Source of the DNA: Methanomicrobiales archaeon
GTDB lineage: Archaea; Halobacteriota; Methanomicrobia; Methanomicrobiales; JACTUA01
Reading direction: 5' to 3'
DNA: 64,000 nt
Assembly (NCBI GenBank): GCA_015660865.1
Contig: JACTUA010000003.1
Span: 124,001-188,000 of the forward strand
Part shown: positions 1 through 64,000 of the stretch, piece by piece
How positions within the stretch are numbered: the stretch's first letter is position 1
Layout of the letters: each line of letters starts with the position of its first letter
Translations under genes and position numbers: made by a program
The notes under the pieces: generated by a model
The model's input: only the letters and a program-made list of their open reading frames with translations
Told to the model about the DNA's origin: nothing
The model's database searches: none

Positions 1-1
1 C

Positions 2-1189
2 TCCGGTATCTCAAACGGGTTATTCAGTGAAATCCCCAAAGGTTCCCGTCTCCTGATCGACAGTTATTATTTCTGTGATATCCCCCCGTTTTATAATATG
101 CTGACAAACCAGACCCTGAATATCAGTTCATCGAAAAATGTTCTCTGGTATGGGGGTACTCCGTTTCTTGAAAATCTGTCGCAGGATGCGGTTGTAACCT
201 CATCAGGAACGCGGGTTTTGTATAATTTTACCGATTCGGATTCGGTCTATTATCTGCATTATTCGTCCCAATCTAAAGATCAGGGATATGCCATGGTAGG
301 GCGGGTCCGGGAATTACTGGCAACAAATTATGCGATATATGGCGCTGACGGGAACACGATAACCCTCTACGTCTTTGATACCAATTTCAAAAATCCCCCG
401 GCGATGTCGAATAACCCGGTGTTATATGGAAATGTGATTGAGGTGAATGGGTTATGGAAAGTGGGGAATGGTTCTTTCAGTTCGTTTACCCTCAGGGAAG
501 ACCAGATGCATAATCTTTCCTCGGGAAAAGACTGGAGACTTGTTACCTATACTTCAGATAAGATCATTGATTTCAAGGCGCTTCACGTCGATGTAGTTTC
601 AGAGTACCGGTCACCCTCCTATCTGAATGTAGCGAATACTGCGAATTTCCTCCTGAACGACAATGATTCCCTTTTCCATGCAGGATTTCCTGATGGGTAT
701 GTGCAGAATGGGCTCGATTTCAATCCGATCGCAGTAAATTCTTCTTTTACTCTGGAATTTATTGTAAATCCAGCGCAAATACAGAATGATTTCGCAGATA
801 TCCTCGGTAATCATCCGGATTATCTCAATTTCGGAGGATTTGTTGTCCAGCAGGAGTCGACTCTTGACAATGTCTATTATTACAGTTATGGCAATGGGGA
901 AGAATTTGTATCCCCTCTGCGATTCGAATTGACAAGTAATGAATTAAATTACGTCGCGATAACTCAGGATTCCAACCGTACCCGACTCTATAAAAACGGA
1001 AAACTTATGGAAGAAGTGAACACGACTTCTCACCTCAAAAATAGTCTGATGCCATTTTATGTCGGGAATTGGATAAATGGAGATCGACCATTTAACGGAA
1101 AGATTTTTGAGGTGAAAATAACGAACCAGGCTATACCTGAGGAAACAGTCGTCCGAAACTGGGCGAACTTACATCACTCATTCCCGTGA
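2..1189 (+). CDS. LamG-like surface protein, 5' truncated by window edge
   Basis: The reading frame is open from base 2, so the start and any signal peptide lie outside the window; the first ATG inside (98) is probably internal. The last ~150 residues look like a concanavalin A/LamG jelly-roll: FTLEFIVNP, LNYVAITQD, RLYKNGKL, YVGNW and FNGKIFEVKI are strands typical of that fold. The family binds carbohydrate or mediates adhesion at the cell surface. The gene converges on the next one and overlaps it by 16 bases. Its base composition is AT-richer than most of the window, as in the neighbouring glycan genes. The exact role is unknown. Confidence 0.7.
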   Translation, partial: SGISNGLFSEIPKGSRLLIDSYYFCDIPPFYNMLTNQTLNISSSKNVLWYGGTPFLENLSQDAVVTSSGTRVLYNFTDSDSVYYLHYSSQSKDQGYAMVGRVRELLATNYAIYGADGNTITLYVFDTNFKNPPAMSNNPVLYGNVIEVNGLWKVGNGSFSSFTLREDQMHNLSSGKDWRLVTYTSDKIIDFKALHVDVVSEYRSPSYLNVANTANFLLNDNDSLFHAGFPDGYVQNGLDFNPIAVNSSFTLEFIVNPAQIQNDFADILGNHPDYLNFGGFVVQQESTLDNVYYYSYGNGEEFVSPLRFELTSNELNYVAITQDSNRTRLYKNGKLMEEVNTTSHLKNSLMPFYVGNWINGDRPFNGKIFEVKITNQAIPEETVVRNWANLHHSFP

Positions 1190-2367
1190 CTAAAATTTAC
1201 ACCACCCACCATTTCGAACAATGCCAAATATTTTCCTTCCACGCGATCCCAGTTGTAATTGGCTTCGACATACGCCTTACCATTTTTCCCCAATCTTTTT
1301 CCTAGTTCGTTATCGGATACAAGGAGATTAATACACTCAACAAATTCATTATAATCCGCATAATACAGCCCGGCATTACTCCTCAAGCAATGTCCTTTGA
1401 GAACAGCACATCGTTCATTTACGACCGTAGGTGTTCCTAACGCCCAAGCTTCTGTCACTACAATAGAATAACTTTCAAATTCAGAAGGCATAATAACAAT
1501 TTTTGCCGCGATAATTCCATCGAACTTATCATTCTCCGGCAAGAATCCCAAGTGAAGAATGTCTGGACTATTGGGTATTTCTATAACTGCATTACCTATT
1601 AATACAAGTTTTAAATTTGACGGATTATTTTGTTTATATCTAATAAAGTAGTCGAATAACTGATTACAGCCTTTATTCCCATCAACTCTTCCAATATATA
1701 ATATAAAATCATGAGATAATTTATACTTTTTTTTGAATCTCTCTCCCTTAACATTTTCCGGGATTGTTAAACCCATCCCAATAATGTCATTTAATATGTT
1801 TTGAGTGTTGAATCGCCTTATAAGTGTATTTTTTTCTTCTTCCGTAAGATAAATAATTGCTTTAGGTAAACAAAAAAAAGATTTATTGATATTCAGATTT
1901 AACGTTGGTTCATCTTCAGCGGTTGGAATCAGAATACTTTTCTCATATACTAAAGGCAACCCAAAAAAACTTGGGTAATATCTGTATGTAAAAAAAACGA
2001 ATATCTCATAATCATCTTTATGATTTTTTATGAAATTCAATAATTTTGGGACGTACGGCCCCTGATCTTCTATCCATCTAACCTCATCAATTTCTGTGTG
2101 TGGTTCGCTAAATAACCGTTGGGTAAACGGATTGAATTTCTTGAGATCCCGCACTCTATCGACCTTAAATCGTCGTACGAGTACGCCATTAATGTTCTCT
2201 ATTCCTTCCGTGTACTCATTTCTCCAGGTGATATAATCTTTAGCGCAGGTTGTAAGTACTTCAATTTTATGAAATTGTGCAAGTCGTTCAGCGACGTGTC
2301 TACAGAGTGCTTCAGAACCGCCAGCAACATCAATCCCATATCGTTGAACAATAAATGCTATTCTCAT
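1174..2367 (-). CDS. Glycosyltransferase family 4 (GT-B fold)
   Basis: A 397-residue protein, the usual size for GT4 enzymes. The N-terminus (MRIAFIVQRYG...GGSE) is the glycine-rich acceptor-side loop. ILYIGRVDGNKG starts the C-terminal Rossmann domain, and EFESYSIVVTEAW carries the EX7E donor-binding motif. It should transfer a sugar from a nucleotide-sugar donor to a growing surface glycan on the cytoplasmic face. It is the distal gene of a minus-strand glycan cluster. The coding sequence is strikingly AT-rich, with long A/T runs and AAA/AAT/ATA codons, in contrast to the GC-rich core genes, which suggests horizontal acquisition. Donor and acceptor cannot be read from the sequence. Confidence 0.85.
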   Translation of the reverse strand: MRIAFIVQRYGIDVAGGSEALCRHVAERLAQFHKIEVLTTCAKDYITWRNEYTEGIENINGVLVRRFKVDRVRDLKKFNPFTQRLFSEPHTEIDEVRWIEDQGPYVPKLLNFIKNHKDDYEIFVFFTYRYYPSFFGLPLVYEKSILIPTAEDEPTLNLNINKSFFCLPKAIIYLTEEEKNTLIRRFNTQNILNDIIGMGLTIPENVKGERFKKKYKLSHDFILYIGRVDGNKGCNQLFDYFIRYKQNNPSNLKLVLIGNAVIEIPNSPDILHLGFLPENDKFDGIIAAKIVIMPSEFESYSIVVTEAWALGTPTVVNERCAVLKGHCLRSNAGLYYADYNEFVECINLLVSDNELGKRLGKNGKAYVEANYNWDRVEGKYLALFEMVGGVNFSHGNE

Positions 2368-2407
2368 CAGATTAACCCAAGTCTTTGTAGTGAATGCCTT
2401 TTCATCA

Positions 2408-3919
2408 TCATTTCTTCCCGATCACTGCATAATCCTGTGCACCAAACAAGATAGAATTTAACAAATCTACATTGCAATTACATAGTTCAATGTTTTTCCG
2501 TAGAGACTCGCTCACTTCTGAAGACTCGGTTAACTTTTTCAATCGTTGTTCATCCGGAACCGGCGAGAGGAATTTCCTCTCACACAGTCTGAATCCCGAA
2601 GCACTGAGAAGGTACTGCAGGGTCTCCGGGTGCACTGGTCTCTTATGGGTCATATCAATGTAAAAGTTCACAAAAGAAACGAATGATAACGGGTTCACTG
2701 TTTCAACAATGAGGTAATATCCATACTTCAGTTTCAGGTAACAGAGGGCAAGCATTCTCGCCAGGTATGCCGGCTCCAGGTGCTCCACGACCTGATCAAT
2801 AAAGATCCCATCTAGGCTATTGTCGTCAAGTTTTTCAAGATAGGTAATCGCATCTCCCTGCTCAACATCGAACTGGCGGGATATGCAATAATTTATCATA
2901 TCTGTATCGAGATCTACCCCTTTGGCGCCAATGTTGTGCTCTCTGAGGATCTCGAGGAACTCCCCTCTTCCGCAACCGATATCAAGCACATGGGAACATT
3001 TTTCAAAGTACGGAAGGAATGACAGCTGCCGTTGTTTGATATCTTTCCGTGAACCCCGGAATCGCTCCTCAAAAAGGAAATAATTCGTGTTCTCTTCTGA
3101 AGTGGATCCCGGAGGAGCACTTTTTTGTGCCAGTCCTTTTTGAATACGATCTTCAAGCACATGGGCAAGCCATGTCCGGGCATGTATATCCCCATCCATC
3201 TGGGTAAAGAGTTCTTTTGTTGTTAATTCAATTTTTGAGTCCAGTTCATCTTTTGCCGTCGTGATGCAATCGGCAATTTTTTTAACGAATTCAAGTTTAA
3301 AAGCGGAAAATGCCGTTTCCAGATCCTGTTGGCGCTGGTTCAGCTCGGCGCATGTCCGGGTACGTATACCCCCATCCATCTGGGTAAGGAGTTCTTTTGT
3401 TGTTAGTTCAATTTTTGAGTCCAGTTCATCTTTTACCGTCGTGATGCAATCGGCAATTGTTTTAACGGATTCAAGTTTAAAAGCGGAAAATGCCGTTTCC
3501 AGCTCCTGTTGGCGCTGGTTCAGCTCGGCGCATCGTAGTGATGTCCCGGAGATAATCCTGACGGTACTGGCATTGAATTCCACCTGGCGTGAGATCATTG
3601 GATCAACATACCGGCGAACTTCCCCATGAACCAGTTGGCGTCCTTTTACGAGGAATTTGCCGATATAGCGATGGTGGGAGCTGATAAAGTAACTGTTATT
3701 GTGTATATTCCAATTGGACTTGATGTATGAGAGAGCACGTTGAATTGCATCGTCCGATTCGTCCGCTTGGCAATTTTTTGAAGCAGATGCGATTACAGAA
3801 TCCGGAACCGGGGGCTGTTCCCCTGGTGCCTGTCTCCTCCGGATATTCTCCCGGATCATCTCCATGATCTCCTCGACATTGATCTCGTCATCGCGTATTT
3901 CTATAGTATTGTCGTCCAT
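2408..3919 (-). CDS. Coiled-coil SAM-dependent methyltransferase with internal 60-residue tandem duplication
   Basis: The C-terminal ~200 residues are a class I methyltransferase: VLDIGCGRGEF is SAM motif I (around residue 315) and DQVVEHLEP resembles the post-II region. Residues ~130-250 are two near-identical 60-residue copies of a heptad-rich segment (NQRQQ.LETAFSAFKLE ... TKEL.TQMDG), probably a coiled coil. Similar coil-plus-methyltransferase proteins cap O-antigen or other exported glycans and set chain length, for example WbdD-type proteins; the Wzm/Wzt genes just upstream fit that role. The start has an AAGGAG Shine-Dalgarno sequence. Methyl acceptor and chain-length function are inferred. 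Confidence 0.8.
   Translation of the reverse strand: MDDNTIEIRDDEINVEEIMEMIRENIRRRQAPGEQPPVPDSVIASASKNCQADESDDAIQRALSYIKSNWNIHNNSYFISSHHRYIGKFLVKGRQLVHGEVRRYVDPMISRQVEFNASTVRIISGTSLRCAELNQRQQELETAFSAFKLESVKTIADCITTVKDELDSKIELTTKELLTQMDGGIRTRTCAELNQRQQDLETAFSAFKLEFVKKIADCITTAKDELDSKIELTTKELFTQMDGDIHARTWLAHVLEDRIQKGLAQKSAPPGSTSEENTNYFLFEERFRGSRKDIKQRQLSFLPYFEKCSHVLDIGCGRGEFLEILREHNIGAKGVDLDTDMINYCISRQFDVEQGDAITYLEKLDDNSLDGIFIDQVVEHLEPAYLARMLALCYLKLKYGYYLIVETVNPLSFVSFVNFYIDMTHKRPVHPETLQYLLSASGFRLCERKFLSPVPDEQRLKKLTESSEVSESLRKNIELCNCNVDLLNSILFGAQDYAVIGKK
3171..3530 (-). repeat. 180-bp direct tandem duplication inside the methyltransferase gene
   Basis: Two adjacent 180-base copies (3171-3350 and 3351-3530) differ at only a few positions. 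The duplication keeps frame and adds 60 residues to the predicted coiled coil. Low divergence points to a recent event. Confidence 0.9.
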
Positions 3920-3929
3920 TCAGTACTCC

Positions 3930-5180
3930 TTAGGATACTCCGTTAGTAATTGCCTCTACATTGATTGTAGGATTTAAATTAGTGACCCCTTCATAAAGTG
4001 GTTGTTTTTCGTTTCGCACAACTTTTAATGTTGCGATGTCATTGAGACGAAGTAAATATTCATCAAAAGAATTTATTGCTTTTCCTTTATTATCAATGGC
4101 AACGGTAATCAAATAATCATCAGGCTGTAAAGGTACTTTGAATTGATAGGATACCTGATACATTTTCCCCGGCAGGAGAGGATTGTTTTTTTGGTGCAAA
4201 AGATAGGTATTTGTCCCAAAAATTGACACCCCATACCGGTTCCGAATTAATATGCCAAATATTGGATCTTCGATAAGGCGTTCACTGCGAAATGAAAAGG
4301 ATATGATAATCTCATCATCGCTATGAACATGCGTGATGACAGTTTTCGATGAATCAAGGATCCTGATTGAATCAAATTCAATTTCACCTGTTGATATGTT
4401 CGAATGATTATTGAGAGTATCTTTTGTATCCATGAGAGCAACTGCTTTTTCGCCGGTATGTGATTGTATGCATATCCGTGATATGTATAAATCAACAATA
4501 CTCCGAGGAATCCCATACGATATCAACTTCCCATGATCCAATAATATCGCATAATCACATAATGTCATCACCGCATTCATATCATGCGACACAAACACGA
4601 TCGACCCCCCACTCGCTCGGAAATCCTGGATCTTCCGCATGCATTTCTGCTGGAAATACGCATCCCCCACAGCCAGTGCCTCATCAACAAGGAAACATTT
4701 CGGGTCTGCATGAATCGCGATAGAGAACGCGAGCCGCATCGTCATGCCGGAAGAATAGGTCTTGATGGGTTCGTGGATGAACTCCCCCAACTCGGAGAAA
4801 TCGATGATGGTCTGTTTCTTCCGGTCAATCTCGTCCCTGCTCATGCCGATGAGTGTCCCGTTCATGTAAATATTCTCAAGCCCGGTCATCTCCGCATTAA
4901 AACCGGTGCCGAGCTCAAGGAGCCCGGTGACTTTCCCGTCAATATGGATGGTCCCACTGTCCGGGATTACGATGCCTGATAGTATTTTCAACAGCGTGGA
5001 TTTGCCCGCGCCGTTCTGCCCGATGATGCCGAGAGTCTCTCCATCGCGCACCTCAAACGAGACGTTGTCTAGTGCCAGAAAATCCTTGTGATATCGCTTC
5101 TGGAGCAGGATCTCTCGTAGCCGGTCGGCAGGTGAATGGTAGAGTTTGAACCGTTTCGAGATGCCTTGGACTTTCATCAT
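3930..5180 (-). CDS. wzt: Polysaccharide ABC exporter, ATP-binding subunit (Wzt type)
   Basis: Residues ~1-240 form an ABC ATPase: Walker A GQNGAGKST (54-62), signature YSSGM (142-146), Walker B CFLVDE (162-167) and the H-loop FVSHD. Residues ~245-416 form an extra C-terminal domain like the Wzt beta-sandwich that binds the modified end of the exported glycan. The protein would power export of lipid-linked polysaccharide with the permease encoded just upstream. The start at 5180 has GAGGT upstream. The C-terminal third is more AT-rich than the ATPase part, as expected for a glycan-specific, exchangeable domain. Confidence 0.9.
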   Translation of the reverse strand: MMKVQGISKRFKLYHSPADRLREILLQKRYHKDFLALDNVSFEVRDGETLGIIGQNGAGKSTLLKILSGIVIPDSGTIHIDGKVTGLLELGTGFNAEMTGLENIYMNGTLIGMSRDEIDRKKQTIIDFSELGEFIHEPIKTYSSGMTMRLAFSIAIHADPKCFLVDEALAVGDAYFQQKCMRKIQDFRASGGSIVFVSHDMNAVMTLCDYAILLDHGKLISYGIPRSIVDLYISRICIQSHTGEKAVALMDTKDTLNNHSNISTGEIEFDSIRILDSSKTVITHVHSDDEIIISFSFRSERLIEDPIFGILIRNRYGVSIFGTNTYLLHQKNNPLLPGKMYQVSYQFKVPLQPDDYLITVAIDNKGKAINSFDEYLLRLNDIATLKVVRNEKQPLYEGVTNLNPTINVEAITNGVS

Positions 5181-5268
5181 ATTGAAGTACCTCGATTTTG
5201 TTCTCCGACTACATTAAAAATATCGCAGAGAGGATCCCTGTTTCTGACGCCTTCAGCTTGGGACATCA

Positions 5269-6057
5269 TCAGATGAAATCCCGGATATCTTTCTCCAGCT
5301 TCCGGAACAGGAAATAATCAAACAGAACCAGCAGCACACTAATTCCTGTCACGAGTGAGAGGTAGAAGAATGACGGCATCCTCTGGAACACGAACATATC
5401 GTGGTAGGCGGAGATGAATGCGAGCGCCGGATTCCAGATAAGGACCTGCTGGGCTACAACGGGGAGAATGCTGAAAACATAGACAATCGGGGTGAACCAG
5501 AACCAGATCTGCATGCCGATGGTGACCACTTCCTTGAGGTCCCGCAGAAAGACTACCAGCATGCCGAGGAAAAAACCGAGGGCGTAGGCGAACAGCTGCT
5601 GGATGATATATACGACGGGTACAAGGGCGAGGTAAGGTGAAAAGGAGAATCCTGTTACAAGAAGAATACCAAGGAAGATCCCTAAAGTCACAAAAAATGT
5701 GATACTCTCGGAAAGAACAATGAAAAGTGGCAGTGTCGGCAGATCGACATGGATCTTTGTAATGATATTCTTTTTATCGAGGTAGACCGTTGATGATCGC
5801 TGCACAGTATTTACAAAGGCGGTCCAGGGCACGAGTCCGGCAATGAGGTAGACTCCGTATCCCCAAACCGAAGTCATCCCCGGGAGCCGTGCGCCCATCA
5901 ACGTGCCGAAGATGACCATGTAGATGAGGATGTTGATCAGGGGATAGATGAAGGACCACATAAACCCGAGGGCAGATCCAGAATACCTCTCGATGAAATC
6001 CCGTTTGGCGAGCTCAACAATCAGGCTGAAGTTCACGATGGCCCCACTACCATCCAT
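5269..6057 (-). CDS. wzm: Polysaccharide ABC exporter, permease subunit (Wzm, ABC-2 family)
   Basis: A 262-residue polytopic membrane protein with about six hydrophobic segments. It begins with the short amphipathic stretch LAKRDFIERYSGSALGFMW, typical of ABC-2 exporters. It pairs with the ATPase 88 bases downstream to flip lipid-linked glycan across the membrane. The operon order Wzm-Wzt-methyltransferase-glycosyltransferase matches ABC-dependent O-antigen or S-layer glycan systems. Confidence 0.9.
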   Translation of the reverse strand: MDGSGAIVNFSLIVELAKRDFIERYSGSALGFMWSFIYPLINILIYMVIFGTLMGARLPGMTSVWGYGVYLIAGLVPWTAFVNTVQRSSTVYLDKKNIITKIHVDLPTLPLFIVLSESITFFVTLGIFLGILLVTGFSFSPYLALVPVVYIIQQLFAYALGFFLGMLVVFLRDLKEVVTIGMQIWFWFTPIVYVFSILPVVAQQVLIWNPALAFISAYHDMFVFQRMPSFFYLSLVTGISVLLVLFDYFLFRKLEKDIRDFI

Positions 6058-6273
6058 TGTGTCATTCCCTCTATATCATATCGTCTGATTTTCCTTGGAA
6101 AGGATGGTGACTGGTAGAAAATCTGTTGATGAAATCGCGGGCGCTGACTTGCGAACCATTCTTCAGGAGATCGTTTGAATACTTGGCCTGCGATGTGGAA
6201 GATTCCGGGAAACAAAATTACCAACAATGAAGATGAAGAGAATCAGCGGGGGTCGATACAGAACCCAACGATC

Positions 6274-7359
6274 TCATGGTGTCGATTGTGGATCTCCTGC
6301 GGTAATTGCGGCCTTCAATTGATCCCGGAAGCGTGCGCACGAGAAAGACCTGGCACGTGACTCGCATGGAATCCGGTAACGGGACGGATCTCTACTGATA
6401 GAACGCACCGCATCCACTATTTGATCCATCTTTGCCTGAACAAAGATACCGGTCTCTTCGGTCACTGTCTCAAGGTACCCCCCCTCCCTTACGGCGATCA
6501 CCGGCTTCCCGCTCGCCATCGCTTCGAGGGGTGTGAGGCCGTAATCCTCGTCCATCGCCGTGCAGATGTGCCCCCTGCAGCGGGCATAGAGACCACGCAG
6601 TTCATCTTCTCCAACCTCTCCAAGGATTGTGACATTGGGCGGAAGATCACTGATAAGTCCCTCCGCATACCGGGAGGCGTGATCTCCGTGTGCATAGCCA
6701 CCGACGATTGCCAGGCGCTCTTCAGGCAGGCGCCGGAAGGCCTCAATCTGCAGGTCGATCCGTTTCTCAGGATAGAGGCGATTCACCGACAGCCAGAAAT
6801 CACCGTATTCGATAAACTTGTATCGTTTGGCGTCGACCGGAGGATAGATCACCTCTGCATCTCTGTGATGGTATTTCAGAATCCGGGTTCGCACGTTCTT
6901 CGAGATTGCGATGATGCGGTCGATGTCGCACACTGACCGCTGATCGAATCGCCGGTGTAACCCGACCCAGGTAAGAAAGAACTGTCGAGTAAGGGGATCC
7001 TGACGTGAAAGAAATATCGGGTAGAGATCGTAGAATGCCCGGACCGGAGTGAAACAGTACCAGAGATTCGGATGGTGGCGGCGGGAAGCATAATGTGCCC
7101 AGTTACCACTGAAGATGAAGAAGTCATACTTACTGGAAAAATCACAGGTTGCAAACATCAGGCTGGCAGATACCTGCTTCAGCGGTGGAAACTTGATGGT
7201 CTTTCCCAGGCTGATCACCCGAACCGTGGGATCGATCCTCCGGACTGCATCGGTATCAGTCGTAATAATATCGGCATCAAGGATCTTTGCCATCTGAAGG
7301 GCGACCCGCTCTCCCCCTCCAATGGCGCCGAAATAATCGTGAAAGATTGCGACTTTCAT
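6274..7359 (-). CDS. Glycosyltransferase family 4
   Basis: A 361-residue GT-B glycosyltransferase. The N-terminus MKVAIFHDYFGAIGGGERV holds the GGGE loop, WLSVNRLYPEKRID begins the donor domain, and DEDYGLTPLEAM holds the EX7E motif. Enzymes of this subgroup are often mannosyl- or rhamnosyltransferases. It lies upstream of the ABC exporter and next to GDP-sugar genes, so a GDP-linked donor is plausible but inferred. The gap to the permease (~216 bases) shows no further gene. Confidence 0.87.
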   Translation of the reverse strand: MKVAIFHDYFGAIGGGERVALQMAKILDADIITTDTDAVRRIDPTVRVISLGKTIKFPPLKQVSASLMFATCDFSSKYDFFIFSGNWAHYASRRHHPNLWYCFTPVRAFYDLYPIFLSRQDPLTRQFFLTWVGLHRRFDQRSVCDIDRIIAISKNVRTRILKYHHRDAEVIYPPVDAKRYKFIEYGDFWLSVNRLYPEKRIDLQIEAFRRLPEERLAIVGGYAHGDHASRYAEGLISDLPPNVTILGEVGEDELRGLYARCRGHICTAMDEDYGLTPLEAMASGKPVIAVREGGYLETVTEETGIFVQAKMDQIVDAVRSISRDPSRYRIPCESRARSFSCARFRDQLKAAITAGDPQSTP

Positions 7360-7625
7360 ACCAAAGGGAGCTCTCTCCTTAGCTGTTGGTCAAAGCCGAT
7401 GTTAACCGTATGGTTTCCGGTCATTCAAATTATCTTTCCATGCGATAAAAGACGGAATTCTCACTCTGGCTTTTCCATCGCAATGTAGGGGCAGGCCGAA
7501 TTACACGTGGAAGGGATTTAGGCAATAATCCGCATATGAAAGCACCCGCATATCTTCATGGTAGGATGAAGAACAATCATATAAATGATAAAGTACGAAA
7601 AATGGAGACCGCAGCCAATCGCCTG

Positions 7626-8594
7626 TCATACCCGGCTATACCAGTAATCATAAATCGCCCTCAGGCTCTCATCGAATGATACTCTGGGCTGCCATCCAAT
7701 CTCACGTCGGATCTTTTCATTACTGCCGACTATATTAGGATTGTCCGCCGGGCGCATCAGGTCGGCTGAGGTCCTGACTTGTACGGATATCCCGGCGATG
7801 GATGAAAGCGCGGCTGCAATATCAGCGATCTTCCGTCCGGTACCGCTGCATACATTGTATACCTCTCCGGACCGGCCTCGCTCAACGAGCTTGAGGTACG
7901 CTTCAACCACATCACGCACATCGAGAAAATCCCGGATAATCGAACCGTCCCCTATCGTGAGCACCGGATCGCGCTTCCCACGGGCGATCTCTGCAACCTG
8001 TTTTGCGATCGAGCTCACCACGAACCTGGTATCCTGGCCGGGCCCTGTATGATTGAATGATCGGGTGGACACGACAGGGAAATGATAGCTGTCGGAATAG
8101 ATCGCTGCTAGCTGTTCTTGCGCCAAGCGTGCCACGGCATACGGATTCTGGGCATGTACTTTATGGCTCTCCCGAAGTGGTAAATCCTGTTCCTTAACCG
8201 ATCCATAGATCTCAGAAGATCCGACATTCAGAATCCGGGGATTCATGTCATTCTGCCGTACTGCCTCAAAGACATTGAGAAGGAGCGAGAGGTTATTCAG
8301 GACCGTCCCCCTGGGGTTCTTCCAACTTTCAGCGACTGAGCTCTGGGCTGCGAGTTGGATGATGGCATCCGGGTCAATCTCCTGTATCGTTGCATCTACC
8401 CAGGACGCATCCTGCATATCCCCTGCATGAAATGCTATTTCTTGCAACAGGGACTCTCGCGATGATATAAAATCCCAGGAAGGAGCGGACCTGCTCATCC
8501 CGTGAAGGGCAACATCAGGTCGGACACGGTGGAGATAATTGGCAAGATGCCCGCCAACGAAACCGCTGATGCCGGTGATGAGGATGGATCTCAT
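7626..8594 (-). CDS. rmd: GDP-4-dehydro-6-deoxy-D-mannose reductase (Rmd-like)
   Basis: An extended short-chain dehydrogenase of 322 residues. GISGFVGGH is the NAD(P)-binding GxxGxxG loop, and RSFNHTGPGQ is the segment characteristic of Rmd enzymes. Rmd reduces the product of Gmd to GDP-D-rhamnose, which suits its divergent pairing with gmd. The active-site motif reads YAVAR, so the usual YxxxK lysine position appears to be arginine. A related epimerase/reductase specificity (talose, fucose) cannot be excluded. Confidence 0.8.
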   Translation of the reverse strand: MRSILITGISGFVGGHLANYLHRVRPDVALHGMSRSAPSWDFISSRESLLQEIAFHAGDMQDASWVDATIQEIDPDAIIQLAAQSSVAESWKNPRGTVLNNLSLLLNVFEAVRQNDMNPRILNVGSSEIYGSVKEQDLPLRESHKVHAQNPYAVARLAQEQLAAIYSDSYHFPVVSTRSFNHTGPGQDTRFVVSSIAKQVAEIARGKRDPVLTIGDGSIIRDFLDVRDVVEAYLKLVERGRSGEVYNVCSGTGRKIADIAAALSSIAGISVQVRTSADLMRPADNPNIVGSNEKIRREIGWQPRVSFDESLRAIYDYWYSRV

Positions 8595-8963
8595 TCAGGT
8601 TCCACAAACAAGTTATGAGTAAAATTCATCGCATATTCATAAATATCTGATGGGCAGAGTATGAGGAACAGCCATGAATGCCCTGATTATCTAACGGAAT
8701 GTTGCCCAAGGAACCCACTATCTGCATTCTTTCTGGTCTTCGAATAAGATTGCATGTGTTCACAGACATCCATAGGCAGACATGTTCCCTTCCGGCAATG
8801 GATTCGCAACAGACCCAGCATTCCTGCAAGAGGCGTCCGCCGGTAGAGAGCCGGTGAAAGATCCTCTATGGGGTCATAAGAGTCAAGATCGGCTAACACC
8901 ACGCAGTTCGAAAACGATTTTAATAGGATCGAAAAGAAATAGACTGCTATCCTGGGAAGCACA
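8595..8963. other. Divergent rmd/gmd intergenic region, no convincing gene
   Basis: 369 bases between the divergent rmd and gmd genes. Short open frames here lack ribosome binding sites and recognisable composition. The right end holds the gmd promoter; the left half is AT-rich and may hold the rmd promoter. Confidence 0.6.
8909..8925 (+). promoter_or_regulatory. BRE/TATA promoter of gmd
   Basis: CGAAAACGA (BRE-like) is followed by TTTTAATA at 8918-8925, about 40 bases before the gmd ATG. A start site ~25 bases downstream would give a leader of roughly 15-20 bases. Prediction from pattern only. Confidence 0.5.
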
Positions 8964-10016
8964 ATGTCAAGCGGAAAAAAGGCATTCATTACGGGAATTA
9001 CCGGTCAGGACGGATCGTATCTGGCTGAGCTCCTGCTCAGCAAAGGCTACGAAGTTCACGGGATGGTCCGGCGCTCTTCAACATTCAACCGGAGCAGGAT
9101 TGACCATATCTACGTTGACCCTCATGATCCCAAGGCACAGTTTTTTCTCCATTACGGGGATCTGGGCGACTCGGAGCAGCTCGCAAATATCATCTATAAT
9201 CTGATGCCTGACGAGGTCTACCACCTCGGGTCGCAGAGCCACGTGCGGGTCAGTTTCGATATTCCTGAATACACCGGAAACGTCACTGGTCTTGGGGTAA
9301 CCCGTATCCTCGAGTCCGTGCGGAGGAGTGGCCACCCCATCCGTTTCTACCAGGCATCATCAAGCGAGATGTTTGGCACAGCAACCCCTCCGCAGGGGGA
9401 AGATTCGCCGTTTGAGCCGCGCAGCCCGTATGCCTGTGCAAAGCTCTATGCCTACTGGATGGTGAGAAATTACCGGCAGGGTTACAACCTCTTTGCCTCC
9501 AACGGGATCCTCTTCAATCATGAATCACCACGCCGCGGAGAGACATTCGTTACAAGAAAGATCACCCGGGGAATCGCTTCTATCCTGGCAAAAAAAGAAA
9601 AATACCTCTATCTCGGTAACCTCGAGGCGCGCAGGGACTGGGGCTTTGCCCCCGAGTATGTTGAGGCGATGTGGAGGATGCTTCAGGCAGAGAAATCCGA
9701 TGATTTTGTTATCGGGACCGGCGAGGCTCACTCAGTGCAGGAGTTTCTTGATGCGTCCTTCAGTTATGCAGGCCTCACACCTGATGAACATGTAAAGATC
9801 GATCCCAACTACTTCCGTCCAACCGAGGTTGGAGTACTTATCGCGGACGCGAGAAAGGCAGAGAAGATCCTCCGTTGGAAGCCCGGTATTAAATTTTATG
9901 ATCTCATTAAAATTATGGTCGATGCCGATCTGCGTAACGCAGGTCTTGAACCACCAGGGGAAGGAGATGAGATCCTTGCAAAGAAATTCCCCAAACGCTG
10001 GTGGAAAGAGGACTGA
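8964..10016 (+). CDS. gmd: GDP-mannose 4,6-dehydratase
   Basis: A 350-residue short-chain dehydrogenase that converts GDP-D-mannose to GDP-4-dehydro-6-deoxy-D-mannose using bound NADP. Visible motifs are [12 protein letters not shown] (cofactor loop), SSSEMFG (catalytic Ser/Glu region), YACAK (YxxxK) and the Gmd signature [14 protein letters not shown]. The length is that of the family. With Rmd it supplies GDP-deoxyhexose, probably GDP-rhamnose, for the glycosyltransferases and ABC exporter on the other strand. Confidence 0.95.
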
Positions 10017-10131
10017 CCTGTTCATTCATTCAATAGATTTTGAAGGTTGTCGCCTAGCCGTTTCTTCCTCTCGAAACCCCGGGAACAATACTTTCATCAT
10101 ACCCCCAAAAGAAAAAGGATAGCGTGAAGGT

Positions 10132-10593
10132 ATGGCGACCATCGAAGAGAACATCGGCTACCATTTCAAGAACCCGGCCTTCCTCACCCAGGCCCTGACC
10201 AGGAAAGCGTTTGCGAACGAGGAGCGGCAGCAGGGCAGGCACCAAGATGACCAGGAGATCCTCTGCACTCTGGGGGATGCGGTGCTTAAGACGGTTTTCG
10301 TGGAGCTCCTGATCCGAGCACGATACCCCACACCCGATGCCATTATCCAGGCGAAGATCCAGCTGGAACATGAAGAGGCCCTCGCCGGTATCGCTGGCCA
10401 GATAGGGATTGCCCAAGCCATCCGTCTGGGCGCAGGGGAGAGAAAGCAGGGGGTGGTGGAGAAGGGACCCGATGTCCTTGCCGAGACCCTGAAGGCTACC
10501 ATCGGGGCAATCTACCTGGACGGGGGCTTCGGAGCCGCGAGGGACGCAGTCATCAGGTGGTATGGCAACAGGATCAGGCCACATGGCAGATGA
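10132..10593 (+). CDS. Stand-alone RNase III-fold protein with degenerate catalytic residues
   Basis: 153 residues covering one RNase III endonuclease domain and no dsRNA-binding domain. The fold is recognisable from NPAFLTQALTRKAF, LGDAVL and AETLKATIGAIYLDGG. Aligned by eye with E. coli RNase III, E38 and D45 are kept (E42, D49), but E41 is Cys45, D114 is Glu118 and E117 is Lys121. E117 is essential for metal-dependent cleavage in the bacterial enzyme, so this copy is probably inactive or altered. It may bind RNA, as MrnC-type or ribosomal RNase III-fold proteins do. It sits alone between gmd and a convergent gene. Confidence 0.8.
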   Translation: MATIEENIGYHFKNPAFLTQALTRKAFANEERQQGRHQDDQEILCTLGDAVLKTVFVELLIRARYPTPDAIIQAKIQLEHEEALAGIAGQIGIAQAIRLGAGERKQGVVEKGPDVLAETLKATIGAIYLDGGFGAARDAVIRWYGNRIRPHGR

Positions 10594-10722
10594 TATGCAT
10601 CTGCCCCGTTTTTTCAGATAATGAATTATACAAACCAGGATGGGAGTATGCCTGATGAATAATTCATGAAGGACATCCTCGTTGAGATTCTCACAAGCGG
10701 GAAAGAGGGGAGGCGCCCATTG

Positions 10723-11220
10723 TCACCCCCTTTTGTACCCGAACTTCCGGAGTAATCCCGTTCTCCATGTGATTCCGTCAGGCCCTTCCACGCCCTTCGG
10801 TTTCGCCCCGTCAATGACCCCCATGATGCCTCTTCCTGTAGCAGACTCGGCGATGATAACCTCGGCGGGGTTCGCCGTTGCGCAGTAGATGTTGCAGACC
10901 TCCTGGATGTTCTTTAGGGCATTGAGGACATTTATCGGGAAGCAGTTCCTGAGGAAGAGGATGAAGGAGTGGCCTGCGCCGATGGCGAGGGCGTTCGTGG
11001 TGGCAAGGGCTTTCAACTCCTCATCGTTCCCCTCCACCCGGATCAGGCACTCTCCCGAGGACTCGCAGAAGGCGAGCCCGAACCTCGCCCCTGGAACAGA
11101 CCCCACAACCGCCTCGGCGATGTCCTCCACGGTCTTGATGAAGTGGGACTGCCCGAGGATGAAATTCACATCCTCGGGTTTCTCGATCTTCACGGTCTTG
11201 AGTTCAAGAGTTCCGGGCAT
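10723..11220 (-). CDS. Adenosine-specific kinase family protein (DUF355/Adenosine_kin)
   Basis: The family hallmark ELKTVKIEKPEDVNFILGQ opens the protein, followed by GARFGLAFCESSG and a C-terminal GVIDGAKPKGVE. Family members are ~160 residues, and an archaeal member was crystallised as an adenosine-specific kinase-like fold; the physiological role is uncertain. I place the start at 11220 (MPGTLELKTVK) because GGTG lies about ten bases upstream and the family begins there. An in-frame ATG at 11286 would add 22 residues. It converges on the RNase III-like gene. Confidence 0.8.
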   Translation of the reverse strand: MPGTLELKTVKIEKPEDVNFILGQSHFIKTVEDIAEAVVGSVPGARFGLAFCESSGECLIRVEGNDEELKALATTNALAIGAGHSFILFLRNCFPINVLNALKNIQEVCNIYCATANPAEVIIAESATGRGIMGVIDGAKPKGVEGPDGITWRTGLLRKFGYKRG

Positions 11221-11472
11221 GGATGCACCGGAGAGAGATGGAACCTCGGGATTTAAATCCATTGACTGCATGAGGGAGTATTGCATGGCCTGTTCCGGAA
11301 TGAATCCGTCCCATTTCGGTGATACCTGTACTACCGTGGGCCGGATTCATTGGCGTGAATCCCTGTGGAGTTTTCCAAGATTCCTTTGACACGGGAATCG
11401 CGGGCATCCCTCCATGGGATCCTCGTTGAGATACCCATCATCCTTCTCCCGTCGGGCCGGCCAAGAATGAGA

Positions 11473-11507
11473 AAATTAATATCACCCATCCATCATTATT
11501 AATAATG
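11473..11507 (+). promoter_or_regulatory. acs1 promoter with 14-bp palindrome at the expected start site
   Basis: GAAAATTAATAT (TATA core ~11473-11482) is followed at 11494-11507 by the perfect palindrome CATTATTAATAATG, just where transcription should begin. The palindrome could be an operator or simply an AT-rich initiator. Confidence 0.4.
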
Positions 11508-11524
11508 TAAAATAGGGGATTCGG

Positions 11525-13420
11525 ATGGCGGAACAGTTCGACGTGAAACTGGTTGAAGAGGCGAAGTACTACACGCCTCTACCCGAGTACCGCGAGAAAG
11601 CCTGGGTCAAAGACTACGACGAGGAGTACAGTGAGTTCCTGAAGGATCCCGAGGCCTTTTGGGGAAAGATCGCGAAGGAGCTCGACTGGTTCGGCCCCTG
11701 GGATAAGGTCCTTGACTGGAAGTATCCCTATGCAAAGTGGTTCGTGAACGGGAAGCTGAACATCACGTACAACTGCCTGGACCGGCACGTCTTCAACCAC
11801 CGGCGGAACAAGGTGGCCATCATCTGGAGGGGGGAGAACGGCGAGGAGCGGATCTTCACCTACCAGATGCTCTACCGCCAGGTCAACCGCTTCGCAAACG
11901 GGCTTAAAAGGCTCGGTATCGTGAAGGGCGACCGGGTCTGCATCTACATGCCCATGATCCCCGAGCAGCTCATCGCCATGCTCGCCTGCGCGAGGATCGG
12001 CGCCGTGCATTCTGTCGTATTCGGCGGTTTCGGCGTCACGGCCCTCAATTACCGGATCAACGATACCGAGTCAAAGGTGGTCATCACCGCCGACATCGGG
12101 TTCCGGCGGGGAAAGACCATCCCCTTAAAGACCCTCGTCGAGGAGGCCATCATCAACGCCCCGAGCGTGGAGCGGGTCGTCGTCCTCCGGAGGAAGGAGC
12201 CGAAGGTGGAGATCCACTCCGGGATCGAGATCGACTTCTACGACCTCATGGAGGGGGTTGAGCCCGTCTGCAAGCCCGAGGTGATGGACGCCGAGGATCC
12301 CCTTTTTATCCTCTACACGAGCGGGTCAACAGGAGCCCCGAAAGGGGTCATCCACACCTGCGGCGGGTATATGGTCGGGACCTACTACACGAGCAAGGTG
12401 ATCTTTGACTTAAAAGAGGAGGACGTCTACTGGTGCACTGCGGACGTGGGCTGGGTCACCGGCCACTCCTACCTCCTCTACGGGCCTCTCGCCGTGGGGG
12501 CCACAATCTTCTTCGGCGAGGCCGTTCCTGATTATCCCGATGCAGGGAACTTCTGGAGACTCATCCAGGACATGGGGATCACCATCTTCTACACGGCACC
12601 TACCGCCATCCGGATGTTCATGAAGGTGGGGGAGCAATGGCCGGACAAGTATGACCTCTCCTCCCTCAGGATCCTGGGGTCTGTCGGAGAGCCGCTCAAC
12701 CCTGAGGCCTTCGAGTGGTACTACCGGGTCATTGGCAAGGACAGGTGCCCCATCGTCGACACCTGGTGGCAGACCGAGACGGGCATGCAGATGATCACCA
12801 CCTTCGTGGGGGAGAAGATGCGGCCCGGATTTGCAGGGAAAGGCATCCCTGGCGTGATCCCCGATGTGGTGGACAAGCACGGAAAACCGGTGAAGACCGG
12901 GACCCTCGGCTTCCTCATCATAAAGAATCCCTGGCCTGCCATGTTCCGTACCATCTACAAGAACGACGAGCGCTACCGGAAGTACTGGGAGACCATCCCC
13001 AACGTGTACACTGTCGGGGATCTCGCCGTCAAGGGGAAGGACGGGTACATCATGATCCTCGGGCGTGCCGATGACATCATCATCGTGGCAGGGCACAACA
13101 TCGGGACCGCCGAGGTCGAGAGCGCCCTCGTCTCCCACCAATCGGTTGCAGAGGCCGCGGTCATCGGGAAACCCGACGCCCTCAAGGGAAACCTCATCAA
13201 AGCCTTTGTCATCCTCAAGCTGGGGGAGAAACCGAGCGACAAGCACAAGCTGGACCTCAAGTACCATGTGCGGATGACCCTCGGGCCCATCGCCCAGCCC
13301 GACGATATCGAGTTCGTGGACAAGCTCCCCAAGACCCGGAGCGGTAAGATCATGCGCCGCGTCCTCAAGGCAAAGGAGCTGGGGATAGACCCAGGCGATA
13401 TCTCCACTCTCGAGGATTAA
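11525..13420 (+). CDS. acs: Acetyl-CoA synthetase, AMP-forming (copy 1)
   Basis: A 631-residue acyl-adenylate-forming enzyme that makes acetyl-CoA from acetate, ATP and CoA. Motifs: [12 protein letters not shown] (P-loop), TWWQTETG (acetyl-CoA synthetase A5), ILGRADDII (hinge) and [10 protein letters not shown] with the catalytic lysine that is acetylated in bacterial Acs. Downstream of the AT-rich promoter, GGGGAT precedes the ATG. A second 631-residue copy lies 5.7 kb away on the other strand; the two agree closely in the core and differ mostly in the first ~20 residues. Between them lies the PHA cluster, so a supply role for polymer synthesis as well as biosynthesis is likely. Confidence 0.95.
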
Positions 13421-13731
13421 CAACCCCTCTTTTCGACCAGAAGATCCAAAGTACGATGGCTCCTTGATATTTCCAGGGGGAGACCAAAAAGCCGATGATA
13501 CGAATATCTGACAAGTATATCAGGTTTCTCGAAGCCACGGTACCGGTGGTTCGGAGTTCCCGGATCCCCCTCTATTCCTGCAGGTACTCGAAGAAGGTGT
13601 ACACCCAGCCACCAGCTTCTCGCTCTTCTCCTGTTTAAGGAGTATATGAGGGAGGATTACTGGAATATCGTTGAGATCGGGGAACTCATGACTCCTGTCA
13701 TGTCACCAGTTCCACCTAAGAATAGCTATTT
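13421..13731. other. Intergenic region between acs1 and phaB holding a transposase remnant
   Basis: 311 bases between two convergent genes. The middle is a broken transposase fragment (separate entry). No intact gene or clear inverted terminal repeats are visible. Confidence 0.6.
13495..13705 (+). pseudogene. Transposase N-terminal remnant with frameshift
   Basis: From the ATG at 13495 the frame reads YIRFLEATVPVVRSSRIPLY then SKKVYTQ, and after a one-base insertion near 13609 it continues HQLLALLLFKEYMREDYW and IVEIGELM in the next frame. This pattern (R/KIPLYSCRYSKK.YTQHQLL.L.LFKEY) is what I recall at the N-terminus of IS4/IS5-type transposases common in methanogens. Only ~65 codons survive and no catalytic DDE region remains. 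It marks an old insertion at the border of the PHA cluster. The family assignment rests on recall and needs a search. Confidence 0.6.
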
Positions 13732-14583
13732 TCAGATGTAGAGCCCCCCATTCAGGTCTATAACCTGGCCCGTTATGTATGCCCCGTCTTCTGATACAAG
13801 GTAAGCCACTGCCCCAGCCACCTCGGATGGCTCCCCGAGTCTTCCGAGAGGTATCTGGGCGATAATTTTATCCAGTATTTCTTTGGGGACCGATCTGACC
13901 ATATCAGTCCCTATGTATCCTGGTGCTATTGCATTGACCGTTATACCTTTCGTGGCAAATTCCTTTGCCAGAGTTTTTGTGAGACCAATCAAGCCTGCCT
14001 TTGAGGCTGCATAGTTTGACTGTCCAAAGTTGCCCATTCTCCCAATGACAGAGGAAATATTCACGATTCTGCCATACTTCCTCTCGATCATACCATCTAT
14101 AACTGCTTTGGTGCAGTAGAAAGGACCATCTAGGTTCACAGATAGGACATCAGACCACATCTGGGGTGTCATTTTTACGAACGATTTATCCCTGGTGATT
14201 CCTGCATTATTCACGAGGATATCGATCTTGCCTAACTGCTTTACCACCTCGTCCCGCATCCTGTTCACCTGCTCAAAGTCATCGACGTTGGCCTGGACGA
14301 TGCAGGAATGCTTGCCCATGGAGCCTATCAAGTCTGATACTTCTTTTGCGTCCTCAGTCCGGTTCATCTCTTCTGCCATCATGAATAATTTAGAAGCATC
14401 TCTGAGCACGCCCGTCTGATCAACGAGCTTTGAGACCTTCTCTGCTTGCTCCTTGCTCATCTGATAGTTGATGGCAACATCCGCACCTTCCTCGGCGAGA
14501 CGCAGAGCAATCGCCCGGCCAATCCCCCGGGAGGCGCCGGTAACCAAAGCGACTTTACCTTCCAAGCTTGCTTTCTCTCTCAT
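13732..14583 (-). CDS. phaB: Acetoacetyl-CoA reductase (PhaB/FabG-type SDR)
   Basis: A short-chain dehydrogenase with TGASRGIGRAIA (cofactor loop), NNAGITRD, NISSVIGRMG (catalytic Ser) and YAASKAG (YxxxK), ending ITGQVIDLNGGLYI as PhaB/FabG enzymes do. It should reduce acetoacetyl-CoA to (R)-3-hydroxybutyryl-CoA, the PHA monomer. I choose ATG 14583 because AGGTGAG sits six bases upstream; an upstream in-frame ATG at 14634 overlaps the thiolase. At 283 residues it is ~35 longer than usual because of an insert after the second helix (TGVLRDASKLFMMAEEMNR region). It is the last gene of the pha operon, five bases after phaA. Confidence 0.85.
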   Translation of the reverse strand: MREKASLEGKVALVTGASRGIGRAIALRLAEEGADVAINYQMSKEQAEKVSKLVDQTGVLRDASKLFMMAEEMNRTEDAKEVSDLIGSMGKHSCIVQANVDDFEQVNRMRDEVVKQLGKIDILVNNAGITRDKSFVKMTPQMWSDVLSVNLDGPFYCTKAVIDGMIERKYGRIVNISSVIGRMGNFGQSNYAASKAGLIGLTKTLAKEFATKGITVNAIAPGYIGTDMVRSVPKEILDKIIAQIPLGRLGEPSEVAGAVAYLVSEDGAYITGQVIDLNGGLYI

Positions 14584-14588
14584 AGTAC

Positions 14589-15767
14589 TCACCTTTTTAC
14601 CACCATGGCAATACCCTGACCCCCCCCAACGCAAAGGGCGGCAAGGCCATAGGTACCTTTCTTCCTCTGTAATTCATGCAGGAGTGTCACGAAGATCCGT
14701 GTACCACTTGCACCTATCGGGTGCCCAAGGGCTATAGCGCCGCCGTTCACATTTACTTTGTCAGTGTTCAACCCAAGTTCCCGAATAACCGCAATGCTCT
14801 GTGCTGCAAAGGCTTCATTGAGTTCGATCAGGTCAAGTGTATCAAGAGTTATCCCGGCACGCTCGATGGCTCTTCTGGTTGCACCAACAGGCCCCATGCC
14901 CATTATCTCAGGGGGAACTCCACAGAACCCGTAGCTTTTGATTGTGGCCATGGGCTCGATTCCCTTTTCCCTGGCTTTTTCTTCAGACATCAAAAGGACA
15001 GCCCCGGCTCCGTCATTAATCCCTGATGCATTGCCTGCAGTCACGGTTCCGTCCTTTTTAAATGCGGGTTTTAGTTTTGCAAGAACTTCTTTTGTCGTGC
15101 TGAACCTGGGGAACTCATCGGTATCAAAGAGTACAGGCTCCCCTTTTGGCTGGGGAACTTCTATGGGGACGATCTCGTCCCTGAACGCACCTGCCCTGAT
15201 TGCTGCCTCTGCCTTATTCTGGCTTTTTGCCGAGAACTCATCCTGCGCCTGCCTTGTAACGCCGTATCTTTCGGCCACGTTCTCGGCAGTCATTCCCATA
15301 TGGTAATTGTTGAAGATATCCCACAATCCGTCGTATATCATCAGGTCTACAGCTTCATCATTGCCCATCCGTGCTCCCCAGCGGGTTTTTTTCAGGGCAT
15401 ACGGAGCCTGCGACATGGATTCTATACCGCCTGCGAGAACAACCTCCGCATCACCAAGCATGATAGCCTGGGCACCGAGTACCACCGATTTCAGGCCCGA
15501 GCCACACAGTTTGTTCACACCATAGGCGGGTACCGCGTCTGGAATTCCCGCGAAAATGGCAGCCTGCCGTGCCACATTCTGGCCGTGGCCGGCTGAAAGA
15601 ACATTTCCCAGGATGACTTCTTCAACCTCATGTGCTTCAACACCGACCCGTTTCAAGGCATCCTTCAATACCACAGAACCAAGCTGTACGGGGCTAAAAT
15701 CCTTCAGGCTTCCCCCGAATTTTCCGACAGCGGTCCGTGTTGCCGATACAATAACGACATTATGCAT
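14589..15767 (-). CDS. phaA: Acetyl-CoA acetyltransferase (thiolase, PhaA)
   Basis: 392 residues, the normal length for biosynthetic thiolases. Active-site Cys88 lies in [21 protein letters not shown] carries the histidine and CVGGGQGIA the second cysteine. It condenses two acetyl-CoA to acetoacetyl-CoA, the first committed step to PHB. GGTGAAAATGA precedes the ATG. It sits between phaC and phaB on the same strand. Archaeal thiolases also serve the mevalonate pathway, but those are usually paired with a DUF35 protein and HMG-CoA synthase, neither of which is here; context and the bacterial-type sequence favour PHA synthesis. Confidence 0.92.
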
Positions 15768-15927
15768 TCATTTTCACCTGTTTCCCTGGTGGATGCATCC
15801 ACGTGAGCAAACGATCTCTCTCCTCAATGTTTCTGAACCGCTGCAACGGTTCCCCTCACCTTCTTCTCCTTCTTTGACAAACGGCAGGTCAGCTTTTCTC
15901 CCACTACCGCCTCTTTTGTGATAATTG

Positions 15928-17100
15928 CTACCTTGCTTTCCCGTCTCGTTTTTTCGGCTTTGATTCGCGACGCTTCCCTTTTTGTGAAGCATTCTCTTGT
16001 ACGGGCTTCTTTTCTCCAGCTCGATCAAGGAGAGACTTCGGCTTTAACCACGCAGCGATCTTGGGGCAGACCTCTTTCTGGGATTTGGAGCCCACAAAGA
16101 TACCTATATGGCCGGTCGGGAAAACCAGCGTCGCTTTCTCTTTACTGGATACTGCATCGCCCAGCGGTTTACTTGCGTCGTTTGGAACGAGGTGGTCAAA
16201 TTCTGCCATGACGTTCAGCAGGGGCATGGTGATATTTTTCAGATGAATCGTCTTCCCGCCAATCACCATCTTGTTTTTTATAAGCAGGTTCTTCTGGTAG
16301 CAGTCTTTTTGAAACTGCCGGTAGGCTTCGCCTGCCTGGTCAGGACTGTCGAATATCCATTTCTCCATTCTGAGGAAGTTCCTGACGGTTTCTTCGTTTC
16401 TCACCTCGCATTCCTTATCACCGGGTTCGCATTCGATTCGCTCAAACAGACCTACGTACTTGTCAATCATCGTCCTGAACGGGTCGGTGAGCAGGAACCC
16501 CACATTCAGAAAATCTCCGGGCACGATTCCATAGTAGTCGACGATTTTGTCCACGTCCAGGGCCTTGGCCCAGATATGAAGAAGTCCTTTATCAGTATCA
16601 AAGTGTACAGGAGTCACCAGGGTGACCAAGTTCTTCACCTTTTCAGGATGCAGTGCGGCGTACATCACAGAAAAAGTTCCTCCCTGGCATACGCCAAGCA
16701 GGGTAATCTTATCCAATCCCGACCTTTCTCTGACTTTATCGACGGCATTATCGATATACCCGTTCACATAATCGTCAAGGGTGAGGTACCTGTCTGCGCC
16801 TGAGGGATACCCCCAGTCAATGATGTAGACATCAAAACCTTCCTCCAGCAGTTTCTTTATCACACTTTTATCGGGCTGGAGATCAAGGATATAGTGCCTG
16901 TTCACAAGCGCATACACGATGAGTATGGGAACAGGATGTGGTTTTTCTACGGTTGGAATATAATGGAGAAGTTTCATCTTATCTTCGGTATAGACGATCT
17001 CGGAAGGGGTCGTTCCAACCGAAATGTCCGGGCGCTTTAAGAATACTTCCATCCCTCGTTTGAATTTTTCATAATCTCCCATTAATGTAAGTTCGTTCAT
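15928..17100 (-). CDS. phaC: Polyhydroxyalkanoate synthase subunit PhaC (class III-like)
   Basis: A 390-residue alpha/beta-hydrolase-fold polymerase. The lipase-like box GVCQGG holds the nucleophile Cys138, with Asp302 (AEFDHLVP) and His331 (PTGHIGIF) completing the triad of PHA synthases. The size (~350-390) and the adjacent PhaE identify class III/archaeal PhaEC rather than class I/II enzymes of ~560-600 residues. It polymerises (R)-3-hydroxyacyl-CoA at the granule surface. The last ~35 residues are Lys/Arg-rich and look disordered, an extension that might bind nucleic acid or the granule. GGAGA precedes the start. Confidence 0.92.
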   Translation of the reverse strand: MNELTLMGDYEKFKRGMEVFLKRPDISVGTTPSEIVYTEDKMKLLHYIPTVEKPHPVPILIVYALVNRHYILDLQPDKSVIKKLLEEGFDVYIIDWGYPSGADRYLTLDDYVNGYIDNAVDKVRERSGLDKITLLGVCQGGTFSVMYAALHPEKVKNLVTLVTPVHFDTDKGLLHIWAKALDVDKIVDYYGIVPGDFLNVGFLLTDPFRTMIDKYVGLFERIECEPGDKECEVRNEETVRNFLRMEKWIFDSPDQAGEAYRQFQKDCYQKNLLIKNKMVIGGKTIHLKNITMPLLNVMAEFDHLVPNDASKPLGDAVSSKEKATLVFPTGHIGIFVGSKSQKEVCPKIAAWLKPKSLLDRAGEKKPVQENASQKGKRRESKPKKRDGKAR

Positions 17101-17133
17101 GGCGTCTCCTCTCCTCTCCTCACAAAGAATACA

Positions 17134-17694
17134 TCATTTCTTCTTTGACAGCTCGCTTACCTGGCTGGTTAATTTCTTCACCGTTTTCCGTAGAGAATAC
17201 AGTTCCTTGTTTATCTCATCGATCTCTGTTTTTGTGGGGAGATTCATCGGTTTTAAGTAATTCTCTTCAATTACTTCCCTGTTCAATTTTTGGAATTCCA
17301 TGAGACGAGACATGAATTTCCCCAGATCGTTGGCAAAATGACCGGATTTAAGGAATTCGTGAAAAGTCTCACTATAGGTCTCCATCCAGATCTTGTAAAA
17401 ATCCTTGTAGCTCTCAGGACTGAGATCTCCTTTCATGTCGGTTGCTGTCTTTTCACGCACCTTTTGCATTGCCTCTTTGAATACAATCTGGAGATCGCTA
17501 TTGGATTCCATCCATGCCGTATAGAGATTCACAAAGTTAGAGAAACCCATCATCATCTTTTCAGATTTCTCACGTGCTGGACCCATAGCAGGCATCTCGA
17601 CAAGCCGGCCAAGGTTGGCCTGGTAGGTCTTTACCCAGAGGTCAAAAAATTCCTGTGTGGATTCAAAAGTGGATTCGGAACTGGATTTTTCCAT
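17134..17694 (-). CDS. phaE: PHA synthase subunit PhaE
   Basis: 186 mostly helical residues. The C-terminus (LPTKTEIDEINKEL then RKTVKKLTSQVSEL) matches the end of PhaE proteins, where a PTxxEIDE motif leads into a coiled coil. PhaE has no catalytic residues; it binds and activates PhaC and is required for polymerisation in class III systems. It is shorter than bacterial PhaE (~350) but close to archaeal ones (~180). It starts two bases after the stop of the larger upstream paralogue, so the two are probably translationally coupled. Confidence 0.82.
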   Translation of the reverse strand: MEKSSSESTFESTQEFFDLWVKTYQANLGRLVEMPAMGPAREKSEKMMMGFSNFVNLYTAWMESNSDLQIVFKEAMQKVREKTATDMKGDLSPESYKDFYKIWMETYSETFHEFLKSGHFANDLGKFMSRLMEFQKLNREVIEENYLKPMNLPTKTEIDEINKELYSLRKTVKKLTSQVSELSKKK

Positions 17695-17696
17695 AT

Positions 17697-18821
17697 TTAA
17701 ACCCGCTTGGAGCTAAAATCCGACATCTTTGCCATCATGGCAAAGGTGTCTGAATATATCTTTCCCATTATCTTTACAGGATCCATCATCTCTTTCATCG
17801 GACCTGCAATGGGCATGTCCTCGAAGAAGCTATCAAAAGCTTTTTCGTACATTTTTACCCAGAGGTCATAAAATTCCTTATATCCCTTTGGATCAGTGGT
17901 TTGTTTTGTAATTTCATTGGCTTTTTGTGCGAGTTTTTCCAGTGTTGTTATCCAGGTCTTGTACACCTGCAGATAAATATTGGTGCTCTGCATGAAGTCC
18001 TCGAAAACTTCTTTTGAAGGCTGCATGGACTGGAAATCAAACACTTTGCCATAGGTCTTCTGGTAGGTTTTCAGCCACAGGTTATAAAATTCCTTGTATG
18101 CTTCAGGAGTCGCGCTTCCATGGGAGAGTTCTTCCATTTTATCAGAGAGCTCTGATATGGATTCGATCCACGGCTCGTACAGCTTGGCAAATGAATGCTT
18201 CCATAGCTTGGATATCTGCACAAAATTTTCTGAATAGATATCCGGGAGACCTGTGTAATTTTCAAATATCGCTTTTGTACCTACCGTGGCAGGCAGGGCA
18301 AGAAGGTCGTCGAATATTTTCTCATACGACTTCATCCAGACGGTATAGCACTTCTTATATTGTGCTGGATCCGGCTTGCTCTGGAGTAGCTCTCTTGTTT
18401 TCCGGGAATTCTCTTCTAACTCGGCAATCCATGACCTGTAGAGTCTGTTCGATTCCTCAGCGCTTGCCATGAATTTCTCAAGCATCCCTTTCGTGGATTC
18501 CAGCGTTGGCATTGGATAAAATGTACCAAAGGTGTTTCGGTACGTTTTCATCCACTCATCATAAAATTCCTTATACTTCTGTGGGGCGGCTTCTTTTGAG
18601 AGTTCTGCCGCCTTCTCAAACAGTTCTCCTGTGGATTCAAGCCAGGGCTTGTACAGTGTACGGTAGGACTTCTCCCACACTTTTGAGACAGTGGTATAGC
18701 TGTCAGCCGCCGTCTTGAAAATATCCTTCCTCTCTTCGTTCGCCGTTGCACCTTTCTTCTCTTCACTCTTTCTAACCAAATAATTCAACTCCTTTTTCAT
18801 TGTTTTAGGTTTTATCTTCAC
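17697..18821 (-). CDS. Large PhaE/phasin-like protein with two-fold internal duplication
   Basis: 374 helical residues built from two similar ~135-residue halves (about 45-177 and 204-337). Each half starts with an LYxPWxES segment and carries two copies of a YKxxYxxWxKxYxxxF motif; the four copies lie near residues 83-100, 155-172, 242-261 and 314-331. The same motif appears in the neighbouring 186-residue PhaE, so the proteins are related. As first gene of the pha operon it is probably a granule-surface (phasin) or synthase-scaffold protein; this is inference. The longest frame begins with GTG at 18821; the ATG at 18800 is an alternative. Confidence 0.75.
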   Translation of the reverse strand: MKIKPKTMKKELNYLVRKSEEKKGATANEERKDIFKTAADSYTTVSKVWEKSYRTLYKPWLESTGELFEKAAELSKEAAPQKYKEFYDEWMKTYRNTFGTFYPMPTLESTKGMLEKFMASAEESNRLYRSWIAELEENSRKTRELLQSKPDPAQYKKCYTVWMKSYEKIFDDLLALPATVGTKAIFENYTGLPDIYSENFVQISKLWKHSFAKLYEPWIESISELSDKMEELSHGSATPEAYKEFYNLWLKTYQKTYGKVFDFQSMQPSKEVFEDFMQSTNIYLQVYKTWITTLEKLAQKANEITKQTTDPKGYKEFYDLWVKMYEKAFDSFFEDMPIAGPMKEMMDPVKIMGKIYSDTFAMMAKMSDFSSKRV

Positions 18822-19148
18822 TCTAAACGGGGCAGTTAATAGAATAGGATTCCCATTCTCATTTCCTGCAAAGTTATAGGATGTCGGGATTGTATGTGAT
18901 ATACATGCAATCCCTTGAGAAAAGGCGATGGACTAAAAGCGTGCGAGCTTCTTTCCTTGCTCTCCCCGCATATACATAGGTGCCTATGAGGGATATAGTT
19001 ACGCATTACGGGGTTTTTTTTAAAAATTAGTTTTAATACATGTCAAAAATGTAAAAGGGGTCAATAAAAAGAATAATTCAGCGTTGAGATTGAATTGATT
19101 TTCATTAACTCCTATCAAAGAATTTACTTTCCAAGAAAAATTTGGAGA
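18822..19148. other. Promoter region of the pha operon
   Basis: 327 AT-rich bases between acs2 and the pha genes. It contains a strong dyad (separate entry), a possible minus-strand TATA (CCTATAACTT, ~18871-18880) just downstream of it, and T-rich sequence (19011-19030) that may terminate acs2. No gene seen. Confidence 0.6.
18886..18914. promoter_or_regulatory. 12-bp inverted repeat, candidate operator of the pha operon
   Basis: GGGATTGTATGT, five bases (GATAT), then ACATGCAATCCC: 11 of 12 positions pair. It lies 65-93 bases upstream of the first pha gene and immediately upstream of a TATA-like element, where an archaeal activator or repressor dimer would bind. A role in pha control is inferred. 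Confidence 0.55.
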
Positions 19149-21044
19149 TTAGTCCTCCAGCGTTGAGATATCACCTGGATCGATACCCAGCTCCTTTGCC
19201 TTGAGCACCCGTCGCATAATCTTTCCGCTTCTCGTTTTTGGTAAACTATCAACGAATTCAATCTCAGACGGCATCGCAATTGGCCCAAGTGTCATCCGCA
19301 CATGGTGGATGAGTTCTGATCTCAGTTTATCGCTTGGAGTGTGGCCAACCCGAAGTATTACGAACGCCTTCAGGATATTGCCTTTGAGAGGATCTGGTTT
19401 ACCAATCGCAGCCGCTTCGGCTACTGCACGATGGGAGACAAGGGCACTCTCGACCTCGGCAGTTCCAATATTGTGGCCTGCGACGATGATAACATCATCA
19501 GCACGCCCTAGTACCATGATGTAGCCATCTGTATCCTTAACCGCCAGGTCGCCCGCTGTGTAGGTATTCGGAATCGTGAACCAGTACTTTCGGTACCGTT
19601 CATCGTTCTTTAAAACGGTGCGGAACATGCTGGGCCATGGTTCCTTTATCACGAGAAAACCTCCCTGGCCGGTTTGAACAGGTCTCCCGTTTTTATCCAC
19701 AACATCTGCGACAACACCTGGAATCGCTTTACCGGCAAATCCGGGTTTCATCGGTTCTCCGACAAGAGTGGTTATCATATGCATACCCGCCTCTGTCTGC
19801 CACCAGGTATCTACGATGGGGCATCTCGTCTTCCCGATCACCTGGTAATGCCACTCGAAGGCCTCAGGGTTGAGTGGTTCGCCGACAGAGCCGAGGATGC
19901 GGAGAGAGCTCAAGTCATACTTATTCGGCCATTCCTCCCCCAGCTTCATGAACATGCGGATCGCCGTCGGGGCAGTATAAAATATGGTAATACATTGCTC
20001 CTCAATCAATCTCCACCAGGCCCCTGGATCCGGGAAATCGGGAGTTCGCTCGGTGATAAAGACTGTCGCACCGGCACAGAGGGGCCCGTATACGATGTAC
20101 GAATGGCCGGTAATCCAGCCAGGATCGGCGGTACACCAGTATATATCATCCTCCTTGAGGTCAAAGACGCATTTCATCGTGTGGTATACGCCAACCATAT
20201 AGCCGCCGCAGGTGTGGACCACTCCTTTTGGTGCCCCTGTTGAACCGCTGGTGTAGAGGTAAAATAATAGATCTTCTGCATCCATCACCTCGGGTTTGCA
20301 ATCAACCTCAACACCCTCCATGATCTCGTTGAAGTCGACCTCAATCTCCTGGTGGAGTTCGATGGGTGGTTCCTGTCTTCGGAGAACGATGACACGTTCA
20401 ACACTCGGTGCATTGGTTATTGCTTCATCGACGATGATCTTGAGTGGCAGGGCTTTTCCCCTTCGCATTCCAACGTCTGCCGTTATGACAAACTTTGCCT
20501 CAGCATCATTCATCCGGAAATTGAGAGCACCAGCACCAAACCCGGCAAAAACTACGTTATGGATTGCCCCGATTCGCGCACATGCCAGCATTGCAATGAT
20601 CTGTTCGGGAACGAGTGGCATGTAAATGCAGACGCAGTCGCCTCTTTTCACACCAATCTTTTTCAAACCATTTGCAAAACGCATTACTGCCTTGTAGAGC
20701 TGGTTATACGTGTAAAAGCGCCCTGCTTCACCTTCACCTCGCCAGATGAGCGCGATCTTATTTCTATTTTTACCCAGAGCGTGACGATCAAGGCAATTAT
20801 ACGTAATATTTAGCTTCCCATTGACAAACCATTTCGCGTAAGGATAATTCCAATCCCTCACCTTATCCCATGGTTTGTACCATTCAAGTTCACGGGCCAC
20901 GTTTCCCCAGAATTCATCTGGGTTGGAGAGGAACTCGCGGTAGGTCCAGTTATAATCTCGTACCCAAGCATTCTGTTTGTAACTGGGGTCGGGGCTATAA
21001 CTGGATTCCTGTCCGATTGATTTAACATCAAACTTTTCTGCCAT
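19149..21044 (-). CDS. acs: Acetyl-CoA synthetase, AMP-forming (copy 2)
   Basis: 631 residues from the ATG at 21044, chosen because GGAGGTGAT lies upstream and the start then matches copy 1 (MAEKFDVK versus MAEQFDVK). Motifs: [20 protein letters not shown] (TETG in copy 1), ILGRADDVI hinge and [10 protein letters not shown] with the catalytic lysine. It makes acetyl-CoA from acetate. It is co-oriented with and directly upstream of the pha genes, separated by a 327-base promoter region, so it may be expressed under the same conditions. It appears to be a duplicate of the convergent-side copy at 11.5 kb. Confidence 0.95.
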
Positions 21045-21091
21045 GGAACCATCACCTCCGCCGTCTTCGGGCATTGCACCCTCTGCTGGTG

Positions 21092-21112
21092 CAATATATT
21101 TACTTTTCTAAA
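21092..21112 (-). promoter_or_regulatory. BRE/TATA promoter of acs2
   Basis: On the minus strand TAGAAAAGTA (BRE-like) runs into AAATATATTG, ~50 bases before the acs2 ATG. A start ~26 bases downstream would leave a leader of about 27 bases containing the strong Shine-Dalgarno. Confidence 0.5.
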
Positions 21113-21290
21113 ATCTGACACCATTGGACGTACGCAGTTGAATTAACTGGATAATCTTACCTTTTTATCAATTCACAGAAAAAATTGAAGAATTTACGGG
21201 ATAAGGGTAGGTCAGGCAATAAAAATGTAGACCGCCGGTCGATGGATCATCCGTTTCGACTCATGCCAGCTGATAGCCTAACTACCCATC

Positions 21291-21323
21291 TTTTTATATA
21301 CTTTTTATAGCCTCTTATATACC
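21291..21323 (+). promoter_or_regulatory. Promoter of tbp with three TATA-like elements
   Basis: TTTTTATATA (21291-21300), TTTTTATAG and CTTATATAC follow one another within ~33 bases. The first would place the start site next to the ATG at 21324, giving a leaderless transcript. The extra TATA boxes could allow TBP to bind over its own start site. Confidence 0.5.
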
Positions 21324-21884
21324 ATGAAAGGCAGACCCGAGGACTCCCTGAAGATCGAGAATATCGTCGCATCTGCAAAGGTGAGCGATTTCCTGGACCT
21401 CCCCACCCTCGCCGCAAAGATCAAGGACGCCGAGTACAACAAGAAGCGCTTCCCCGGTGTCGTCCTGCGGATGCAGGACCCGAAGATCGCTGCCCTCGTC
21501 TTCGGGAGCGGGAAGGTCGTGCTCACCGGCGCAAAGTCCATCGACAGCCTCTCCCGTGGCCTCGAGATCCTAGGGAACCAGCTCCGGGCCCTCTCCATCG
21601 ATATCCCGGAAGCCCTCACCTACAAGATCCAGAACATCGTCACGTCTGCCGATCTGGGATCCCCCATCAACCTGAACAAGATCGCGGTTGGGTTCAACCT
21701 CGAGATGATCGAGTACGAGCCCGAGCAGTTCCCCGGCCTCGTCTACAGGCTCGACGAGCCCAAGGTGGTCGTCCTCCTCTTCGGGTCCGGGAAACTGATC
21801 ATCACCGGCGGGAAGAAGCCCGAGGACGCGAAGAAGGCGGTCCAGAAGATCCTCTCTGACCTGACCAACCTCGGCCTCATCTGA
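21324..21884 (+). CDS. tbp: TATA-box binding protein
   Basis: A 186-residue saddle protein of two imperfect ~90-residue repeats: IENIVASAKV...PGVVLRMQDPKIAALVFGSGKVVLTGAKS and IQNIVTSADL...PGLVYRLDEPKVVVLLFGSGKLIITGGKK. It nucleates transcription initiation with TFB at archaeal promoters. The length is normal and both repeats are intact. TFE is encoded at 58.0 kb. Confidence 0.98.
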   Translation: MKGRPEDSLKIENIVASAKVSDFLDLPTLAAKIKDAEYNKKRFPGVVLRMQDPKIAALVFGSGKVVLTGAKSIDSLSRGLEILGNQLRALSIDIPEALTYKIQNIVTSADLGSPINLNKIAVGFNLEMIEYEPEQFPGLVYRLDEPKVVVLLFGSGKLIITGGKKPEDAKKAVQKILSDLTNLGLI

Positions 21885-21970
21885 ATACCCTCTTTTTCAG
21901 CCGAAGACCCGTCTCTCCCGGCGAGTGGGCATTCGCCATGAACCCCAACCTCCTTCCCACCCCGTCATTG

Positions 21971-22118
21971 TACTTTGGAAACAATGCACTTTTTTACTCC
22001 GGAAGTGGTGCAGCTCTTTCCTTCGGAAAAATGCCTCGTTTCTTTGGAAACAGCGGCCCTTATTCCTCCGGAAACGGAGCACATGTTTCTTTAAGAAACA
22101 GTGCACCTTCGTTTGCAA
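21971..22118. repeat. Degenerate ~24-bp tandem repeat array (about six units)
   Basis: A core like TCCGGAAACAGTGCAC recurs with the GGAA (or AGAA) at 21977, 22001, 22025, 22046, 22070 and 22094, that is, spacings of 24, 24, 21, 24 and 24. Two units contain dyads such as TTTCTTTGGAAAC and TTTCTTTAAGAAAC. It lies 80-230 bases upstream of a transcription-regulator gene, so clustered protein-binding sites are likely. Confidence 0.65.
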
Positions 22119-22127
22119 ATAGATGGA

Positions 22128-22137
22128 TTTATATATT
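22128..22137 (+). promoter_or_regulatory. TATA box of the HTH regulator gene
   Basis: TTTATATATT lies 61-70 bases before the ATG at 22198, immediately after the repeat array. The predicted leader (~40 bases) carries GGAGG at 22187-22191. Confidence 0.5.
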
Positions 22138-22197
22138 AATTAATAATATTTTATAGATTGGTTTTAAACAATATTATTCATCCCCTGGAGGCGTGCG

Positions 22198-22572
22198 ATG
22201 AGGCCGGAGAAGGTCATGTATTTCACGGAGAAGGAGGAGGAGTTCACCGAACTTCTCATGGGGCTCGGTCTGAAGAGGAATGTGGCAAAGGTCCTCGTCT
22301 ACCTCGCGAACACCAAGGAGTCCACCTCACGGGACATCGAGCGGGGCACAGACCTCCGCCAGCCCGAGGTCTCCATCGCCATGCGCTTCCTCACCGAGGT
22401 CAACTGGGTGAAGAGCCGGGAGAGCCGGGCAGAGAGCAAGGGCAGGCCGGTGAAGATCTACGAGCTCGCCCGGCCCATCACCGAGATCATGGACTCCATC
22501 GAGAAGGACAAGAAACGCGAGGCCAAGACCCAGCTCGACCTCATCCAGAAACTCAGGGAATACATCTCATAG
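22198..22572 (+). CDS. Winged-helix transcriptional regulator
   Basis: 124 residues. Residues ~15-90 form a winged HTH (NVAKVLVYLANTKE, STSRDIERGTDLRQPEVSI as recognition helix region, KGRPVKIYELA as the wing) and the rest is a charged helix, probably for dimerisation. It resembles small MarR/TrmB-like regulators of methanogens. The ATG is preceded by GGAGG. Its target is unknown; the repeat array upstream suggests autoregulation. Its 3' end overlaps rpiA by six bases. Confidence 0.8.
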   Translation: MRPEKVMYFTEKEEEFTELLMGLGLKRNVAKVLVYLANTKESTSRDIERGTDLRQPEVSIAMRFLTEVNWVKSRESRAESKGRPVKIYELARPITEIMDSIEKDKKREAKTQLDLIQKLREYIS

Positions 22573-23268
22573 GTTGAAGGCCCCGCTCCCGTCAGCCTTC
22601 CCCACAATCACTACCGTTTTTCCGGTAAACCGGGTGAAGAGCCCGGATGAGATCACGCCAGGAGTGGCGTCGAGGATGATCTCAAGCTTCTCCGGGTCCT
22701 TTATCGCCGGAAAGGTGCAGTCGAGGATGAAGTTCCCGTTGTCGGTGATGACCGGCCCGTCCCTGACCGATCCCTCGCGGAGGACCGGCTGCGCACCGAG
22801 ATCCTCAATGCAGCGGAGAACCGGAAGCACCGCGAAAGGCAGGACCTCGATGGGCACAACCCCGGCAAGTTTCTGGGCGCATTTTCCCTGGTCGACCACG
22901 ATGACAAGGCGTTCCGCGGCATGGGCTACACACTTCTCCCTGGTGAGGGCTCCCCCCCTCCCCTTGATGAGACGCTTATGTGAGTCGACGAGGTCCGCCC
23001 CGTCAATGGCTATATCGGGAGAGGGATGATCCTGGAGCGTGGCGAGGGGTATCCCGAGGGTGCGGGCGCGGTTCTCTGCCTGGTAAGACGTCGGGATACC
23101 GGTGATGGAGAGGCCGCCCTCTATCCGCTCCGCCAGTCGTTCCATGGCAAAAAAGACGGTTGAACCCGTGCCGAGCCCGACCACCATGCCGTCTTCTACC
23201 ATCTCGACCGCCGAACGGCCCGCCGCCCGCTTCCCCGGATCCACCCGTCTCTTCATGGAAAAGATCAT
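22567..23268 (-). CDS. rpiA: Ribose-5-phosphate isomerase A
   Basis: A 233-residue enzyme interconverting ribose-5-phosphate and ribulose-5-phosphate. Motifs: GLGTGSTVFF (phosphate loop), DIAIDGADLVD (catalytic aspartates) and IKGRGGALTREK (catalytic Glu/Lys region). It supplies pentose phosphates for nucleotides in an organism that makes ribulose phosphate by the RuMP route. The start is either 23268 or the ATG four codons later. Confidence 0.95.
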   Translation of the reverse strand: MIFSMKRRVDPGKRAAGRSAVEMVEDGMVVGLGTGSTVFFAMERLAERIEGGLSITGIPTSYQAENRARTLGIPLATLQDHPSPDIAIDGADLVDSHKRLIKGRGGALTREKCVAHAAERLVIVVDQGKCAQKLAGVVPIEVLPFAVLPVLRCIEDLGAQPVLREGSVRDGPVITDNGNFILDCTFPAIKDPEKLEIILDATPGVISSGLFTRFTGKTVVIVGKADGSGAFNL

Positions 23269-23322
23269 CTCGGCCGGGCCTTATGAACAATACGGTCCGA
23301 ACTCTGTCGCTTTCTGATCCCG

Positions 23323-24126
23323 TCAGCTTCGGTGGGGGCTCTCCGGCCCCAGGAAGAGCTTTCGCATGACGCCATCCGCGTCCCTCGCGGTGCAATCCAG
23401 GGTGATAGGCGTGATGGAGATATTCCCCTTCCTCACCGCGTGGACATCTGTCCCTTCCTCGGCATCTTCCACGAGGGGGCCGTTGATCCAGAAGTAGGGC
23501 CTGCCCCGGGGGTCCAGGCGCTTCTCGACACCGGTATGGAAGAGCTTCCGGGAGAGGCGCGTCACCTCGTAGCCGCCGCGGATCGCGGACGGGATGTTCA
23601 CGTTGATGACGTCCGCTTCCCTGGGGAAGCCCTGCCGCAGCACCACAGAGACGATATCACTGACGATCTTCTTTGCTTCCGTGAACCTCTTCCCGTACCG
23701 GCGGGGATCATCGAACTTATCGCCCTGGTCCTCCACCTGGAGGGAGAAGGCGATGGCCGGTGTCCCCTGGTTCGCGGCCTCCAGGGCGGCACCGACGGTC
23801 CCTGAGGTCATGATGGACTCGAATGAGAGGTTCTCCCCGATGTTGATCCCGGAGACCACGAGGGTGGGCTCGAGCTGGAGGGCGTAGAGGCCGATGATCA
23901 CGGCGTCCGTCGGCTTCCCCCCCACGGCAATCCCCTTCACCCCCTGGAGGTCCACGTCATGGACCCGGATGGGCTCGAAGATGGAGATCGAGCGGCCCAC
24001 AGCGCTCTGCTGGGAGGCCGGTGCGACGATGGTCACGTCGGCGAAGCCGGAGAGGGCTTCGTAGGCCGCCCAGAGCCCGGCCGAGTAGATGCCATCGTCG
24101 TTCGTGAGAAGGATCCGCGCTCTCAT
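23323..24126 (-). CDS. surE: 5'/3'-nucleotidase SurE
   Basis: ILLTNDDGIYSAGLWA at the N-terminus is the metal-binding NDDG motif of SurE; VSGINIGENL, SGTVGAALEA and VNIPS follow as expected. The enzyme dephosphorylates nucleoside monophosphates. The open frame extends upstream to 24273, but the conserved N-terminus begins at the ATG at 24126. It is divergent from mfnD, with only 56 bases between the two starts. Confidence 0.92.
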   Translation of the reverse strand: MRARILLTNDDGIYSAGLWAAYEALSGFADVTIVAPASQQSAVGRSISIFEPIRVHDVDLQGVKGIAVGGKPTDAVIIGLYALQLEPTLVVSGINIGENLSFESIMTSGTVGAALEAANQGTPAIAFSLQVEDQGDKFDDPRRYGKRFTEAKKIVSDIVSVVLRQGFPREADVINVNIPSAIRGGYEVTRLSRKLFHTGVEKRLDPRGRPYFWINGPLVEDAEEGTDVHAVRKGNISITPITLDCTARDADGVMRKLFLGPESPHRS

Positions 24127-24182
24127 CCAAGATCGTAGTTGGGGGGTCAGGCACAAGAAGGAATCGATCGTCACGGTAAAGG

Positions 24183-25091
24183 GTGAGGCATGCACAGGTG
24201 TACTGGATGAAGGCCCTCCTTGCCGAGTACACCACCTTCCACGACCCCGGCCTCGCTCCTGAAGGGGCTGCAATGCTCCGGGTTCTCTCGGAATCCTTTC
24301 AGCAGATCGGGTACGAGGTGGTCACCCCGGGGAGCGGGGACTTCGATCACGAGCTCGAACGGCTCGCTCCCGACTGCGACGTCGGGCTCGTCATCGCCCC
24401 CGATCACCTCCTCTTTGGGTTCACCCGTATCCTCGAGGAGTTCACGAAGAATATCGGGTGCAGCAGTCTCGTAACCGCCGTCTGCGCCGACAAGGTACGG
24501 ACAGGGGAGATCCTGAGGAGGCACGGGATCCCTGTTCCCGGTACCGTGGATTCCGGTCCCCGGGTGGTCAAGCCCATCCGTGGGTGCGGGTCCATAGGTG
24601 TCCGGATCACCGAGGATCCCCCCGGCGAGGAGGAATTCGCCCAGCGCTATATCGAGGGGGAACACCTCTCGGCGAGCCTGGTGGGGTCGATGAACGTCGG
24701 GGAGGCGTGCCTGTACTACTCCGGAAAGCCCCCGCTTGCCCTCGCGCTCAACCGCCAAGAGATCGAGGTGAAGGACGGGGTCTTCCATTATCTCGGGGGG
24801 GAGACACCGGTCGACCACCCGAAGAGCGACGAGATAATTGCCATTGCCCGGAAGGCCGTGACGGTCCTCGGCTGCCAGGGCTATGCGGGCGTGGACATGG
24901 TGATCGGGGACCGGATCTACGTCGTGGACGTGAACCCCAGGATCACCACGAGCATCATCGGCATCGCGGCGGTGATGGAGGAGGAGATAGCGGGTATCCT
25001 CGTAGAGGCGTCGCAGGGAAGAGGGCCGGAGAGGGTTCACCTCCATGGCCGGGTCGGGTTCACGAAAGACGGGCAGGTGACCCGGCTATGA
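24183..25091 (+). CDS. mfnD: Tyramine-L-glutamate ligase, ATP-grasp (methanofuran synthesis)
   Basis: A 302-residue ATP-grasp protein: VVKPIRGCGSIGV is the flexible nucleotide loop and YVVDVNPRITTS the metal-binding end. Size and sequence fit MfnD, which joins glutamate to tyramine in methanofuran assembly. The next gene, mfnF, overlaps it by four bases (ATGA), strongly supporting the assignment. The real N-terminus may be at MKALLAEY (24207). Confidence 0.82.
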   Translation: MRHAQVYWMKALLAEYTTFHDPGLAPEGAAMLRVLSESFQQIGYEVVTPGSGDFDHELERLAPDCDVGLVIAPDHLLFGFTRILEEFTKNIGCSSLVTAVCADKVRTGEILRRHGIPVPGTVDSGPRVVKPIRGCGSIGVRITEDPPGEEEFAQRYIEGEHLSASLVGSMNVGEACLYYSGKPPLALALNRQEIEVKDGVFHYLGGETPVDHPKSDEIIAIARKAVTVLGCQGYAGVDMVIGDRIYVVDVNPRITTSIIGIAAVMEEEIAGILVEASQGRGPERVHLHGRVGFTKDGQVTRL

Positions 25092-26026
25092 TCGGTATCG
25101 ACGTCGGTGGCGCGAACCTGAAGCTCGTTGACGGAAACCGGGTCACCATCCAGTACTGCCCTCTCTGGGAGGATGCACCGCTTACCGATCTCCTCCATGC
25201 CTTCAGGTCAGCTCATCCCGATCCCGACGCGGCCGTGGTGATGAGCGGGGAGCTCGCAGATTGCTTTGGGACAAAGCTGGAGGGCGTCAGGTTTATCGTG
25301 GAATCAGTGCAGGAGGCGTACCCCGACGCAATCTTCTACGGGATCGATGGTACCTTCCACCGTGGACCTGTCGCCCAGCTCGCAGCCGCGAACTGGCTCG
25401 CTTCCGCGGATCTCCTCCGCATGCGTTACCCCCGGGCTGTGCTCCTTGATATCGGGTCGACCACGACGGATATCATCCCCCTTCCCGAGTTCAGCCGGCT
25501 CCTCGGTCTGACCGATCTCGGAAGGCTCCAACAGGGTTTCCTTCTCTATACAGGGCTCCTCCGCACATCCCTTGCCACCCAGATCCAGACGGTGAAGGTG
25601 AAAGGTGACGAGACACCGACCTGTGCCGAGCTGTTCGCCATAGCCGCAGACGCCCACCTGGTTCTCGGACATATCACCCCGAGAACCTATACCTGCGACC
25701 CCCCCGACAGGGGTGAAAAGAACGTCGGTGCAGCCCTCCGGAGGCTCGCCCGGGTGGTCTGTGCGGACCTCGATGAGATCGGTCCCGACGGGGCAATAGA
25801 GATCGCGCGGCAGTTCTGGGAGGCCCAGCGTGACCGGATCAGGGCCGCTGCAGACAGGGTCGTGAGAGAGTGCGGAGCTGACAGCGTTGTCGTTGCAGGG
25901 ATCGGCTCCTCCCTCTTTGCCCGGGAACTCGGGGGAAGGGACCTCGCACGGGAGCTGGGAGCGGTGTCGGATGCGCTCCCCGCATTTGCGGTGAAGGAGG
26001 TGGCCCTACGAGAGGCTGGCTCCTGA
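25088..26026 (+). CDS. mfnF: Methanofuran synthesis condensing enzyme MfnF (H4MPT-linked C1-transfer protein family)
   Basis: 312 residues from the ATG overlapping the mfnD stop. MIGIDVGGANLKLVDG and LLDIGSTTTDIIPL are the two phosphate loops of the actin/hsp70/hydantoinase-A-like fold characteristic of this family. MfnF condenses the activated aminomethylfuran with gamma-glutamyltyramine. The pairing with MfnD gives a two-gene methanofuran operon. The open frame continues upstream across mfnD, but that part is out-of-frame shadow. Confidence 0.82.
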   Translation: MIGIDVGGANLKLVDGNRVTIQYCPLWEDAPLTDLLHAFRSAHPDPDAAVVMSGELADCFGTKLEGVRFIVESVQEAYPDAIFYGIDGTFHRGPVAQLAAANWLASADLLRMRYPRAVLLDIGSTTTDIIPLPEFSRLLGLTDLGRLQQGFLLYTGLLRTSLATQIQTVKVKGDETPTCAELFAIAADAHLVLGHITPRTYTCDPPDRGEKNVGAALRRLARVVCADLDEIGPDGAIEIARQFWEAQRDRIRAAADRVVRECGADSVVVAGIGSSLFARELGGRDLARELGAVSDALPAFAVKEVALREAGS

Positions 26027-26031
26027 CTGCG

Positions 26032-26244
26032 GTGCTCCTCACGGCCTCACTTGCCCTGACCGTGATCCTCTTTCTTGCCGGGATTCCCGTCTTCTTCCTC
26101 GCTCTCTTCATACCCCTCGTCCCGGTTCTCGGGCGGAGGCGGCGCACGCTGCGCTGCCCGGTGTGCGGGCGGGAGACCGAGGGCACCGAGAACTTCTGCC
26201 CCGGAGACGGGAGCCCCCTTCGGCCTCCGGGAGACAAGGTTTGA
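26032..26244 (+). CDS. Small membrane zinc-ribbon protein
   Basis: 70 residues from a GTG start, six bases after mfnF. Residues ~3-33 form one hydrophobic hairpin or helix (LTASLALTVILFLAG..), then RRRR and a zinc-ribbon-like end CPVCGRETEGTENFCPGDGSPL. This FCP.DG.PL pattern is common in archaeal zinc-ribbon proteins, which is why I keep the gene. It overlaps the 3' part of a convergent gene by ~200 bases, which is unusual. Function unknown. Confidence 0.55.
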   Translation: MLLTASLALTVILFLAGIPVFFLALFIPLVPVLGRRRRTLRCPVCGRETEGTENFCPGDGSPLRPPGDKV

Positions 26245-26703
26245 GAGGTTGAGGAGGGATATGGGGAGCGGGATCCCCAGGAGGTCGGTGGCAGGGACAA
26301 CCCTCTTCGCCCGCATGGCGTACATCCTGATGGTTCCCCTGTCCACGATAAGGCCGAGGGAGGCAAGGATCCGCTCGGTATGGTGATAGGGATGGACCCG
26401 GGAGAGGGTGATCGCGAGATCCACTACAGGGATCCCGAACCGCACCCCTTCGTAGAACGGTTCCCGGGCATACCAGAAACCCCCGCAGGACCCGCACCTG
26501 AACCTGGTGACCAGGACGTGAATATCACGCGTCTCCTCCCCGATATGCATATGGGCGAACCGTTTCTCCTTCCGGTCATGCCGCCTGAGGGGACTGCCGC
26601 ACTCCGGGCATGCGAGGAGATCCGTGAAGGAGATCCCGTCCATGGCAAGGATGGTTGACCGGATGAGGTCCCCGAGCATGGGCGGGATAGCGATGCGCTT
26701 CAT
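26047..26703 (-). CDS. Zinc-ribbon protein of unknown function
   Basis: 218 residues. Two zinc-binding pairs are visible, CPECGSPL (residues ~33-40) and CGSCGGFWY (~70-78), forming a split ribbon in the N-terminal half, followed by a helical segment (TLSRVHPYHHTERILASLG). The last ~60 residues are Pro/Glu/Gly-rich and low-complexity and lie opposite the coding region of the small membrane zinc-ribbon gene, so part of this tail may be read-through rather than selected sequence. Function unknown. Confidence 0.6.
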   Translation of the reverse strand: MKRIAIPPMLGDLIRSTILAMDGISFTDLLACPECGSPLRRHDRKEKRFAHMHIGEETRDIHVLVTRFRCGSCGGFWYAREPFYEGVRFGIPVVDLAITLSRVHPYHHTERILASLGLIVDRGTIRMYAMRAKRVVPATDLLGIPLPISLLNLSNLVSRRPKGAPVSGAEVLGALGLPPAHRAAQRAPPPPENRDEGYEESEEEDGNPGKKEDHGQGK

Positions 26704-26818
26704 GCGCGGATACCGGTGATGGGTTTACTATGATCGGTTAGCTTTCTGAGTTGTATATCATTACCATTTATCATCCCAGCCATCTTCTCCACCACTAGTA
26801 ATCATTTTTGCGGCATAA

Positions 26819-26840
26819 AGGGGTATCGTTATAACCCCCT
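26819..26840 (+). promoter_or_regulatory. Hairpin in the fdhA leader
   Basis: AGGGGTATCGTTATAACCCCCT can pair GGGGT with ACCCC, 33 bases before the fdhA ATG. It lies between a GCATAAAG TATA-like sequence and the GAGG ribosome binding site (26862-26865). It may be an operator or an RNA element. Confidence 0.35.
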
Positions 26841-26872
26841 GGCACCGACCCGTCTTTATCCGAGGTTTTTCC

Positions 26873-28933
26873 ATGGATGTGAAGTATGTTCCGACCACGT
26901 GTCCGTACTGCGGTACCGGATGCGGTTTCAACCTCGTGGTGAAAGACGGGAAGGCCGTGGGGGTCGCCCCCTGGCACAGGAACCCCGTGAACGATGGGAA
27001 GCTCTGCCCCAAGGGCAACTATGCCTATGAGTTCATTCACAGCGAGGACCGGCTGACAAAGCCGCTGATCAGGAAGGGCGACCAGTTCGTGGAGGCCAGC
27101 TGGGACGAGGCCTACGACCTCATCTCAAAGACCTTCAAGAAGTACAAGCCCGAGGAGATGGCCTGCCTCTCCTCTGCCCGGGTCTCCAACGAGGAGAACT
27201 ACCTGATGCAGAAGTTCGCCCGGGCGGTGTTAAAGACGCCCAACGTCGACCACTGCGCACGGCTCTGCCATGCCTCAACCGTCGTGGGGCTTGCCGGGGC
27301 CTTCGGCTCCGGTGCGATGACCCAGTCCATCGCGGATATCGCCCAGGCAAAGACCATCCTCATCATCGGGTCCAACACCTTCGAGCAGCACCCCCTCATC
27401 GGGCGCCGCGTGATGCAGGCAAAGATGAACGGTGCCAAGATCATCTATGCTGATCCGCGCCTGACTGCCACAGGTAAGCAGGCAGACCTGTACCTGCCCT
27501 TCTACTCCGGGGCGGACGTGGCCATCTTAAACGGCTTCATGCAGCAGATCATCAAGAACGGCTGGGAGAACAAGGAGTTCATCGAGAAGCGTACCAAGGA
27601 CTTTGACAAGCTCAAGGCCGTGGTTATGCAGGACAAGTACAGCCTGGCCAATGTATCGAAGATCTCCGGTATCCCTGAGAAGGATCTTGCCACCGCTGCC
27701 GAGTGGATCGGCAAGAGCAGTGCCAACGCGATCCTCTACTCCATGGGCATCACCCAGCATACCACCGGGGTTGACAACGTGAAGTCGGTGGCAAACATCC
27801 AGATGCTCACTGGCAACCTGGGCAGACCCGGCACCGGCGTCTGTGCCCTCCGGGGCCAGAACAATGTGCAGGGGGCCTGCGACATGGGCGCGCTCCCCAA
27901 CGTCTATTCCGGCTACCAGGCTGTCATCGTCCCCGAGAACAAGAAGAAGATGACAGACGCCTGGGGCTGCGAGCTCGCCGAGGGCAAGGTCGGCTACACC
28001 GTCACCGACCTGATAAACGTCCTTGCCGACAAGCCCGGGACCGTGAAGTGCCTGTACATCATGGGCGAGAACCCGATGCTCTCTGACCCCGACCTCCACC
28101 ACGTGGAGAAAGGCTTAAAGAACCTTGAGTTCCTCGTGGTCCAGGACATCTTCCTCTCCGAGACCGCGGAACTCGCGAACGTCGTCCTCCCGGCCGCCTG
28201 CTTTGCAGAGAAGGACGGGACCCAGACCAGCACCGAGCGGCGGGTCCAGAAATGGAGAAAGGCCGTGAACCCGCCCGGCGAGGCGAAGGCGGACTGGCAG
28301 ATCATCAGCGAACTTGCGGCGAAGATGGGCTTTGCCAAGCAGTTCCCGTACAAGAGCGCGGAGGAGATCTTCACCGAGGTCGCGAAGGTGACCCCCTCCT
28401 ACGGCGGCATGACCTATGCCCGGCTCGAGAAGCCCGAGGCCCTCCACTGGCCCTGCCCGACGGCAGAGCACCCGGGGACGCCCATCCTCCACAAGGAGAA
28501 GTTTGCCCATCCCGATGGCCTCGGTGTATTCACGCCGCTGGAATGGAAACCGGCAGCCGAGGTCCCGGACAAGGAGTACCCGCTCATCCTGACCACGGGC
28601 CGGTGCATCTGGCAGTGGCACACGGGGACCATGACCCGGAGATCCGAGTCACTGGAGAGGGAGGTGCCCACCGGCTGGGTCGAGATCAACCCCGATGATG
28701 CGGCAGCCCTCGGGATCACCGACGGCGAGATGGTCAAGGCGAAGACGAGGCGCGGGGAGATCGAGATCACGGCCAAGGTGACGGACGGCATCAAGAAGGG
28801 TGAGACCTTCATCCCGTTCCACTACGCCGAGTGTGCGGCAAACATCCTCACGAACAACGCCCTCGACCCTGTCGCGAAGATCCCGGAGTACAAGGCCTGT
28901 GCCATCAGGATCGAGAAGCTCGGAGGTGCGTAA
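26873..28933 (+). CDS. fdhA: Formate dehydrogenase, catalytic subunit (F420-type)
   Basis: A 686-residue molybdopterin/tungstopterin oxidoreductase. The N-terminal [4Fe-4S] cysteines are C10, C13, C17 and C45 (CPYCGTGC...LCPKG). The metal-ligand residue is Cys132 in CARLCHAST, where selenium-dependent enzymes have selenocysteine. Later motifs GENPMLSDPD and TTGRCIWQWHTGTMTRR bind the pterin. It oxidises formate to CO2 and passes electrons to FdhB. FdhA ends exactly where fdhB begins. GAGG precedes the ATG. Confidence 0.96.
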   Translation: MDVKYVPTTCPYCGTGCGFNLVVKDGKAVGVAPWHRNPVNDGKLCPKGNYAYEFIHSEDRLTKPLIRKGDQFVEASWDEAYDLISKTFKKYKPEEMACLSSARVSNEENYLMQKFARAVLKTPNVDHCARLCHASTVVGLAGAFGSGAMTQSIADIAQAKTILIIGSNTFEQHPLIGRRVMQAKMNGAKIIYADPRLTATGKQADLYLPFYSGADVAILNGFMQQIIKNGWENKEFIEKRTKDFDKLKAVVMQDKYSLANVSKISGIPEKDLATAAEWIGKSSANAILYSMGITQHTTGVDNVKSVANIQMLTGNLGRPGTGVCALRGQNNVQGACDMGALPNVYSGYQAVIVPENKKKMTDAWGCELAEGKVGYTVTDLINVLADKPGTVKCLYIMGENPMLSDPDLHHVEKGLKNLEFLVVQDIFLSETAELANVVLPAACFAEKDGTQTSTERRVQKWRKAVNPPGEAKADWQIISELAAKMGFAKQFPYKSAEEIFTEVAKVTPSYGGMTYARLEKPEALHWPCPTAEHPGTPILHKEKFAHPDGLGVFTPLEWKPAAEVPDKEYPLILTTGRCIWQWHTGTMTRRSESLEREVPTGWVEINPDDAAALGITDGEMVKAKTRRGEIEITAKVTDGIKKGETFIPFHYAECAANILTNNALDPVAKIPEYKACAIRIEKLGGA

Positions 28934-30172
28934 ATGGCAGCAAAGGGAGAGATGTTTTACGCCTGGGCGGGCGACAAGGCTATCCAGGACAAAGGCGAGT
29001 GCGGTGGCGCCGTCACCACCCTCCTCAAGTACGCCCTGGAGAACAAGATCGTGGACGCCGTCCTCGCCATCAGGAAGGGGAAGGACCTCTACGACGCCCA
29101 GCCGGTGCTCATCACCGACCCGAAGGATCTCGTCAACACCGCGGGATCGCTCCATTGCGGGACCCTGCTCATGTCCAAGCTGGTCAAGAAGTACTTCGAC
29201 GGGGCCGAGAAGATGCGCCTCGGCATCACCATCAAGGGCTGCGACGCCATGGGCCTCTACGAGCTTGCGAAGCGCAAGCAGGTGAACCTCGACAACCTCG
29301 TCATGATCGGGGTGAACTGTGGTGGCTCCGTCTCCCCGAATTTGGCCCGGAAGATGATCACCGAGAAGTTCGGTGTCGACCCCGACAAGGTCCACAAAGA
29401 GGAGATCGACAAGGGGCAGTTCATCATCGAGTACGAGGGAGGCCACAAGGGCATCTCCATGGACGAACTCGAGGAGCACGGCTTCGGCCGGCGTACAAAC
29501 TGCCGCCGGTGCAAGATGAAGGTGCCCCGCCAGGCCGACATCGCCTGCGGCAACTGGGGCGTCATCGGCGACAAGGCAGGGAAGGCCACCTTCGTTGAGA
29601 TCTGCAGCGACAAGGGTGCCGACCTCTTCAACCAGGCCGTCCAGTCGGGCGCCCTCAAGGCCGAGAAGGCCCCCGACGCAGGCGTCGCGGTGAGGGGGAA
29701 GGTCGAGAAGGCCATGCTCAAGCTCGGCGACAAGTGGCGGGAGAAGGACTTCAAGGGCCTCGGCGAGGGGAACGAGCGTCTCAAGACCATTATGAACGAG
29801 ACCTCACGGTGCATCAAGTGCTACTCGTGCATCAACGCCTGCCCCATCTGCTACTGCGTCGAGTGCAGCACCCGGAAGCCGTACCTCGTCCCGCCCGGAC
29901 AGGTGCCGCCGCCGTTCATGTTCCACATGATCCGGTTCGTCCATATCTCGGACTCGTGCGTGAACTGTGGGCAGTGCGAGGAGCTCTGCCCGATGGACAT
30001 CAGGAACTCCCTCTTCATGCACGCGCTCCAGACGGACCTCGAGAAGATGTTCGGGCACGTGCCCGGGGTCGACATGTCCCTCCCCGTCCTCGCCCTTGTG
30101 GAGGAGCCGACCGAGCGGGCCCGGCTCTCGTCGACAGGCAGCGACCAGATCTACGACATATTCAAAAAATAA
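28934..30172 (+). CDS. fdhB: Formate dehydrogenase, F420-reducing Fe-S flavoprotein subunit
   Basis: 412 residues of the FrhB/FdhB family. The N-terminal ~260 residues bind FAD and F420 (GECGGAVTTLLKYAL, GVNCGGSVSPNL). The C-terminal part has two ferredoxin motifs, CIKCYSCINACPICYC and CVNCGQCEELCP. It reduces coenzyme F420 with electrons from FdhA; in methanogens the pair also docks to heterodisulfide reductase. The stop codon lies inside the first of three downstream hairpins. Confidence 0.96.
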   Translation: MAAKGEMFYAWAGDKAIQDKGECGGAVTTLLKYALENKIVDAVLAIRKGKDLYDAQPVLITDPKDLVNTAGSLHCGTLLMSKLVKKYFDGAEKMRLGITIKGCDAMGLYELAKRKQVNLDNLVMIGVNCGGSVSPNLARKMITEKFGVDPDKVHKEEIDKGQFIIEYEGGHKGISMDELEEHGFGRRTNCRRCKMKVPRQADIACGNWGVIGDKAGKATFVEICSDKGADLFNQAVQSGALKAEKAPDAGVAVRGKVEKAMLKLGDKWREKDFKGLGEGNERLKTIMNETSRCIKCYSCINACPICYCVECSTRKPYLVPPGQVPPPFMFHMIRFVHISDSCVNCGQCEELCPMDIRNSLFMHALQTDLEKMFGHVPGVDMSLPVLALVEEPTERARLSSTGSDQIYDIFKK

Positions 30173-30317
30173 GGCTGGCAGAGCCATCCTTATTTTTTCC
30201 AACTCACCCCTTCGGGGCTCGTCTTCAAAAAGTAGGGCTTACGCCCTCCTTCTTTCGATATCCCCCTGTGAGGGGACAACTTCAAAAAGTAGGTGAAGAT
30301 ATAAATTCACCTTTTTT
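30161..30317 (+). terminator. Triple tandem terminator array after fdhAB
   Basis: TTCAAAAA[A/G]TA[A/G]GG occurs at 30161, 30224 and 30281. Each copy starts a hairpin followed by a T-rich run: AAAAAATAAGG/CCTTATTTTTT with an inner TGGC/GCCA (30164-30198), AGGGC/GCCCT (30234-30247) and AGGTGAA/TTCACCT with six Ts (~30291-30317). Between them lie CCCCTTCGGGG (30207-30217) and TCCCC...GGGGA (30261-30275). The first copy includes the end of fdhB, so the unit looks like a duplicated gene end plus terminator. Confidence 0.7.
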
Positions 30318-30488
30318 CCGTAATTCTGGCCGTCAGCCCGTGAAGAGTCTCCCTCCGTTAAAGGAGCGACTCTCGGGCACGATGAGGGGCTTGCCTTTCC
30401 AAGCGGGGCCTGTATATTCACAGAAGAGGTCATCCAGCTATTTGGAAAGAGGAAGGTTCAGGGAAGGTCAATCAGATCCTTTTGGGCC
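30318..30488. other. Spacer with a large imperfect stem-loop
   Basis: Between the terminator array and a convergent pilin gene. Bases 30336-30378 can form a bulged stem (GCCCG, GAGTC, CTCC pairing with GGAG, GACTC, CGGGC). No gene is visible; function unknown. Confidence 0.4.
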
Positions 30489-31991
30489 TTAGCACTTCCA
30501 CCATTCCTCTGCATCTCCCATGGAGGAGAAGGAGGAAGGGTCGTTCTGGTTTGCATACTCTGTCTGGATCCAGGGGGCAGAACGGATGGTCTTTGAGAGG
30601 TGTATCTCGTCGATGATCCCGTTAAAGGTCCTGGTTGTCCCTCCGGCGATATTCCCGAGCCGCATGGTGCGGGCAGCATCCGACTGGGCGGCGCCTGCAG
30701 GCGTCGAGAACTCGGTGATACCCTGTGATACGCCGTTGATGTAAATCGACGGGTCGTTCGCGACCGCTCCCTGGTTGTACGTGACCGCCACATAGTTCCA
30801 TGCGTTCAGGGTGATGGAACCGGCAGGCGTTCTCCAGGCGCCGTGTGTGGTCCCGAACCCCTTCCGGAAGCTCATGACATTGTTCGTGTAGGTGGAGAAG
30901 GCCCACCCCCCGCCTCCATTCACATTGGTATTTGACTTGTCCCCGACCCGGCCCTCGCTGTTCTCACCGATGGTGAAGGGATTGATCCAGGCAGAGAAGG
31001 TACCGCCGGCTGCGAAGTTATCATCGACGGAAGCAGCGGACCCGGAATCGATATAATCATCCACCCCATCGTACCTCTGGGCATTGGCAAACCGCCCTGC
31101 AACGTTCGTGGACCCGCTGTTGGTGCCGTCGTTATTATTGGAGGTGGAGTCCAGGAGGTCGGTGTTGTGGTGCCATACGGCGTTGTAGTTCGCGCTCCAC
31201 ACATTTACCACATCCTGCTGATCCGCGGCACCGATGTTTCCGTAGTACATCCAGAGTACCGTATCTTCAGAGGATGAGAGTGAGGGGACCTTCACCCAAG
31301 CAACAAGTGCTCCATTTGCCTTCGTGAAGGATTCGATCTCGTGAGCGAGCTTTGTCGTTCCGTCGGAAGTCGTGAAGATGATGCTTTTGCCATCGGCCTT
31401 TGCCGATGCCGCGAGATCGGGGTCCCCGGCGAGGCTGATAAGAACAGGGAAGCCGGACAGCGATCCGGCCACCTTTGTCGCGTCGATAGTGATGCTCTTC
31501 CGGTATTCCCAGTCGCACCGGCCGGTAACCCCGAAGTTGTACCAGTTTATATCGGAAGGTTCCGGAACCTTGCTCACCCCCTCGAGATCTTCTGAGAGGA
31601 GGATGATGGAACCCCCACCTGACTGGTTCAGGACGAGAGTAACAGAGCCCGGTATTGATGGTACTGAGGCGTACAGGGTCTCACCGACCGACCAGGGATC
31701 GTCGCCATTGTTCATGAAGGAGGAGGTTCGATCCATGCCGTCGACGAGAATCTGGAACTCGGCATACCTGAGGGCGTCCCCACCCCTGTGCTGGATATAA
31801 ATGTTCTTGCTCTGGTTCGTGATGATCGCGTGAAACGCAGGAACCTTCGTAGGGAGGGGCTGCGAGAGGAGAACGGTTGCCACGATGGCCATCCCGACCA
31901 CCACAACACCAACGAGGATCAGAGTTCCGACTACTTCGGAGACAGCGAGGTTCCTCACCTCACTTTCTGTTCCTGAAATATTCTGGATCAT
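30489..31991 (-). CDS. Type IV pilin-like surface protein with DUF2341 and LamG domains
   Basis: 500 residues. The N-terminus (VSEVVGTLILVGVVVVGMAIVATVLL) is an archaeal type IV pilin signal and hydrophobic helix, likely cut by a prepilin peptidase. Residues ~160-270 (CDWEYRKSITID...LWMYYGN) match DUF2341, and ~280-470 (GRFANAQRYDGVDDYIDSGS, FSAWINPF, GIIDEIHLSK) a LamG domain. It is probably a pseudopilin or pilus-tip adhesin presenting a glycan-binding head outside the cell. The shorter pilin gene lies just upstream. Confidence 0.85.
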   Translation of the reverse strand: MIQNISGTESEVRNLAVSEVVGTLILVGVVVVGMAIVATVLLSQPLPTKVPAFHAIITNQSKNIYIQHRGGDALRYAEFQILVDGMDRTSSFMNNGDDPWSVGETLYASVPSIPGSVTLVLNQSGGGSIILLSEDLEGVSKVPEPSDINWYNFGVTGRCDWEYRKSITIDATKVAGSLSGFPVLISLAGDPDLAASAKADGKSIIFTTSDGTTKLAHEIESFTKANGALVAWVKVPSLSSSEDTVLWMYYGNIGAADQQDVVNVWSANYNAVWHHNTDLLDSTSNNNDGTNSGSTNVAGRFANAQRYDGVDDYIDSGSAASVDDNFAAGGTFSAWINPFTIGENSEGRVGDKSNTNVNGGGGWAFSTYTNNVMSFRKGFGTTHGAWRTPAGSITLNAWNYVAVTYNQGAVANDPSIYINGVSQGITEFSTPAGAAQSDAARTMRLGNIAGGTTRTFNGIIDEIHLSKTIRSAPWIQTEYANQNDPSSFSSMGDAEEWWKC

Positions 31992-32142
31992 GGTTGCGAG
32001 GACGGTAAAAATATAGGGAATCTGTTACATCGGGATTCAGTGCGATTTCATGAGATCTCGGGGAAGAACCCAGCTTTCAGACCTGGACCGGTGACAGGCC
32101 CCCCTCTTCTTCTCTCTCCCCCCGGTGATGGTTAATGCTCCA

Positions 32143-32541
32143 TCAGACGTAGGTATCCAGGACGACCTGCTGTGTACCGTCACTGAAAATGCCAATTACG
32201 GTTACATGGTCCTGACCAGGGGATCCTATCCCTCCTCCGATAGTGGTGGAGTTACCTACCATGTTACCAGGAACCACAATAAGCGCCGACGTACCTGACG
32301 AGTTCATAATGGAGATGTTGTAGTTCGACACCATCGCGTTATCCTGCCCGCCAACCCAGGTGACAAGAATACTGGTTCCCATCTGCCGGGCGGTCGCAGC
32401 GACTGCTTTGGTCTTTGAGATCCCGCTTGCCATGCCGAAGACGAAGGCGGCGATGACCGCGGCGAGGATGACCGTGATAGCGACCATGAGGATGACGCCA
32501 ATAACCGGCGATACTGCATCTTCTCCCTTCAAACCAAACAC
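32143..32541 (-). CDS. Archaeal type IV pilin
   Basis: 132 residues with the class III signal EDAVSPVIGVILMVAITVILAAVIAAFVFG, the hallmark of archaeal pilins (former DUF1628). The rest is beta-rich (ILVTWVGGQDNAM...YNISIMN). It would be cleaved before the hydrophobic helix and assembled into an adhesion pilus. It may form a pair with the larger LamG pilin downstream on the same strand; 151 bases separate them. Confidence 0.88.
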   Translation of the reverse strand: MFGLKGEDAVSPVIGVILMVAITVILAAVIAAFVFGMASGISKTKAVAATARQMGTSILVTWVGGQDNAMVSNYNISIMNSSGTSALIVVPGNMVGNSTTIGGGIGSPGQDHVTVIGIFSDGTQQVVLDTYV

Positions 32542-32807
32542 GTCCTATCTGAAGAAACCCGGATCCATCTGCTCTGCGCTGATCCGCGAATGCATGAAAA
32601 ATTATGCTGGCCAGTGCGGCATAAGCATATGCCGTGCATCAATGCCATGCACCGATGGTTTGCATTAGAAAATGAAATAAGGATAATAAAATAGCACTAA
32701 ACTTCCAATATCTATATACATATGAACTTGACTGTAATATTTTCCTCTCAACACTCTCCGATCAGTCTCCATGCACCCCAGGCAACCGGAACAGGTGCAA
32801 ATCCCGA
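32542..32807. other. Promoter region of the pilin gene, with small dyads
   Basis: About 266 bases, AT-rich in the right half. CGGCATA-AGCA-TATGCCG (32616-32633) is a perfect 7-bp dyad, and TGCAT...ATGCA follows. A minus-strand TATA-like CATAATTTTT lies near 32595-32605. No gene seen. Confidence 0.45.
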
Positions 32808-33794
32808 TCAGGTCAGCTCGTTGATTCGCTTCTCAAGCTCTCCGATCTGCTTCTGGAGCGATTCTTCAGCTGCCTTCCTCTCCGTTATATCGAAGATGGT
32901 GCTCACTGTCCCGCCCCGGGATCCATCGGGTTTCAGGAAAGGTGCCTTGAAGAGGATGGAGTGGCGAGAGGTCCCATCATCATATAAGTACACGGATTCA
33001 GCTGTCTGCATGCGCCCTGTCTCCAGGGCTTTGGAATCCAGAGCTTCATACTGGTTTGCAAGCTCCGGCGGCAGGACCTCGGGCGCGGTCTTATCCAAGA
33101 TCTCATGACGGGGCCGTCGGGAGTATTCCTCGAAAGCACGATTGCATACACGATAGCGACCCGTCTCATCCTTGTAAAAGACCGGTGTCGGGATCCGGTC
33201 GATGAGCTCCTGGAGAAATTGAAGATTTTCCCTGAGGCTCTCTTCCGCCTTCTTCCGCTCGGTGATATCCTCGACCATGACCGTGATCCCCTGGGATCCG
33301 TCCTCAAAGATTGTGGATATGAGGGAGATAGTAAAGAACGAGGCATCCGCTCCCCGGTGTATGGACACCTCCTTCTGGTACTCCTGGTTGGCCGAGGACG
33401 CATCAAGATGTGCGCGGATCTCGGAGTCTGAGAAGATCTGGAGAGCTATCTCGATCGGGTCCTTCCCGATGATATCCGATCGTTCTCTCCGTTCGAAGGC
33501 GAGGAGATTGTCATTTGCATACCAGATCCTTGACTGTTCATCCAGGATCAGGATCATGTCTGAGGAGAGGTTCAGCATGGCTGAGATGGGAACACGCTGG
33601 GAGAGGGAGTAGAGCTTGGCCCTGCCGATCCGCTCCTTCTCCACGTGTCCCGAGGTGACGAGGATCTCGAGATATTTCGCAACCGAGTTCCGGTTCAGGT
33701 GAAGGTACAGGGAGATGTCGGTGATCGTCATCCCCCGTGGACGGGCCCTGAGGAGGTTTGTGATCTGTACCGCTATTCTCTCGTAACCCTTCAT
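32808..33794 (-). CDS. HTH-PAS-PAS sensor/regulator
   Basis: 328 residues. Residues ~1-67 form a winged HTH (NLLRARPRGMTITDISLYLHLNRNSVAKYLEIL). Two PAS domains follow (about 70-185 and 195-310), each ending in the DITERK.AEE linker, then a short coiled coil. No kinase or ATPase domain is present, so this is a one-component regulator in which PAS domains sense redox, a ligand or light and control DNA binding. It is divergent from fdhC with a 284-base shared region, suggesting that it may regulate formate uptake; this is inference. Confidence 0.85.
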   Translation of the reverse strand: MKGYERIAVQITNLLRARPRGMTITDISLYLHLNRNSVAKYLEILVTSGHVEKERIGRAKLYSLSQRVPISAMLNLSSDMILILDEQSRIWYANDNLLAFERRERSDIIGKDPIEIALQIFSDSEIRAHLDASSANQEYQKEVSIHRGADASFFTISLISTIFEDGSQGITVMVEDITERKKAEESLRENLQFLQELIDRIPTPVFYKDETGRYRVCNRAFEEYSRRPRHEILDKTAPEVLPPELANQYEALDSKALETGRMQTAESVYLYDDGTSRHSILFKAPFLKPDGSRGGTVSTIFDITERKAAEESLQKQIGELEKRINELT

Positions 33795-33976
33795 GGGAAT
33801 CGCTTGAGAAATTGTCTATTAGCCATTCTTCTGTTATCATGATGCATAAATATTGGGCCAGAGAATCCGGGAAGAGGGGCACGTCATTAACTTTCATGAA
33901 GGATTCATGAGGAATCATTGGCGGTTCGGCGGCTGGAGAGAGCATATAATCAATAAAATCTCGGTTATAAAGACAA

Positions 33977-33993
33977 TTGAAAAGGTTTAATTA
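33977..33993 (+). promoter_or_regulatory. BRE/TATA promoter of fdhC
   Basis: TTGAAAAGGTTTAATTA, with a TATA-like GTTTAATTA ending at 33993, lies ~85 bases before the fdhC ATG. The leader carries GAGGTGA (34065-34071). Confidence 0.45.
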
Positions 33994-34078
33994 GAGTTTC
34001 ATAGATTCTACAATGCACCTATACACAAATGGTCTCGTGTTGCTGGTATAGGTTAGATACACGTGAGGTGACTGAACT

Positions 34079-34957
34079 ATGGTATTTCATCCCCCAGTGC
34101 AAATCGTAGCCAAGGCTGGTGACGCCGGCAAATACAAGACCGGACTCCCAGCCTGGAACATGGTGCTCCGTGGATTCATGGCCGGTGCCTACATCGCCAT
34201 GGGTGGGGCGCTTGCCACGATCTGCAGCACAGGCATCATGGCGACGGACGCAACCCTGAGGTACGGAACTGCGAGTGCAGGTTTTGCCCAGCTGCTCCTG
34301 GGTGCGACTTTCCCCGTAGGGCTTATCATCATCGTGCTCACGGGTGCAGAACTCTTCACCGGTGACGCGATGCTCGCCCCCATGGCGGCCTTTATCCACA
34401 AGATCAGCTGGATGAATGTGATCAACCTCTGGGTGTGGGTCTACATCGGGAATTTGATCGGTTCGATCTGGTATGCGTACCTGATGGCATACGGGCCCTT
34501 CAGCACCTGGGATGCCACCGGTGCTGCGACTGTTACGGCTTTCGGGACACGTGCCATTGCCATCGCGGTGGCAAAGACGAGCTATGTGGGAACGGCCGGC
34601 ATGTGGTCCGCCTTCCTGAAGGCTATCGGCTGCAACTGGCTCGTGAACCTGGCCATCCTCCTCGGGATCTGCGCTGATGACCTGGTCGGCAAGTTCTTCG
34701 GGATCTGGTTCCCGATCATGGCCTTCGTCTCCTCCGGGTTCGAGCACTCTATAGCAAACATGTACTTTATTCCGGCAGGGATCTTCACCCAGAATTTCAT
34801 CACCGATCCCACCAAGGTGACTGCTTCCCTCAACTGGGTGACGATGTGGACAAGCAACCTCATCATCGTCACCATCGGGAACATCGTAGGGGCATTGTTC
34901 TTCGTCGGTGTCCTCTACTGGGTCGCCTTCCGCAAGGAGATCGCAGCCCTGAAGTAG
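34079..34957 (+). CDS. fdhC: Formate channel/transporter, FNT family
   Basis: 292 residues with six hydrophobic segments. FNT hallmarks include GAYIAMGG near the first helix, GAELFTGD at the pore loop, NWLVNLAILLG, and the central histidine in SGFEHSIANM. It moves formate (with a proton) into the cell for FdhAB. In many methanogens fdhC is beside fdhAB; here it is 4 kb downstream with pilin and regulator genes between. A GAGGTGA ribosome binding site precedes the ATG. Confidence 0.94.
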   Translation: MVFHPPVQIVAKAGDAGKYKTGLPAWNMVLRGFMAGAYIAMGGALATICSTGIMATDATLRYGTASAGFAQLLLGATFPVGLIIIVLTGAELFTGDAMLAPMAAFIHKISWMNVINLWVWVYIGNLIGSIWYAYLMAYGPFSTWDATGAATVTAFGTRAIAIAVAKTSYVGTAGMWSAFLKAIGCNWLVNLAILLGICADDLVGKFFGIWFPIMAFVSSGFEHSIANMYFIPAGIFTQNFITDPTKVTASLNWVTMWTSNLIIVTIGNIVGALFFVGVLYWVAFRKEIAALK

Positions 34958-34965
34958 ACACCCCG

Positions 34966-35487
34966 ATGAAGGTCCGTGATATCGAGCTGAGGATCGCCCC
35001 GATCCAGATCGGGGTTCTCCTCTTTTTCGCGATTTTTCTTATTTTCGCTTACTGGACGAGCAGGAGCACTATCCTCCTCATCTTCGGGATCCCCATGGTC
35101 ATCGGCCTCGCCGTTATCCCCCTCCTGCTCAGGCACATGAGCCAGAGTCAGTACGAGGCGCTCATCCCCACGTACGAGAGCGAGGCCCAGAAGGTACGGA
35201 TCAAGGCAATTAACCTGAATATGCTCGGAAAACCCGTCCGTATCGAGGGGGTGGTCGAGCAGGTTCACTTCGACTTCCTGGACAGGCCCCAGTACATGGT
35301 CGCCGATCGATCCGGGGAGATCTCGGTGAAGATGTTCACCGCGCCGCGGGAGAAGATCCGGAAGGATGACATTGTAGAAGTCCTCGGGACCGTGATGAAA
35401 CGGTACATACTTGTCGGGGAGGACCCAGTGATCAACTGCGTCTCCATCAGAAAAGTCGCAGCTGATACACCCGTTCGGAAGCCCTGA
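34966..35487 (+). CDS. Membrane-anchored OB-fold protein
   Basis: 173 residues from the ATG eight bases after fdhC. Two hydrophobic helices (about 13-32 and 36-55) are followed by an OB-fold-like barrel (VRIEGVVEQVHFDF, YMVADRSGEISVKMF, DDIVEVLGTV), resembling tRNA_anti/NfeD-type OB folds. The barrel would face the cytoplasm. Tight coupling to fdhC suggests a partner or stabiliser of the channel, but the function is unknown. Confidence 0.75.
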   Translation: MKVRDIELRIAPIQIGVLLFFAIFLIFAYWTSRSTILLIFGIPMVIGLAVIPLLLRHMSQSQYEALIPTYESEAQKVRIKAINLNMLGKPVRIEGVVEQVHFDFLDRPQYMVADRSGEISVKMFTAPREKIRKDDIVEVLGTVMKRYILVGEDPVINCVSIRKVAADTPVRKP

Positions 35488-35646
35488 CTGCACTTTTCTA
35501 AGCCCGAAGGAACTCATGCCTCAGATGGTCACGAAGCATGGCAGGATGCTTTCCTGCACTCTTCAGTAAGTTCCCTGCCGCGATATCCATAGGATGGGAT
35601 AATAATCCCTCATGCCCACCCGTTGATAGGGAAGGTGGTGATCTCA

Positions 35647-36399
35647 ATGTGCGGGTCCGAAGAGGAGGTGTTCATCCGAAAGGGGACCGAGCTCGCGTCC
35701 GCGGGCAGGTTCAGGCAGTCGGTGGAATGGCTGGAGAAGGTCCTCTCACGCAATCCCGGCCATCCCCGGGCCCTGGTGGCGAAGGCCTCGAGCCTTTCGA
35801 GGATGGGGTACTTCCAGGATGCGGTCGGGTGCTGCGAGGAGGTGATCGGGAAGGATCCCCTGAATCCTGATGCATGGTTCACCCGGGGCAGCATCCTGTA
35901 CATGACCGGTCGGTGGAGAGAGGCAGTGGAATGCCTTGGACAGGCCACCCGTATAGACGGAAAGTACGCCGAGGCATGGTACATCCGGGGGAACTGCCAC
36001 TACTTCCTCGGGGAGTATGACGAGGCCCTCGACTGTTTCGACACGGTCATAGGGGTCGATCCCCGGTATCCAAAAGCCTGGTACAACAAAGGGGTGACCC
36101 TCGCGGATATTCATCGATATGGGGAGGCCATGAGATGCTATGAAGAGTGCCTGCGGATCAACCCGGGCGTTGCGGTGGTCTACACCAATATGGGGGTCGC
36201 CCTTGCCGGCCTCGGGCGATTTGATGAGGCCATCGGCAGGTTCGATGAAGCCATCGCGATCAATCCCCATGACCCCACCCCGTGGAACAACAAGGCGGCC
36301 AGCCTCAGGAGGCTCGGGAGGGATGGGGAGGCCGAGGCCTGCGCGGAGAAGGTGAGGGAGCTCACACGGGGCAGGGATATCCCCTGGATCATCCGATAG
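35647..36399 (+). CDS. TPR repeat protein
   Basis: About 250 residues of tandem 34-residue TPR units, for example AEAWYIRGNCHYFLGEYDEALDCFDTVIGVDP and its neighbours; about seven units are visible. The ATG at 35647 is chosen over the upstream TTG (35623) because GGTGGTGAT lies just before it. TPR proteins are protein-interaction scaffolds; no partner can be named. Similar TPR proteins lie at 44.5 and 63.3 kb. Confidence 0.85.
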   Translation: MCGSEEEVFIRKGTELASAGRFRQSVEWLEKVLSRNPGHPRALVAKASSLSRMGYFQDAVGCCEEVIGKDPLNPDAWFTRGSILYMTGRWREAVECLGQATRIDGKYAEAWYIRGNCHYFLGEYDEALDCFDTVIGVDPRYPKAWYNKGVTLADIHRYGEAMRCYEECLRINPGVAVVYTNMGVALAGLGRFDEAIGRFDEAIAINPHDPTPWNNKAASLRRLGRDGEAEACAEKVRELTRGRDIPWIIR

Positions 36400-36406
36400 G
36401 AACCCC

Positions 36407-38011
36407 TTAAAACCGGGAATCCAGCCCCTCGCGGATGGACCTCTCCTTCCTCTCGTTCAGGGCTGCCAGATACTCCTCGAAGAGGTGGATCCGGGTCGAT
36501 ACCGGGAAGGGGATGCCCAGGGTCGAGATGATGGCCTCACCGGGTTCGAGGGTCTGGATCTCCGTGTCCATCGGGGAGAGATCCTGCTTGGCATGCCCGG
36601 CTATGATCGCCCGGTCGTTCCTGTCAGAGAGCCCCATGACGACGAAGGTGTTCATCTGGGCAAGGACCCGGGGATCGACATTCTTCGGCTGCTGGGTGAC
36701 CACGCAGAGCCCGACACCGAACTTCCTCCCCTCCATCGCGCATTCCCGGAAGACGGCGGTTCCCGGCCCCCCGCTGCCAAGGACCCTCTGTGCCTCCTCG
36801 ATGGTGATGAGGACCTCCTTTCGCTCCTGAGTCTCCGCTTTGCCCCATCCCGAAGCCTCTCCGCGGTGGCGGTCCAGGATCTTCCGGGCCAGCACCGAAA
36901 GGACAAAGAGCTCGCTCCTCTCCCCCATTCCCGGGATATCGATGAGGGTCACCCGGTTCTCCCCGAGGTCTTTCAGGATATCCGGGATGGAGGAGCCCCG
37001 GGCGCGCAGGAACGGGTTGGACTTCACGAGGATTCCCACCCTTCTTTTCATCACCTGGAGGGTGCTCGAGGCGAACTGGCCGAGCTTCCTGGCAGTCTCC
37101 GGGTAGGGGCACCTGGCCATCCATGCCCCCTCTTCATCGAACTCGGTGGAAAGGAAGAGATCCACGAGCTCACTCCCCCGGACGTCCTCAAGCATCTCCA
37201 CGAGCTCGCGCTGTGCCGGCGAGTGGTCGAAGAGGAGGAGGAGATCGGGTGCCCGGAAGTCGTCATACTCCAGGAAGAGGCTGTTCAAGGAGTACCTGCG
37301 CCGGAAGGGTTCGTCCCGGATGGTGTAGACCGAGAGCCCGTCCCTGCCGGCCTGGTAATGAACGAGGCCCTCGGTGGGTTGCCCGGTAGCTGAAGCGCCG
37401 CCCGCCACGTACTCTCCATGGGGATCCACGAGGACGAGGCCGAATCTCCGGGTCTTCATGCACGAGGCACAGAAGACCTTCATGAAGTTGCTCTTTCCCA
37501 TCCCTGTGGTGGCAAAGACCCCCATGTGCTGAGGCATGACCCTGCTGTGGAGGGATACTTTCACATCCCTGAGGATCTCCTGACCGGATTTGAGGGAGCC
37601 CACCTCCACATCCCCCATCACCTGCTGGAGGAAGAGGAAGTCCGGTGCGGACGGGGCGAGGACCCGGGAGAACTTGGTGGGGAGGGTCCTCGGCTTCCGA
37701 AAGACGCCCTTCCCGTCCACGTACCCGAGGGGAAGCGCCTCTACGATGAGGTAGACGTCCTCGGAGAGCCCGTAGAAATGTTCGGAATGGGCCCTCCGGT
37801 CCCATTTCTCGTCCTCGAAGTTGGAGTCATGGGCGAGATCGGTGACCCTCGCAAAGAAGGTCATCCCCTTGGTCCCGTCCTCGATCTTCAGGATGTTGCC
37901 GACGTAAAGGGTCTGGTCATAGGGGATGGCGAACCGGTATGAGAGGACCGAGGTACCGATGAGCCTGAACTTGGAGGGGTCGGAGAGATCAGTATCGTGC
38001 AAATTCATCAT
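36407..38011 (-). CDS. herA: HerA-type bipolar helicase/translocase
   Basis: About 534 residues. The N-terminal HAS barrel (FRLIGTSVLSYRFA) precedes a FtsK/HerA ATPase core with Walker A ATTGMGKSNFMK, Walker B-like VLVDPHGEY and ITIEEAQRVL, and the arginine-rich C-terminus. HerA works with NurA as a DNA translocase in end resection after Mre11-Rad50. I prefer ATG 38011 (GGTGAT upstream); the frame opens at 38032. It overlaps nurA. Confidence 0.92.
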   Translation of the reverse strand: MMNLHDTDLSDPSKFRLIGTSVLSYRFAIPYDQTLYVGNILKIEDGTKGMTFFARVTDLAHDSNFEDEKWDRRAHSEHFYGLSEDVYLIVEALPLGYVDGKGVFRKPRTLPTKFSRVLAPSAPDFLFLQQVMGDVEVGSLKSGQEILRDVKVSLHSRVMPQHMGVFATTGMGKSNFMKVFCASCMKTRRFGLVLVDPHGEYVAGGASATGQPTEGLVHYQAGRDGLSVYTIRDEPFRRRYSLNSLFLEYDDFRAPDLLLLFDHSPAQRELVEMLEDVRGSELVDLFLSTEFDEEGAWMARCPYPETARKLGQFASSTLQVMKRRVGILVKSNPFLRARGSSIPDILKDLGENRVTLIDIPGMGERSELFVLSVLARKILDRHRGEASGWGKAETQERKEVLITIEEAQRVLGSGGPGTAVFRECAMEGRKFGVGLCVVTQQPKNVDPRVLAQMNTFVVMGLSDRNDRAIIAGHAKQDLSPMDTEIQTLEPGEAIISTLGIPFPVSTRIHLFEEYLAALNERKERSIREGLDSRF

Positions 38012-39017
38012 GGATATCACCAAAGAGGTCATGGATCACGTCGGGATTGAACCCGGCCTGCCCAACGCCGGCCAGGAGATCGTTCTTCACCTGCTGGAGG
38101 GCATCGGCCGGGATCCGCGCAGTCCGATGCGCATCAAGGAGGGGGTATGGATAGCCTGTCACCCTGCCATCGTCAGACCAGCCGGCCAGAAGCGACACGG
38201 TCTCTTTGAGGGCAGCATCATCGGTTGGTTCGGGTACCTCGATCTTGAAGGCCAGAAGAGACCGGGGATGGAGTGCAGCGACACAGGCAGCACCGTGGCG
38301 CCACTGCCGGTAGGGGGTGACGTCAAGGCCCTGCTCCCCGACCCTGAGGACCCAGGGCGGGGGTATGGAGAGGCTCTTCGCGAGGGAGAGGGCTGCCGGG
38401 ACAAGGGGGAGACCTCCGTCCCAGGTGATCGCGGTGCGCTTGGTTACCGCACAGAGATGAATACCCTTCTTTGCGCACGTCCGGATCAGCTGGACCAGCA
38501 CCGGCTCATGGCTCGCATGGCTGACCCGCAGCGCCCCGTCGAGTACGAGCAGATCCGAACGGCCGAGGCGTTCTGCTGCCTTGAGGGCGACCCAGTACTC
38601 CAGGGTATCCCTCATGACCGCCGCGGTCCTCCCGGGTTCATCGTCCCTCACCGTTGCCTCGGGATCGCTGCCAAAGCATTCACGATAAAGGGCTGAGAAG
38701 CTGCCATCCCTTTCTTCCCGCCCCAGGATGGCCAGACGGAGAGGGGTCACGGAGCGAAACTGACGGGAGCCGCCAGAGAACCCGCATACCGCCGCCCTGA
38801 GGAGCGCGACCGCGATACAACCCGCATCGAGGAGCATGGCATTGGATCCATCCACCGCGGCAATCGTCCCCACCTGTGCGGGCTCCACCCTCAGGTAAGA
38901 TCCTGCATCAAGATCAAAGCAGGAGGCAAATCGTGCATCAAGGTCCGGAGGATCCAGACCGCTGATGCGCTCGACGAGGACAGAGAGGTCTTGCCGGTAT
39001 TCACCATCCAGGGTCAT
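37989..39017 (-). CDS. nurA: NurA 5'-3' nuclease
   Basis: 342 residues. AAVDGSNAMLLDAGC is the NurA motif with the first catalytic aspartate, and LLVLDGALRVS holds the second. NurA forms a dimer on the HerA hexamer and resects DNA ends. Its ATG overlaps the rad50 stop (ATGA) and its 3' end overlaps herA, so the four genes are translationally coupled. Confidence 0.9.
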   Translation of the reverse strand: MTLDGEYRQDLSVLVERISGLDPPDLDARFASCFDLDAGSYLRVEPAQVGTIAAVDGSNAMLLDAGCIAVALLRAAVCGFSGGSRQFRSVTPLRLAILGREERDGSFSALYRECFGSDPEATVRDDEPGRTAAVMRDTLEYWVALKAAERLGRSDLLVLDGALRVSHASHEPVLVQLIRTCAKKGIHLCAVTKRTAITWDGGLPLVPAALSLAKSLSIPPPWVLRVGEQGLDVTPYRQWRHGAACVAALHPRSLLAFKIEVPEPTDDAALKETVSLLAGWSDDGRVTGYPYPLLDAHRTARIPADALQQVKNDLLAGVGQAGFNPDVIHDLFGDIHDEFARY

Positions 39018-41818
39018 GCTTCTGCCCCCTCCAGGTCCCTGATGCGGCTCTCGCTCTCGGAAACGGCCTCCACAACCAGAGTATTTCCGAACTCTCCCTG
39101 GACCTCTGATATATGGGAGATGAGGAAGATCTGGGGGAAGTAGGGCTCCAGGGTCCTGAATGCCCGGATGATATTCCCCCGCCGCTCCTCGTCCTGGCTC
39201 CCGAAGATCTCGTCAAAGATGAGAAAGGTAGTGTCATGGAGCTCATGCATCTCGGCGATGTAACGGGAGAGGGCGATGCGGAGCGCGATCGCGACGTCGT
39301 CCTGCTCGCCACCGGAGAAACGGGACACGGAATAGTCGCCGCCCAGGTCATGGACAAGAAGCTCGAAGCCGTCGTCGAGGATAACCGTGTCATAGCGCCC
39401 GTCTGTGATCTCGGAGAGGATGCGCCCTGTCTCGTCCTGGATCTGGTCCCGGACCACCCCCAGGAGGTGGTCGGTGAACCCGTTCAGCTGGTCCCGGGTG
39501 AGCTCAAGCATCCTGATCTCCTCGGTCAACCGGTCGTGCTCCTCCCGGTCTTTCTCCAGCCTTTCGAGCATACCGGTCAGGCGTCCCCGTTCCTCCTCGC
39601 GATACCCCAGCTCAGACCGGGACCTTTCCAGGAGCTGTCCAAGCTGGAGGAGATTCTGGCGAGCCTCCTCAAGGGCCCGATCCACCCGGCCGAGATCTTC
39701 AGGTGAATAGGCAATGCCCTGCAGCGTTGCATTCAGTTCCCCAAGGATCTGCATGACCGTCGCGGCCCGGGCTTTCAGGTCTTCCTCCTGCTTCGAAAGC
39801 ACCGGAATATGATCCATTTGGGACTTCAGCTCGAGATAACGCGTATGGTTCCGCTCAAATGCCTGGAACTCCTTTTTCAGCAGCTCATGAGTGGCGGGAT
39901 CAAAACCCAGCTTCTCCCGTTCACTGGCTATGGCCTCTCTCTCAGCTTTCAGTTTCTCCCGTCGTTTCTCCAGATCCTGTATCGTCCGGGCGAGGGCAGG
40001 CCGGCCCCTCAGCCGTTCGGTGGCTGCAAGATGCTCCTTCCACCGGTTCTCCAGGGATGCCAGTTCCTTCTCGAGTGCCTTGCGCCCGCCTGCGTCATAC
40101 CCGAGGGCAGCCCTCTCCTTCTCCAGCTCCTCTTTCTCGGAGATGTCCCGGAGGGAGCGTTCCTGGACCTCCTCCCACCTGGATGAGATCTCAGCGAGAG
40201 GGCTCACCGCATCGAGGAGTCTTCTCGCCTCTTCGAGGATCTCTTCCAGGGAGGAGATCTCCCCTTCTGCCTTCCGAATCTCTTCGTCTAGGCGCAGGAA
40301 CGTCTCTCTCTCATTCTCGATGCTCCGTCGGAGATCCGCAACGAGATCCAGGTAGTGGTGACCCAGCGGCTGGCGGCAGGTGGGGCAAGCCCCTTCAGGG
40401 CCCGAGACCTCAAGGGTTGCAAGGTCCCTCTCGAGATCCCCTTCCCTCCTGGCTGCCTGGTCCCGGACTGCAGTTGCATCGGCGATCGTGCGAAGAAGAT
40501 CACGCCGGCGTAGATCAAGTGACCCAACCGGCTCTTCCAGATCTTTGGGGGGCACACCCGCGGCTGTGGCGAGTTTTGTCAGGCGTTCCTTATCTCTCTG
40601 GATCTTCTCGATGCGGGACCGGAGCTCCATCCCCTGCCTCCGTGATTCCATGAGGGTACCCTCCTTCTGATCAATCCTCGCCGAGAGCGTCAGATACGCC
40701 TCCTCCAGTCCCCCCAGCTCTTCAAGCCGGGATTGGATGGCAGCACGGCGGGCGATCACCGGGGCGAGGGTCGAGATCATCTCCTCATCCCTCCCCAGGC
40801 GGGACGCCTCTTCACGGAAGCGGGCAAGATCCTCTTCAACCTCACTCAGCCTCTCGCTTTTATCCTTCTCCTTCGCAGTGAGTTCCTGAAAGGTACGGGC
40901 CCGATCCTGGCTTGTAACGTAGCGTTCTTTACAGGCCTCAAAATAAGATTCTTTCACGGTAACGGTCCTGAACTCCTCTTCCCACCTGCTGAGCGCAGCC
41001 ATCTCCTTCCGGATCCTGCCGAGCTCCCGGTCGACCCTTGCAGCCTCCTCTTCCCTGGCCCGGATGAGTGCTCTTGTGCTGTGATCTTTTGTCTCACGCT
41101 CATGCAGGCCCTTCTGTTTATGGTCGAGGGAAGCGATAGTTTTTCTAAGAGACCTCTCCTCTTCCGCAAGCCTCATTATCTCTTTCTCGGCATCTGCTTT
41201 CCCCTCTTTCGCTTTATCGAGTTGATTCAGGAGATCCTTCAGATCGACACCTTCCATCCTGCCCTTGATCTGGAGCACCTGGTCCTGGGCAGCCCTCACC
41301 TCATCCCTGAGAATTCCCCCGCCCTCCTCCTTCAGGCTGTCGATGCCCAGCACCCTGCGGAACCAGCTCTTCCGCACCTCAGGTGTCGCCTCGACGAGTG
41401 TCAGGAGCTCTTTCTGCCCGGAGAAGATGGTGTTCCTGAAATCGGCGTGGCCCATCCGGATCACCCTGCGGAGAGCGTCGTGGACGTCAGAGACCCCCCG
41501 TGCAAAGAGCTTTCCGCCCCGGTGGAGCTGGACGTCGTGCTTCTTCTTCCGGTCAAGGGACCGGACGAGCTGGAACTCCTCGCCCCGGACAGAGAAGTCC
41601 AGCCTCACCTCGGCCCGGTCACGTGGTCCTGCGGTTGCGCTGAGGATGTACTCGAGGCCGGTCTCCTTCACGCCGTAGAGGCAGAAGAGGATGGCATCTA
41701 CGATGGTGGTCTTCCCGGTACCGTTGTTTCCCAGGATGCCTGTGATGCCGTCCCTGAAGATCACATCCTGGTTCCGGTAACGCTTGAAGTTCCTCATCTG
41801 CAGCCTAAGGAGTTGCAT
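39014..41818 (-). CDS. rad50: DNA double-strand-break repair ATPase Rad50
   Basis: 934 residues. The N-terminal ATPase half has Walker A GNNGTGKTT, the long coiled coil is broken near residue ~477 by the zinc hook CPTC, and the C-terminal half has FSGGEQDDVAIALRIALS (signature) and FLIFDEIFGSQD (Walker B). It tethers broken ends with Mre11. Overlap of 14 bases with mre11. Confidence 0.95.
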   Translation of the reverse strand: MQLLRLQMRNFKRYRNQDVIFRDGITGILGNNGTGKTTIVDAILFCLYGVKETGLEYILSATAGPRDRAEVRLDFSVRGEEFQLVRSLDRKKKHDVQLHRGGKLFARGVSDVHDALRRVIRMGHADFRNTIFSGQKELLTLVEATPEVRKSWFRRVLGIDSLKEEGGGILRDEVRAAQDQVLQIKGRMEGVDLKDLLNQLDKAKEGKADAEKEIMRLAEEERSLRKTIASLDHKQKGLHERETKDHSTRALIRAREEEAARVDRELGRIRKEMAALSRWEEEFRTVTVKESYFEACKERYVTSQDRARTFQELTAKEKDKSERLSEVEEDLARFREEASRLGRDEEMISTLAPVIARRAAIQSRLEELGGLEEAYLTLSARIDQKEGTLMESRRQGMELRSRIEKIQRDKERLTKLATAAGVPPKDLEEPVGSLDLRRRDLLRTIADATAVRDQAARREGDLERDLATLEVSGPEGACPTCRQPLGHHYLDLVADLRRSIENERETFLRLDEEIRKAEGEISSLEEILEEARRLLDAVSPLAEISSRWEEVQERSLRDISEKEELEKERAALGYDAGGRKALEKELASLENRWKEHLAATERLRGRPALARTIQDLEKRREKLKAEREAIASEREKLGFDPATHELLKKEFQAFERNHTRYLELKSQMDHIPVLSKQEEDLKARAATVMQILGELNATLQGIAYSPEDLGRVDRALEEARQNLLQLGQLLERSRSELGYREEERGRLTGMLERLEKDREEHDRLTEEIRMLELTRDQLNGFTDHLLGVVRDQIQDETGRILSEITDGRYDTVILDDGFELLVHDLGGDYSVSRFSGGEQDDVAIALRIALSRYIAEMHELHDTTFLIFDEIFGSQDEERRGNIIRAFRTLEPYFPQIFLISHISEVQGEFGNTLVVEAVSESESRIRDLEGAEA

Positions 41819-42956
41819 CTTCCTCTCCTGCCTCGCCGGCCATCACGCTCTGGATAACCGCTGAACCTCTCTCGAAGATGAACCGGTGTTCCTTTTCGCC
41901 GAGGTTCTGGTCCTTCAGGTAGCCGCCGAAGAGTTCCACGTAGTCGACACCGGTGAGACTCCGGCGATCGGTGAGCGGAGTGCCGGATGTCCCCGACGTG
42001 AAGGATGTTCTCAGCTCCAGGAACCGGGACCTGGCTTCCCGTAAAAGACCGGGATCCACGGACTGGAATGTCCGCCGGCTTATTCCTGTCAGGGTGATAA
42101 TTGCCATGGCAGGTTGGCCGGAGTCAGCTACACCGATGGCTCTTTCGGCTATTCCTTCCCCTACCTCCCGTGGAGAGAGGGTTTCGCATTCCAGTTCCCC
42201 GAGGTCGACCATCGGGGTGCGGGGGAGATCGAGATGGTCGACTGTCTGCCGGTCCAGGTCAACGAGAAGACCCCCCTTCGTGTCGCCGATCTCGGCGTAG
42301 GTGATATATTCCTGAGAACCGCAATACCATGCATTGTCGGCAACCTGCTTCTGGCCGTGGAAGTGTCCGAGGGCGATGTAGTCGAATCCAGGGGAGAGCA
42401 TGGTCGTGTCGATCTCGTGCTCCATGACCGTGCCGAGCCGGTGATCCCTGAGAGTGCTTGCAAGCCCATGTGTAACGAGGACATTCCTCCCGTTCCTGAG
42501 GAGCTCGATCCTGTCAAACTCCTCCCGGTACTGGGATGGCTGCAGGAGGTTCGGAATCAGGTGGAACCGGGTATCTCCCACCTCCACATGTTCATACCTG
42601 TAGTGGTAGCCGGCATGGATGGGTGTACTGTGATACTCGAGGACCTCGAACGGGGATGTGGTATACCGGGACTTCTTCATGTCATGGTTGCCGGCGATGA
42701 TGACGAGGGGGATGCCTGCATCCCCGAGCCGGGAGAGGGCCTCGAGCGCCGTGGTGTAGGCGAGGGTCTTGGGCCTGACCGAATGGAAGAGGTCGCCCGC
42801 ATGGACCACGGCATCGGGACGCAACCTGATGATGGCATCCATGCCGTCGAGAAAGTGGGTGTAGACGAGGCGCTCGCGCAGGTTCACACCGTCGTCAGCC
42901 AGGCGGTTGAACTGCGAGAGGCCCAGATGGCTGTCTCCGATGTGGACGAATCTCAT
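41805..42956 (-). CDS. mre11: DNA double-strand-break repair nuclease Mre11
   Basis: 383 residues from MRFVHIGDSHLG, the conserved start with the first metal ligands. HAGDLFH, IIAGNHD and YIALGHFHGQ complete the phosphodiesterase site. It cuts DNA at breaks with Rad50. GGGGAGAG lies just before the ATG at 42956; the frame extends 11 codons further upstream. It is the first gene of the mre11-rad50-nurA-herA operon. Confidence 0.94.
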   Translation of the reverse strand: MRFVHIGDSHLGLSQFNRLADDGVNLRERLVYTHFLDGMDAIIRLRPDAVVHAGDLFHSVRPKTLAYTTALEALSRLGDAGIPLVIIAGNHDMKKSRYTTSPFEVLEYHSTPIHAGYHYRYEHVEVGDTRFHLIPNLLQPSQYREEFDRIELLRNGRNVLVTHGLASTLRDHRLGTVMEHEIDTTMLSPGFDYIALGHFHGQKQVADNAWYCGSQEYITYAEIGDTKGGLLVDLDRQTVDHLDLPRTPMVDLGELECETLSPREVGEGIAERAIGVADSGQPAMAIITLTGISRRTFQSVDPGLLREARSRFLELRTSFTSGTSGTPLTDRRSLTGVDYVELFGGYLKDQNLGEKEHRFIFERGSAVIQSVMAGEAGEEDATP

Positions 42957-43078
42957 CTCTCCCCTGCCCGAAATCATCCCCGCACCCATATAGAGCTCAT
43001 GCGGGTGGTGCGAAGATGAGAGGGACCCCCGATCACCAGCTATCTATACTCGTTCCCTGATATTTTTATGGGGATGGT

Positions 43079-43258
43079 ATGTCGCGAAGAGCTGTCGATG
43101 CAGTCTTCCAGGGCCTCTTCACCCTCACCGATATCAGGGTCATGCTCAGGAGGACGGCCCCCCTCCATGACCTCTCCGAAGAGGACCGGAGGGCAGTCCT
43201 GAAGCACCTCGCAGATCTCAGGCAGCAGATAGGGATCCTCGAGGAGGAGCTCCTCTGA
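43079..43258 (+). CDS. 59-residue protein coupled to SepCysS
   Basis: A short frame (MSRRAVDAVFQGLFTL... to ...QIGILEEELL) rich in Arg, Leu and Glu, probably two helices. It ends TGATG, sharing four bases with the SepCysS start, the classic sign of translational coupling, and GGGG precedes its ATG. Composition matches GC-rich coding neighbours. It could be a small partner of SepCysS; SepCysE, the scaffold of class I methanogens, is much larger, so homology is not claimed. Confidence 0.6.
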   Translation: MSRRAVDAVFQGLFTLTDIRVMLRRTAPLHDLSEEDRRAVLKHLADLRQQIGILEEELL

Positions 43259-44436
43259 TGAGGTGTACAGGGGATATCGAGGTCCGGGATCTTGAGGAGG
43301 TGGCGATCAACATCGATCCCATCCAGGCGGGGGGAAGGCTCACGGCAGATGCCATGAAGGCCATCATCGCCTATGGCGACGGGTACTCGGTCTGCGACAA
43401 TTGCCGGAAGCCCTTCAGGCTGGACCATATAAAAAAACCGCCCCTCGACGCCTTCCACCATGATCTAGCCCGGTTTGTCGGAATGGACGAGGCGCGGGTC
43501 ATGCCCGGCGCCCGGCGGGGCTTCCAGGCCGTGGCCGACACCTACGTCGAGAAGGGTTCGCCCGTCCTCCTCACCGCCCTCTCCCATTACACGGAGTTCC
43601 TGGCCATCGAGGCGGCAGGAGGGGTCCCCCGGGAGATCCCGAAGGATGCAAAGAATATTATTACCGCCGATGCCGCGGCCAGCCGGATCGAGGACGTGAC
43701 CAGGGAGTTCGGGCGCCCCCCGGCTCTCCTCTTCATCGATCACTTCGATTACCAGTTCGGGAACGAGCACCAGGTGCGGGAGATCGCCCGCGCCGCCCGT
43801 GCATATGATGTGAAGGTGATGTATAACGGCGCCTACACGGTGGGCATCATGCCCGTGGACGGAAAGGAACTGGGAGTCGACTTTGTCGTGGGCTCGGGGC
43901 ATAAGAGCATGGCGTCCCCTGCTCCATCCGGCCTCCTCGCGACCACGAAAGAGCATGCGCAGGAGCTCTTCCGAACGACGCAGGCCAAGGGCGACATCAC
44001 CGGAAGGGCGTTCGGGGTGAAGGAGGTGGAGCTCCTTGGGTGCACCCTCATGGGTGCGACCATCATGGGGATGATGGCCTCCTTCCCCCACGTCAGGGAA
44101 CGGGTGAACCGGTGGGAGGAAGAGCTCGCGAACGGGAAGATCGTCATCGATGCCCTCCGCTCAATCGAGGGAACCGCCATCCTCTCCGAGTATCCCAGGA
44201 AGCACACCCTGACACGGGTGGATACCCGCAAATCATTTGATCGGGTTGCAGAGTCGCACAAGAAGCGAGGGTATTTCTTTACGAGCGCCCTCTCCGAGAA
44301 GGGGATCGGGGGGGTCATCCCCGGGGCGACACGGGTCTGGAAGTTCAACACCTACGGGCTCACGAAGCAGCAGGCGGAGTACCTTGCCTCGGCCTTCACC
44401 GGGATCGCCCGGGAGAACGGGATACCGGTTAGCTGA
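43258..44436 (+). CDS. pscS: O-phosphoseryl-tRNA:cysteinyl-tRNA synthase (SepCysS)
   Basis: A 392-residue PLP enzyme that turns Sep-tRNA(Cys) into Cys-tRNA(Cys), the main cysteine route in many methanogens. PLP binds Lys216 in VVGSGHKSMASP. Three cysteines needed for persulfide chemistry are present: Cys46 and Cys49 (YSVCDNCRK) and Cys262 (LLGCTLMGA). The ATG overlaps the stop of the small upstream ORF. SepRS is not in the window. Confidence 0.95.
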   Translation: MRCTGDIEVRDLEEVAINIDPIQAGGRLTADAMKAIIAYGDGYSVCDNCRKPFRLDHIKKPPLDAFHHDLARFVGMDEARVMPGARRGFQAVADTYVEKGSPVLLTALSHYTEFLAIEAAGGVPREIPKDAKNIITADAAASRIEDVTREFGRPPALLFIDHFDYQFGNEHQVREIARAARAYDVKVMYNGAYTVGIMPVDGKELGVDFVVGSGHKSMASPAPSGLLATTKEHAQELFRTTQAKGDITGRAFGVKEVELLGCTLMGATIMGMMASFPHVRERVNRWEEELANGKIVIDALRSIEGTAILSEYPRKHTLTRVDTRKSFDRVAESHKKRGYFFTSALSEKGIGGVIPGATRVWKFNTYGLTKQQAEYLASAFTGIARENGIPVS

Positions 44437-44477
44437 TCCGTCCCGTTCGGGGCCCGGAGCAGGGCTGGTTTCCCCGG

Positions 44478-44822
44478 CTACCTCTTTACCTTCCTCGCCG
44501 TGCCGAAGCATTCCAGGGCCTCGTCCTGGCGCTGGAGCTTGACAAGAGTATTCCCCTTGGCGATCCAGGCCTGGCAGGACCTCGGGTCGATCTTCAAGGC
44601 TGTGGTATAACATTCGAGAGCCTCGGGATAGCGTTCGAGTGACTTCAGCTCATTGCACTTGGCGAGCCAGGCGTCGGCGGCCTTTGGGTTCTCCCTAATG
44701 GCCTGATCGAAATACTGGATGGCCTTCTCGTGCTTCCCCTCCTTCGCGCACCGCTGCCCCTCCTCCATCCAGGTGCAGGTCTTTGAATCGCCTCTTTTCT
44801 CCTCATTCCCTGCCATAATCAT
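44478..44822 (-). CDS. Small TPR protein
   Basis: 114 residues, about two and a half TPR units (EKAIQYFDQAIRENPKAADAWLAK, EALECYTTALKIDPRSCQAWIAKG). A Cys/charged N-terminus precedes them. Likely a protein-interaction module; no partner is evident. It converges on SepCysS. Confidence 0.8.
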   Translation of the reverse strand: MIMAGNEEKRGDSKTCTWMEEGQRCAKEGKHEKAIQYFDQAIRENPKAADAWLAKCNELKSLERYPEALECYTTALKIDPRSCQAWIAKGNTLVKLQRQDEALECFGTARKVKR

Positions 44823-44959
44823 CCGTTAGATCAGGAGGTACTTTGAGGTTTGGATTCTAGGGCGGGCATTCCAACCTTCCATGCCCTCGTTGCCATCGCG
44901 GGACCCGATTCGAGATCTCCTCTCTTCACCGACGAGAAGGATCAAGTTGTTCGGCCGTA

Positions 44960-45421
44960 TCACGAATTCCCCGGATCCCGTTCTCTCCCCCCGGCGAGAT
45001 ACCTGTCGAACCCTGAAACCAGGCCGTGCAGCTCCCCCGCTATTTTATTGAGATCCCGTCCTGCTGTCACAGTCACGGGGCCAAAGCCCCGCATATACTT
45101 CGGCTTCAGCTCTTCCACCGCGATGTCGATCGAGACAAGGGTGAACGCAACAGCTCGCGAGGCTGGAACAGAGGGTTGTTCCCGGGAGATTCCCTGCCCT
45201 TCCAGGATCCTGATAAGTGAGGCGCGAATGCGTGCGATATAATCCTCGATAGCCCGCTGCTGTGCCGGAGTGATATCGGATGAGCAGCGCGGAAACGCAG
45301 TCTTCGAAGCGGACTCGTTCAGGATATCCTCGATGTCGCTGAGAAGTCTATCGATGTGCTGGCAGGTGACCCGGAGGCGTCGCGCCTGGGACTCATTCAG
45401 GGAACCTGTTCCGGTTGCCAT
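44960..45421 (-). CDS. Helical protein of unknown function
   Basis: 153 residues, mainly helical (ITPAQQRAIEDYIARIRASLIRIL, VAFTLVSIDIAVEELKPKYM). The central segment looks like a four-helix bundle. I do not recognise a named family. GGAGGG lies upstream of the ATG. One or two small frames with their own ribosome binding sites precede and overlap its start. Its C-terminal residues are charged and probably disordered. Confidence 0.7.
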   Translation of the reverse strand: MATGTGSLNESQARRLRVTCQHIDRLLSDIEDILNESASKTAFPRCSSDITPAQQRAIEDYIARIRASLIRILEGQGISREQPSVPASRAVAFTLVSIDIAVEELKPKYMRGFGPVTVTAGRDLNKIAGELHGLVSGFDRYLAGGRERDPGNS

Positions 45422-45491
45422 GCCGGCCCTCCTTTTTTCCCGGCCATCCCAGCGGTTCTTTCGGGAAGCCGTCCCATACGATCATATTCAT
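45393..45491 (-). CDS. Candidate 32-codon leader ORF with strong Shine-Dalgarno
   Basis: AGGAGGT at 45497-45503 sits at ideal spacing before ATG 45491. The frame encodes MNMIVWDGFPKEPLGWPGKK and ends inside the next gene, overlapping its first 29 bases. Either a translated leader that controls the downstream gene or a chance match. A competing 52-codon frame (45397-45555, MKSAVNRLWADDF...) covers the same DNA. Confidence 0.35.
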   Translation of the reverse strand: MNMIVWDGFPKEPLGWPGKKEGRHGNRNRFPE

Positions 45492-45610
45492 ACAAAACCT
45501 CCTGTGATGGAAAACAGAAGTCATCAGCCCAAAGGCGGTTCACGGCGGACTTCATCGCCCTTCTTGAGGTACTCATTGCCCGGGGGAGATATAAATGTAT
45601 GAACAGGGGA

Positions 45611-45684
45611 TGGGCTTGAGCGGATTCGAACCGCTGATCCCCGCCTTGTAAAGGCGATATCATAACCAGCTAGACCACAAGCCC
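45611..45684 (-). tRNA. tRNA-Val (TAC anticodon)
   Basis: On the minus strand GGGCTTG pairs with CAAGCCC as acceptor stem with discriminator A. The anticodon arm is CGCC-TTTACAA-GGCG, giving TAC, and the T-arm is GCGG-TTCGAAT-CCGC. No intron and no encoded CCA. A TATA-like TTTTAATA lies at 45710-45717, ~26 bases upstream of the 5' end. Confidence 0.95.
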
Positions 45685-45709
45685 GCTTGATAGGGTGGAG
45701 CGGCGATCC

Positions 45710-45717
45710 TATTAAAA
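45710..45717 (-). promoter_or_regulatory. TATA box of tRNA-Val
   Basis: TTTTAATA on the minus strand, centred ~30 bases upstream of the mature tRNA 5' end. Confidence 0.5.
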
Positions 45718-45755
45718 TTGCTGAAGAACCGTCCTGTCCGAATGCGGGAAAAAAA

Positions 45756-46703
45756 TTACTGGAAGCCGAAGGACTTCAGGGTCACGTCGGGGTTCACGGC
45801 ACCGACATGGTAGACAACGCCCTCGGTGAGCTCGTTGATGACGACCTCGGCAGGAGAGAAGAGGGATGTATCGATCTTGTAGAAGTCGAACTTCGCGTCC
45901 TTGAAGATCTCGTAGAAGGGCTTCCCGTACCCCTTGGACTTGTTGCTCGGGATCTTCTCGAGATACTCCTTGATCTTCGGGTTCTTCACCGTGAGGTAGA
46001 TGGACCCGTGGTAGATGGTCGCATCGTTCGTCGACCCCATAGCCCTGGTGGCATCCTTCTTCACGGGCGCGATAGGTGCGGTCCCGATACCCGAGACGAT
46101 GGTGCGGGTATCGAAGCCGAGCTCATTTAATTTATAGACGGCTGTCTCGACGCACCGGCCTGCAACCTGGATCGATCCCACGAGGGACGCTGTCGGCGCG
46201 ACGACCGCGCAGGTGTTTGACGGCTCCACGCCACAGTCAGTCGCGATCTTCTCCAGGACCTCGCCGTTGGGCAGGTGATCGCTCTCAAGGCAGATGACCG
46301 CATCCTCGCAGTCGTCCTCGTAATCGATGACCTCGTAGGTGTGCTTCGGCTTCAGGGAGAGTGCCCTCGCCGGGCCGCTCCCCATGGCCGAGTAGTTCCC
46401 GACCTTGACCGTCCATCCCGCTTTCTGGGCCCCCAGGCAGGCGATGGATGGGAAGTCGGTCGCCACTTCGATGAAGGGAAGGGGCACCCCCTTGATCTGC
46501 CCCATCCGGAAACCGACCTCTCCCAGGCCCCCCATGCAGATCTCGGTGAAGATCCTTCCTGCCTGGTAGCCACCCCGGGTCGAGACGCCGCAGTCTACGA
46601 TCCGGGCACCGTTGTCGAGCTGGTGGAACGCCGCATTGAAATCCTCCGGATATTCCGCCAGCTCATTAAAGAGATCAAAGGCAAGTTCATTGACGCTGAT
46701 CAC
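45756..46703 (-). CDS. mch: Methenyl-tetrahydromethanopterin cyclohydrolase
   Basis: A 315-residue enzyme that interconverts formyl- and methenyl-H4MPT in the CO2-to-methane pathway. The sequence is typical throughout: ARIVDCGVSTRGGYQAG, GGLGEVGFRMGQI, SMGS-type glycine loops (YSAMGSGPARAL) and APVKKDATRAMGSTNDA. The start is GTG with GGGGG upstream. tRNA-Val follows and orc1/cdc6 precedes on the same strand. Confidence 0.96.
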   Translation of the reverse strand: MISVNELAFDLFNELAEYPEDFNAAFHQLDNGARIVDCGVSTRGGYQAGRIFTEICMGGLGEVGFRMGQIKGVPLPFIEVATDFPSIACLGAQKAGWTVKVGNYSAMGSGPARALSLKPKHTYEVIDYEDDCEDAVICLESDHLPNGEVLEKIATDCGVEPSNTCAVVAPTASLVGSIQVAGRCVETAVYKLNELGFDTRTIVSGIGTAPIAPVKKDATRAMGSTNDATIYHGSIYLTVKNPKIKEYLEKIPSNKSKGYGKPFYEIFKDAKFDFYKIDTSLFSPAEVVINELTEGVVYHVGAVNPDVTLKSFGFQ

Positions 46704-46779
46704 TGCAATTCCCCCGGTAGAGATGATGAAAATACTGAGGATGAGGATATGATAAGGATTGTTAAACTTACCTCAGGGC

Positions 46780-47904
46780 TTACCGGAGGTACTCGAGAAC
46801 CCTTCCGGGATCATAGCGGAGGCTGATGAGCCGGGTCCTCCCCCTCCCGTCGCGATAGGAGAGGTTCACGAGACGCATGGCATCGAGCTTCTTCACCATC
46901 TCGTAGAACCGGGTATAGCCGAGGCTCTCCTTCTCCTTGAGGGACCGGTAGACCTCGCCGGCGTTCATCTCCTTCTCCCCGCTGGATAGCTCTGCCACCT
47001 CCTTCAGAAGCTCCTTCTCCTCTTCCTTCAGGGTCTTAACCGTGAACGCGAGGTGGAGGTACTTGGAGACCTCGTAGGCCCTGCAGATATCGTCCCGCTC
47101 GATGATGCGCCGTGCCACCTTCTCTGCGTTCAGGGTCGCCCTCTTCAGCAGGTCTATCCCCACCCGGAGATCCCCGCTCTTCATGGTCTGCTCGACGACA
47201 AGGCGGAACATGGGATCGGGGAGGACGTTCGGGTAAAGCCCCTGGTTCACCCGGTCACGGAGGATCCCGGATACCTCCTCCTCCTTATAGGGCGGGAAGT
47301 AGACCTCGGTGGGCCGGAAGACCGACGCAACCCGGGCGTCCACCGCCTGGATCAGGTCAACGTTCATATCCGAGATGATGAGGATCACCCCGATGCGGGT
47401 GCCCGGATAGGCCTCGTGGGAGCGGAGGAGGGTGTAGAGGACCCGGTTCATCTCGTTCTCGTAGAGGAGGTAGTTGGCATCGTCGAGGCAGACGAGGAGG
47501 ACGGCATCCTCCTTCTGCATGATCCGGGTGATGGCATCGAAGACCTGCTTGAACGAGGTGCCAGAGGCAGGGGGCAGGTGGCCGGCGAGCTTCCGGTAGA
47601 TCTGGGAGAAGATGGCAAATTTCGTGTTATCGATCTGGCAGTTCACGTAGACAGGGATGAGCTTCTTTGTCGTCTCCTCGATCTCGGTGAAGAGCTTCTT
47701 CACCGAGGTGGTCTTCCCGGTCCCGGGGAGCCCCCTGCAGACCGTGTTCAGGGGCCGGGCCCCCTTCAGCCCCGGCCGCACCTGGAACGCGAGCTCCTTC
47801 ACCTGGTCCTCGCGGTGCTGGAACTGCTCGGGAACATAGTCCAGTTCGAAGACCTCCGGTTCGCGGAAGAGGGTCTCGTCCCACATGAGGAGGCTTTTCT
47901 TCAT
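46780..47904 (-). CDS. cdc6: Orc1/Cdc6-type replication initiator
   Basis: A 374-residue AAA+ protein. Walker A is GLPGTGKTTSVKK, Walker B VLLVCLDDANYLL, with a sensor I region (VILIISDMN) and the C-terminal winged helix (RFYEMVKKLDAMRLVNL). It binds origins and loads MCM. Origins are often beside the gene in archaea; the short flanks here (65-76 bases) show no obvious origin repeats, so this copy may act elsewhere. Confidence 0.93.
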   Translation of the reverse strand: MKKSLLMWDETLFREPEVFELDYVPEQFQHREDQVKELAFQVRPGLKGARPLNTVCRGLPGTGKTTSVKKLFTEIEETTKKLIPVYVNCQIDNTKFAIFSQIYRKLAGHLPPASGTSFKQVFDAITRIMQKEDAVLLVCLDDANYLLYENEMNRVLYTLLRSHEAYPGTRIGVILIISDMNVDLIQAVDARVASVFRPTEVYFPPYKEEEVSGILRDRVNQGLYPNVLPDPMFRLVVEQTMKSGDLRVGIDLLKRATLNAEKVARRIIERDDICRAYEVSKYLHLAFTVKTLKEEEKELLKEVAELSSGEKEMNAGEVYRSLKEKESLGYTRFYEMVKKLDAMRLVNLSYRDGRGRTRLISLRYDPGRVLEYLR

Positions 47905-47969
47905 CCCAATAGAGACTCGATCGGGTTCTACTTAAACCTGGACCATGCGCGGGGCGATGATGAACGCCC

Positions 47970-48644
47970 TCAGGGGGGGTTCATGCACCGCTTGCAGAGG
48001 CTCTTTCCCGTGAGGAGCCGGGAGAGCTTCTCCTGGTTCCTCGTGATGGAGAGGCCGCACCCCTCGCAGGCCACCTCCCCCTCACCCAGGGGCGGGCTGC
48101 CGGGAGCAGGTTTTGCCTCCTTTGGGACCTCCCGCGTGGGCGGGGTTGCGGGAGCCTTCCGGGGTTCAGCCGTTCCTGCCGCGGGAGCTGCCCCTCCTGC
48201 TCGTTCGGGTGGCTTCGTGGGCCTGACCCCCTTGGACCCCGGACTGACCCTGACAGTCACCGGCTGATCGTCCCTGGCAGGCGCAGCCGGAGCCTCCTGC
48301 CGGGCCTCTGCCTGGACAGGGGCAGGAGGCCTGGGAGCCGCCTCGCGCGGTACGCCACCGGAAGCGGGCCGGACTGCCGCCGGCGAAGCCTCCCCCTCTC
48401 CTTGGATGGGTATCGGGGCGGCTGCAACGGACTTTGGCATCGCAAGGACCCTTCTCCGGTATGCCTCGATGCGCTCGGCGGTGGCCTGGTCCCCGTGGCC
48501 CAGGCGCGCGAGCATCCCGTCGAGGAAGGAGATGAGATCTTCCGTGCTCCCGTCGTCCCCGACCTCCCCTTCAACATCCAGCCGGAGGTTCTCATAATTC
48601 TCCAGGTTGATGGTGATCCCGATGGAGAGAGTCTTCCGTGCCAT
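47970..48644 (-). CDS. Pro/Ala-rich protein with C-terminal zinc ribbon
   Basis: 224 residues. The first ~70 are ordered (LSIGITINLENYENLRLDVEG, then a charged helix), the middle ~120 are a Pro/Ala-rich linker, and the end has two CxxC pairs (CEGCG, CKRCM), a zinc ribbon. It lies between cdc6 and a hypothetical gene on the same strand. The domain layout suggests a nucleic-acid-binding or adaptor protein, but no family is recognised. Confidence 0.75.
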   Translation of the reverse strand: MARKTLSIGITINLENYENLRLDVEGEVGDDGSTEDLISFLDGMLARLGHGDQATAERIEAYRRRVLAMPKSVAAAPIPIQGEGEASPAAVRPASGGVPREAAPRPPAPVQAEARQEAPAAPARDDQPVTVRVSPGSKGVRPTKPPERAGGAAPAAGTAEPRKAPATPPTREVPKEAKPAPGSPPLGEGEVACEGCGLSITRNQEKLSRLLTGKSLCKRCMNPP

Positions 48645-48673
48645 GGTGAAGCATGGGTGCTGGGAATATATCT

Positions 48674-49207
48674 TTATAAGGGTGGGGTTTCCCCGGATTC
48701 GGGGTTCGGATCCCCTGTTTCATCCGTCATTCCCGGCTCTCCCCGATCCGGCTCACGATATTCCCCTGACGTGCCCCAGACCTCAAGGATCTGATCCCCT
48801 GTATCGGGGGAAGCCTCACCGGACCCCAGCTCGGGCCGGGGAACGTCACCAAAGGCACCGAGATCCCAGGCGGACCGGTAGATCTTTCCCCCGTGGATGC
48901 GATAGCGGAACCTGTGTGGCCAGGGCTGGGAGAGGGTCACCCCGCGCTCGTACACACAATCGGCGAGGTCCCAGGTGAGGTAGACCGATCCGTCCTCTGT
49001 CAGGAGAATCTCGTCCACGTACCGCTGGATATACCACCTGAGCTCCGATACGAGAGAGAGGGCGCTTCCCAGCGAAGCGGTCAGAATCTCGACTCCCGCA
49101 GGATGGCGGACGGGATGGTAGAACCGGAGCATCGCGCGGCTCGTGTCGGAGTCGTAGAGGGTCGAGTACAGGTCCGTGCCTTCCCGTTCGATAAGGAGGA
49201 TCTTCAT
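48674..49207 (-). CDS. Hypothetical protein
   Basis: 177 residues. The N-terminal ~120 are a mixed alpha/beta domain (MKILLIEREGTDLYSTLYDS...SALSLVSELRWYIQRYV); the C-terminal ~45 are acidic and Pro/Gly-rich, probably disordered. I recognise no catalytic motif. It is 29 bases upstream of the zinc-ribbon gene in the same direction. Confidence 0.65.
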   Translation of the reverse strand: MKILLIEREGTDLYSTLYDSDTSRAMLRFYHPVRHPAGVEILTASLGSALSLVSELRWYIQRYVDEILLTEDGSVYLTWDLADCVYERGVTLSQPWPHRFRYRIHGGKIYRSAWDLGAFGDVPRPELGSGEASPDTGDQILEVWGTSGEYREPDRGEPGMTDETGDPNPESGETPPL

Positions 49208-49255
49208 GAGAGTGCTCGCAGGAGAAGAGTCTGTTTATCTGCAGTACACCTCTGC

Positions 49256-51343
49256 TCAGCTCTCTTGAATATCTTCCCGTTTGCGATCCCCAAGGTCAGG
49301 CACCTCTCCAGGCCTCTTTATGCTGCAAGCCCTCCCCACGACGCGGAAGGCATCCTCCAGGTCTGCGAAGTTCGGGATCTGGTGGCTCCTTAGGATCTGG
49401 ACACTGCTCTTCATGGAAGAGCCCCCAAGGAAGCAGCCGACCACCATCTTCTTCGTGCTCTTGGAGAAGCGCACGACCTCCTGGGCGAGCTGGGGCGCGT
49501 CAAGGACCGCGTCAGGGACCGAGACGACGAACGCGATATCCCAGAACCCCTGGTTCCTGATCATGAGGTCAAAGACCCGGGCATAGATCCCGACGCCCGA
49601 ATCGCCAACGAGGTCCAGAGGGTTCTCATGGCTCCACGCGGGGGGGAGGAAGGAGTTGAGTTCCTTGAGGACCTCGGCCGGGAGTTCAAGGAGATCGACC
49701 CCGTAGAGATCGGCATAGTCAGAGGCAAAGACCGCAAAGCCGCCGGCGTTCGTGATGACGATCCCCCGGTTACCCTGGGGATAGCCCTCGGAGGCGAGGA
49801 GCTCGGCGAGGAGGAAGGCTTCGCGCAGGGACTGGGTGGTGATGATACCCGCCTTCCTGAAGGCCGCCATGTAGACCTCGTGGCTCCCCGCGAGGGCACC
49901 GGTATGGGACGAAGCGGCCATCTGCCCTTTCTTCGAGATGCCGCTCTTGATGGCGATCACAGGGATCCTGACGGAGACCCTCTCCACAGCCTCGAGGAAG
50001 GCCGCCCCGTCCTTCACATCCTCGATATACATCACGATGGCCCGGGTCACCTGGTCATCTTTGAGGTAGAAGAGGAAGTCCTCGAACCCCAGGTCGGCCT
50101 GGTTCCCGACGCTGATGACCGCCGAGAACCCGATCTCCTCGGGCACTGACCAGTCCACCATGGTCGCGATCACGGCCCCGCTCTGGGAGATGAAGGCCAC
50201 CCTCCCGGCCCTCGGGGTGATGGGGTCGAAGGTGGTGTTGATCGCCTTGTGGGGGAGCATGATCCCGAGGCAGTTCGGCCCGAGGATGCGCATCGAGAAT
50301 CTCCGGGCGGTCTCCACCAGCTCCCCCTCCACGCTCTTCCCGGAACTTCCGGTCTCCCCGAAGCCGCCTGCGAGGATAATGACAGCCTTCGTGCCCGATC
50401 TGCCCGCCTCTTCTACGATCCCGGGGACGAGCTTCGCGGGGACCGCGATGACGACGAGATGAACCGGTTCCGGGAGCGATGCGATGGAGGGATAGGTCTT
50501 CCTCCCCTGGACCTCGCTCCGGTTCGGGTTGATCGCGTACAGCCTGCCCGGGAAGGAGAGGAGGTTCCTGAAGACGGCATACCCGACCTTCCTCGGATCG
50601 CCGGATGCCCCGACCACGGCGATGGACTCGGGGGAGAAGATCTCGGGGACGAGGGCACAGTGGATCTTCCGCGGCTGTGCCGGGGCATCCCCGCCACGGT
50701 AGATGCGGGCATCGACGGCGCATGCCCCGTTTTCATAGAGGATGAGAGGGTTGATATCGAACTCGGAGATCTCCTCACCCGTGAACATACGTTCAGCGGC
50801 ATGGATGATGGAGACGAGCGCAGCCTCGTCCTTCGGGGGATTCCCACGGTAGCCGGAGATGAGGCGGTAGCCACGGATCTCCTTTACCATCTCTTCAGCT
50901 GAGCGCTCCCCGAGGGGCAGGATCCTGAGAGCCACGTCCTTCAGGATCTCCACGAGTGTCCCTCCAAGGCCGAAGGTGAGGACCTTACCGAAGGCCGGAT
51001 CGGTCTTACCGCCGATGAAGACCTCAAGGCCCCCTGGGAGCTCCTGTTCGACGATAACCCCCCCGATCCCCGCCCCCGGCATCCGCTCCTTCACGTTCGA
51101 GAGAATCGCCACATAGGCCGAACGAACACTGGCAGGGTTACCAAGGCCCCTGACCACACCCCCCACTTCGCTCTTATGGATAATCCCGGAGGAGACGATC
51201 TTCATGACAACAGGAAAACCGATCTCCTGCGCGATCCTCACCGCCTCTTCGGGGTCATGCGCAACCCCATGGGAAGGTACCGGAATGCCGGCGTTTTTAA
51301 GGAGCTCGTACCCCTCTGGTTCTGTGAGAAGCGTTTTTGTCAT
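49256..51343 (-). CDS. acd: ADP-forming acyl/acetyl-CoA synthetase, fused beta-alpha
   Basis: 695 residues. The N-terminal ~230 form an ATP-grasp domain (FPVVMKIVSSGIIHKSEVGGV, the beta part), followed by a CoA-binding Rossmann domain (SIAVVGASGDPRKVGYAV) and the succinyl-CoA-ligase-like domain with the phospho-histidine in SSHTGALAGS. It reversibly converts acyl-CoA, ADP and Pi to the free acid, ATP and CoA. In the window it complements the two AMP-forming Acs enzymes and could recover ATP from excess acetyl-CoA. Substrate is not determined. Confidence 0.9.
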   Translation of the reverse strand: MTKTLLTEPEGYELLKNAGIPVPSHGVAHDPEEAVRIAQEIGFPVVMKIVSSGIIHKSEVGGVVRGLGNPASVRSAYVAILSNVKERMPGAGIGGVIVEQELPGGLEVFIGGKTDPAFGKVLTFGLGGTLVEILKDVALRILPLGERSAEEMVKEIRGYRLISGYRGNPPKDEAALVSIIHAAERMFTGEEISEFDINPLILYENGACAVDARIYRGGDAPAQPRKIHCALVPEIFSPESIAVVGASGDPRKVGYAVFRNLLSFPGRLYAINPNRSEVQGRKTYPSIASLPEPVHLVVIAVPAKLVPGIVEEAGRSGTKAVIILAGGFGETGSSGKSVEGELVETARRFSMRILGPNCLGIMLPHKAINTTFDPITPRAGRVAFISQSGAVIATMVDWSVPEEIGFSAVISVGNQADLGFEDFLFYLKDDQVTRAIVMYIEDVKDGAAFLEAVERVSVRIPVIAIKSGISKKGQMAASSHTGALAGSHEVYMAAFRKAGIITTQSLREAFLLAELLASEGYPQGNRGIVITNAGGFAVFASDYADLYGVDLLELPAEVLKELNSFLPPAWSHENPLDLVGDSGVGIYARVFDLMIRNQGFWDIAFVVSVPDAVLDAPQLAQEVVRFSKSTKKMVVGCFLGGSSMKSSVQILRSHQIPNFADLEDAFRVVGRACSIKRPGEVPDLGDRKREDIQES

Positions 51344-51399
51344 CTTGTCTGCCCCCTCGGGAGATCCCTCTTAAGAGTCAATGGGACTTCATCCTTTAT

Positions 51400-51486
51400 A
51401 TAGTGTTGAACGCAGCATTTTTGACCAATTGCCGTTTCGAACGAGACGGAGGTGGCAGGATCAGACATGGGTGCGTTCAACACTAT
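51400..51486. repeat. 87-bp element with perfect 15-bp terminal inverted repeats
   Basis: ATAGTGTTGAACGCA (51400-51414) and TGCGTTCAACACTAT (51472-51486) are exact reverse complements, 57 bases apart. An inner stem CCGTTTCG/CGAGACGG continues the symmetry. The left arm overlaps the likely TATA box (CTATATAAAGG on the minus strand) of the ADP-forming synthetase gene. It could be a MITE, paired operators or a structured RNA. Confidence 0.7.
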
Positions 51487-51518
51487 TCACCCGAAGCCTG
51501 CGGGAACCCTGGAGATCT

Positions 51519-53627
51519 TCATCCCTGAACCTGCTGCGCAGGTGAAGAATCGAGGATTCCCTTAAGGGATTCCGGATCGGTGACCGGGAGCTCGCAGGCA
51601 TGGTTCCTGCAGACATATGCCGAGGCCTTTCCTGACTTTGCGGTAAATCCCCTGGTGAAGGGAGCCAGATGATCGAGGATCGGATCCCCTGTCGCCGGTT
51701 TCAGGAGAATAACCATCTCGGGGCGGTCGTGGGAGTTCACGACCTGCAGGAGCGCCCGTGTATCGGCGGCCTCCGGATCGCCGACCACGACAACCTCGAC
51801 AGAGGGATTCAGGGCACGGTTGAGGGAGGCCATCATCCAGGTGGAAGCTGCCGCCGAGCCTGCATGCTCCCTGAGGTACCAGCTCACGAGATCCCGGGCG
51901 ATGTCGAGGTACCGTGTCCTGCCGGTGAGACGGGTTATGGTGAGAAGGTTGGAGAGGGCGACAGAGTTTGCGGAGGGGGTTGCCCCGTCGTGGACGGGTT
52001 TCAGCCTTGCGATGAGAGGCTCACCGTCGTCCGGAGTAAAGAAGAAACCGCCCCGCTCCCCGTCCCAGAAGTGGTCGACGAAGATGTCGGTGATGGCAAC
52101 TGCCCGTTCCAGGAAGCTGATATCGAGGGTGGAATGGTAGAGTTCGAGGAGACCCCATGTGAGGTGAGTGTAATCATCGGCATTCCCATCCACCGCCGCT
52201 TCCCCTGATCGGTAGCGGTGCAGCAATCTCCCCTCCTTCGTGACCATGGTGGAGAGGATAAAGGTGGCTGCCCGCTTGCCAGCTTCCATGTATTCCCCGG
52301 ATCCAAACGTCCTCGCCCCCATTGCGAGCGCAGCTAGAGCAAGGCCGTTCCAGTCGGTGAGGATCTTCTCGTCCCGGGCGGGCCGGGGCCGGTCCCCGCG
52401 GGCTGCGCGCACCTTCTCTATCGCAGACGCAAGGATGTTCCCCAGGTCGCCCGGAAGGATACCGAGGTCTGCAGCAACCCGCTCTTCGGTCTTCGCGTTA
52501 TAGAGGATGTTATCTCCCGAACTTTTTGCTCCGGTATGCCTGGGTATATTGCCGTCACGGCAGATCCCGTAATACCCAGTGAAGGCCACAAGCTCGTTGC
52601 CTGAAAGTACCTTCCCGATCTCGTCCCGGGTCCAGAGATAGAACCCTCCCTCCTTGCCACCGCTCTCGGCATCCTCCGCGCTGGAGAAGGCTCCTTCGTT
52701 CCCCCGGAGATCCCGGATCATATACGTGAAGATCTCCCGGGCAATTGCCCTGTAGCGCGCCTGGCCGGTCACGCGGAATGCCTCGATATAGGCCATGGCG
52801 ATGAGGGCCTGGTCGTAGAGCATCTTCTCGAAGTGGGGAACAAGCCAGGATGCATCCATGGCATAGCGATGGAAACCGAACCCCGCATGATCATAGATCC
52901 CTCCGGCGTGCATGGCGAGGAGGGTCTTCTCTGCCATGGATAAGAGATCCTGATCCCCCGTGCTCTGGAAGGCCCTCAACAGGAAGATCAGGGTATGCGG
53001 GGTAGGGAACTTGGGAGGCCCGCCGAACCCGCCGTATTCTGGGTCGAAGTTGGACCTGAGATCGCCCAGGGTCCGCGCCACAACCTCCTGAGCGCTTCCC
53101 CCGCCCTTGTCAGCCGATGGCATCCTGAGAAGGACTGTGACCTTATCCGCTGCTGTCAGAAGCTCTTCCCGTCTCTCCTTCCAGGCGGTATCGATCATCG
53201 GGATGAGATCGAGCATTCCGACCAGCCCGAAACCAGATCCCCGAGGGATATACGTGGCAGCGAAGAATGGCTTCTGTTCGGGGGTCATGACGATGGTGAG
53301 GGGCCACCCTCCTGTTCCCATGAGCTCAAGAGCGACCGCCATGTAGATGTGGTCGATCTCCGGCCGCTCTTCCCGGTCCAGCTTGATGTTCACAAAGCTC
53401 GAGTTCATGAGGGCTGCCACCTGCGGGTCCTCGAAGGACTCCCGGGCCATCACATGGCACCAGTGGCAGGTGGAGTACCCTATCGAGAGGAAGACGGGTT
53501 TGTCCTCGGCAGTTGCCCTGCTGAAGGCCTCTTCCCCCCACGGGTACCAGTCGACAGGGTTGTAAGCATGCTGGAGAAGGTAAGGGCTCTTCTCATGGAT
53601 GAGCCGGTTGGGTTTCCCTCTGGTCAT
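51519..53627 (-). CDS. DUF255 thioredoxin-fold/(a/a)6-barrel protein (YyaL/SSP411 family)
   Basis: About 702 residues. The N-terminus [21 protein letters not shown] and the thioredoxin-like STCHWCHVM (CxxC) mark the family; the rest is a six-hairpin barrel like N-acylglucosamine epimerases (CxxC, then [25 protein letters not shown]). Biochemical role unknown. ATG 53627 is chosen because GGAG precedes it; the frame opens at 53648. Confidence 0.88.
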
Positions 53628-53762
53628 AAAGCTCCTGTGTCTTTTCATCCCGGGAGATTACGAAAAGCTTTCGGTCCCGGGGATCACCCATATACCCAGT
53701 AAAAAAGATACCCTGAACCAATATACGGGGCCAGCAATGAGGACGAGACTCCAACCGCTACC

Positions 53763-54485
53763 ATGATCCGCGAGCATTTCCAGTTCCGGGAGACCATAGC
53801 GACCATCCTTGCCGATGACCCGGCCCATATTGCCGCTGCAAAAAAGGGTATGATCTCCGCGCGCCAGGAGCTCGAGCGCTACATCGCGCGGGACCCCTTC
53901 TTTGCCATCACCTATGACCCGTACACGCCGGATAACGGTGGAAAGGTGGTTGGGAGGATGGCGGATGCAACACGGAAGGCAGGGGTCGGCCCTATGGCGG
54001 CGGTAGCCGGGACGATCGCCTGGTCCGGCCTCGAAGGTATGATCGAGGCGGGGGCTCTCTTCGGCGTCATCGATAACGGGGGTGATATCGCCCTCATCGC
54101 CGATCGCGAGATACGGGTCGGGGTCCATGCCGGGGCATCGCCGCTCTCCGATACCTTTGCCTTTGTCATCCCGGCCGGGACCGGAATACAGGGGATCTGT
54201 ACATCTTCGGCGACGGTAGGGCCATCGGTAAGCCTGGGAATCGCGGATGCTGTTACGGTCTTCTCGGGGAATGTCGCCTCCGCCGATGCCTGGGCGACGG
54301 CACTCTGTAACGAACTGCGACCTGACGACCGCACGGTCCTCTCCCGTCTCACAGGTTCCGATGTTACCGCCATGGTCGCCATTCTGGGAGAGGAGATCGT
54401 CAGCTGGGGTGACCCGCCTCCACTCGTCCGGGCAAAGGTAAATCCGGATATTATCACCCGGGGAAAGGATCCGGCGCGGTCATAG
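53763..54485 (+). CDS. UPF0280 family protein (ApbE-like fold)
   Basis: 240 residues. VGPMAAVAGTIA and GVIDNGGDIAL are the conserved segments of this archaeal family, and ICTSSATVGPS and ADAWATALCNEL follow; the pattern resembles the FAD/FMN-binding ApbE superfamily. Found in most methanogens, function not established. It begins 136 bases from the divergent DUF255 gene. Confidence 0.88.
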   Translation: MIREHFQFRETIATILADDPAHIAAAKKGMISARQELERYIARDPFFAITYDPYTPDNGGKVVGRMADATRKAGVGPMAAVAGTIAWSGLEGMIEAGALFGVIDNGGDIALIADREIRVGVHAGASPLSDTFAFVIPAGTGIQGICTSSATVGPSVSLGIADAVTVFSGNVASADAWATALCNELRPDDRTVLSRLTGSDVTAMVAILGEEIVSWGDPPPLVRAKVNPDIITRGKDPARS

Positions 54486-54509
54486 AAAAATGGCCTGTGC
54501 CTGGGGACC

Positions 54510-54929
54510 TTACTCCATCAGGTAATGTCTGGAACCACTGTATGCGGATTGACCCTCGAACCTCACGACCAGCTCTCCACCCTCGGTAATCTCGATGACC
54601 GGACCACTCTTCTCGATCCGGAAGATGAGATCCCGCCCTTTCTCCTCCTCGAAGAGGATTCCATCCATGGCGGCCGCCGCGGGCTGAAGGGTGAGGCGTT
54701 CCTGCCCGAGAAGAGTGGGCAGCTCGCGGAAATGGTAATAGAAGGACTGGAGAGCGTTCAGGAGATCCGAGGTGAGCAGTTCGGACCGCGCCTCCATATC
54801 CAGGGTATCAAGAACCTCGGCAAGGACCTTCGCGTTCTCACCGGCAATGGCGAGGATGCGATCCGCGAGCTCGGCAAGTTCCACAGGGTCGATCAAGTCA
54901 GTATCCCGGTCCAGGCAGGGTTTCCTCAA
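54510..54929 (-). CDS. Hypothetical helical protein
   Basis: About 139 residues from a TTG at 54929; a TTG at 54983 would add 18. I prefer the shorter form because a TATA-like TAATATTATTTAAG lies inside the longer one and would place the start site near 54930 (leaderless). VELAELADRILAIAGENAKVLAEVL and SDLLNALQSFYYHFRELPTLLGQ are amphipathic helices; the end is beta-rich. No family recognised. Confidence 0.6.
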   Translation of the reverse strand: MRKPCLDRDTDLIDPVELAELADRILAIAGENAKVLAEVLDTLDMEARSELLTSDLLNALQSFYYHFRELPTLLGQERLTLQPAAAAMDGILFEEEKGRDLIFRIEKSGPVIEITEGGELVVRFEGQSAYSGSRHYLME

Positions 54930-54983
54930 CCGGAATCGGTGCCGTGACTTAAATAATATTACTTTCACCCTCTCCCAACCCAA

Positions 54984-55365
54984 CCCTAAGAATACCAGAA
55001 TTCACTCCTTCTCATCATGGACTGCACCCCGCTCCTTGTCCTTGTTGCGGGTCGGCCCTCACCTCGCCAAGGGAGGATCCGGAGATGTGGGAATGCCGGT
55101 ATTGTTATGCGGGTGTTCCGATTGAACTCGCCTCTTCAAAGACGTCCAATGATCCAAAAGTTAAGCATTTTAAATTCTTTTATAACCTCATCTACCAATT
55201 ATGTCATTATACTTTGTTTAATTTCAAAAATAAGTCAATTATGACGTTAGATTTAATATCCAGGAGAGATATTACCTAATGTTCCAGGATACCTGGATAT
55301 CTCCGGTACAAGGTTCCTTCAGGTCCTCCCGGAAAACGATGAATTAATGGGGGTGTGTTCTGCCC
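54984..55365. other. AT-rich intergenic region with a 15-bp direct repeat
   Basis: 382 bases with no convincing gene. CAATTATGTCATTAT (55196-55210) and CAATTATGACGTTAG (55236-55250) are 40 bases apart, flanking a TTTAATTTC TATA-like stretch, upstream of the secreted-protein gene. Confidence 0.5.
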
Positions 55366-55884
55366 ATGAAGATACTCTCCACAGCCATCGTAGCCCTCCT
55401 CCTCCTCGGTTTCATCGGGACCGTGGCGGCGGGGCCGGCCCCGGGCATCAACGGCAAGGGCAAGGCTGGGTATCTCTACTTCTTTGAGAAGGACCCGTCC
55501 ACCTGGGATATCGTCGCAGGCGGCGCGTGGGGCATCATGACCTACCATGTCCCCGATGGGAGCGAGGTCCCGAAGATGTTCGTCTTCAACGGCCACCAGC
55601 TGGCACCAGACACGGACTTCAGCCTCATCTACAACGCTGACCCGTGGCCCGGACCCAATCTCATCGTGCTCGGGAAGGGCACGAGTGATGCCCTCGGTGA
55701 AGTCCACATCGTGGGCCTCTTCAACTTCGACGGGATTTTCATCGGTGATGAACCGGCCGCCAAGATCTGGCTCGTCCTCTCCAGCGATGTCGGCACCAGT
55801 CAGATGATCGGCTGGAACCCGACCGAATATCTCTTCGAACCCACTATCACCCCCTCCCAACCCAGCCCTGACATATCTGGATGA
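55366..55884 (+). CDS. Small secreted protein
   Basis: 172 residues with a clear signal peptide (MKILSTAIVALLLLGFIGTVAAG, cleavage near residue 22). The mature part is beta-rich (GWYLYFFEKDPSTWDI-like strands, WGIMTYHVPDG, VFNGHQLAPDTDFSLIYNAD). It resembles small exported methanogen proteins with a single beta-sandwich. Function unknown. GGGGGTG lies upstream of the ATG. Confidence 0.8.
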   Translation: MKILSTAIVALLLLGFIGTVAAGPAPGINGKGKAGYLYFFEKDPSTWDIVAGGAWGIMTYHVPDGSEVPKMFVFNGHQLAPDTDFSLIYNADPWPGPNLIVLGKGTSDALGEVHIVGLFNFDGIFIGDEPAAKIWLVLSSDVGTSQMIGWNPTEYLFEPTITPSQPSPDISG

Positions 55885-56036
55885 TCCTCACCAACTTGGC
55901 TGATCCCACATTCCCGGCACCACCACCCGACCGGGGTAGGCCGCTGCTTATGGTCCTCGCATACCACCCGGATATATGCGCGGGCCATGGATGATCCGCA
56001 ATTGGGAAGAGGGCACCGGGGAGCCTTTACGCGCAT
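55800..56036 (-). CDS. Small zinc-ribbon protein
   Basis: 78 residues with paired cysteines CPLPNC (8-13) and CRECG (about 40-44) plus a Cys/His between, a plausible zinc ribbon (WWCRECGISQVG). A minus-strand TATA-like AATATAAATAG lies near 56046-56056, just upstream of the ATG. The last 28 codons overlap the end of the secreted-protein gene on the other strand. Kept with moderate confidence. Confidence 0.5.
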   Translation of the reverse strand: MRVKAPRCPLPNCGSSMARAYIRVVCEDHKQRPTPVGWWCRECGISQVGEDHPDMSGLGWEGVIVGSKRYSVGFQPII

Positions 56037-56171
56037 ATAGAATACTATTTATATTGTGACGAAATATAAGGTATTTGGGTCTTTTCTGGGCTTTAAATTA
56101 AAAAAGGAAACAGGAATGTCTCTGGTTTTGCATGCCATAATAATATATGGTCACTCCTGAGATTGGTACGT

Positions 56172-56453
56172 GTGCGGGACGAGGAGATCGATTGGGCAGT
56201 GTACCATGCCCTTCTTGACGGGAAGGCAGGTACCTTTCAGGGGCTGGCATGCCTTGGTTACGAACCTCGTCTCATCGAGGAATCTGTCCGCCGCCTCGAG
56301 AAGTACTACCTTGTCGAGCGGGCGGGCGATTCGGTGAGGGTTTTGTCGTTCCGGGAGTCCCTCCTCCTCTGCCAGGCAAACAACGATGAAACCTGCCCTT
56401 TCATCGTTGAGAACGGCATCATCAGGGCGAGGTCAGAGCAGGAGAGGAAGTAA
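56172..56453 (+). CDS. Small winged-helix protein
   Basis: 93 residues from a GTG at 56172; a TTG at 56163 adds three. TAATATATGG at 56141 would place transcription start at ~56170, so the GTG could be leaderless. IDWAVYHALLDGKAG, RLIEESVRRLEKYYLVER form an HTH and VRVLSFRES a wing. It is followed after three bases by trm56. Perhaps a regulator of the operon. Confidence 0.7.
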   Translation: MRDEEIDWAVYHALLDGKAGTFQGLACLGYEPRLIEESVRRLEKYYLVERAGDSVRVLSFRESLLLCQANNDETCPFIVENGIIRARSEQERK

Positions 56454-56456
56454 CCG

Positions 56457-56978
56457 ATGAAAAAGGTCTGCATCCTCAGGCTCGGCCACCGGCCTTTCCG
56501 GGACAAGCGGGTGACGACTCACGTCGGCCTCGCGGCAAGGGCCTTCGGGGCCGATGGCATGTACCTCGCGGCCGAGGATCCGGGCCTGACAGGGAGTATA
56601 CGGGATGTGGTGACCCGCTGGGGCGGGGAGTTCTTTGTCAGGGACGGGGTCTCGTGGAAGGCGTGCGTGCGGGCATGGAAAGAGCAGGGTGGGACGGTCG
56701 TCCACCTCACCATGTATGGACTCCCGATGAAGGAGGTCATCGGTGAAATCCAGGAGAAGGAAAAGCTCCTCATCGTGATTGGGGCCGAGAAGGTGCCGGG
56801 CGAGATCTACGGCCTTGCAGACTACAACGTATCGGTGACCGGCCAGCCCCACTCCGAGGTATCGGGCACCGCCGTCTTCCTCGACCACCTCTTCGAGGGT
56901 CACGAGCTCGACCGCACCTACCCTGATGCCGAACTGAGGATATACCCAAGCAGCGACGGAAAGAGGACCGGGCCGTGA
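56457..56978 (+). CDS. trm56: tRNA (cytidine(56)-2'-O)-methyltransferase Trm56
   Basis: 173 residues of the archaea-specific SPOUT family: [22 protein letters not shown] at the start (RDKRVTTH is characteristic), and [13 protein letters not shown] and [23 protein letters not shown] in the knot. It methylates C56 in the T-loop. It overlaps the next gene by four bases. Confidence 0.95.
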
Positions 56979-58048
56979 AGGGCAGGGTTCTCATCGCCGG
57001 GTTCGCCACCAGGCACGTGGCCCGGTCGGCATCGAAGGCAGGGTACGCGGTCTACGCGGTAGACCACTTCTGCGACCAGGATCTCTCCTGGTACACGAAA
57101 GATCGGCTGAAGTTCGAGGAACTGGATGAACTTCCCGACCGGATCGCCGAGATGGCCGGCCGTCACAGGATCGACTTTTTCATCCCAACATCCGGGGCCG
57201 AGACCATCGACGCTCCTGTCCCCGTGGCTGGAACCGATGCCCGAACGGCAGCCCGGCTCCTCGACAAGCTCGAGGTCCAGCGGTTCTTCGAGAGGGAGGG
57301 CATCCCCGTCCCGCCTCTTGCCGCACCCGGGGACTTCCCCTCTATCGTCAAGCCCAGGAGCGGCGCGGGGGGATGGCGGAATGCCATCATCCGTTCCCCT
57401 GATGACCTGGAGCTGTGGCGGCAGGAGAGCCCGGGGATCGAAGCCATCTTCCAGAAGCAGGTCCCGGGGATCCCCGCGAGCGTCTCCTGTATCGCCGACG
57501 GGAAGCACGCAGTGGCCATTGCCGCGAACGAGCAGGTCCTCCGGGGGGGGGATGCATCCCCCTTCGGTTTCATCGGCTCCGTCACCCCTCTCGATCATCC
57601 GCTCACGGAGAGGATGAAGGCACTCGCGGTGAAGGCAGCCGCGGCGAGCGGCTGCGTGGGTTCCGTTGGCATCGATTTTGTCCTGGGGGAGGATGCCCTG
57701 GCAATCGAGGTGAACCCCCGTTTTCAGGCCACGGTGGACACCGTCGAGGCCTCGACCGGATTGAGCCTCTTCCTGCTCCACATGGATGCGTGCCAGGGGA
57801 AGCTCCCCCCCGGGGTTCCTGGGCCTGCGTGCTATTCGGCGAGGCAGATACTCTTTGCAGACCGGGACCTGGTGGTGAAGGAGGACCTCTCCAGGTTCGC
57901 GCCCGATGTCGCCGATATCCCCTGGCCCGGCACCTCGTTCGAGGAGGGTCAGGCAGTGGTGAGCGTCCTTGGTACCGGAAGGGACCGGTCCTGCGCGCTG
58001 GAATCTCTTGACAACACCCTTAACAAGCTGAAGCGATATATGGGGTGA
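56975..58048 (+). CDS. ATP-grasp carboligase-like protein
   Basis: 357 residues from a GTG overlapping the trm56 stop. [21 protein letters not shown] is a preATP-grasp Rossmann domain; [13 protein letters not shown] is the ATP-grasp lid and [12 protein letters not shown] the metal-binding motif. Such enzymes ligate a carboxylate to an amine. Placement between trm56 and tfe hints at a conserved archaeal operon rather than a pathway. Substrate unknown. Confidence 0.85.
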
Positions 58049-58566
58049 TGATGTCCATCGCGGAGATCCTGAAGGACGAGGCAATCCGTACGTACCTGCA
58101 CCGCCTCATCAGAGACGAGGGGCTCGATCTCCTGGAGAAGTTCCCTGAAGAGGGGGAGTACAGTGACGAGGAGCTTGCCGAGAAGACAGGGATCAACCTC
58201 AACTCTGTCCGGCACACCCTCTATACCCTCTACGAGAAGAGGCTTGCAGAGTACCGGAGGCTCAAGAACACCGAGACAGGCTGGCTCACCTACCTCTGGA
58301 CCCTGCGCCTCGACCGGGTCCCGGGTGCCGTGATGGAGGACATGAAGATGATGCTCGAGAAGCTCGAGGCCCGGGAGAACTTCGAGGAGGAGAACGACTT
58401 CTACCTCTGCAAGACCTGTGGGACCTTCACCTTCAACGAGGTCATGGAACTCGACTTCGCCTGCCCCCGATGCACCCAGCCGGTCGAGCACTTTGACAAC
58501 GAGGCGCTCCTGTCAGCCCTGAAACGCCGGATCTCCGCCATCCGTGAATGCCTCGGGTATGAATGA
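58048..58566 (+). CDS. tfe: Transcription factor E (TFE alpha)
   Basis: 172 residues. The N-terminal extended winged helix (EILKDEAIRTYLHRLIRDEG, YSDEELAEKTGINLNSVRHTLYTLYE) and a C-terminal zinc ribbon (CKTCGTFTF...CPRC) are diagnostic. It helps TBP and TFB open promoter DNA with RNA polymerase. It may begin at ATG 58048 or 58051, both after GGGGTG. Part of the trm56-ATP-grasp-tfe-HD operon. Confidence 0.95.
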   Translation: MMSIAEILKDEAIRTYLHRLIRDEGLDLLEKFPEEGEYSDEELAEKTGINLNSVRHTLYTLYEKRLAEYRRLKNTETGWLTYLWTLRLDRVPGAVMEDMKMMLEKLEARENFEEENDFYLCKTCGTFTFNEVMELDFACPRCTQPVEHFDNEALLSALKRRISAIRECLGYE

Positions 58567-59041
58567 GGAGTGGGAGCCGCTCCTCGTCCGTGCCGGCTGC
58601 GGGAGATCTGTCATAACTCATGCGAGGGCGGTCTCGGCCCTCGCCCGCAAGTTTACCAACAACGCGCTCGTGAACCGGGATCTCGTGCAGGCCGGTGCCA
58701 TGCTCCATGATATCGGAAGGGGAACGACCCATGGGATCGGCCATGCCCAGCGGGGCGCTGCCCTGGCAAAGTCCTTTGGCCTGGATCCAGCCCTTGTCTC
58801 CATCATTGAGAGGCACATAGGCGCAGGGATGACAGCCGACGAGTGCACTCTCGAGAGGCTCATTCCCAGGGACTGTGTACCGGTGACCGTGGAGGAGAAG
58901 ATAGTGGCGAACGCTGATAACCTGGTCCACGGGACAGGGCAGGGGAGTATCGAGCGTACCCTGGGAGCGGCCATCCGGCTGAAGAAGAGGATCCGGAAGA
59001 GGATCTACCGCCTCTACCTGGAGATGGAATGCTTCAGATGA
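58559..59041 (+). CDS. HD-domain phosphohydrolase
   Basis: 160 residues from the ATG overlapping the tfe stop. H..HD pattern: VITHARAV, AGAMLHDIGR (HD), GIGHAQRG and ANADNLVHG, typical of small archaeal HD proteins. The family hydrolyses phosphate esters of nucleotides or tRNA ends; the substrate here is unknown. Last gene of the operon. Confidence 0.88.
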   Translation: MNEEWEPLLVRAGCGRSVITHARAVSALARKFTNNALVNRDLVQAGAMLHDIGRGTTHGIGHAQRGAALAKSFGLDPALVSIIERHIGAGMTADECTLERLIPRDCVPVTVEEKIVANADNLVHGTGQGSIERTLGAAIRLKKRIRKRIYRLYLEMECFR

Positions 59042-59534
59042 TGATCTGCTTCACCTGGGGGAGGGACCGTATCTCCTCGAAGAGGCCGCGGGGGACCTTC
59101 TCATCGATGATAACAACGAGCTTCGGTTCTTCTGAGAAATAGGGATCGGTGACAAAGATCTGCCGGATCGTGAGGTTGCGCCTCGAGACGACCTTCATGA
59201 CAGCGCTTATGATCCCCTTCTCCTGGGCGTTCTTCGGGATGACCGTGAAGGCCGAGAGCCCCAGCGTCTCGGCGACCCGTGAGAGATCGGGTGTGGCCCG
59301 CATGTTCCGGAAGACGGGGGAGAGGGCTTCGAGGGAGAGGATCCTCCGGGCCGTGGCATCCACCACCCGCCGGTCGGCCCCGATGGTTGCGGCGATATGG
59401 GTGGCCGGGATCTCCACGCCGTTTGCAACCACCTTCCCGTCGTCGTTCACCCCGAAGCCGTTCTCAAGGAGGAACTTCGCTACCCGGGCCTGGGCAGGCG
59501 AATCGGCGAAGTCCTTCATGATGAGGGACCACAT
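59034..59534 (-). CDS. ACT-like regulator with N-terminal HTH
   Basis: About 166 residues. The N-terminal half (AQARVAKFLLENGFGVNDDG, PATHIAATIGADRRVVDATARRIL) is a helix-turn-helix, and the C-terminal half (LSAFTVIPKNAQEKGIISAVMKVV...VIIDEKVPRGLFEEIRSLPQVKQI) an ACT/ferredoxin-like effector domain. It probably binds a small ligand such as an amino acid. The ATG at 59534 falls ~26 bases after a palindromic TATA, suggesting leaderless transcription; the frame extends to 59597. Confidence 0.82.
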   Translation of the reverse strand: MWSLIMKDFADSPAQARVAKFLLENGFGVNDDGKVVANGVEIPATHIAATIGADRRVVDATARRILSLEALSPVFRNMRATPDLSRVAETLGLSAFTVIPKNAQEKGIISAVMKVVSRRNLTIRQIFVTDPYFSEEPKLVVIIDEKVPRGLFEEIRSLPQVKQIII

Positions 59535-59550
59535 AGAGGAGAATAGGCGT

Positions 59551-59566
59551 TGTATATTAATATACA
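59551..59566 (-). promoter_or_regulatory. Palindromic TATA element of the ACT regulator
   Basis: TGTATATTAATATACA is a perfect 16-bp palindrome. Its centre lies ~25 bases before the ATG at 59534, the spacing of a TATA box at a leaderless promoter. A palindrome here could also serve as an autoregulatory site. Confidence 0.5.
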
Positions 59567-59666
59567 TCCATGTTCCGAAGCATTCATAAGACGACAACCT
59601 GCAATGACATTAGATTAACTGGCTATGCGTAAATCATAATGTCCAACGCGTTCTGATGTGGTGAAG

Positions 59667-59676
59667 TATTTATAAG
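59667..59676 (+). promoter_or_regulatory. TATA box of the Cys-rich lipoprotein gene
   Basis: TATTTATAAG preceded by GTGAAG, ~85 bases before the ATG at 59758. It predicts a leader of about 60 bases. Confidence 0.45.
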
Positions 59677-59757
59677 CATACAATGGAATCTCAATTGTTT
59701 AAGAAACACATCTGGACCTGAATTGAGGAATTATCTCCAAAATCTGAAGAGAACATC

Positions 59758-60924
59758 ATGGAAAAAATTTACAGACTTTATACCATTTTAACTACGATTC
59801 TGGTTGTTTCTATCATCACATGTGGGTGTACCATAAACATTGGTACACCCGCTCCAGCACAAACACCAGCACCCACACCAACTCCAACAACAGCACTGAC
59901 GCCAGCACCGACCCCGTTGATACAATTGGATAGCATTGAACCCAAGTATGCTGGTGATACATTTTACATCACGGGGACTACCAATCTCCCTGACAACAGC
60001 CAGATAGTCATAATGATTGAACAGAGTGGTGTAATCGCTGCAAGCGGCACCACTGTATCTACAAACGGCGGGTTCCGTTTTCCGGTAGATACATCGCCGT
60101 CGTACTGGTCGTCTGGGTATGGATATTATGTTGTTACAGCGAGTTCTGGATCGGCACAGACAAGCACGAATATGCTAATTCGTGCAGCTCCCACATCCGT
60201 ATCAACTCCAGAAACCTCAGCGCAGCCAACAGTGATCGTTCAATCAACGGGGGGCGCTGGGTTCCCGAGTGTTGAGACTATAACTGAAATGGTTCAGGAT
60301 TATCATAACTCGCATACTTACTTGGGCACCCAAACAGGACAATCCAGCAATATTTACGTCTGCGTTGATATGGCGAAAGATTTTTGGGATATGATGACGG
60401 CGCGGGGATTTACTGCTTTTATCAAGCTTGGAAATGTGAACGAGGATGTAACATCGATTGCCCAAGCGAATCACGCGTGGGATATGGTTGAAATCTCCCC
60501 GAATGGGTGGCTTGCCGCAGACCCAACTGGTGGGTTCGTGATGGAAAAGGAAAATAACCCACTATACTATACCGGGTGGGATTTCAATACCCCTGCCGAT
60601 CTTGATAAATATAGTTGTGGGGGAACGGGATCGTACTGCTTCTCGGGAACGTGCATCAATGGTCAATGTCTCGTGTGCAACCCCGGGTCTATAATGGGTA
60701 CTGATTATCAGTGTCATCCAACGTGTATAGATTCAACCCACTATTGCCTGTCAGGGTCTGTATGCGGTACTGATAACCAGTGCCACAAGACGTGTATAGA
60801 TTCAACCCACTATTGCCTGTCAGGGTATGTATGTGGTGCTGATAACCAGTGTCACCAGACGTGTGGAGATGCAACCCATTACTGCCTTACGGGTTACTGT
60901 AACCAATACGGGAAGTGCGTGTGA
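59758..60924 (+). CDS. Cys-rich lipoprotein with transglutaminase-like domain
   Basis: 388 residues. Signal plus lipobox-like SIITCGC (cysteine near 22-24), a Thr/Pro-rich linker (~30-55), an Ig-like domain (~58-145), then a transglutaminase-like domain: the putative triad is Cys in NIYVCVDMAKDFW, His in ANHAWDMVE and Asp in AADPTGG. The last ~95 residues are 23-residue Cys repeats (TCIDSTHYCLSG.VCG.DNQCH). The AT-rich composition differs from its neighbours, suggesting acquisition. It may cross-link or process surface proteins. Confidence 0.75.
   Translation: MEKIYRLYTILTTILVVSIITCGCTINIGTPAPAQTPAPTPTPTTALTPAPTPLIQLDSIEPKYAGDTFYITGTTNLPDNSQIVIMIEQSGVIAASGTTVSTNGGFRFPVDTSPSYWSSGYGYYVVTASSGSAQTSTNMLIRAAPTSVSTPETSAQPTVIVQSTGGAGFPSVETITEMVQDYHNSHTYLGTQTGQSSNIYVCVDMAKDFWDMMTARGFTAFIKLGNVNEDVTSIAQANHAWDMVEISPNGWLAADPTGGFVMEKENNPLYYTGWDFNTPADLDKYSCGGTGSYCFSGTCINGQCLVCNPGSIMGTDYQCHPTCIDSTHYCLSGSVCGTDNQCHKTCIDSTHYCLSGYVCGADNQCHQTCGDATHYCLTGYCNQYGKCV
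60721..60923 (+). repeat. 69-bp tandem repeats encoding Cys-rich units
   Basis: ACGTGTATAGATTCAACCCA occurs at 60721 and 60790, and a diverged copy starts at 60859, giving a period of exactly 69 bases (23 codons). The first two copies are nearly identical, pointing to recent expansion. Confidence 0.85.
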
Positions 60925-60936
60925 GGTAGGTCTTGT

Positions 60937-60958
60937 ATCGCCTACGCAAGCAGGCGAT
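60937..60958 (+). terminator. Hairpin after the lipoprotein gene
   Basis: ATCGCCT-ACGCAAGC-AGGCGAT, a perfect 7-bp stem starting 13 bases after the stop codon and followed by the tRNA-Leu promoter region. Probable termination or processing signal. Confidence 0.4.
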
Positions 60959-61004
60959 GCTGAAGGAGAAGGTTCTTGTAATCCACGGGTAAAGTTATTT
61001 ACGC

Positions 61005-61089
61005 GCGAGGGTTGCCAAGCCAGGTCAAAGGCGCTGGCTTGAGGGGCCAGTCTCGAAGGGGTTCGTGAGTTCAAATCTCACCCCTCGCA
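61005..61089 (+). tRNA. tRNA-Leu (GAG anticodon)
   Basis: GCGAGGG pairs with CCCTCGC and the discriminator is A. The D-arm is GCC...GGC, the anticodon arm CTGGC-TTGAGGG-GCCAG (GAG), with a long class II variable arm and T-arm GTGAG-TTCAAAT-CTCAC. No intron. TAAAGTTATTTACG lies just upstream and may be its TATA region. Confidence 0.95.
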
Positions 61090-61119
61090 TCGGCATCTCC
61101 ATTCTCCTCCCGGCGGATC

Positions 61120-61830
61120 TCATCTCTCCATAGCCCGTTTCTTCCAGTCTTCCGGCATCTTCTCGATGGCGTACCTGAGCTCCGTCCTCGGCATTGTATC
61201 CCTCCGGGCCATCACGTACTCGAATATCTCCTTCGTGTGGGCCTTGCCCGCCTCTTTGAGCAGCCACCCGCACCCCTTTTGAACCAGGTCTTCCTTATCG
61301 CCGAGCAGAAGATCGGAGATCTCCAGGATTTCCGGGAGGAACATGCCCTTCCTCGCCGGGAGGATCAGGGTCACTGCCGAAGCCCGTCGGAACCACTGGT
61401 TCTCGGATCCTGTCCAGATCTTGAGGTTCCTGATAAAGCCGGGGAACCGTTCGACAAAGGCACCGAGGGCATGGTTGCAGAACGTATCGCACTTCGCCCA
61501 GTTATTGATGTACTTCCCGATCCAGCTCTCGAAGAGGGCAAAATCGCCCGGTTCGTATTCTTCCCGAAGACGGTACGTCCAGTCAGATGCGATAAAGGCT
61601 TCCTCACAGTAATCTGACGCGAACAGATTCTCACAGAGCGAGAATATCTCTTGCTTTCCCATGCCCTTGAGCCGGGTAAAAGATCTCCGGGAGATACTTC
61701 TCACATCCCGGGTTTTCACGCCGTAACAGAGCACATCCTCCTTGAAAAAACGGTGGTAGTTCTTAAGGTTCTTCTCGTCCACATGTTGTTTCAGATCTTC
61801 CCGCACGGAAGGAATGATCCCGTGGTGCAT
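61120..61830 (-). CDS. DNA alkylation repair protein (AlkD-like)
   Basis: 236 residues from MHHGIIPSVREDLK. The HEAT-like helices (NYHRFFKEDVLCYGVKTRDVR, ISRRSF, NNWAKCDTFCNHALGAFVE, WFRRASAVTLILPARK) match the AlkC/AlkD superfamily, which excises alkylated bases by wrapping DNA. The NxWxxxD-type segment NNWAKCDTF is the characteristic one. The frame extends 53 codons upstream (to 61989) in low-complexity sequence, and a GTG at 61839 with GGGAG is another possible start. Confidence 0.82.
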   Translation of the reverse strand: MHHGIIPSVREDLKQHVDEKNLKNYHRFFKEDVLCYGVKTRDVRSISRRSFTRLKGMGKQEIFSLCENLFASDYCEEAFIASDWTYRLREEYEPGDFALFESWIGKYINNWAKCDTFCNHALGAFVERFPGFIRNLKIWTGSENQWFRRASAVTLILPARKGMFLPEILEISDLLLGDKEDLVQKGCGWLLKEAGKAHTKEIFEYVMARRDTMPRTELRYAIEKMPEDWKKRAMER

Positions 61831-62114
61831 CTCTGGCACTTTCTCCCTGTAAGGGTTGTTCGTCTTCAGATTTGAAGACTGGCGATTCTTCTCCTCATCA
61901 CAAAGACTGCTCTTGATCCCCGCCCGGTTCCGCCCGGAAGGTGGGATAATTCTGCCCTGATCTCTCTTCCGCCCTCCCCATTCATGCACACCCCCGCCCT
62001 GGCGTTCCTCATTCCAGAGGAGGAGGATCTTCCCTGAAATTACCCTGTAATATCCATTATAATAACCTAAAAACTACCGATCTCAAGAAATTCTTATAAA
62101 CGAAAACCAATTGA

Positions 62115-62123
62115 TTTATATAG
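62115..62123 (+). promoter_or_regulatory. TATA box of the beta-propeller gene
   Basis: TTTATATAG, centred ~26 bases before the ATG at 62146. This suggests leaderless or near-leaderless transcription of the downstream gene. Confidence 0.45.
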
Positions 62124-62139
62124 CATTATAAAAGAACTG

Positions 62140-63222
62140 ATGCATATGTCGCCACGGTTTCTACTCATATTCCTGGCCCTGACCCTCTTCCTCTCCTTTA
62201 TCGGGTGCGTCCAGGCAGCAGAGGTCCAGATCACATCAGATCCTGCAGATCAGACCTCACCGGCCATCTGGGAGAACCGGATTGTGTGGACCGATGCCCG
62301 GAACGGGAACCTGGATATCTATCTCTATGATGTAAACACAGGGAACGAGACCCGGATCACGAAGGGTCCGAAGGACAGGAAATCCCCGGCAATCTGGGAG
62401 AATACCATTGCAGGTGTGGACCTGACCTATGGAAGCCCTGACATCTATATCTATAACCTCCTCACCGGTTCTGCGCGCCAGATCGTCACGGGGGCCACCA
62501 ACCAGAAGTTCCCGCGGGTATCGGGGGACCTCATCGTCTGGGAGACGTCACGGAACGGGGATAATAACATCGTGGTGTACAGCACGACTGATAATCGCGA
62601 GGTGAAACTCCCACCGGGAACGGGGTCCCGGCGCTCCCCGGCAATCTGGGGAGATCGGATGGTCTGGACGGATGCGAGTGGCGGGACCAGCACCATCCAA
62701 TTCTATAACCTCACGACAAAGGCCGAATCCCGCATGACCAATGACACCTCGAGCCAGTTCAATCCCTGGATATACGAAGATCTCGTGGTCTGGCAGGACA
62801 ACAGGAATGGGAACGACGATATTTACCTCTATAATATTACTTCGGGGGAGGAGCGGAGGATCACCACGGACCCTGCCAACCAGCGCAACCCGCACATCTG
62901 GGGTGACAGGATTGTCTGGGAGGATTACCGGAACGGGAATCCCGAGATCTATATGTATACCATATCCACCGGGAAGGAAGAAGCGCTTACCCAGGATCCC
63001 TCGGTCCATCGCTCACCCGCAATCTGGGGTGACCGGGTTGTCTGGGAAGACCACAGAAACGGGAATGCAGATATCTACATGTACGAGGCAGAAGCTCAGG
63101 CAGGCACACCATCAGCCCCGGGTGCGGCGGGAAACCAGGCCCAGGCCACGCCCATGCCCTTGCCCGAGATCCTGCCCCTCATCGCAGCCGCCCTCCTCAT
63201 CATATTCACCGGCCGGCGCTGA
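62140..63222 (+). CDS. Secreted TolB-like beta-propeller surface protein
   Basis: 360 residues. A signal peptide (RFLLIFLALTLFLSFIGCVQA) leads into about six repeats of ~45 residues with the motif SPAIWENRIVWTDARNGN.DIY.Y, the TolB/WD40-like blade typical of methanogen surface proteins. The C-terminus is a hydrophobic helix followed by arginines (PLPEILPLIAAALLIIFTGRR), like archaeosortase-type sorting signals or a plain anchor. ATG 62140 or 62146. Confidence 0.85.
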   Translation: MHMSPRFLLIFLALTLFLSFIGCVQAAEVQITSDPADQTSPAIWENRIVWTDARNGNLDIYLYDVNTGNETRITKGPKDRKSPAIWENTIAGVDLTYGSPDIYIYNLLTGSARQIVTGATNQKFPRVSGDLIVWETSRNGDNNIVVYSTTDNREVKLPPGTGSRRSPAIWGDRMVWTDASGGTSTIQFYNLTTKAESRMTNDTSSQFNPWIYEDLVVWQDNRNGNDDIYLYNITSGEERRITTDPANQRNPHIWGDRIVWEDYRNGNPEIYMYTISTGKEEALTQDPSVHRSPAIWGDRVVWEDHRNGNADIYMYEAEAQAGTPSAPGAAGNQAQATPMPLPEILPLIAAALLIIFTGRR

Positions 63223-63311
63223 TCGCCGCTGACCCGTACCCTCTTTTTTCAGAAGGAGAGGGTGGAGAGATCTCTAGGGAAGAGAACGTATTTTTCCCGA
63301 TCAGGACAGTA

Positions 63312-64000
63312 TCAACGATCGGGTGGGGGGGCTTCTTCTCCTGTCTCTGCCACAAGAGCATCGCGGAGCCTTCGTACTTCAGGAACATCCTGTATGGCAA
63401 GGGCGCCGTCGAACGCGCGAACGGCCTCCCCCACCCTTCCCATGGATGCAAGGAGGAGGGCCTTGGAGAACCAGATATACATGTTCATCGGGTTCAGCTC
63501 CAGGGCCTTCTCGTAGCAGTCCAGCGCCTCATCATTTCTCTCCAGCCTCTGCAAGGTCGTCCCCTTCTGGTACCATGCCCTGGGGTTCTTCGGATCCATC
63601 TTGAGGACCCGGTCATAGGAGAGGAAAGCCCGCTCGAAATGGCCGTGAACCTCCTCGATCATCCCCAGCTCGAGGTTGGACTCCACATGCCGGGGGTTGA
63701 TCGAGAGAGCCATCTCGTAGCATTTCTGGGCACGCTCGAGGTTCTTCGTCCTGGAGAAGATCAGACCCTTCTGGTACCAGAGATCCGGGCTCCGGGGATA
63801 GATATCGAGCCCCTTGTCAAAACAGCTGAGTGCTTCCTCGTTTCGCCCGAGGTAGGAGAGGATGATCCCCTTGCTGTACCATGCCATGACATATTTCGGG
63901 TCCTTCTCAATGATCCGATCCCATGACTGCAGGGCCTCCTCGTACCTCCCCAGCTTCCCGAGGTTCACGCCTTTCTCGTGCCAGGCACGGATTGCATAGC
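63312..64000 (-). CDS. TPR protein, 5' truncated by window edge
   Basis: The frame runs open to the right edge: residues YAIRAWHEKGVNLGKLGRYEEAL precede the first internal GTG (63968), so the true start lies beyond the window. About six TPR units are visible (RYEEALQSWDRIIEKDPKYVMAWYSKG and similar). Protein-interaction scaffold of unknown partner, similar in style to the TPR protein at 35.6 kb. Confidence 0.85.
   Translation of the reverse strand, partial: YAIRAWHEKGVNLGKLGRYEEALQSWDRIIEKDPKYVMAWYSKGIILSYLGRNEEALSCFDKGLDIYPRSPDLWYQKGLIFSRTKNLERAQKCYEMALSINPRHVESNLELGMIEEVHGHFERAFLSYDRVLKMDPKNPRAWYQKGTTLQRLERNDEALDCYEKALELNPMNMYIWFSKALLLASMGRVGEAVRAFDGALAIQDVPEVRRLRDALVAETGEEAPPPDR

Follow-up and report, generated by a model that had tools for sequence, protein, structure and literature searches.

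A PhaE-derived protein with four repeat units and a putative phasin-like role, encoded in a PHA cassette inserted into a methanogen genome

We describe a protein in which a PhaE-type hairpin occurs four times, arranged as two duplicated halves. It is encoded beside phaE and phaC in a 64,000-nucleotide stretch (the window) of a Methanomicrobiales genome. With moderate confidence, we favor the view that it is a multivalent, phasin-like granule-surface protein, derived from PhaE and encoded in a mobile PHA cassette.

RESULTS

The PHA cassette and the four-unit gene

The PHA genes are on one strand in the order four-unit protein, phaE, phaC, thiolase, phaB, and the four-unit gene ends 2 bp upstream of phaE. 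The features of the block are as follows.

13434..21284, no strand assigned: inserted PHA cassette, whose flanks (ACS1 and the TBP gene) are ~45 bp apart in sister genera
13732..14634, minus strand: phaB-type SDR (acetoacetyl-CoA reductase), true start probably inside the ORF
14589..15767, minus strand: phaA-type thiolase
15928..17100, minus strand: phaC, class III PHA synthase (TIGR01836, 481 bits, above the cut-off of 365)
17134..17694, minus strand: phaE, small PHA synthase subunit, 186 aa, with two motifs and a C-terminal segment (PF09712, 2.9e-26)
17697..18779, minus strand: four-unit PhaE-derived, phasin-like protein, 360 aa, with a probable TTG start (homologue starts; SD-like AAAGGAG)
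19149..21074, minus strand: acetyl-CoA synthetase ACS2, the upstream gene within the inserted block (GC3 0.54, cassette-like)

The listed ORF (17697-18821, minus strand) is present and would encode 374 aa if read from its first codon. However, the start is probably the TTG at 18779, giving 360 aa, because AAAGGAG lies 9 nt upstream of it and homologues start there, at residue 15 of the longer frame. PhaC has intact Cys, Asp, and His sites (GVCQGG, FDH, and TGH). With these residues, the thiolase, phaB, and phaE all present, the cassette has, on paper, every step needed to make polymer from acetyl-CoA. PhaB has an insertion of ~32 residues after its NYQ segment (window ~14300-14460), which is found in most Methanoperedens copies but not in the Methanosarcina copy. 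We dismissed the idea that this insertion is damage, because Methanoperedens copies have it too. The cassette is flanked by ACS1 (11525-13420) and ACS2 (19149-21074), which have opposite orientations and encode proteins that are 73% identical.

The protein is built by internal duplication

The halves and motifs are listed below, with residues numbered for the 360-aa form.

18309..18707, minus strand: N-terminal half, residues 25-157, units U1 and U2 (Smith-Waterman alignment, shuffles, hhalign)
17832..18233, minus strand: C-terminal half, residues 183-316, units U3 and U4 (alignment with shuffles, hhalign)
18528..18575, minus strand: motif 1, YKEFYDEWMKTYRNTF, starting at residue 69
18312..18359, minus strand: motif 2, YKKCYTVWMKSYEKIF, starting at residue 141
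18051..18098, minus strand: motif 3, YKEFYNLWLKTYQKTY, starting at residue 228
17835..17882, minus strand: motif 4, YKEFYDLWVKMYEKAF, starting at residue 300

An earlier note on this DNA had proposed that the protein arose by internal duplication, with halves of ~135 residues that each carry two motifs also found in the adjoining small PhaE. All of this held up. In a Smith-Waterman self-alignment, residues 25-157 matched residues 183-316 over 134 columns, in line with the claimed length, with a repeat offset of 158 and a score of 308. Shuffled controls of the same composition had a mean score of 37 and a maximum of 80 (z ~40). Compared as profiles with hhalign, the halves matched at a probability of 100% and an E value of 1.2e-51, and the C-terminal half matched the core of the small PhaE (E 3.1e-23). 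Two motifs fall in each half, and the small PhaE has two of its own, at residues 17 and 100. The motif in the four-unit protein has the form Y-x-x-F/C-Y-x-x-W-x-K-x-Y, continuing xxxF/Y. Behind the four motifs are DNA-level repeats at 18537, 18321, 18060, and 17844, and phaE holds two more.

Judged by these alignments, the two halves share ancestry. The deeper repeat unit is a helical hairpin, present in four copies. The closest unit pairs were U1/U3 and U2/U4, and for each unit pair none of 1,000 shuffles came near the real score. When units of 23 proteins were placed in a tree (few columns, with several weak forks), they clustered by position across species, so both duplications appear to predate the radiation of the family. 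Helical sequence rich in K, E, and Y may produce spurious similarity. As an alternative to duplication of a PhaE unit, however, convergence of such low-complexity sequence is extremely improbable here and is refuted at the sequence level by the shuffles and profiles, with unit positions also kept across the family.

Secondary structure prediction gave four pairs of helices, each with one long and one short member. Seven of nine predicted helix segments were more amphipathic than shuffled sequence (p<0.05). A tertiary model (pLDDT 60, pTM 0.33) was too uncertain for the halves to be compared structurally. A PDB sequence search with the four-unit protein and the small PhaE found no significant relative, and neither did a fold search with models of both, the model of the longer protein being weak.

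The four-unit protein derives from PhaE but lacks its C-terminal segment

The protein had been described in the same note as PhaE/phasin-like, and family models agreed. It matched PF09712 (PhaE) above the cut-off (E 2.5e-9, 37 bits; cut-off 25.7) and PF09361 (Phasin_2) just below it (E 1.6e-4, 22.3 bits; cut-off 24.9). Each unit is homologous to the neighboring small PhaE, matching it with E values from 2.5e-11 to 8.6e-18. The four-unit protein scored 19.8 bits against TIGR01834 (PhaE), below the cut-off of 155, and the small PhaE next door was likewise below it at 86.8 bits. Among 24 family members, PF09712 matched 22 and Phasin_2 matched 2.

A PhaE core model found the core hairpin (FYxxWxxxY) in all 48 unique full-length members of the family. 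The PhaE C-terminal segment (LPTxxDIDE/coiled) was present in 15 of 15 small PhaE proteins and in none of the 48. Four PhaE proteins from haloarchaea and bacteria also had this segment, and they had no significant self-similarity. Therefore, with the C-terminal segment gone from all 48, the four-unit protein is derived from PhaE but is probably not a bona fide PhaE.

The family follows PhaC in Methanoperedenaceae

The four-unit protein was found in 27 Methanoperedenaceae genomes, often in multiple, tandem copies and typically beside phaE-phaC. The class that contains Methanosarcina and Methanoperedens was represented by 238 genomes. Of these, 30 encode the four-unit protein, including all 26 with an above-cut-off (full-length class III) PhaC. 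In a sample of the phylum, just 5 of the 46 genomes with an above-cut-off PhaC had it. Outside Methanoperedenaceae it occurred in the source genome, in two Methanosarcina genomes (one with a rearranged form), and in one genome of another family, where the copy is on a 4.8-kb contig and may be contamination. The family is restricted to PhaC-bearing Methanoperedenaceae genomes and rare recipients. A search of viral contigs found no virus- or Borg-borne copy, and a search of a plasmid collection found distant PhaE proteins only.

Some members are longer. L014, L015, L016, and L091, at 500-557 aa, begin with a tandemly repeated N-terminal unit of the form SSWWEERK...PxxEDQEKRYRxEQERY. Within the flanks examined, no phaE or phaC was near these members, L014-L016 among them, so the linkage to phaE/phaC is not universal.

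The earlier note knew of no standard PhaE or phasin with this architecture. That was right insofar as we found no described PhaE subfamily like it, and no description of the four-unit protein in the open-access literature. Yet the form is common in Methanoperedenaceae and is already covered by the Pfam model for PhaE. It has thus gone undescribed, but it is not unique.

A phasin-like role is favored over a second PhaE

In the pathway we propose, the core hairpin of PhaE would have been duplicated twice in succession to give the four-unit protein. Its four amphipathic, aromatic-rich hairpins could then make several low-affinity contacts per chain, to the polymer and/or to PhaC, and the true PhaE next door would retain the synthase-activating role. 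Phasins are proposed to bind PHA through amphipathic helices (PMC5658603), and in Haloferax mediterranei, phaP is directly upstream of phaEC (PMC9049629). We infer granule binding, a coat role, and PHA production by the host.

The strongest competing explanation is that the protein belongs to the PHA synthase itself as a further subunit. It would then be a lengthened PhaE, able to bind several PhaC molecules and to control how active or how clustered the synthase is. This explanation accords with the above-cut-off PF09712 match, the homology of every unit to PhaE, the place of the gene in the operon, 2 bp upstream of phaE, and the presence of the protein wherever its class has an above-cut-off PhaC. 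However, the segment kept in the 15 small PhaE proteins and in the haloarchaeal and bacterial ones examined is missing, complete loci keep a true phaE beside phaC, and there are more copies per genome than a stoichiometric subunit would need. We consider this explanation rather unlikely. A coat role is favored over a second PhaE because the C-terminal segment was lost and a true phaE was retained next door. The amplified copies, amphipathic helices, and phaP-like position upstream of phaEC also favor a phasin-like role. Less probable still, at a low likelihood, is that the protein has both roles, as the earlier note had suggested, and acts as a multivalent tether keeping PhaC-PhaE on the granule surface, for which repeated PhaE-type units would give multivalency and amphipathic, aromatic helices would fit polymer contact.

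The cassette was probably acquired from a Methanoperedens-like donor

The host assembly (1.94 Mb; 99% complete; 0.11% contamination) is a draft of nine contigs from a high-GC methanogen. Its McrA is 62-64% identical to Methanoperedens McrA, and formate dehydrogenase and H4MPT-pathway genes lie near the cassette. The host order has at least 232 species and belongs to a different class from Methanosarcina. Judged by McrA, formate dehydrogenase, the size of this group, and kinship, the order is probably Methanomicrobiales. When we checked 232 genomes of the order for PhaC, only the source genome had one above the cut-off. In sister genera, ACS1 and the TBP gene (at window 11525-13420 and 21324, respectively, in the source genome) are separated by ~45 bp and this site is empty of the cassette, whereas here the gap is 7.85 kb. 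The cassette genes are low in GC, with GC3 of 0.52-0.56 versus 0.61-0.91 in flanking genes. The two junctions showed no exact target-site duplication, just the short similar sequences ACCCCTCTTTT and ACCCATCTTTT. Elsewhere, at window 1-8000, GC falls to 0.41-0.49 across a cluster of genes for polysaccharide export and glycosyltransferases, which is possibly another acquired block.

A related cassette is present in a Methanosarcina genome (L004), whose McrA matches M. barkeri and in which the cassette flanks are 77-92% identical to other Methanosarcina. The window and L004 copies were sisters in trees of the four-unit protein (100/100), PhaC (91/88), and thiolase (86/87), and a larger tree nested both within Methanoperedenaceae diversity. 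This sister relationship and nesting indicate that the cassette was transferred. Judged by these trees, the donor was most likely Methanoperedens-like, and the cassette either passed between two methanogen lines or entered each separately. In L004, a multicopy repeat (5302-5494) is at the border of the cassette (5300-11300) and another (12489-12692) is ~1.2 kb past its far side, suggesting cassette mobility.

A draft assembly in nine contigs and a block of foreign GC3 might also arise if the cassette were an assembly or binning artefact and the gene not a methanogen's. We regard this as very unlikely. The contig that contains the block is at least 188 kb long, with host genes on both sides of the block, and estimated contamination is low. 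Both junctions fall exactly between two genes that are adjacent in sister genera, and the sister copy is in a Methanosarcina contig with Methanosarcina-like flanks.

DISCUSSION

phaC and phaE have been reported in Methanoperedens (PMC8561730, PMC11337218), where PHA accumulation is experimental (PMC11337218), and a PHA pathway has been reported on Borgs (PMC11208441). We found no report in the open-access literature of PHA genes in Methanomicrobiales or of PHA storage in methanogens. The inserted cassette predicts PHA synthesis by some methanogens. Methanoperedens, a methane-consuming archaeon, stores carbon as PHA, and the four-unit protein is a candidate for its major granule protein. The most expressed genes of Methanoperedens include "a phasin," although its identity with the four-unit family was not established there (PMC11208441). 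A bolder proposal, which we advance only tentatively, is that Methanoperedens uses the four-unit protein, as a lineage-specific multivalent granule protein, both as its main PHA coat and to tether PhaC, and that the cassette, having moved into the present host and Methanosarcina, gave these methanogens PHA storage.

PhaE proteins did not form one cluster in a published Methanoperedens pangenome (PMC8561730). Automatic annotation merges the four-unit protein with PhaE, which may account for the split clusters. The family also suggests a route by which a synthase subunit could become a granule-coat protein, through hairpin duplication and loss of the synthase-type tail.

Among known systems, PhaE (PF09712/TIGR01834) shares with the four-unit protein the core helical hairpin with FYxxWxxxY, an operon with phaC, and an above-cut-off PF09712 match. 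However, the four-unit protein has four hairpins in two duplicated halves without the LPTxxDIDE segment, fails TIGR01834 (19.8 versus 155 bits), and is accompanied by a separate phaE. Phasins (PF09361 and other Pfam phasin families) are likewise helical, amphipathic, and encoded next to phaC, and there is the weak Phasin_2 match, but the four-unit protein is longer, PhaE-derived, and below the Phasin_2 cut-off, with granule binding that is putative. H. mediterranei PhaP is also archaeal, and its gene is upstream of phaEC, as is the four-unit gene. However, PhaP has ~154 aa compared with 360 aa, and the likeness here is one of gene position.
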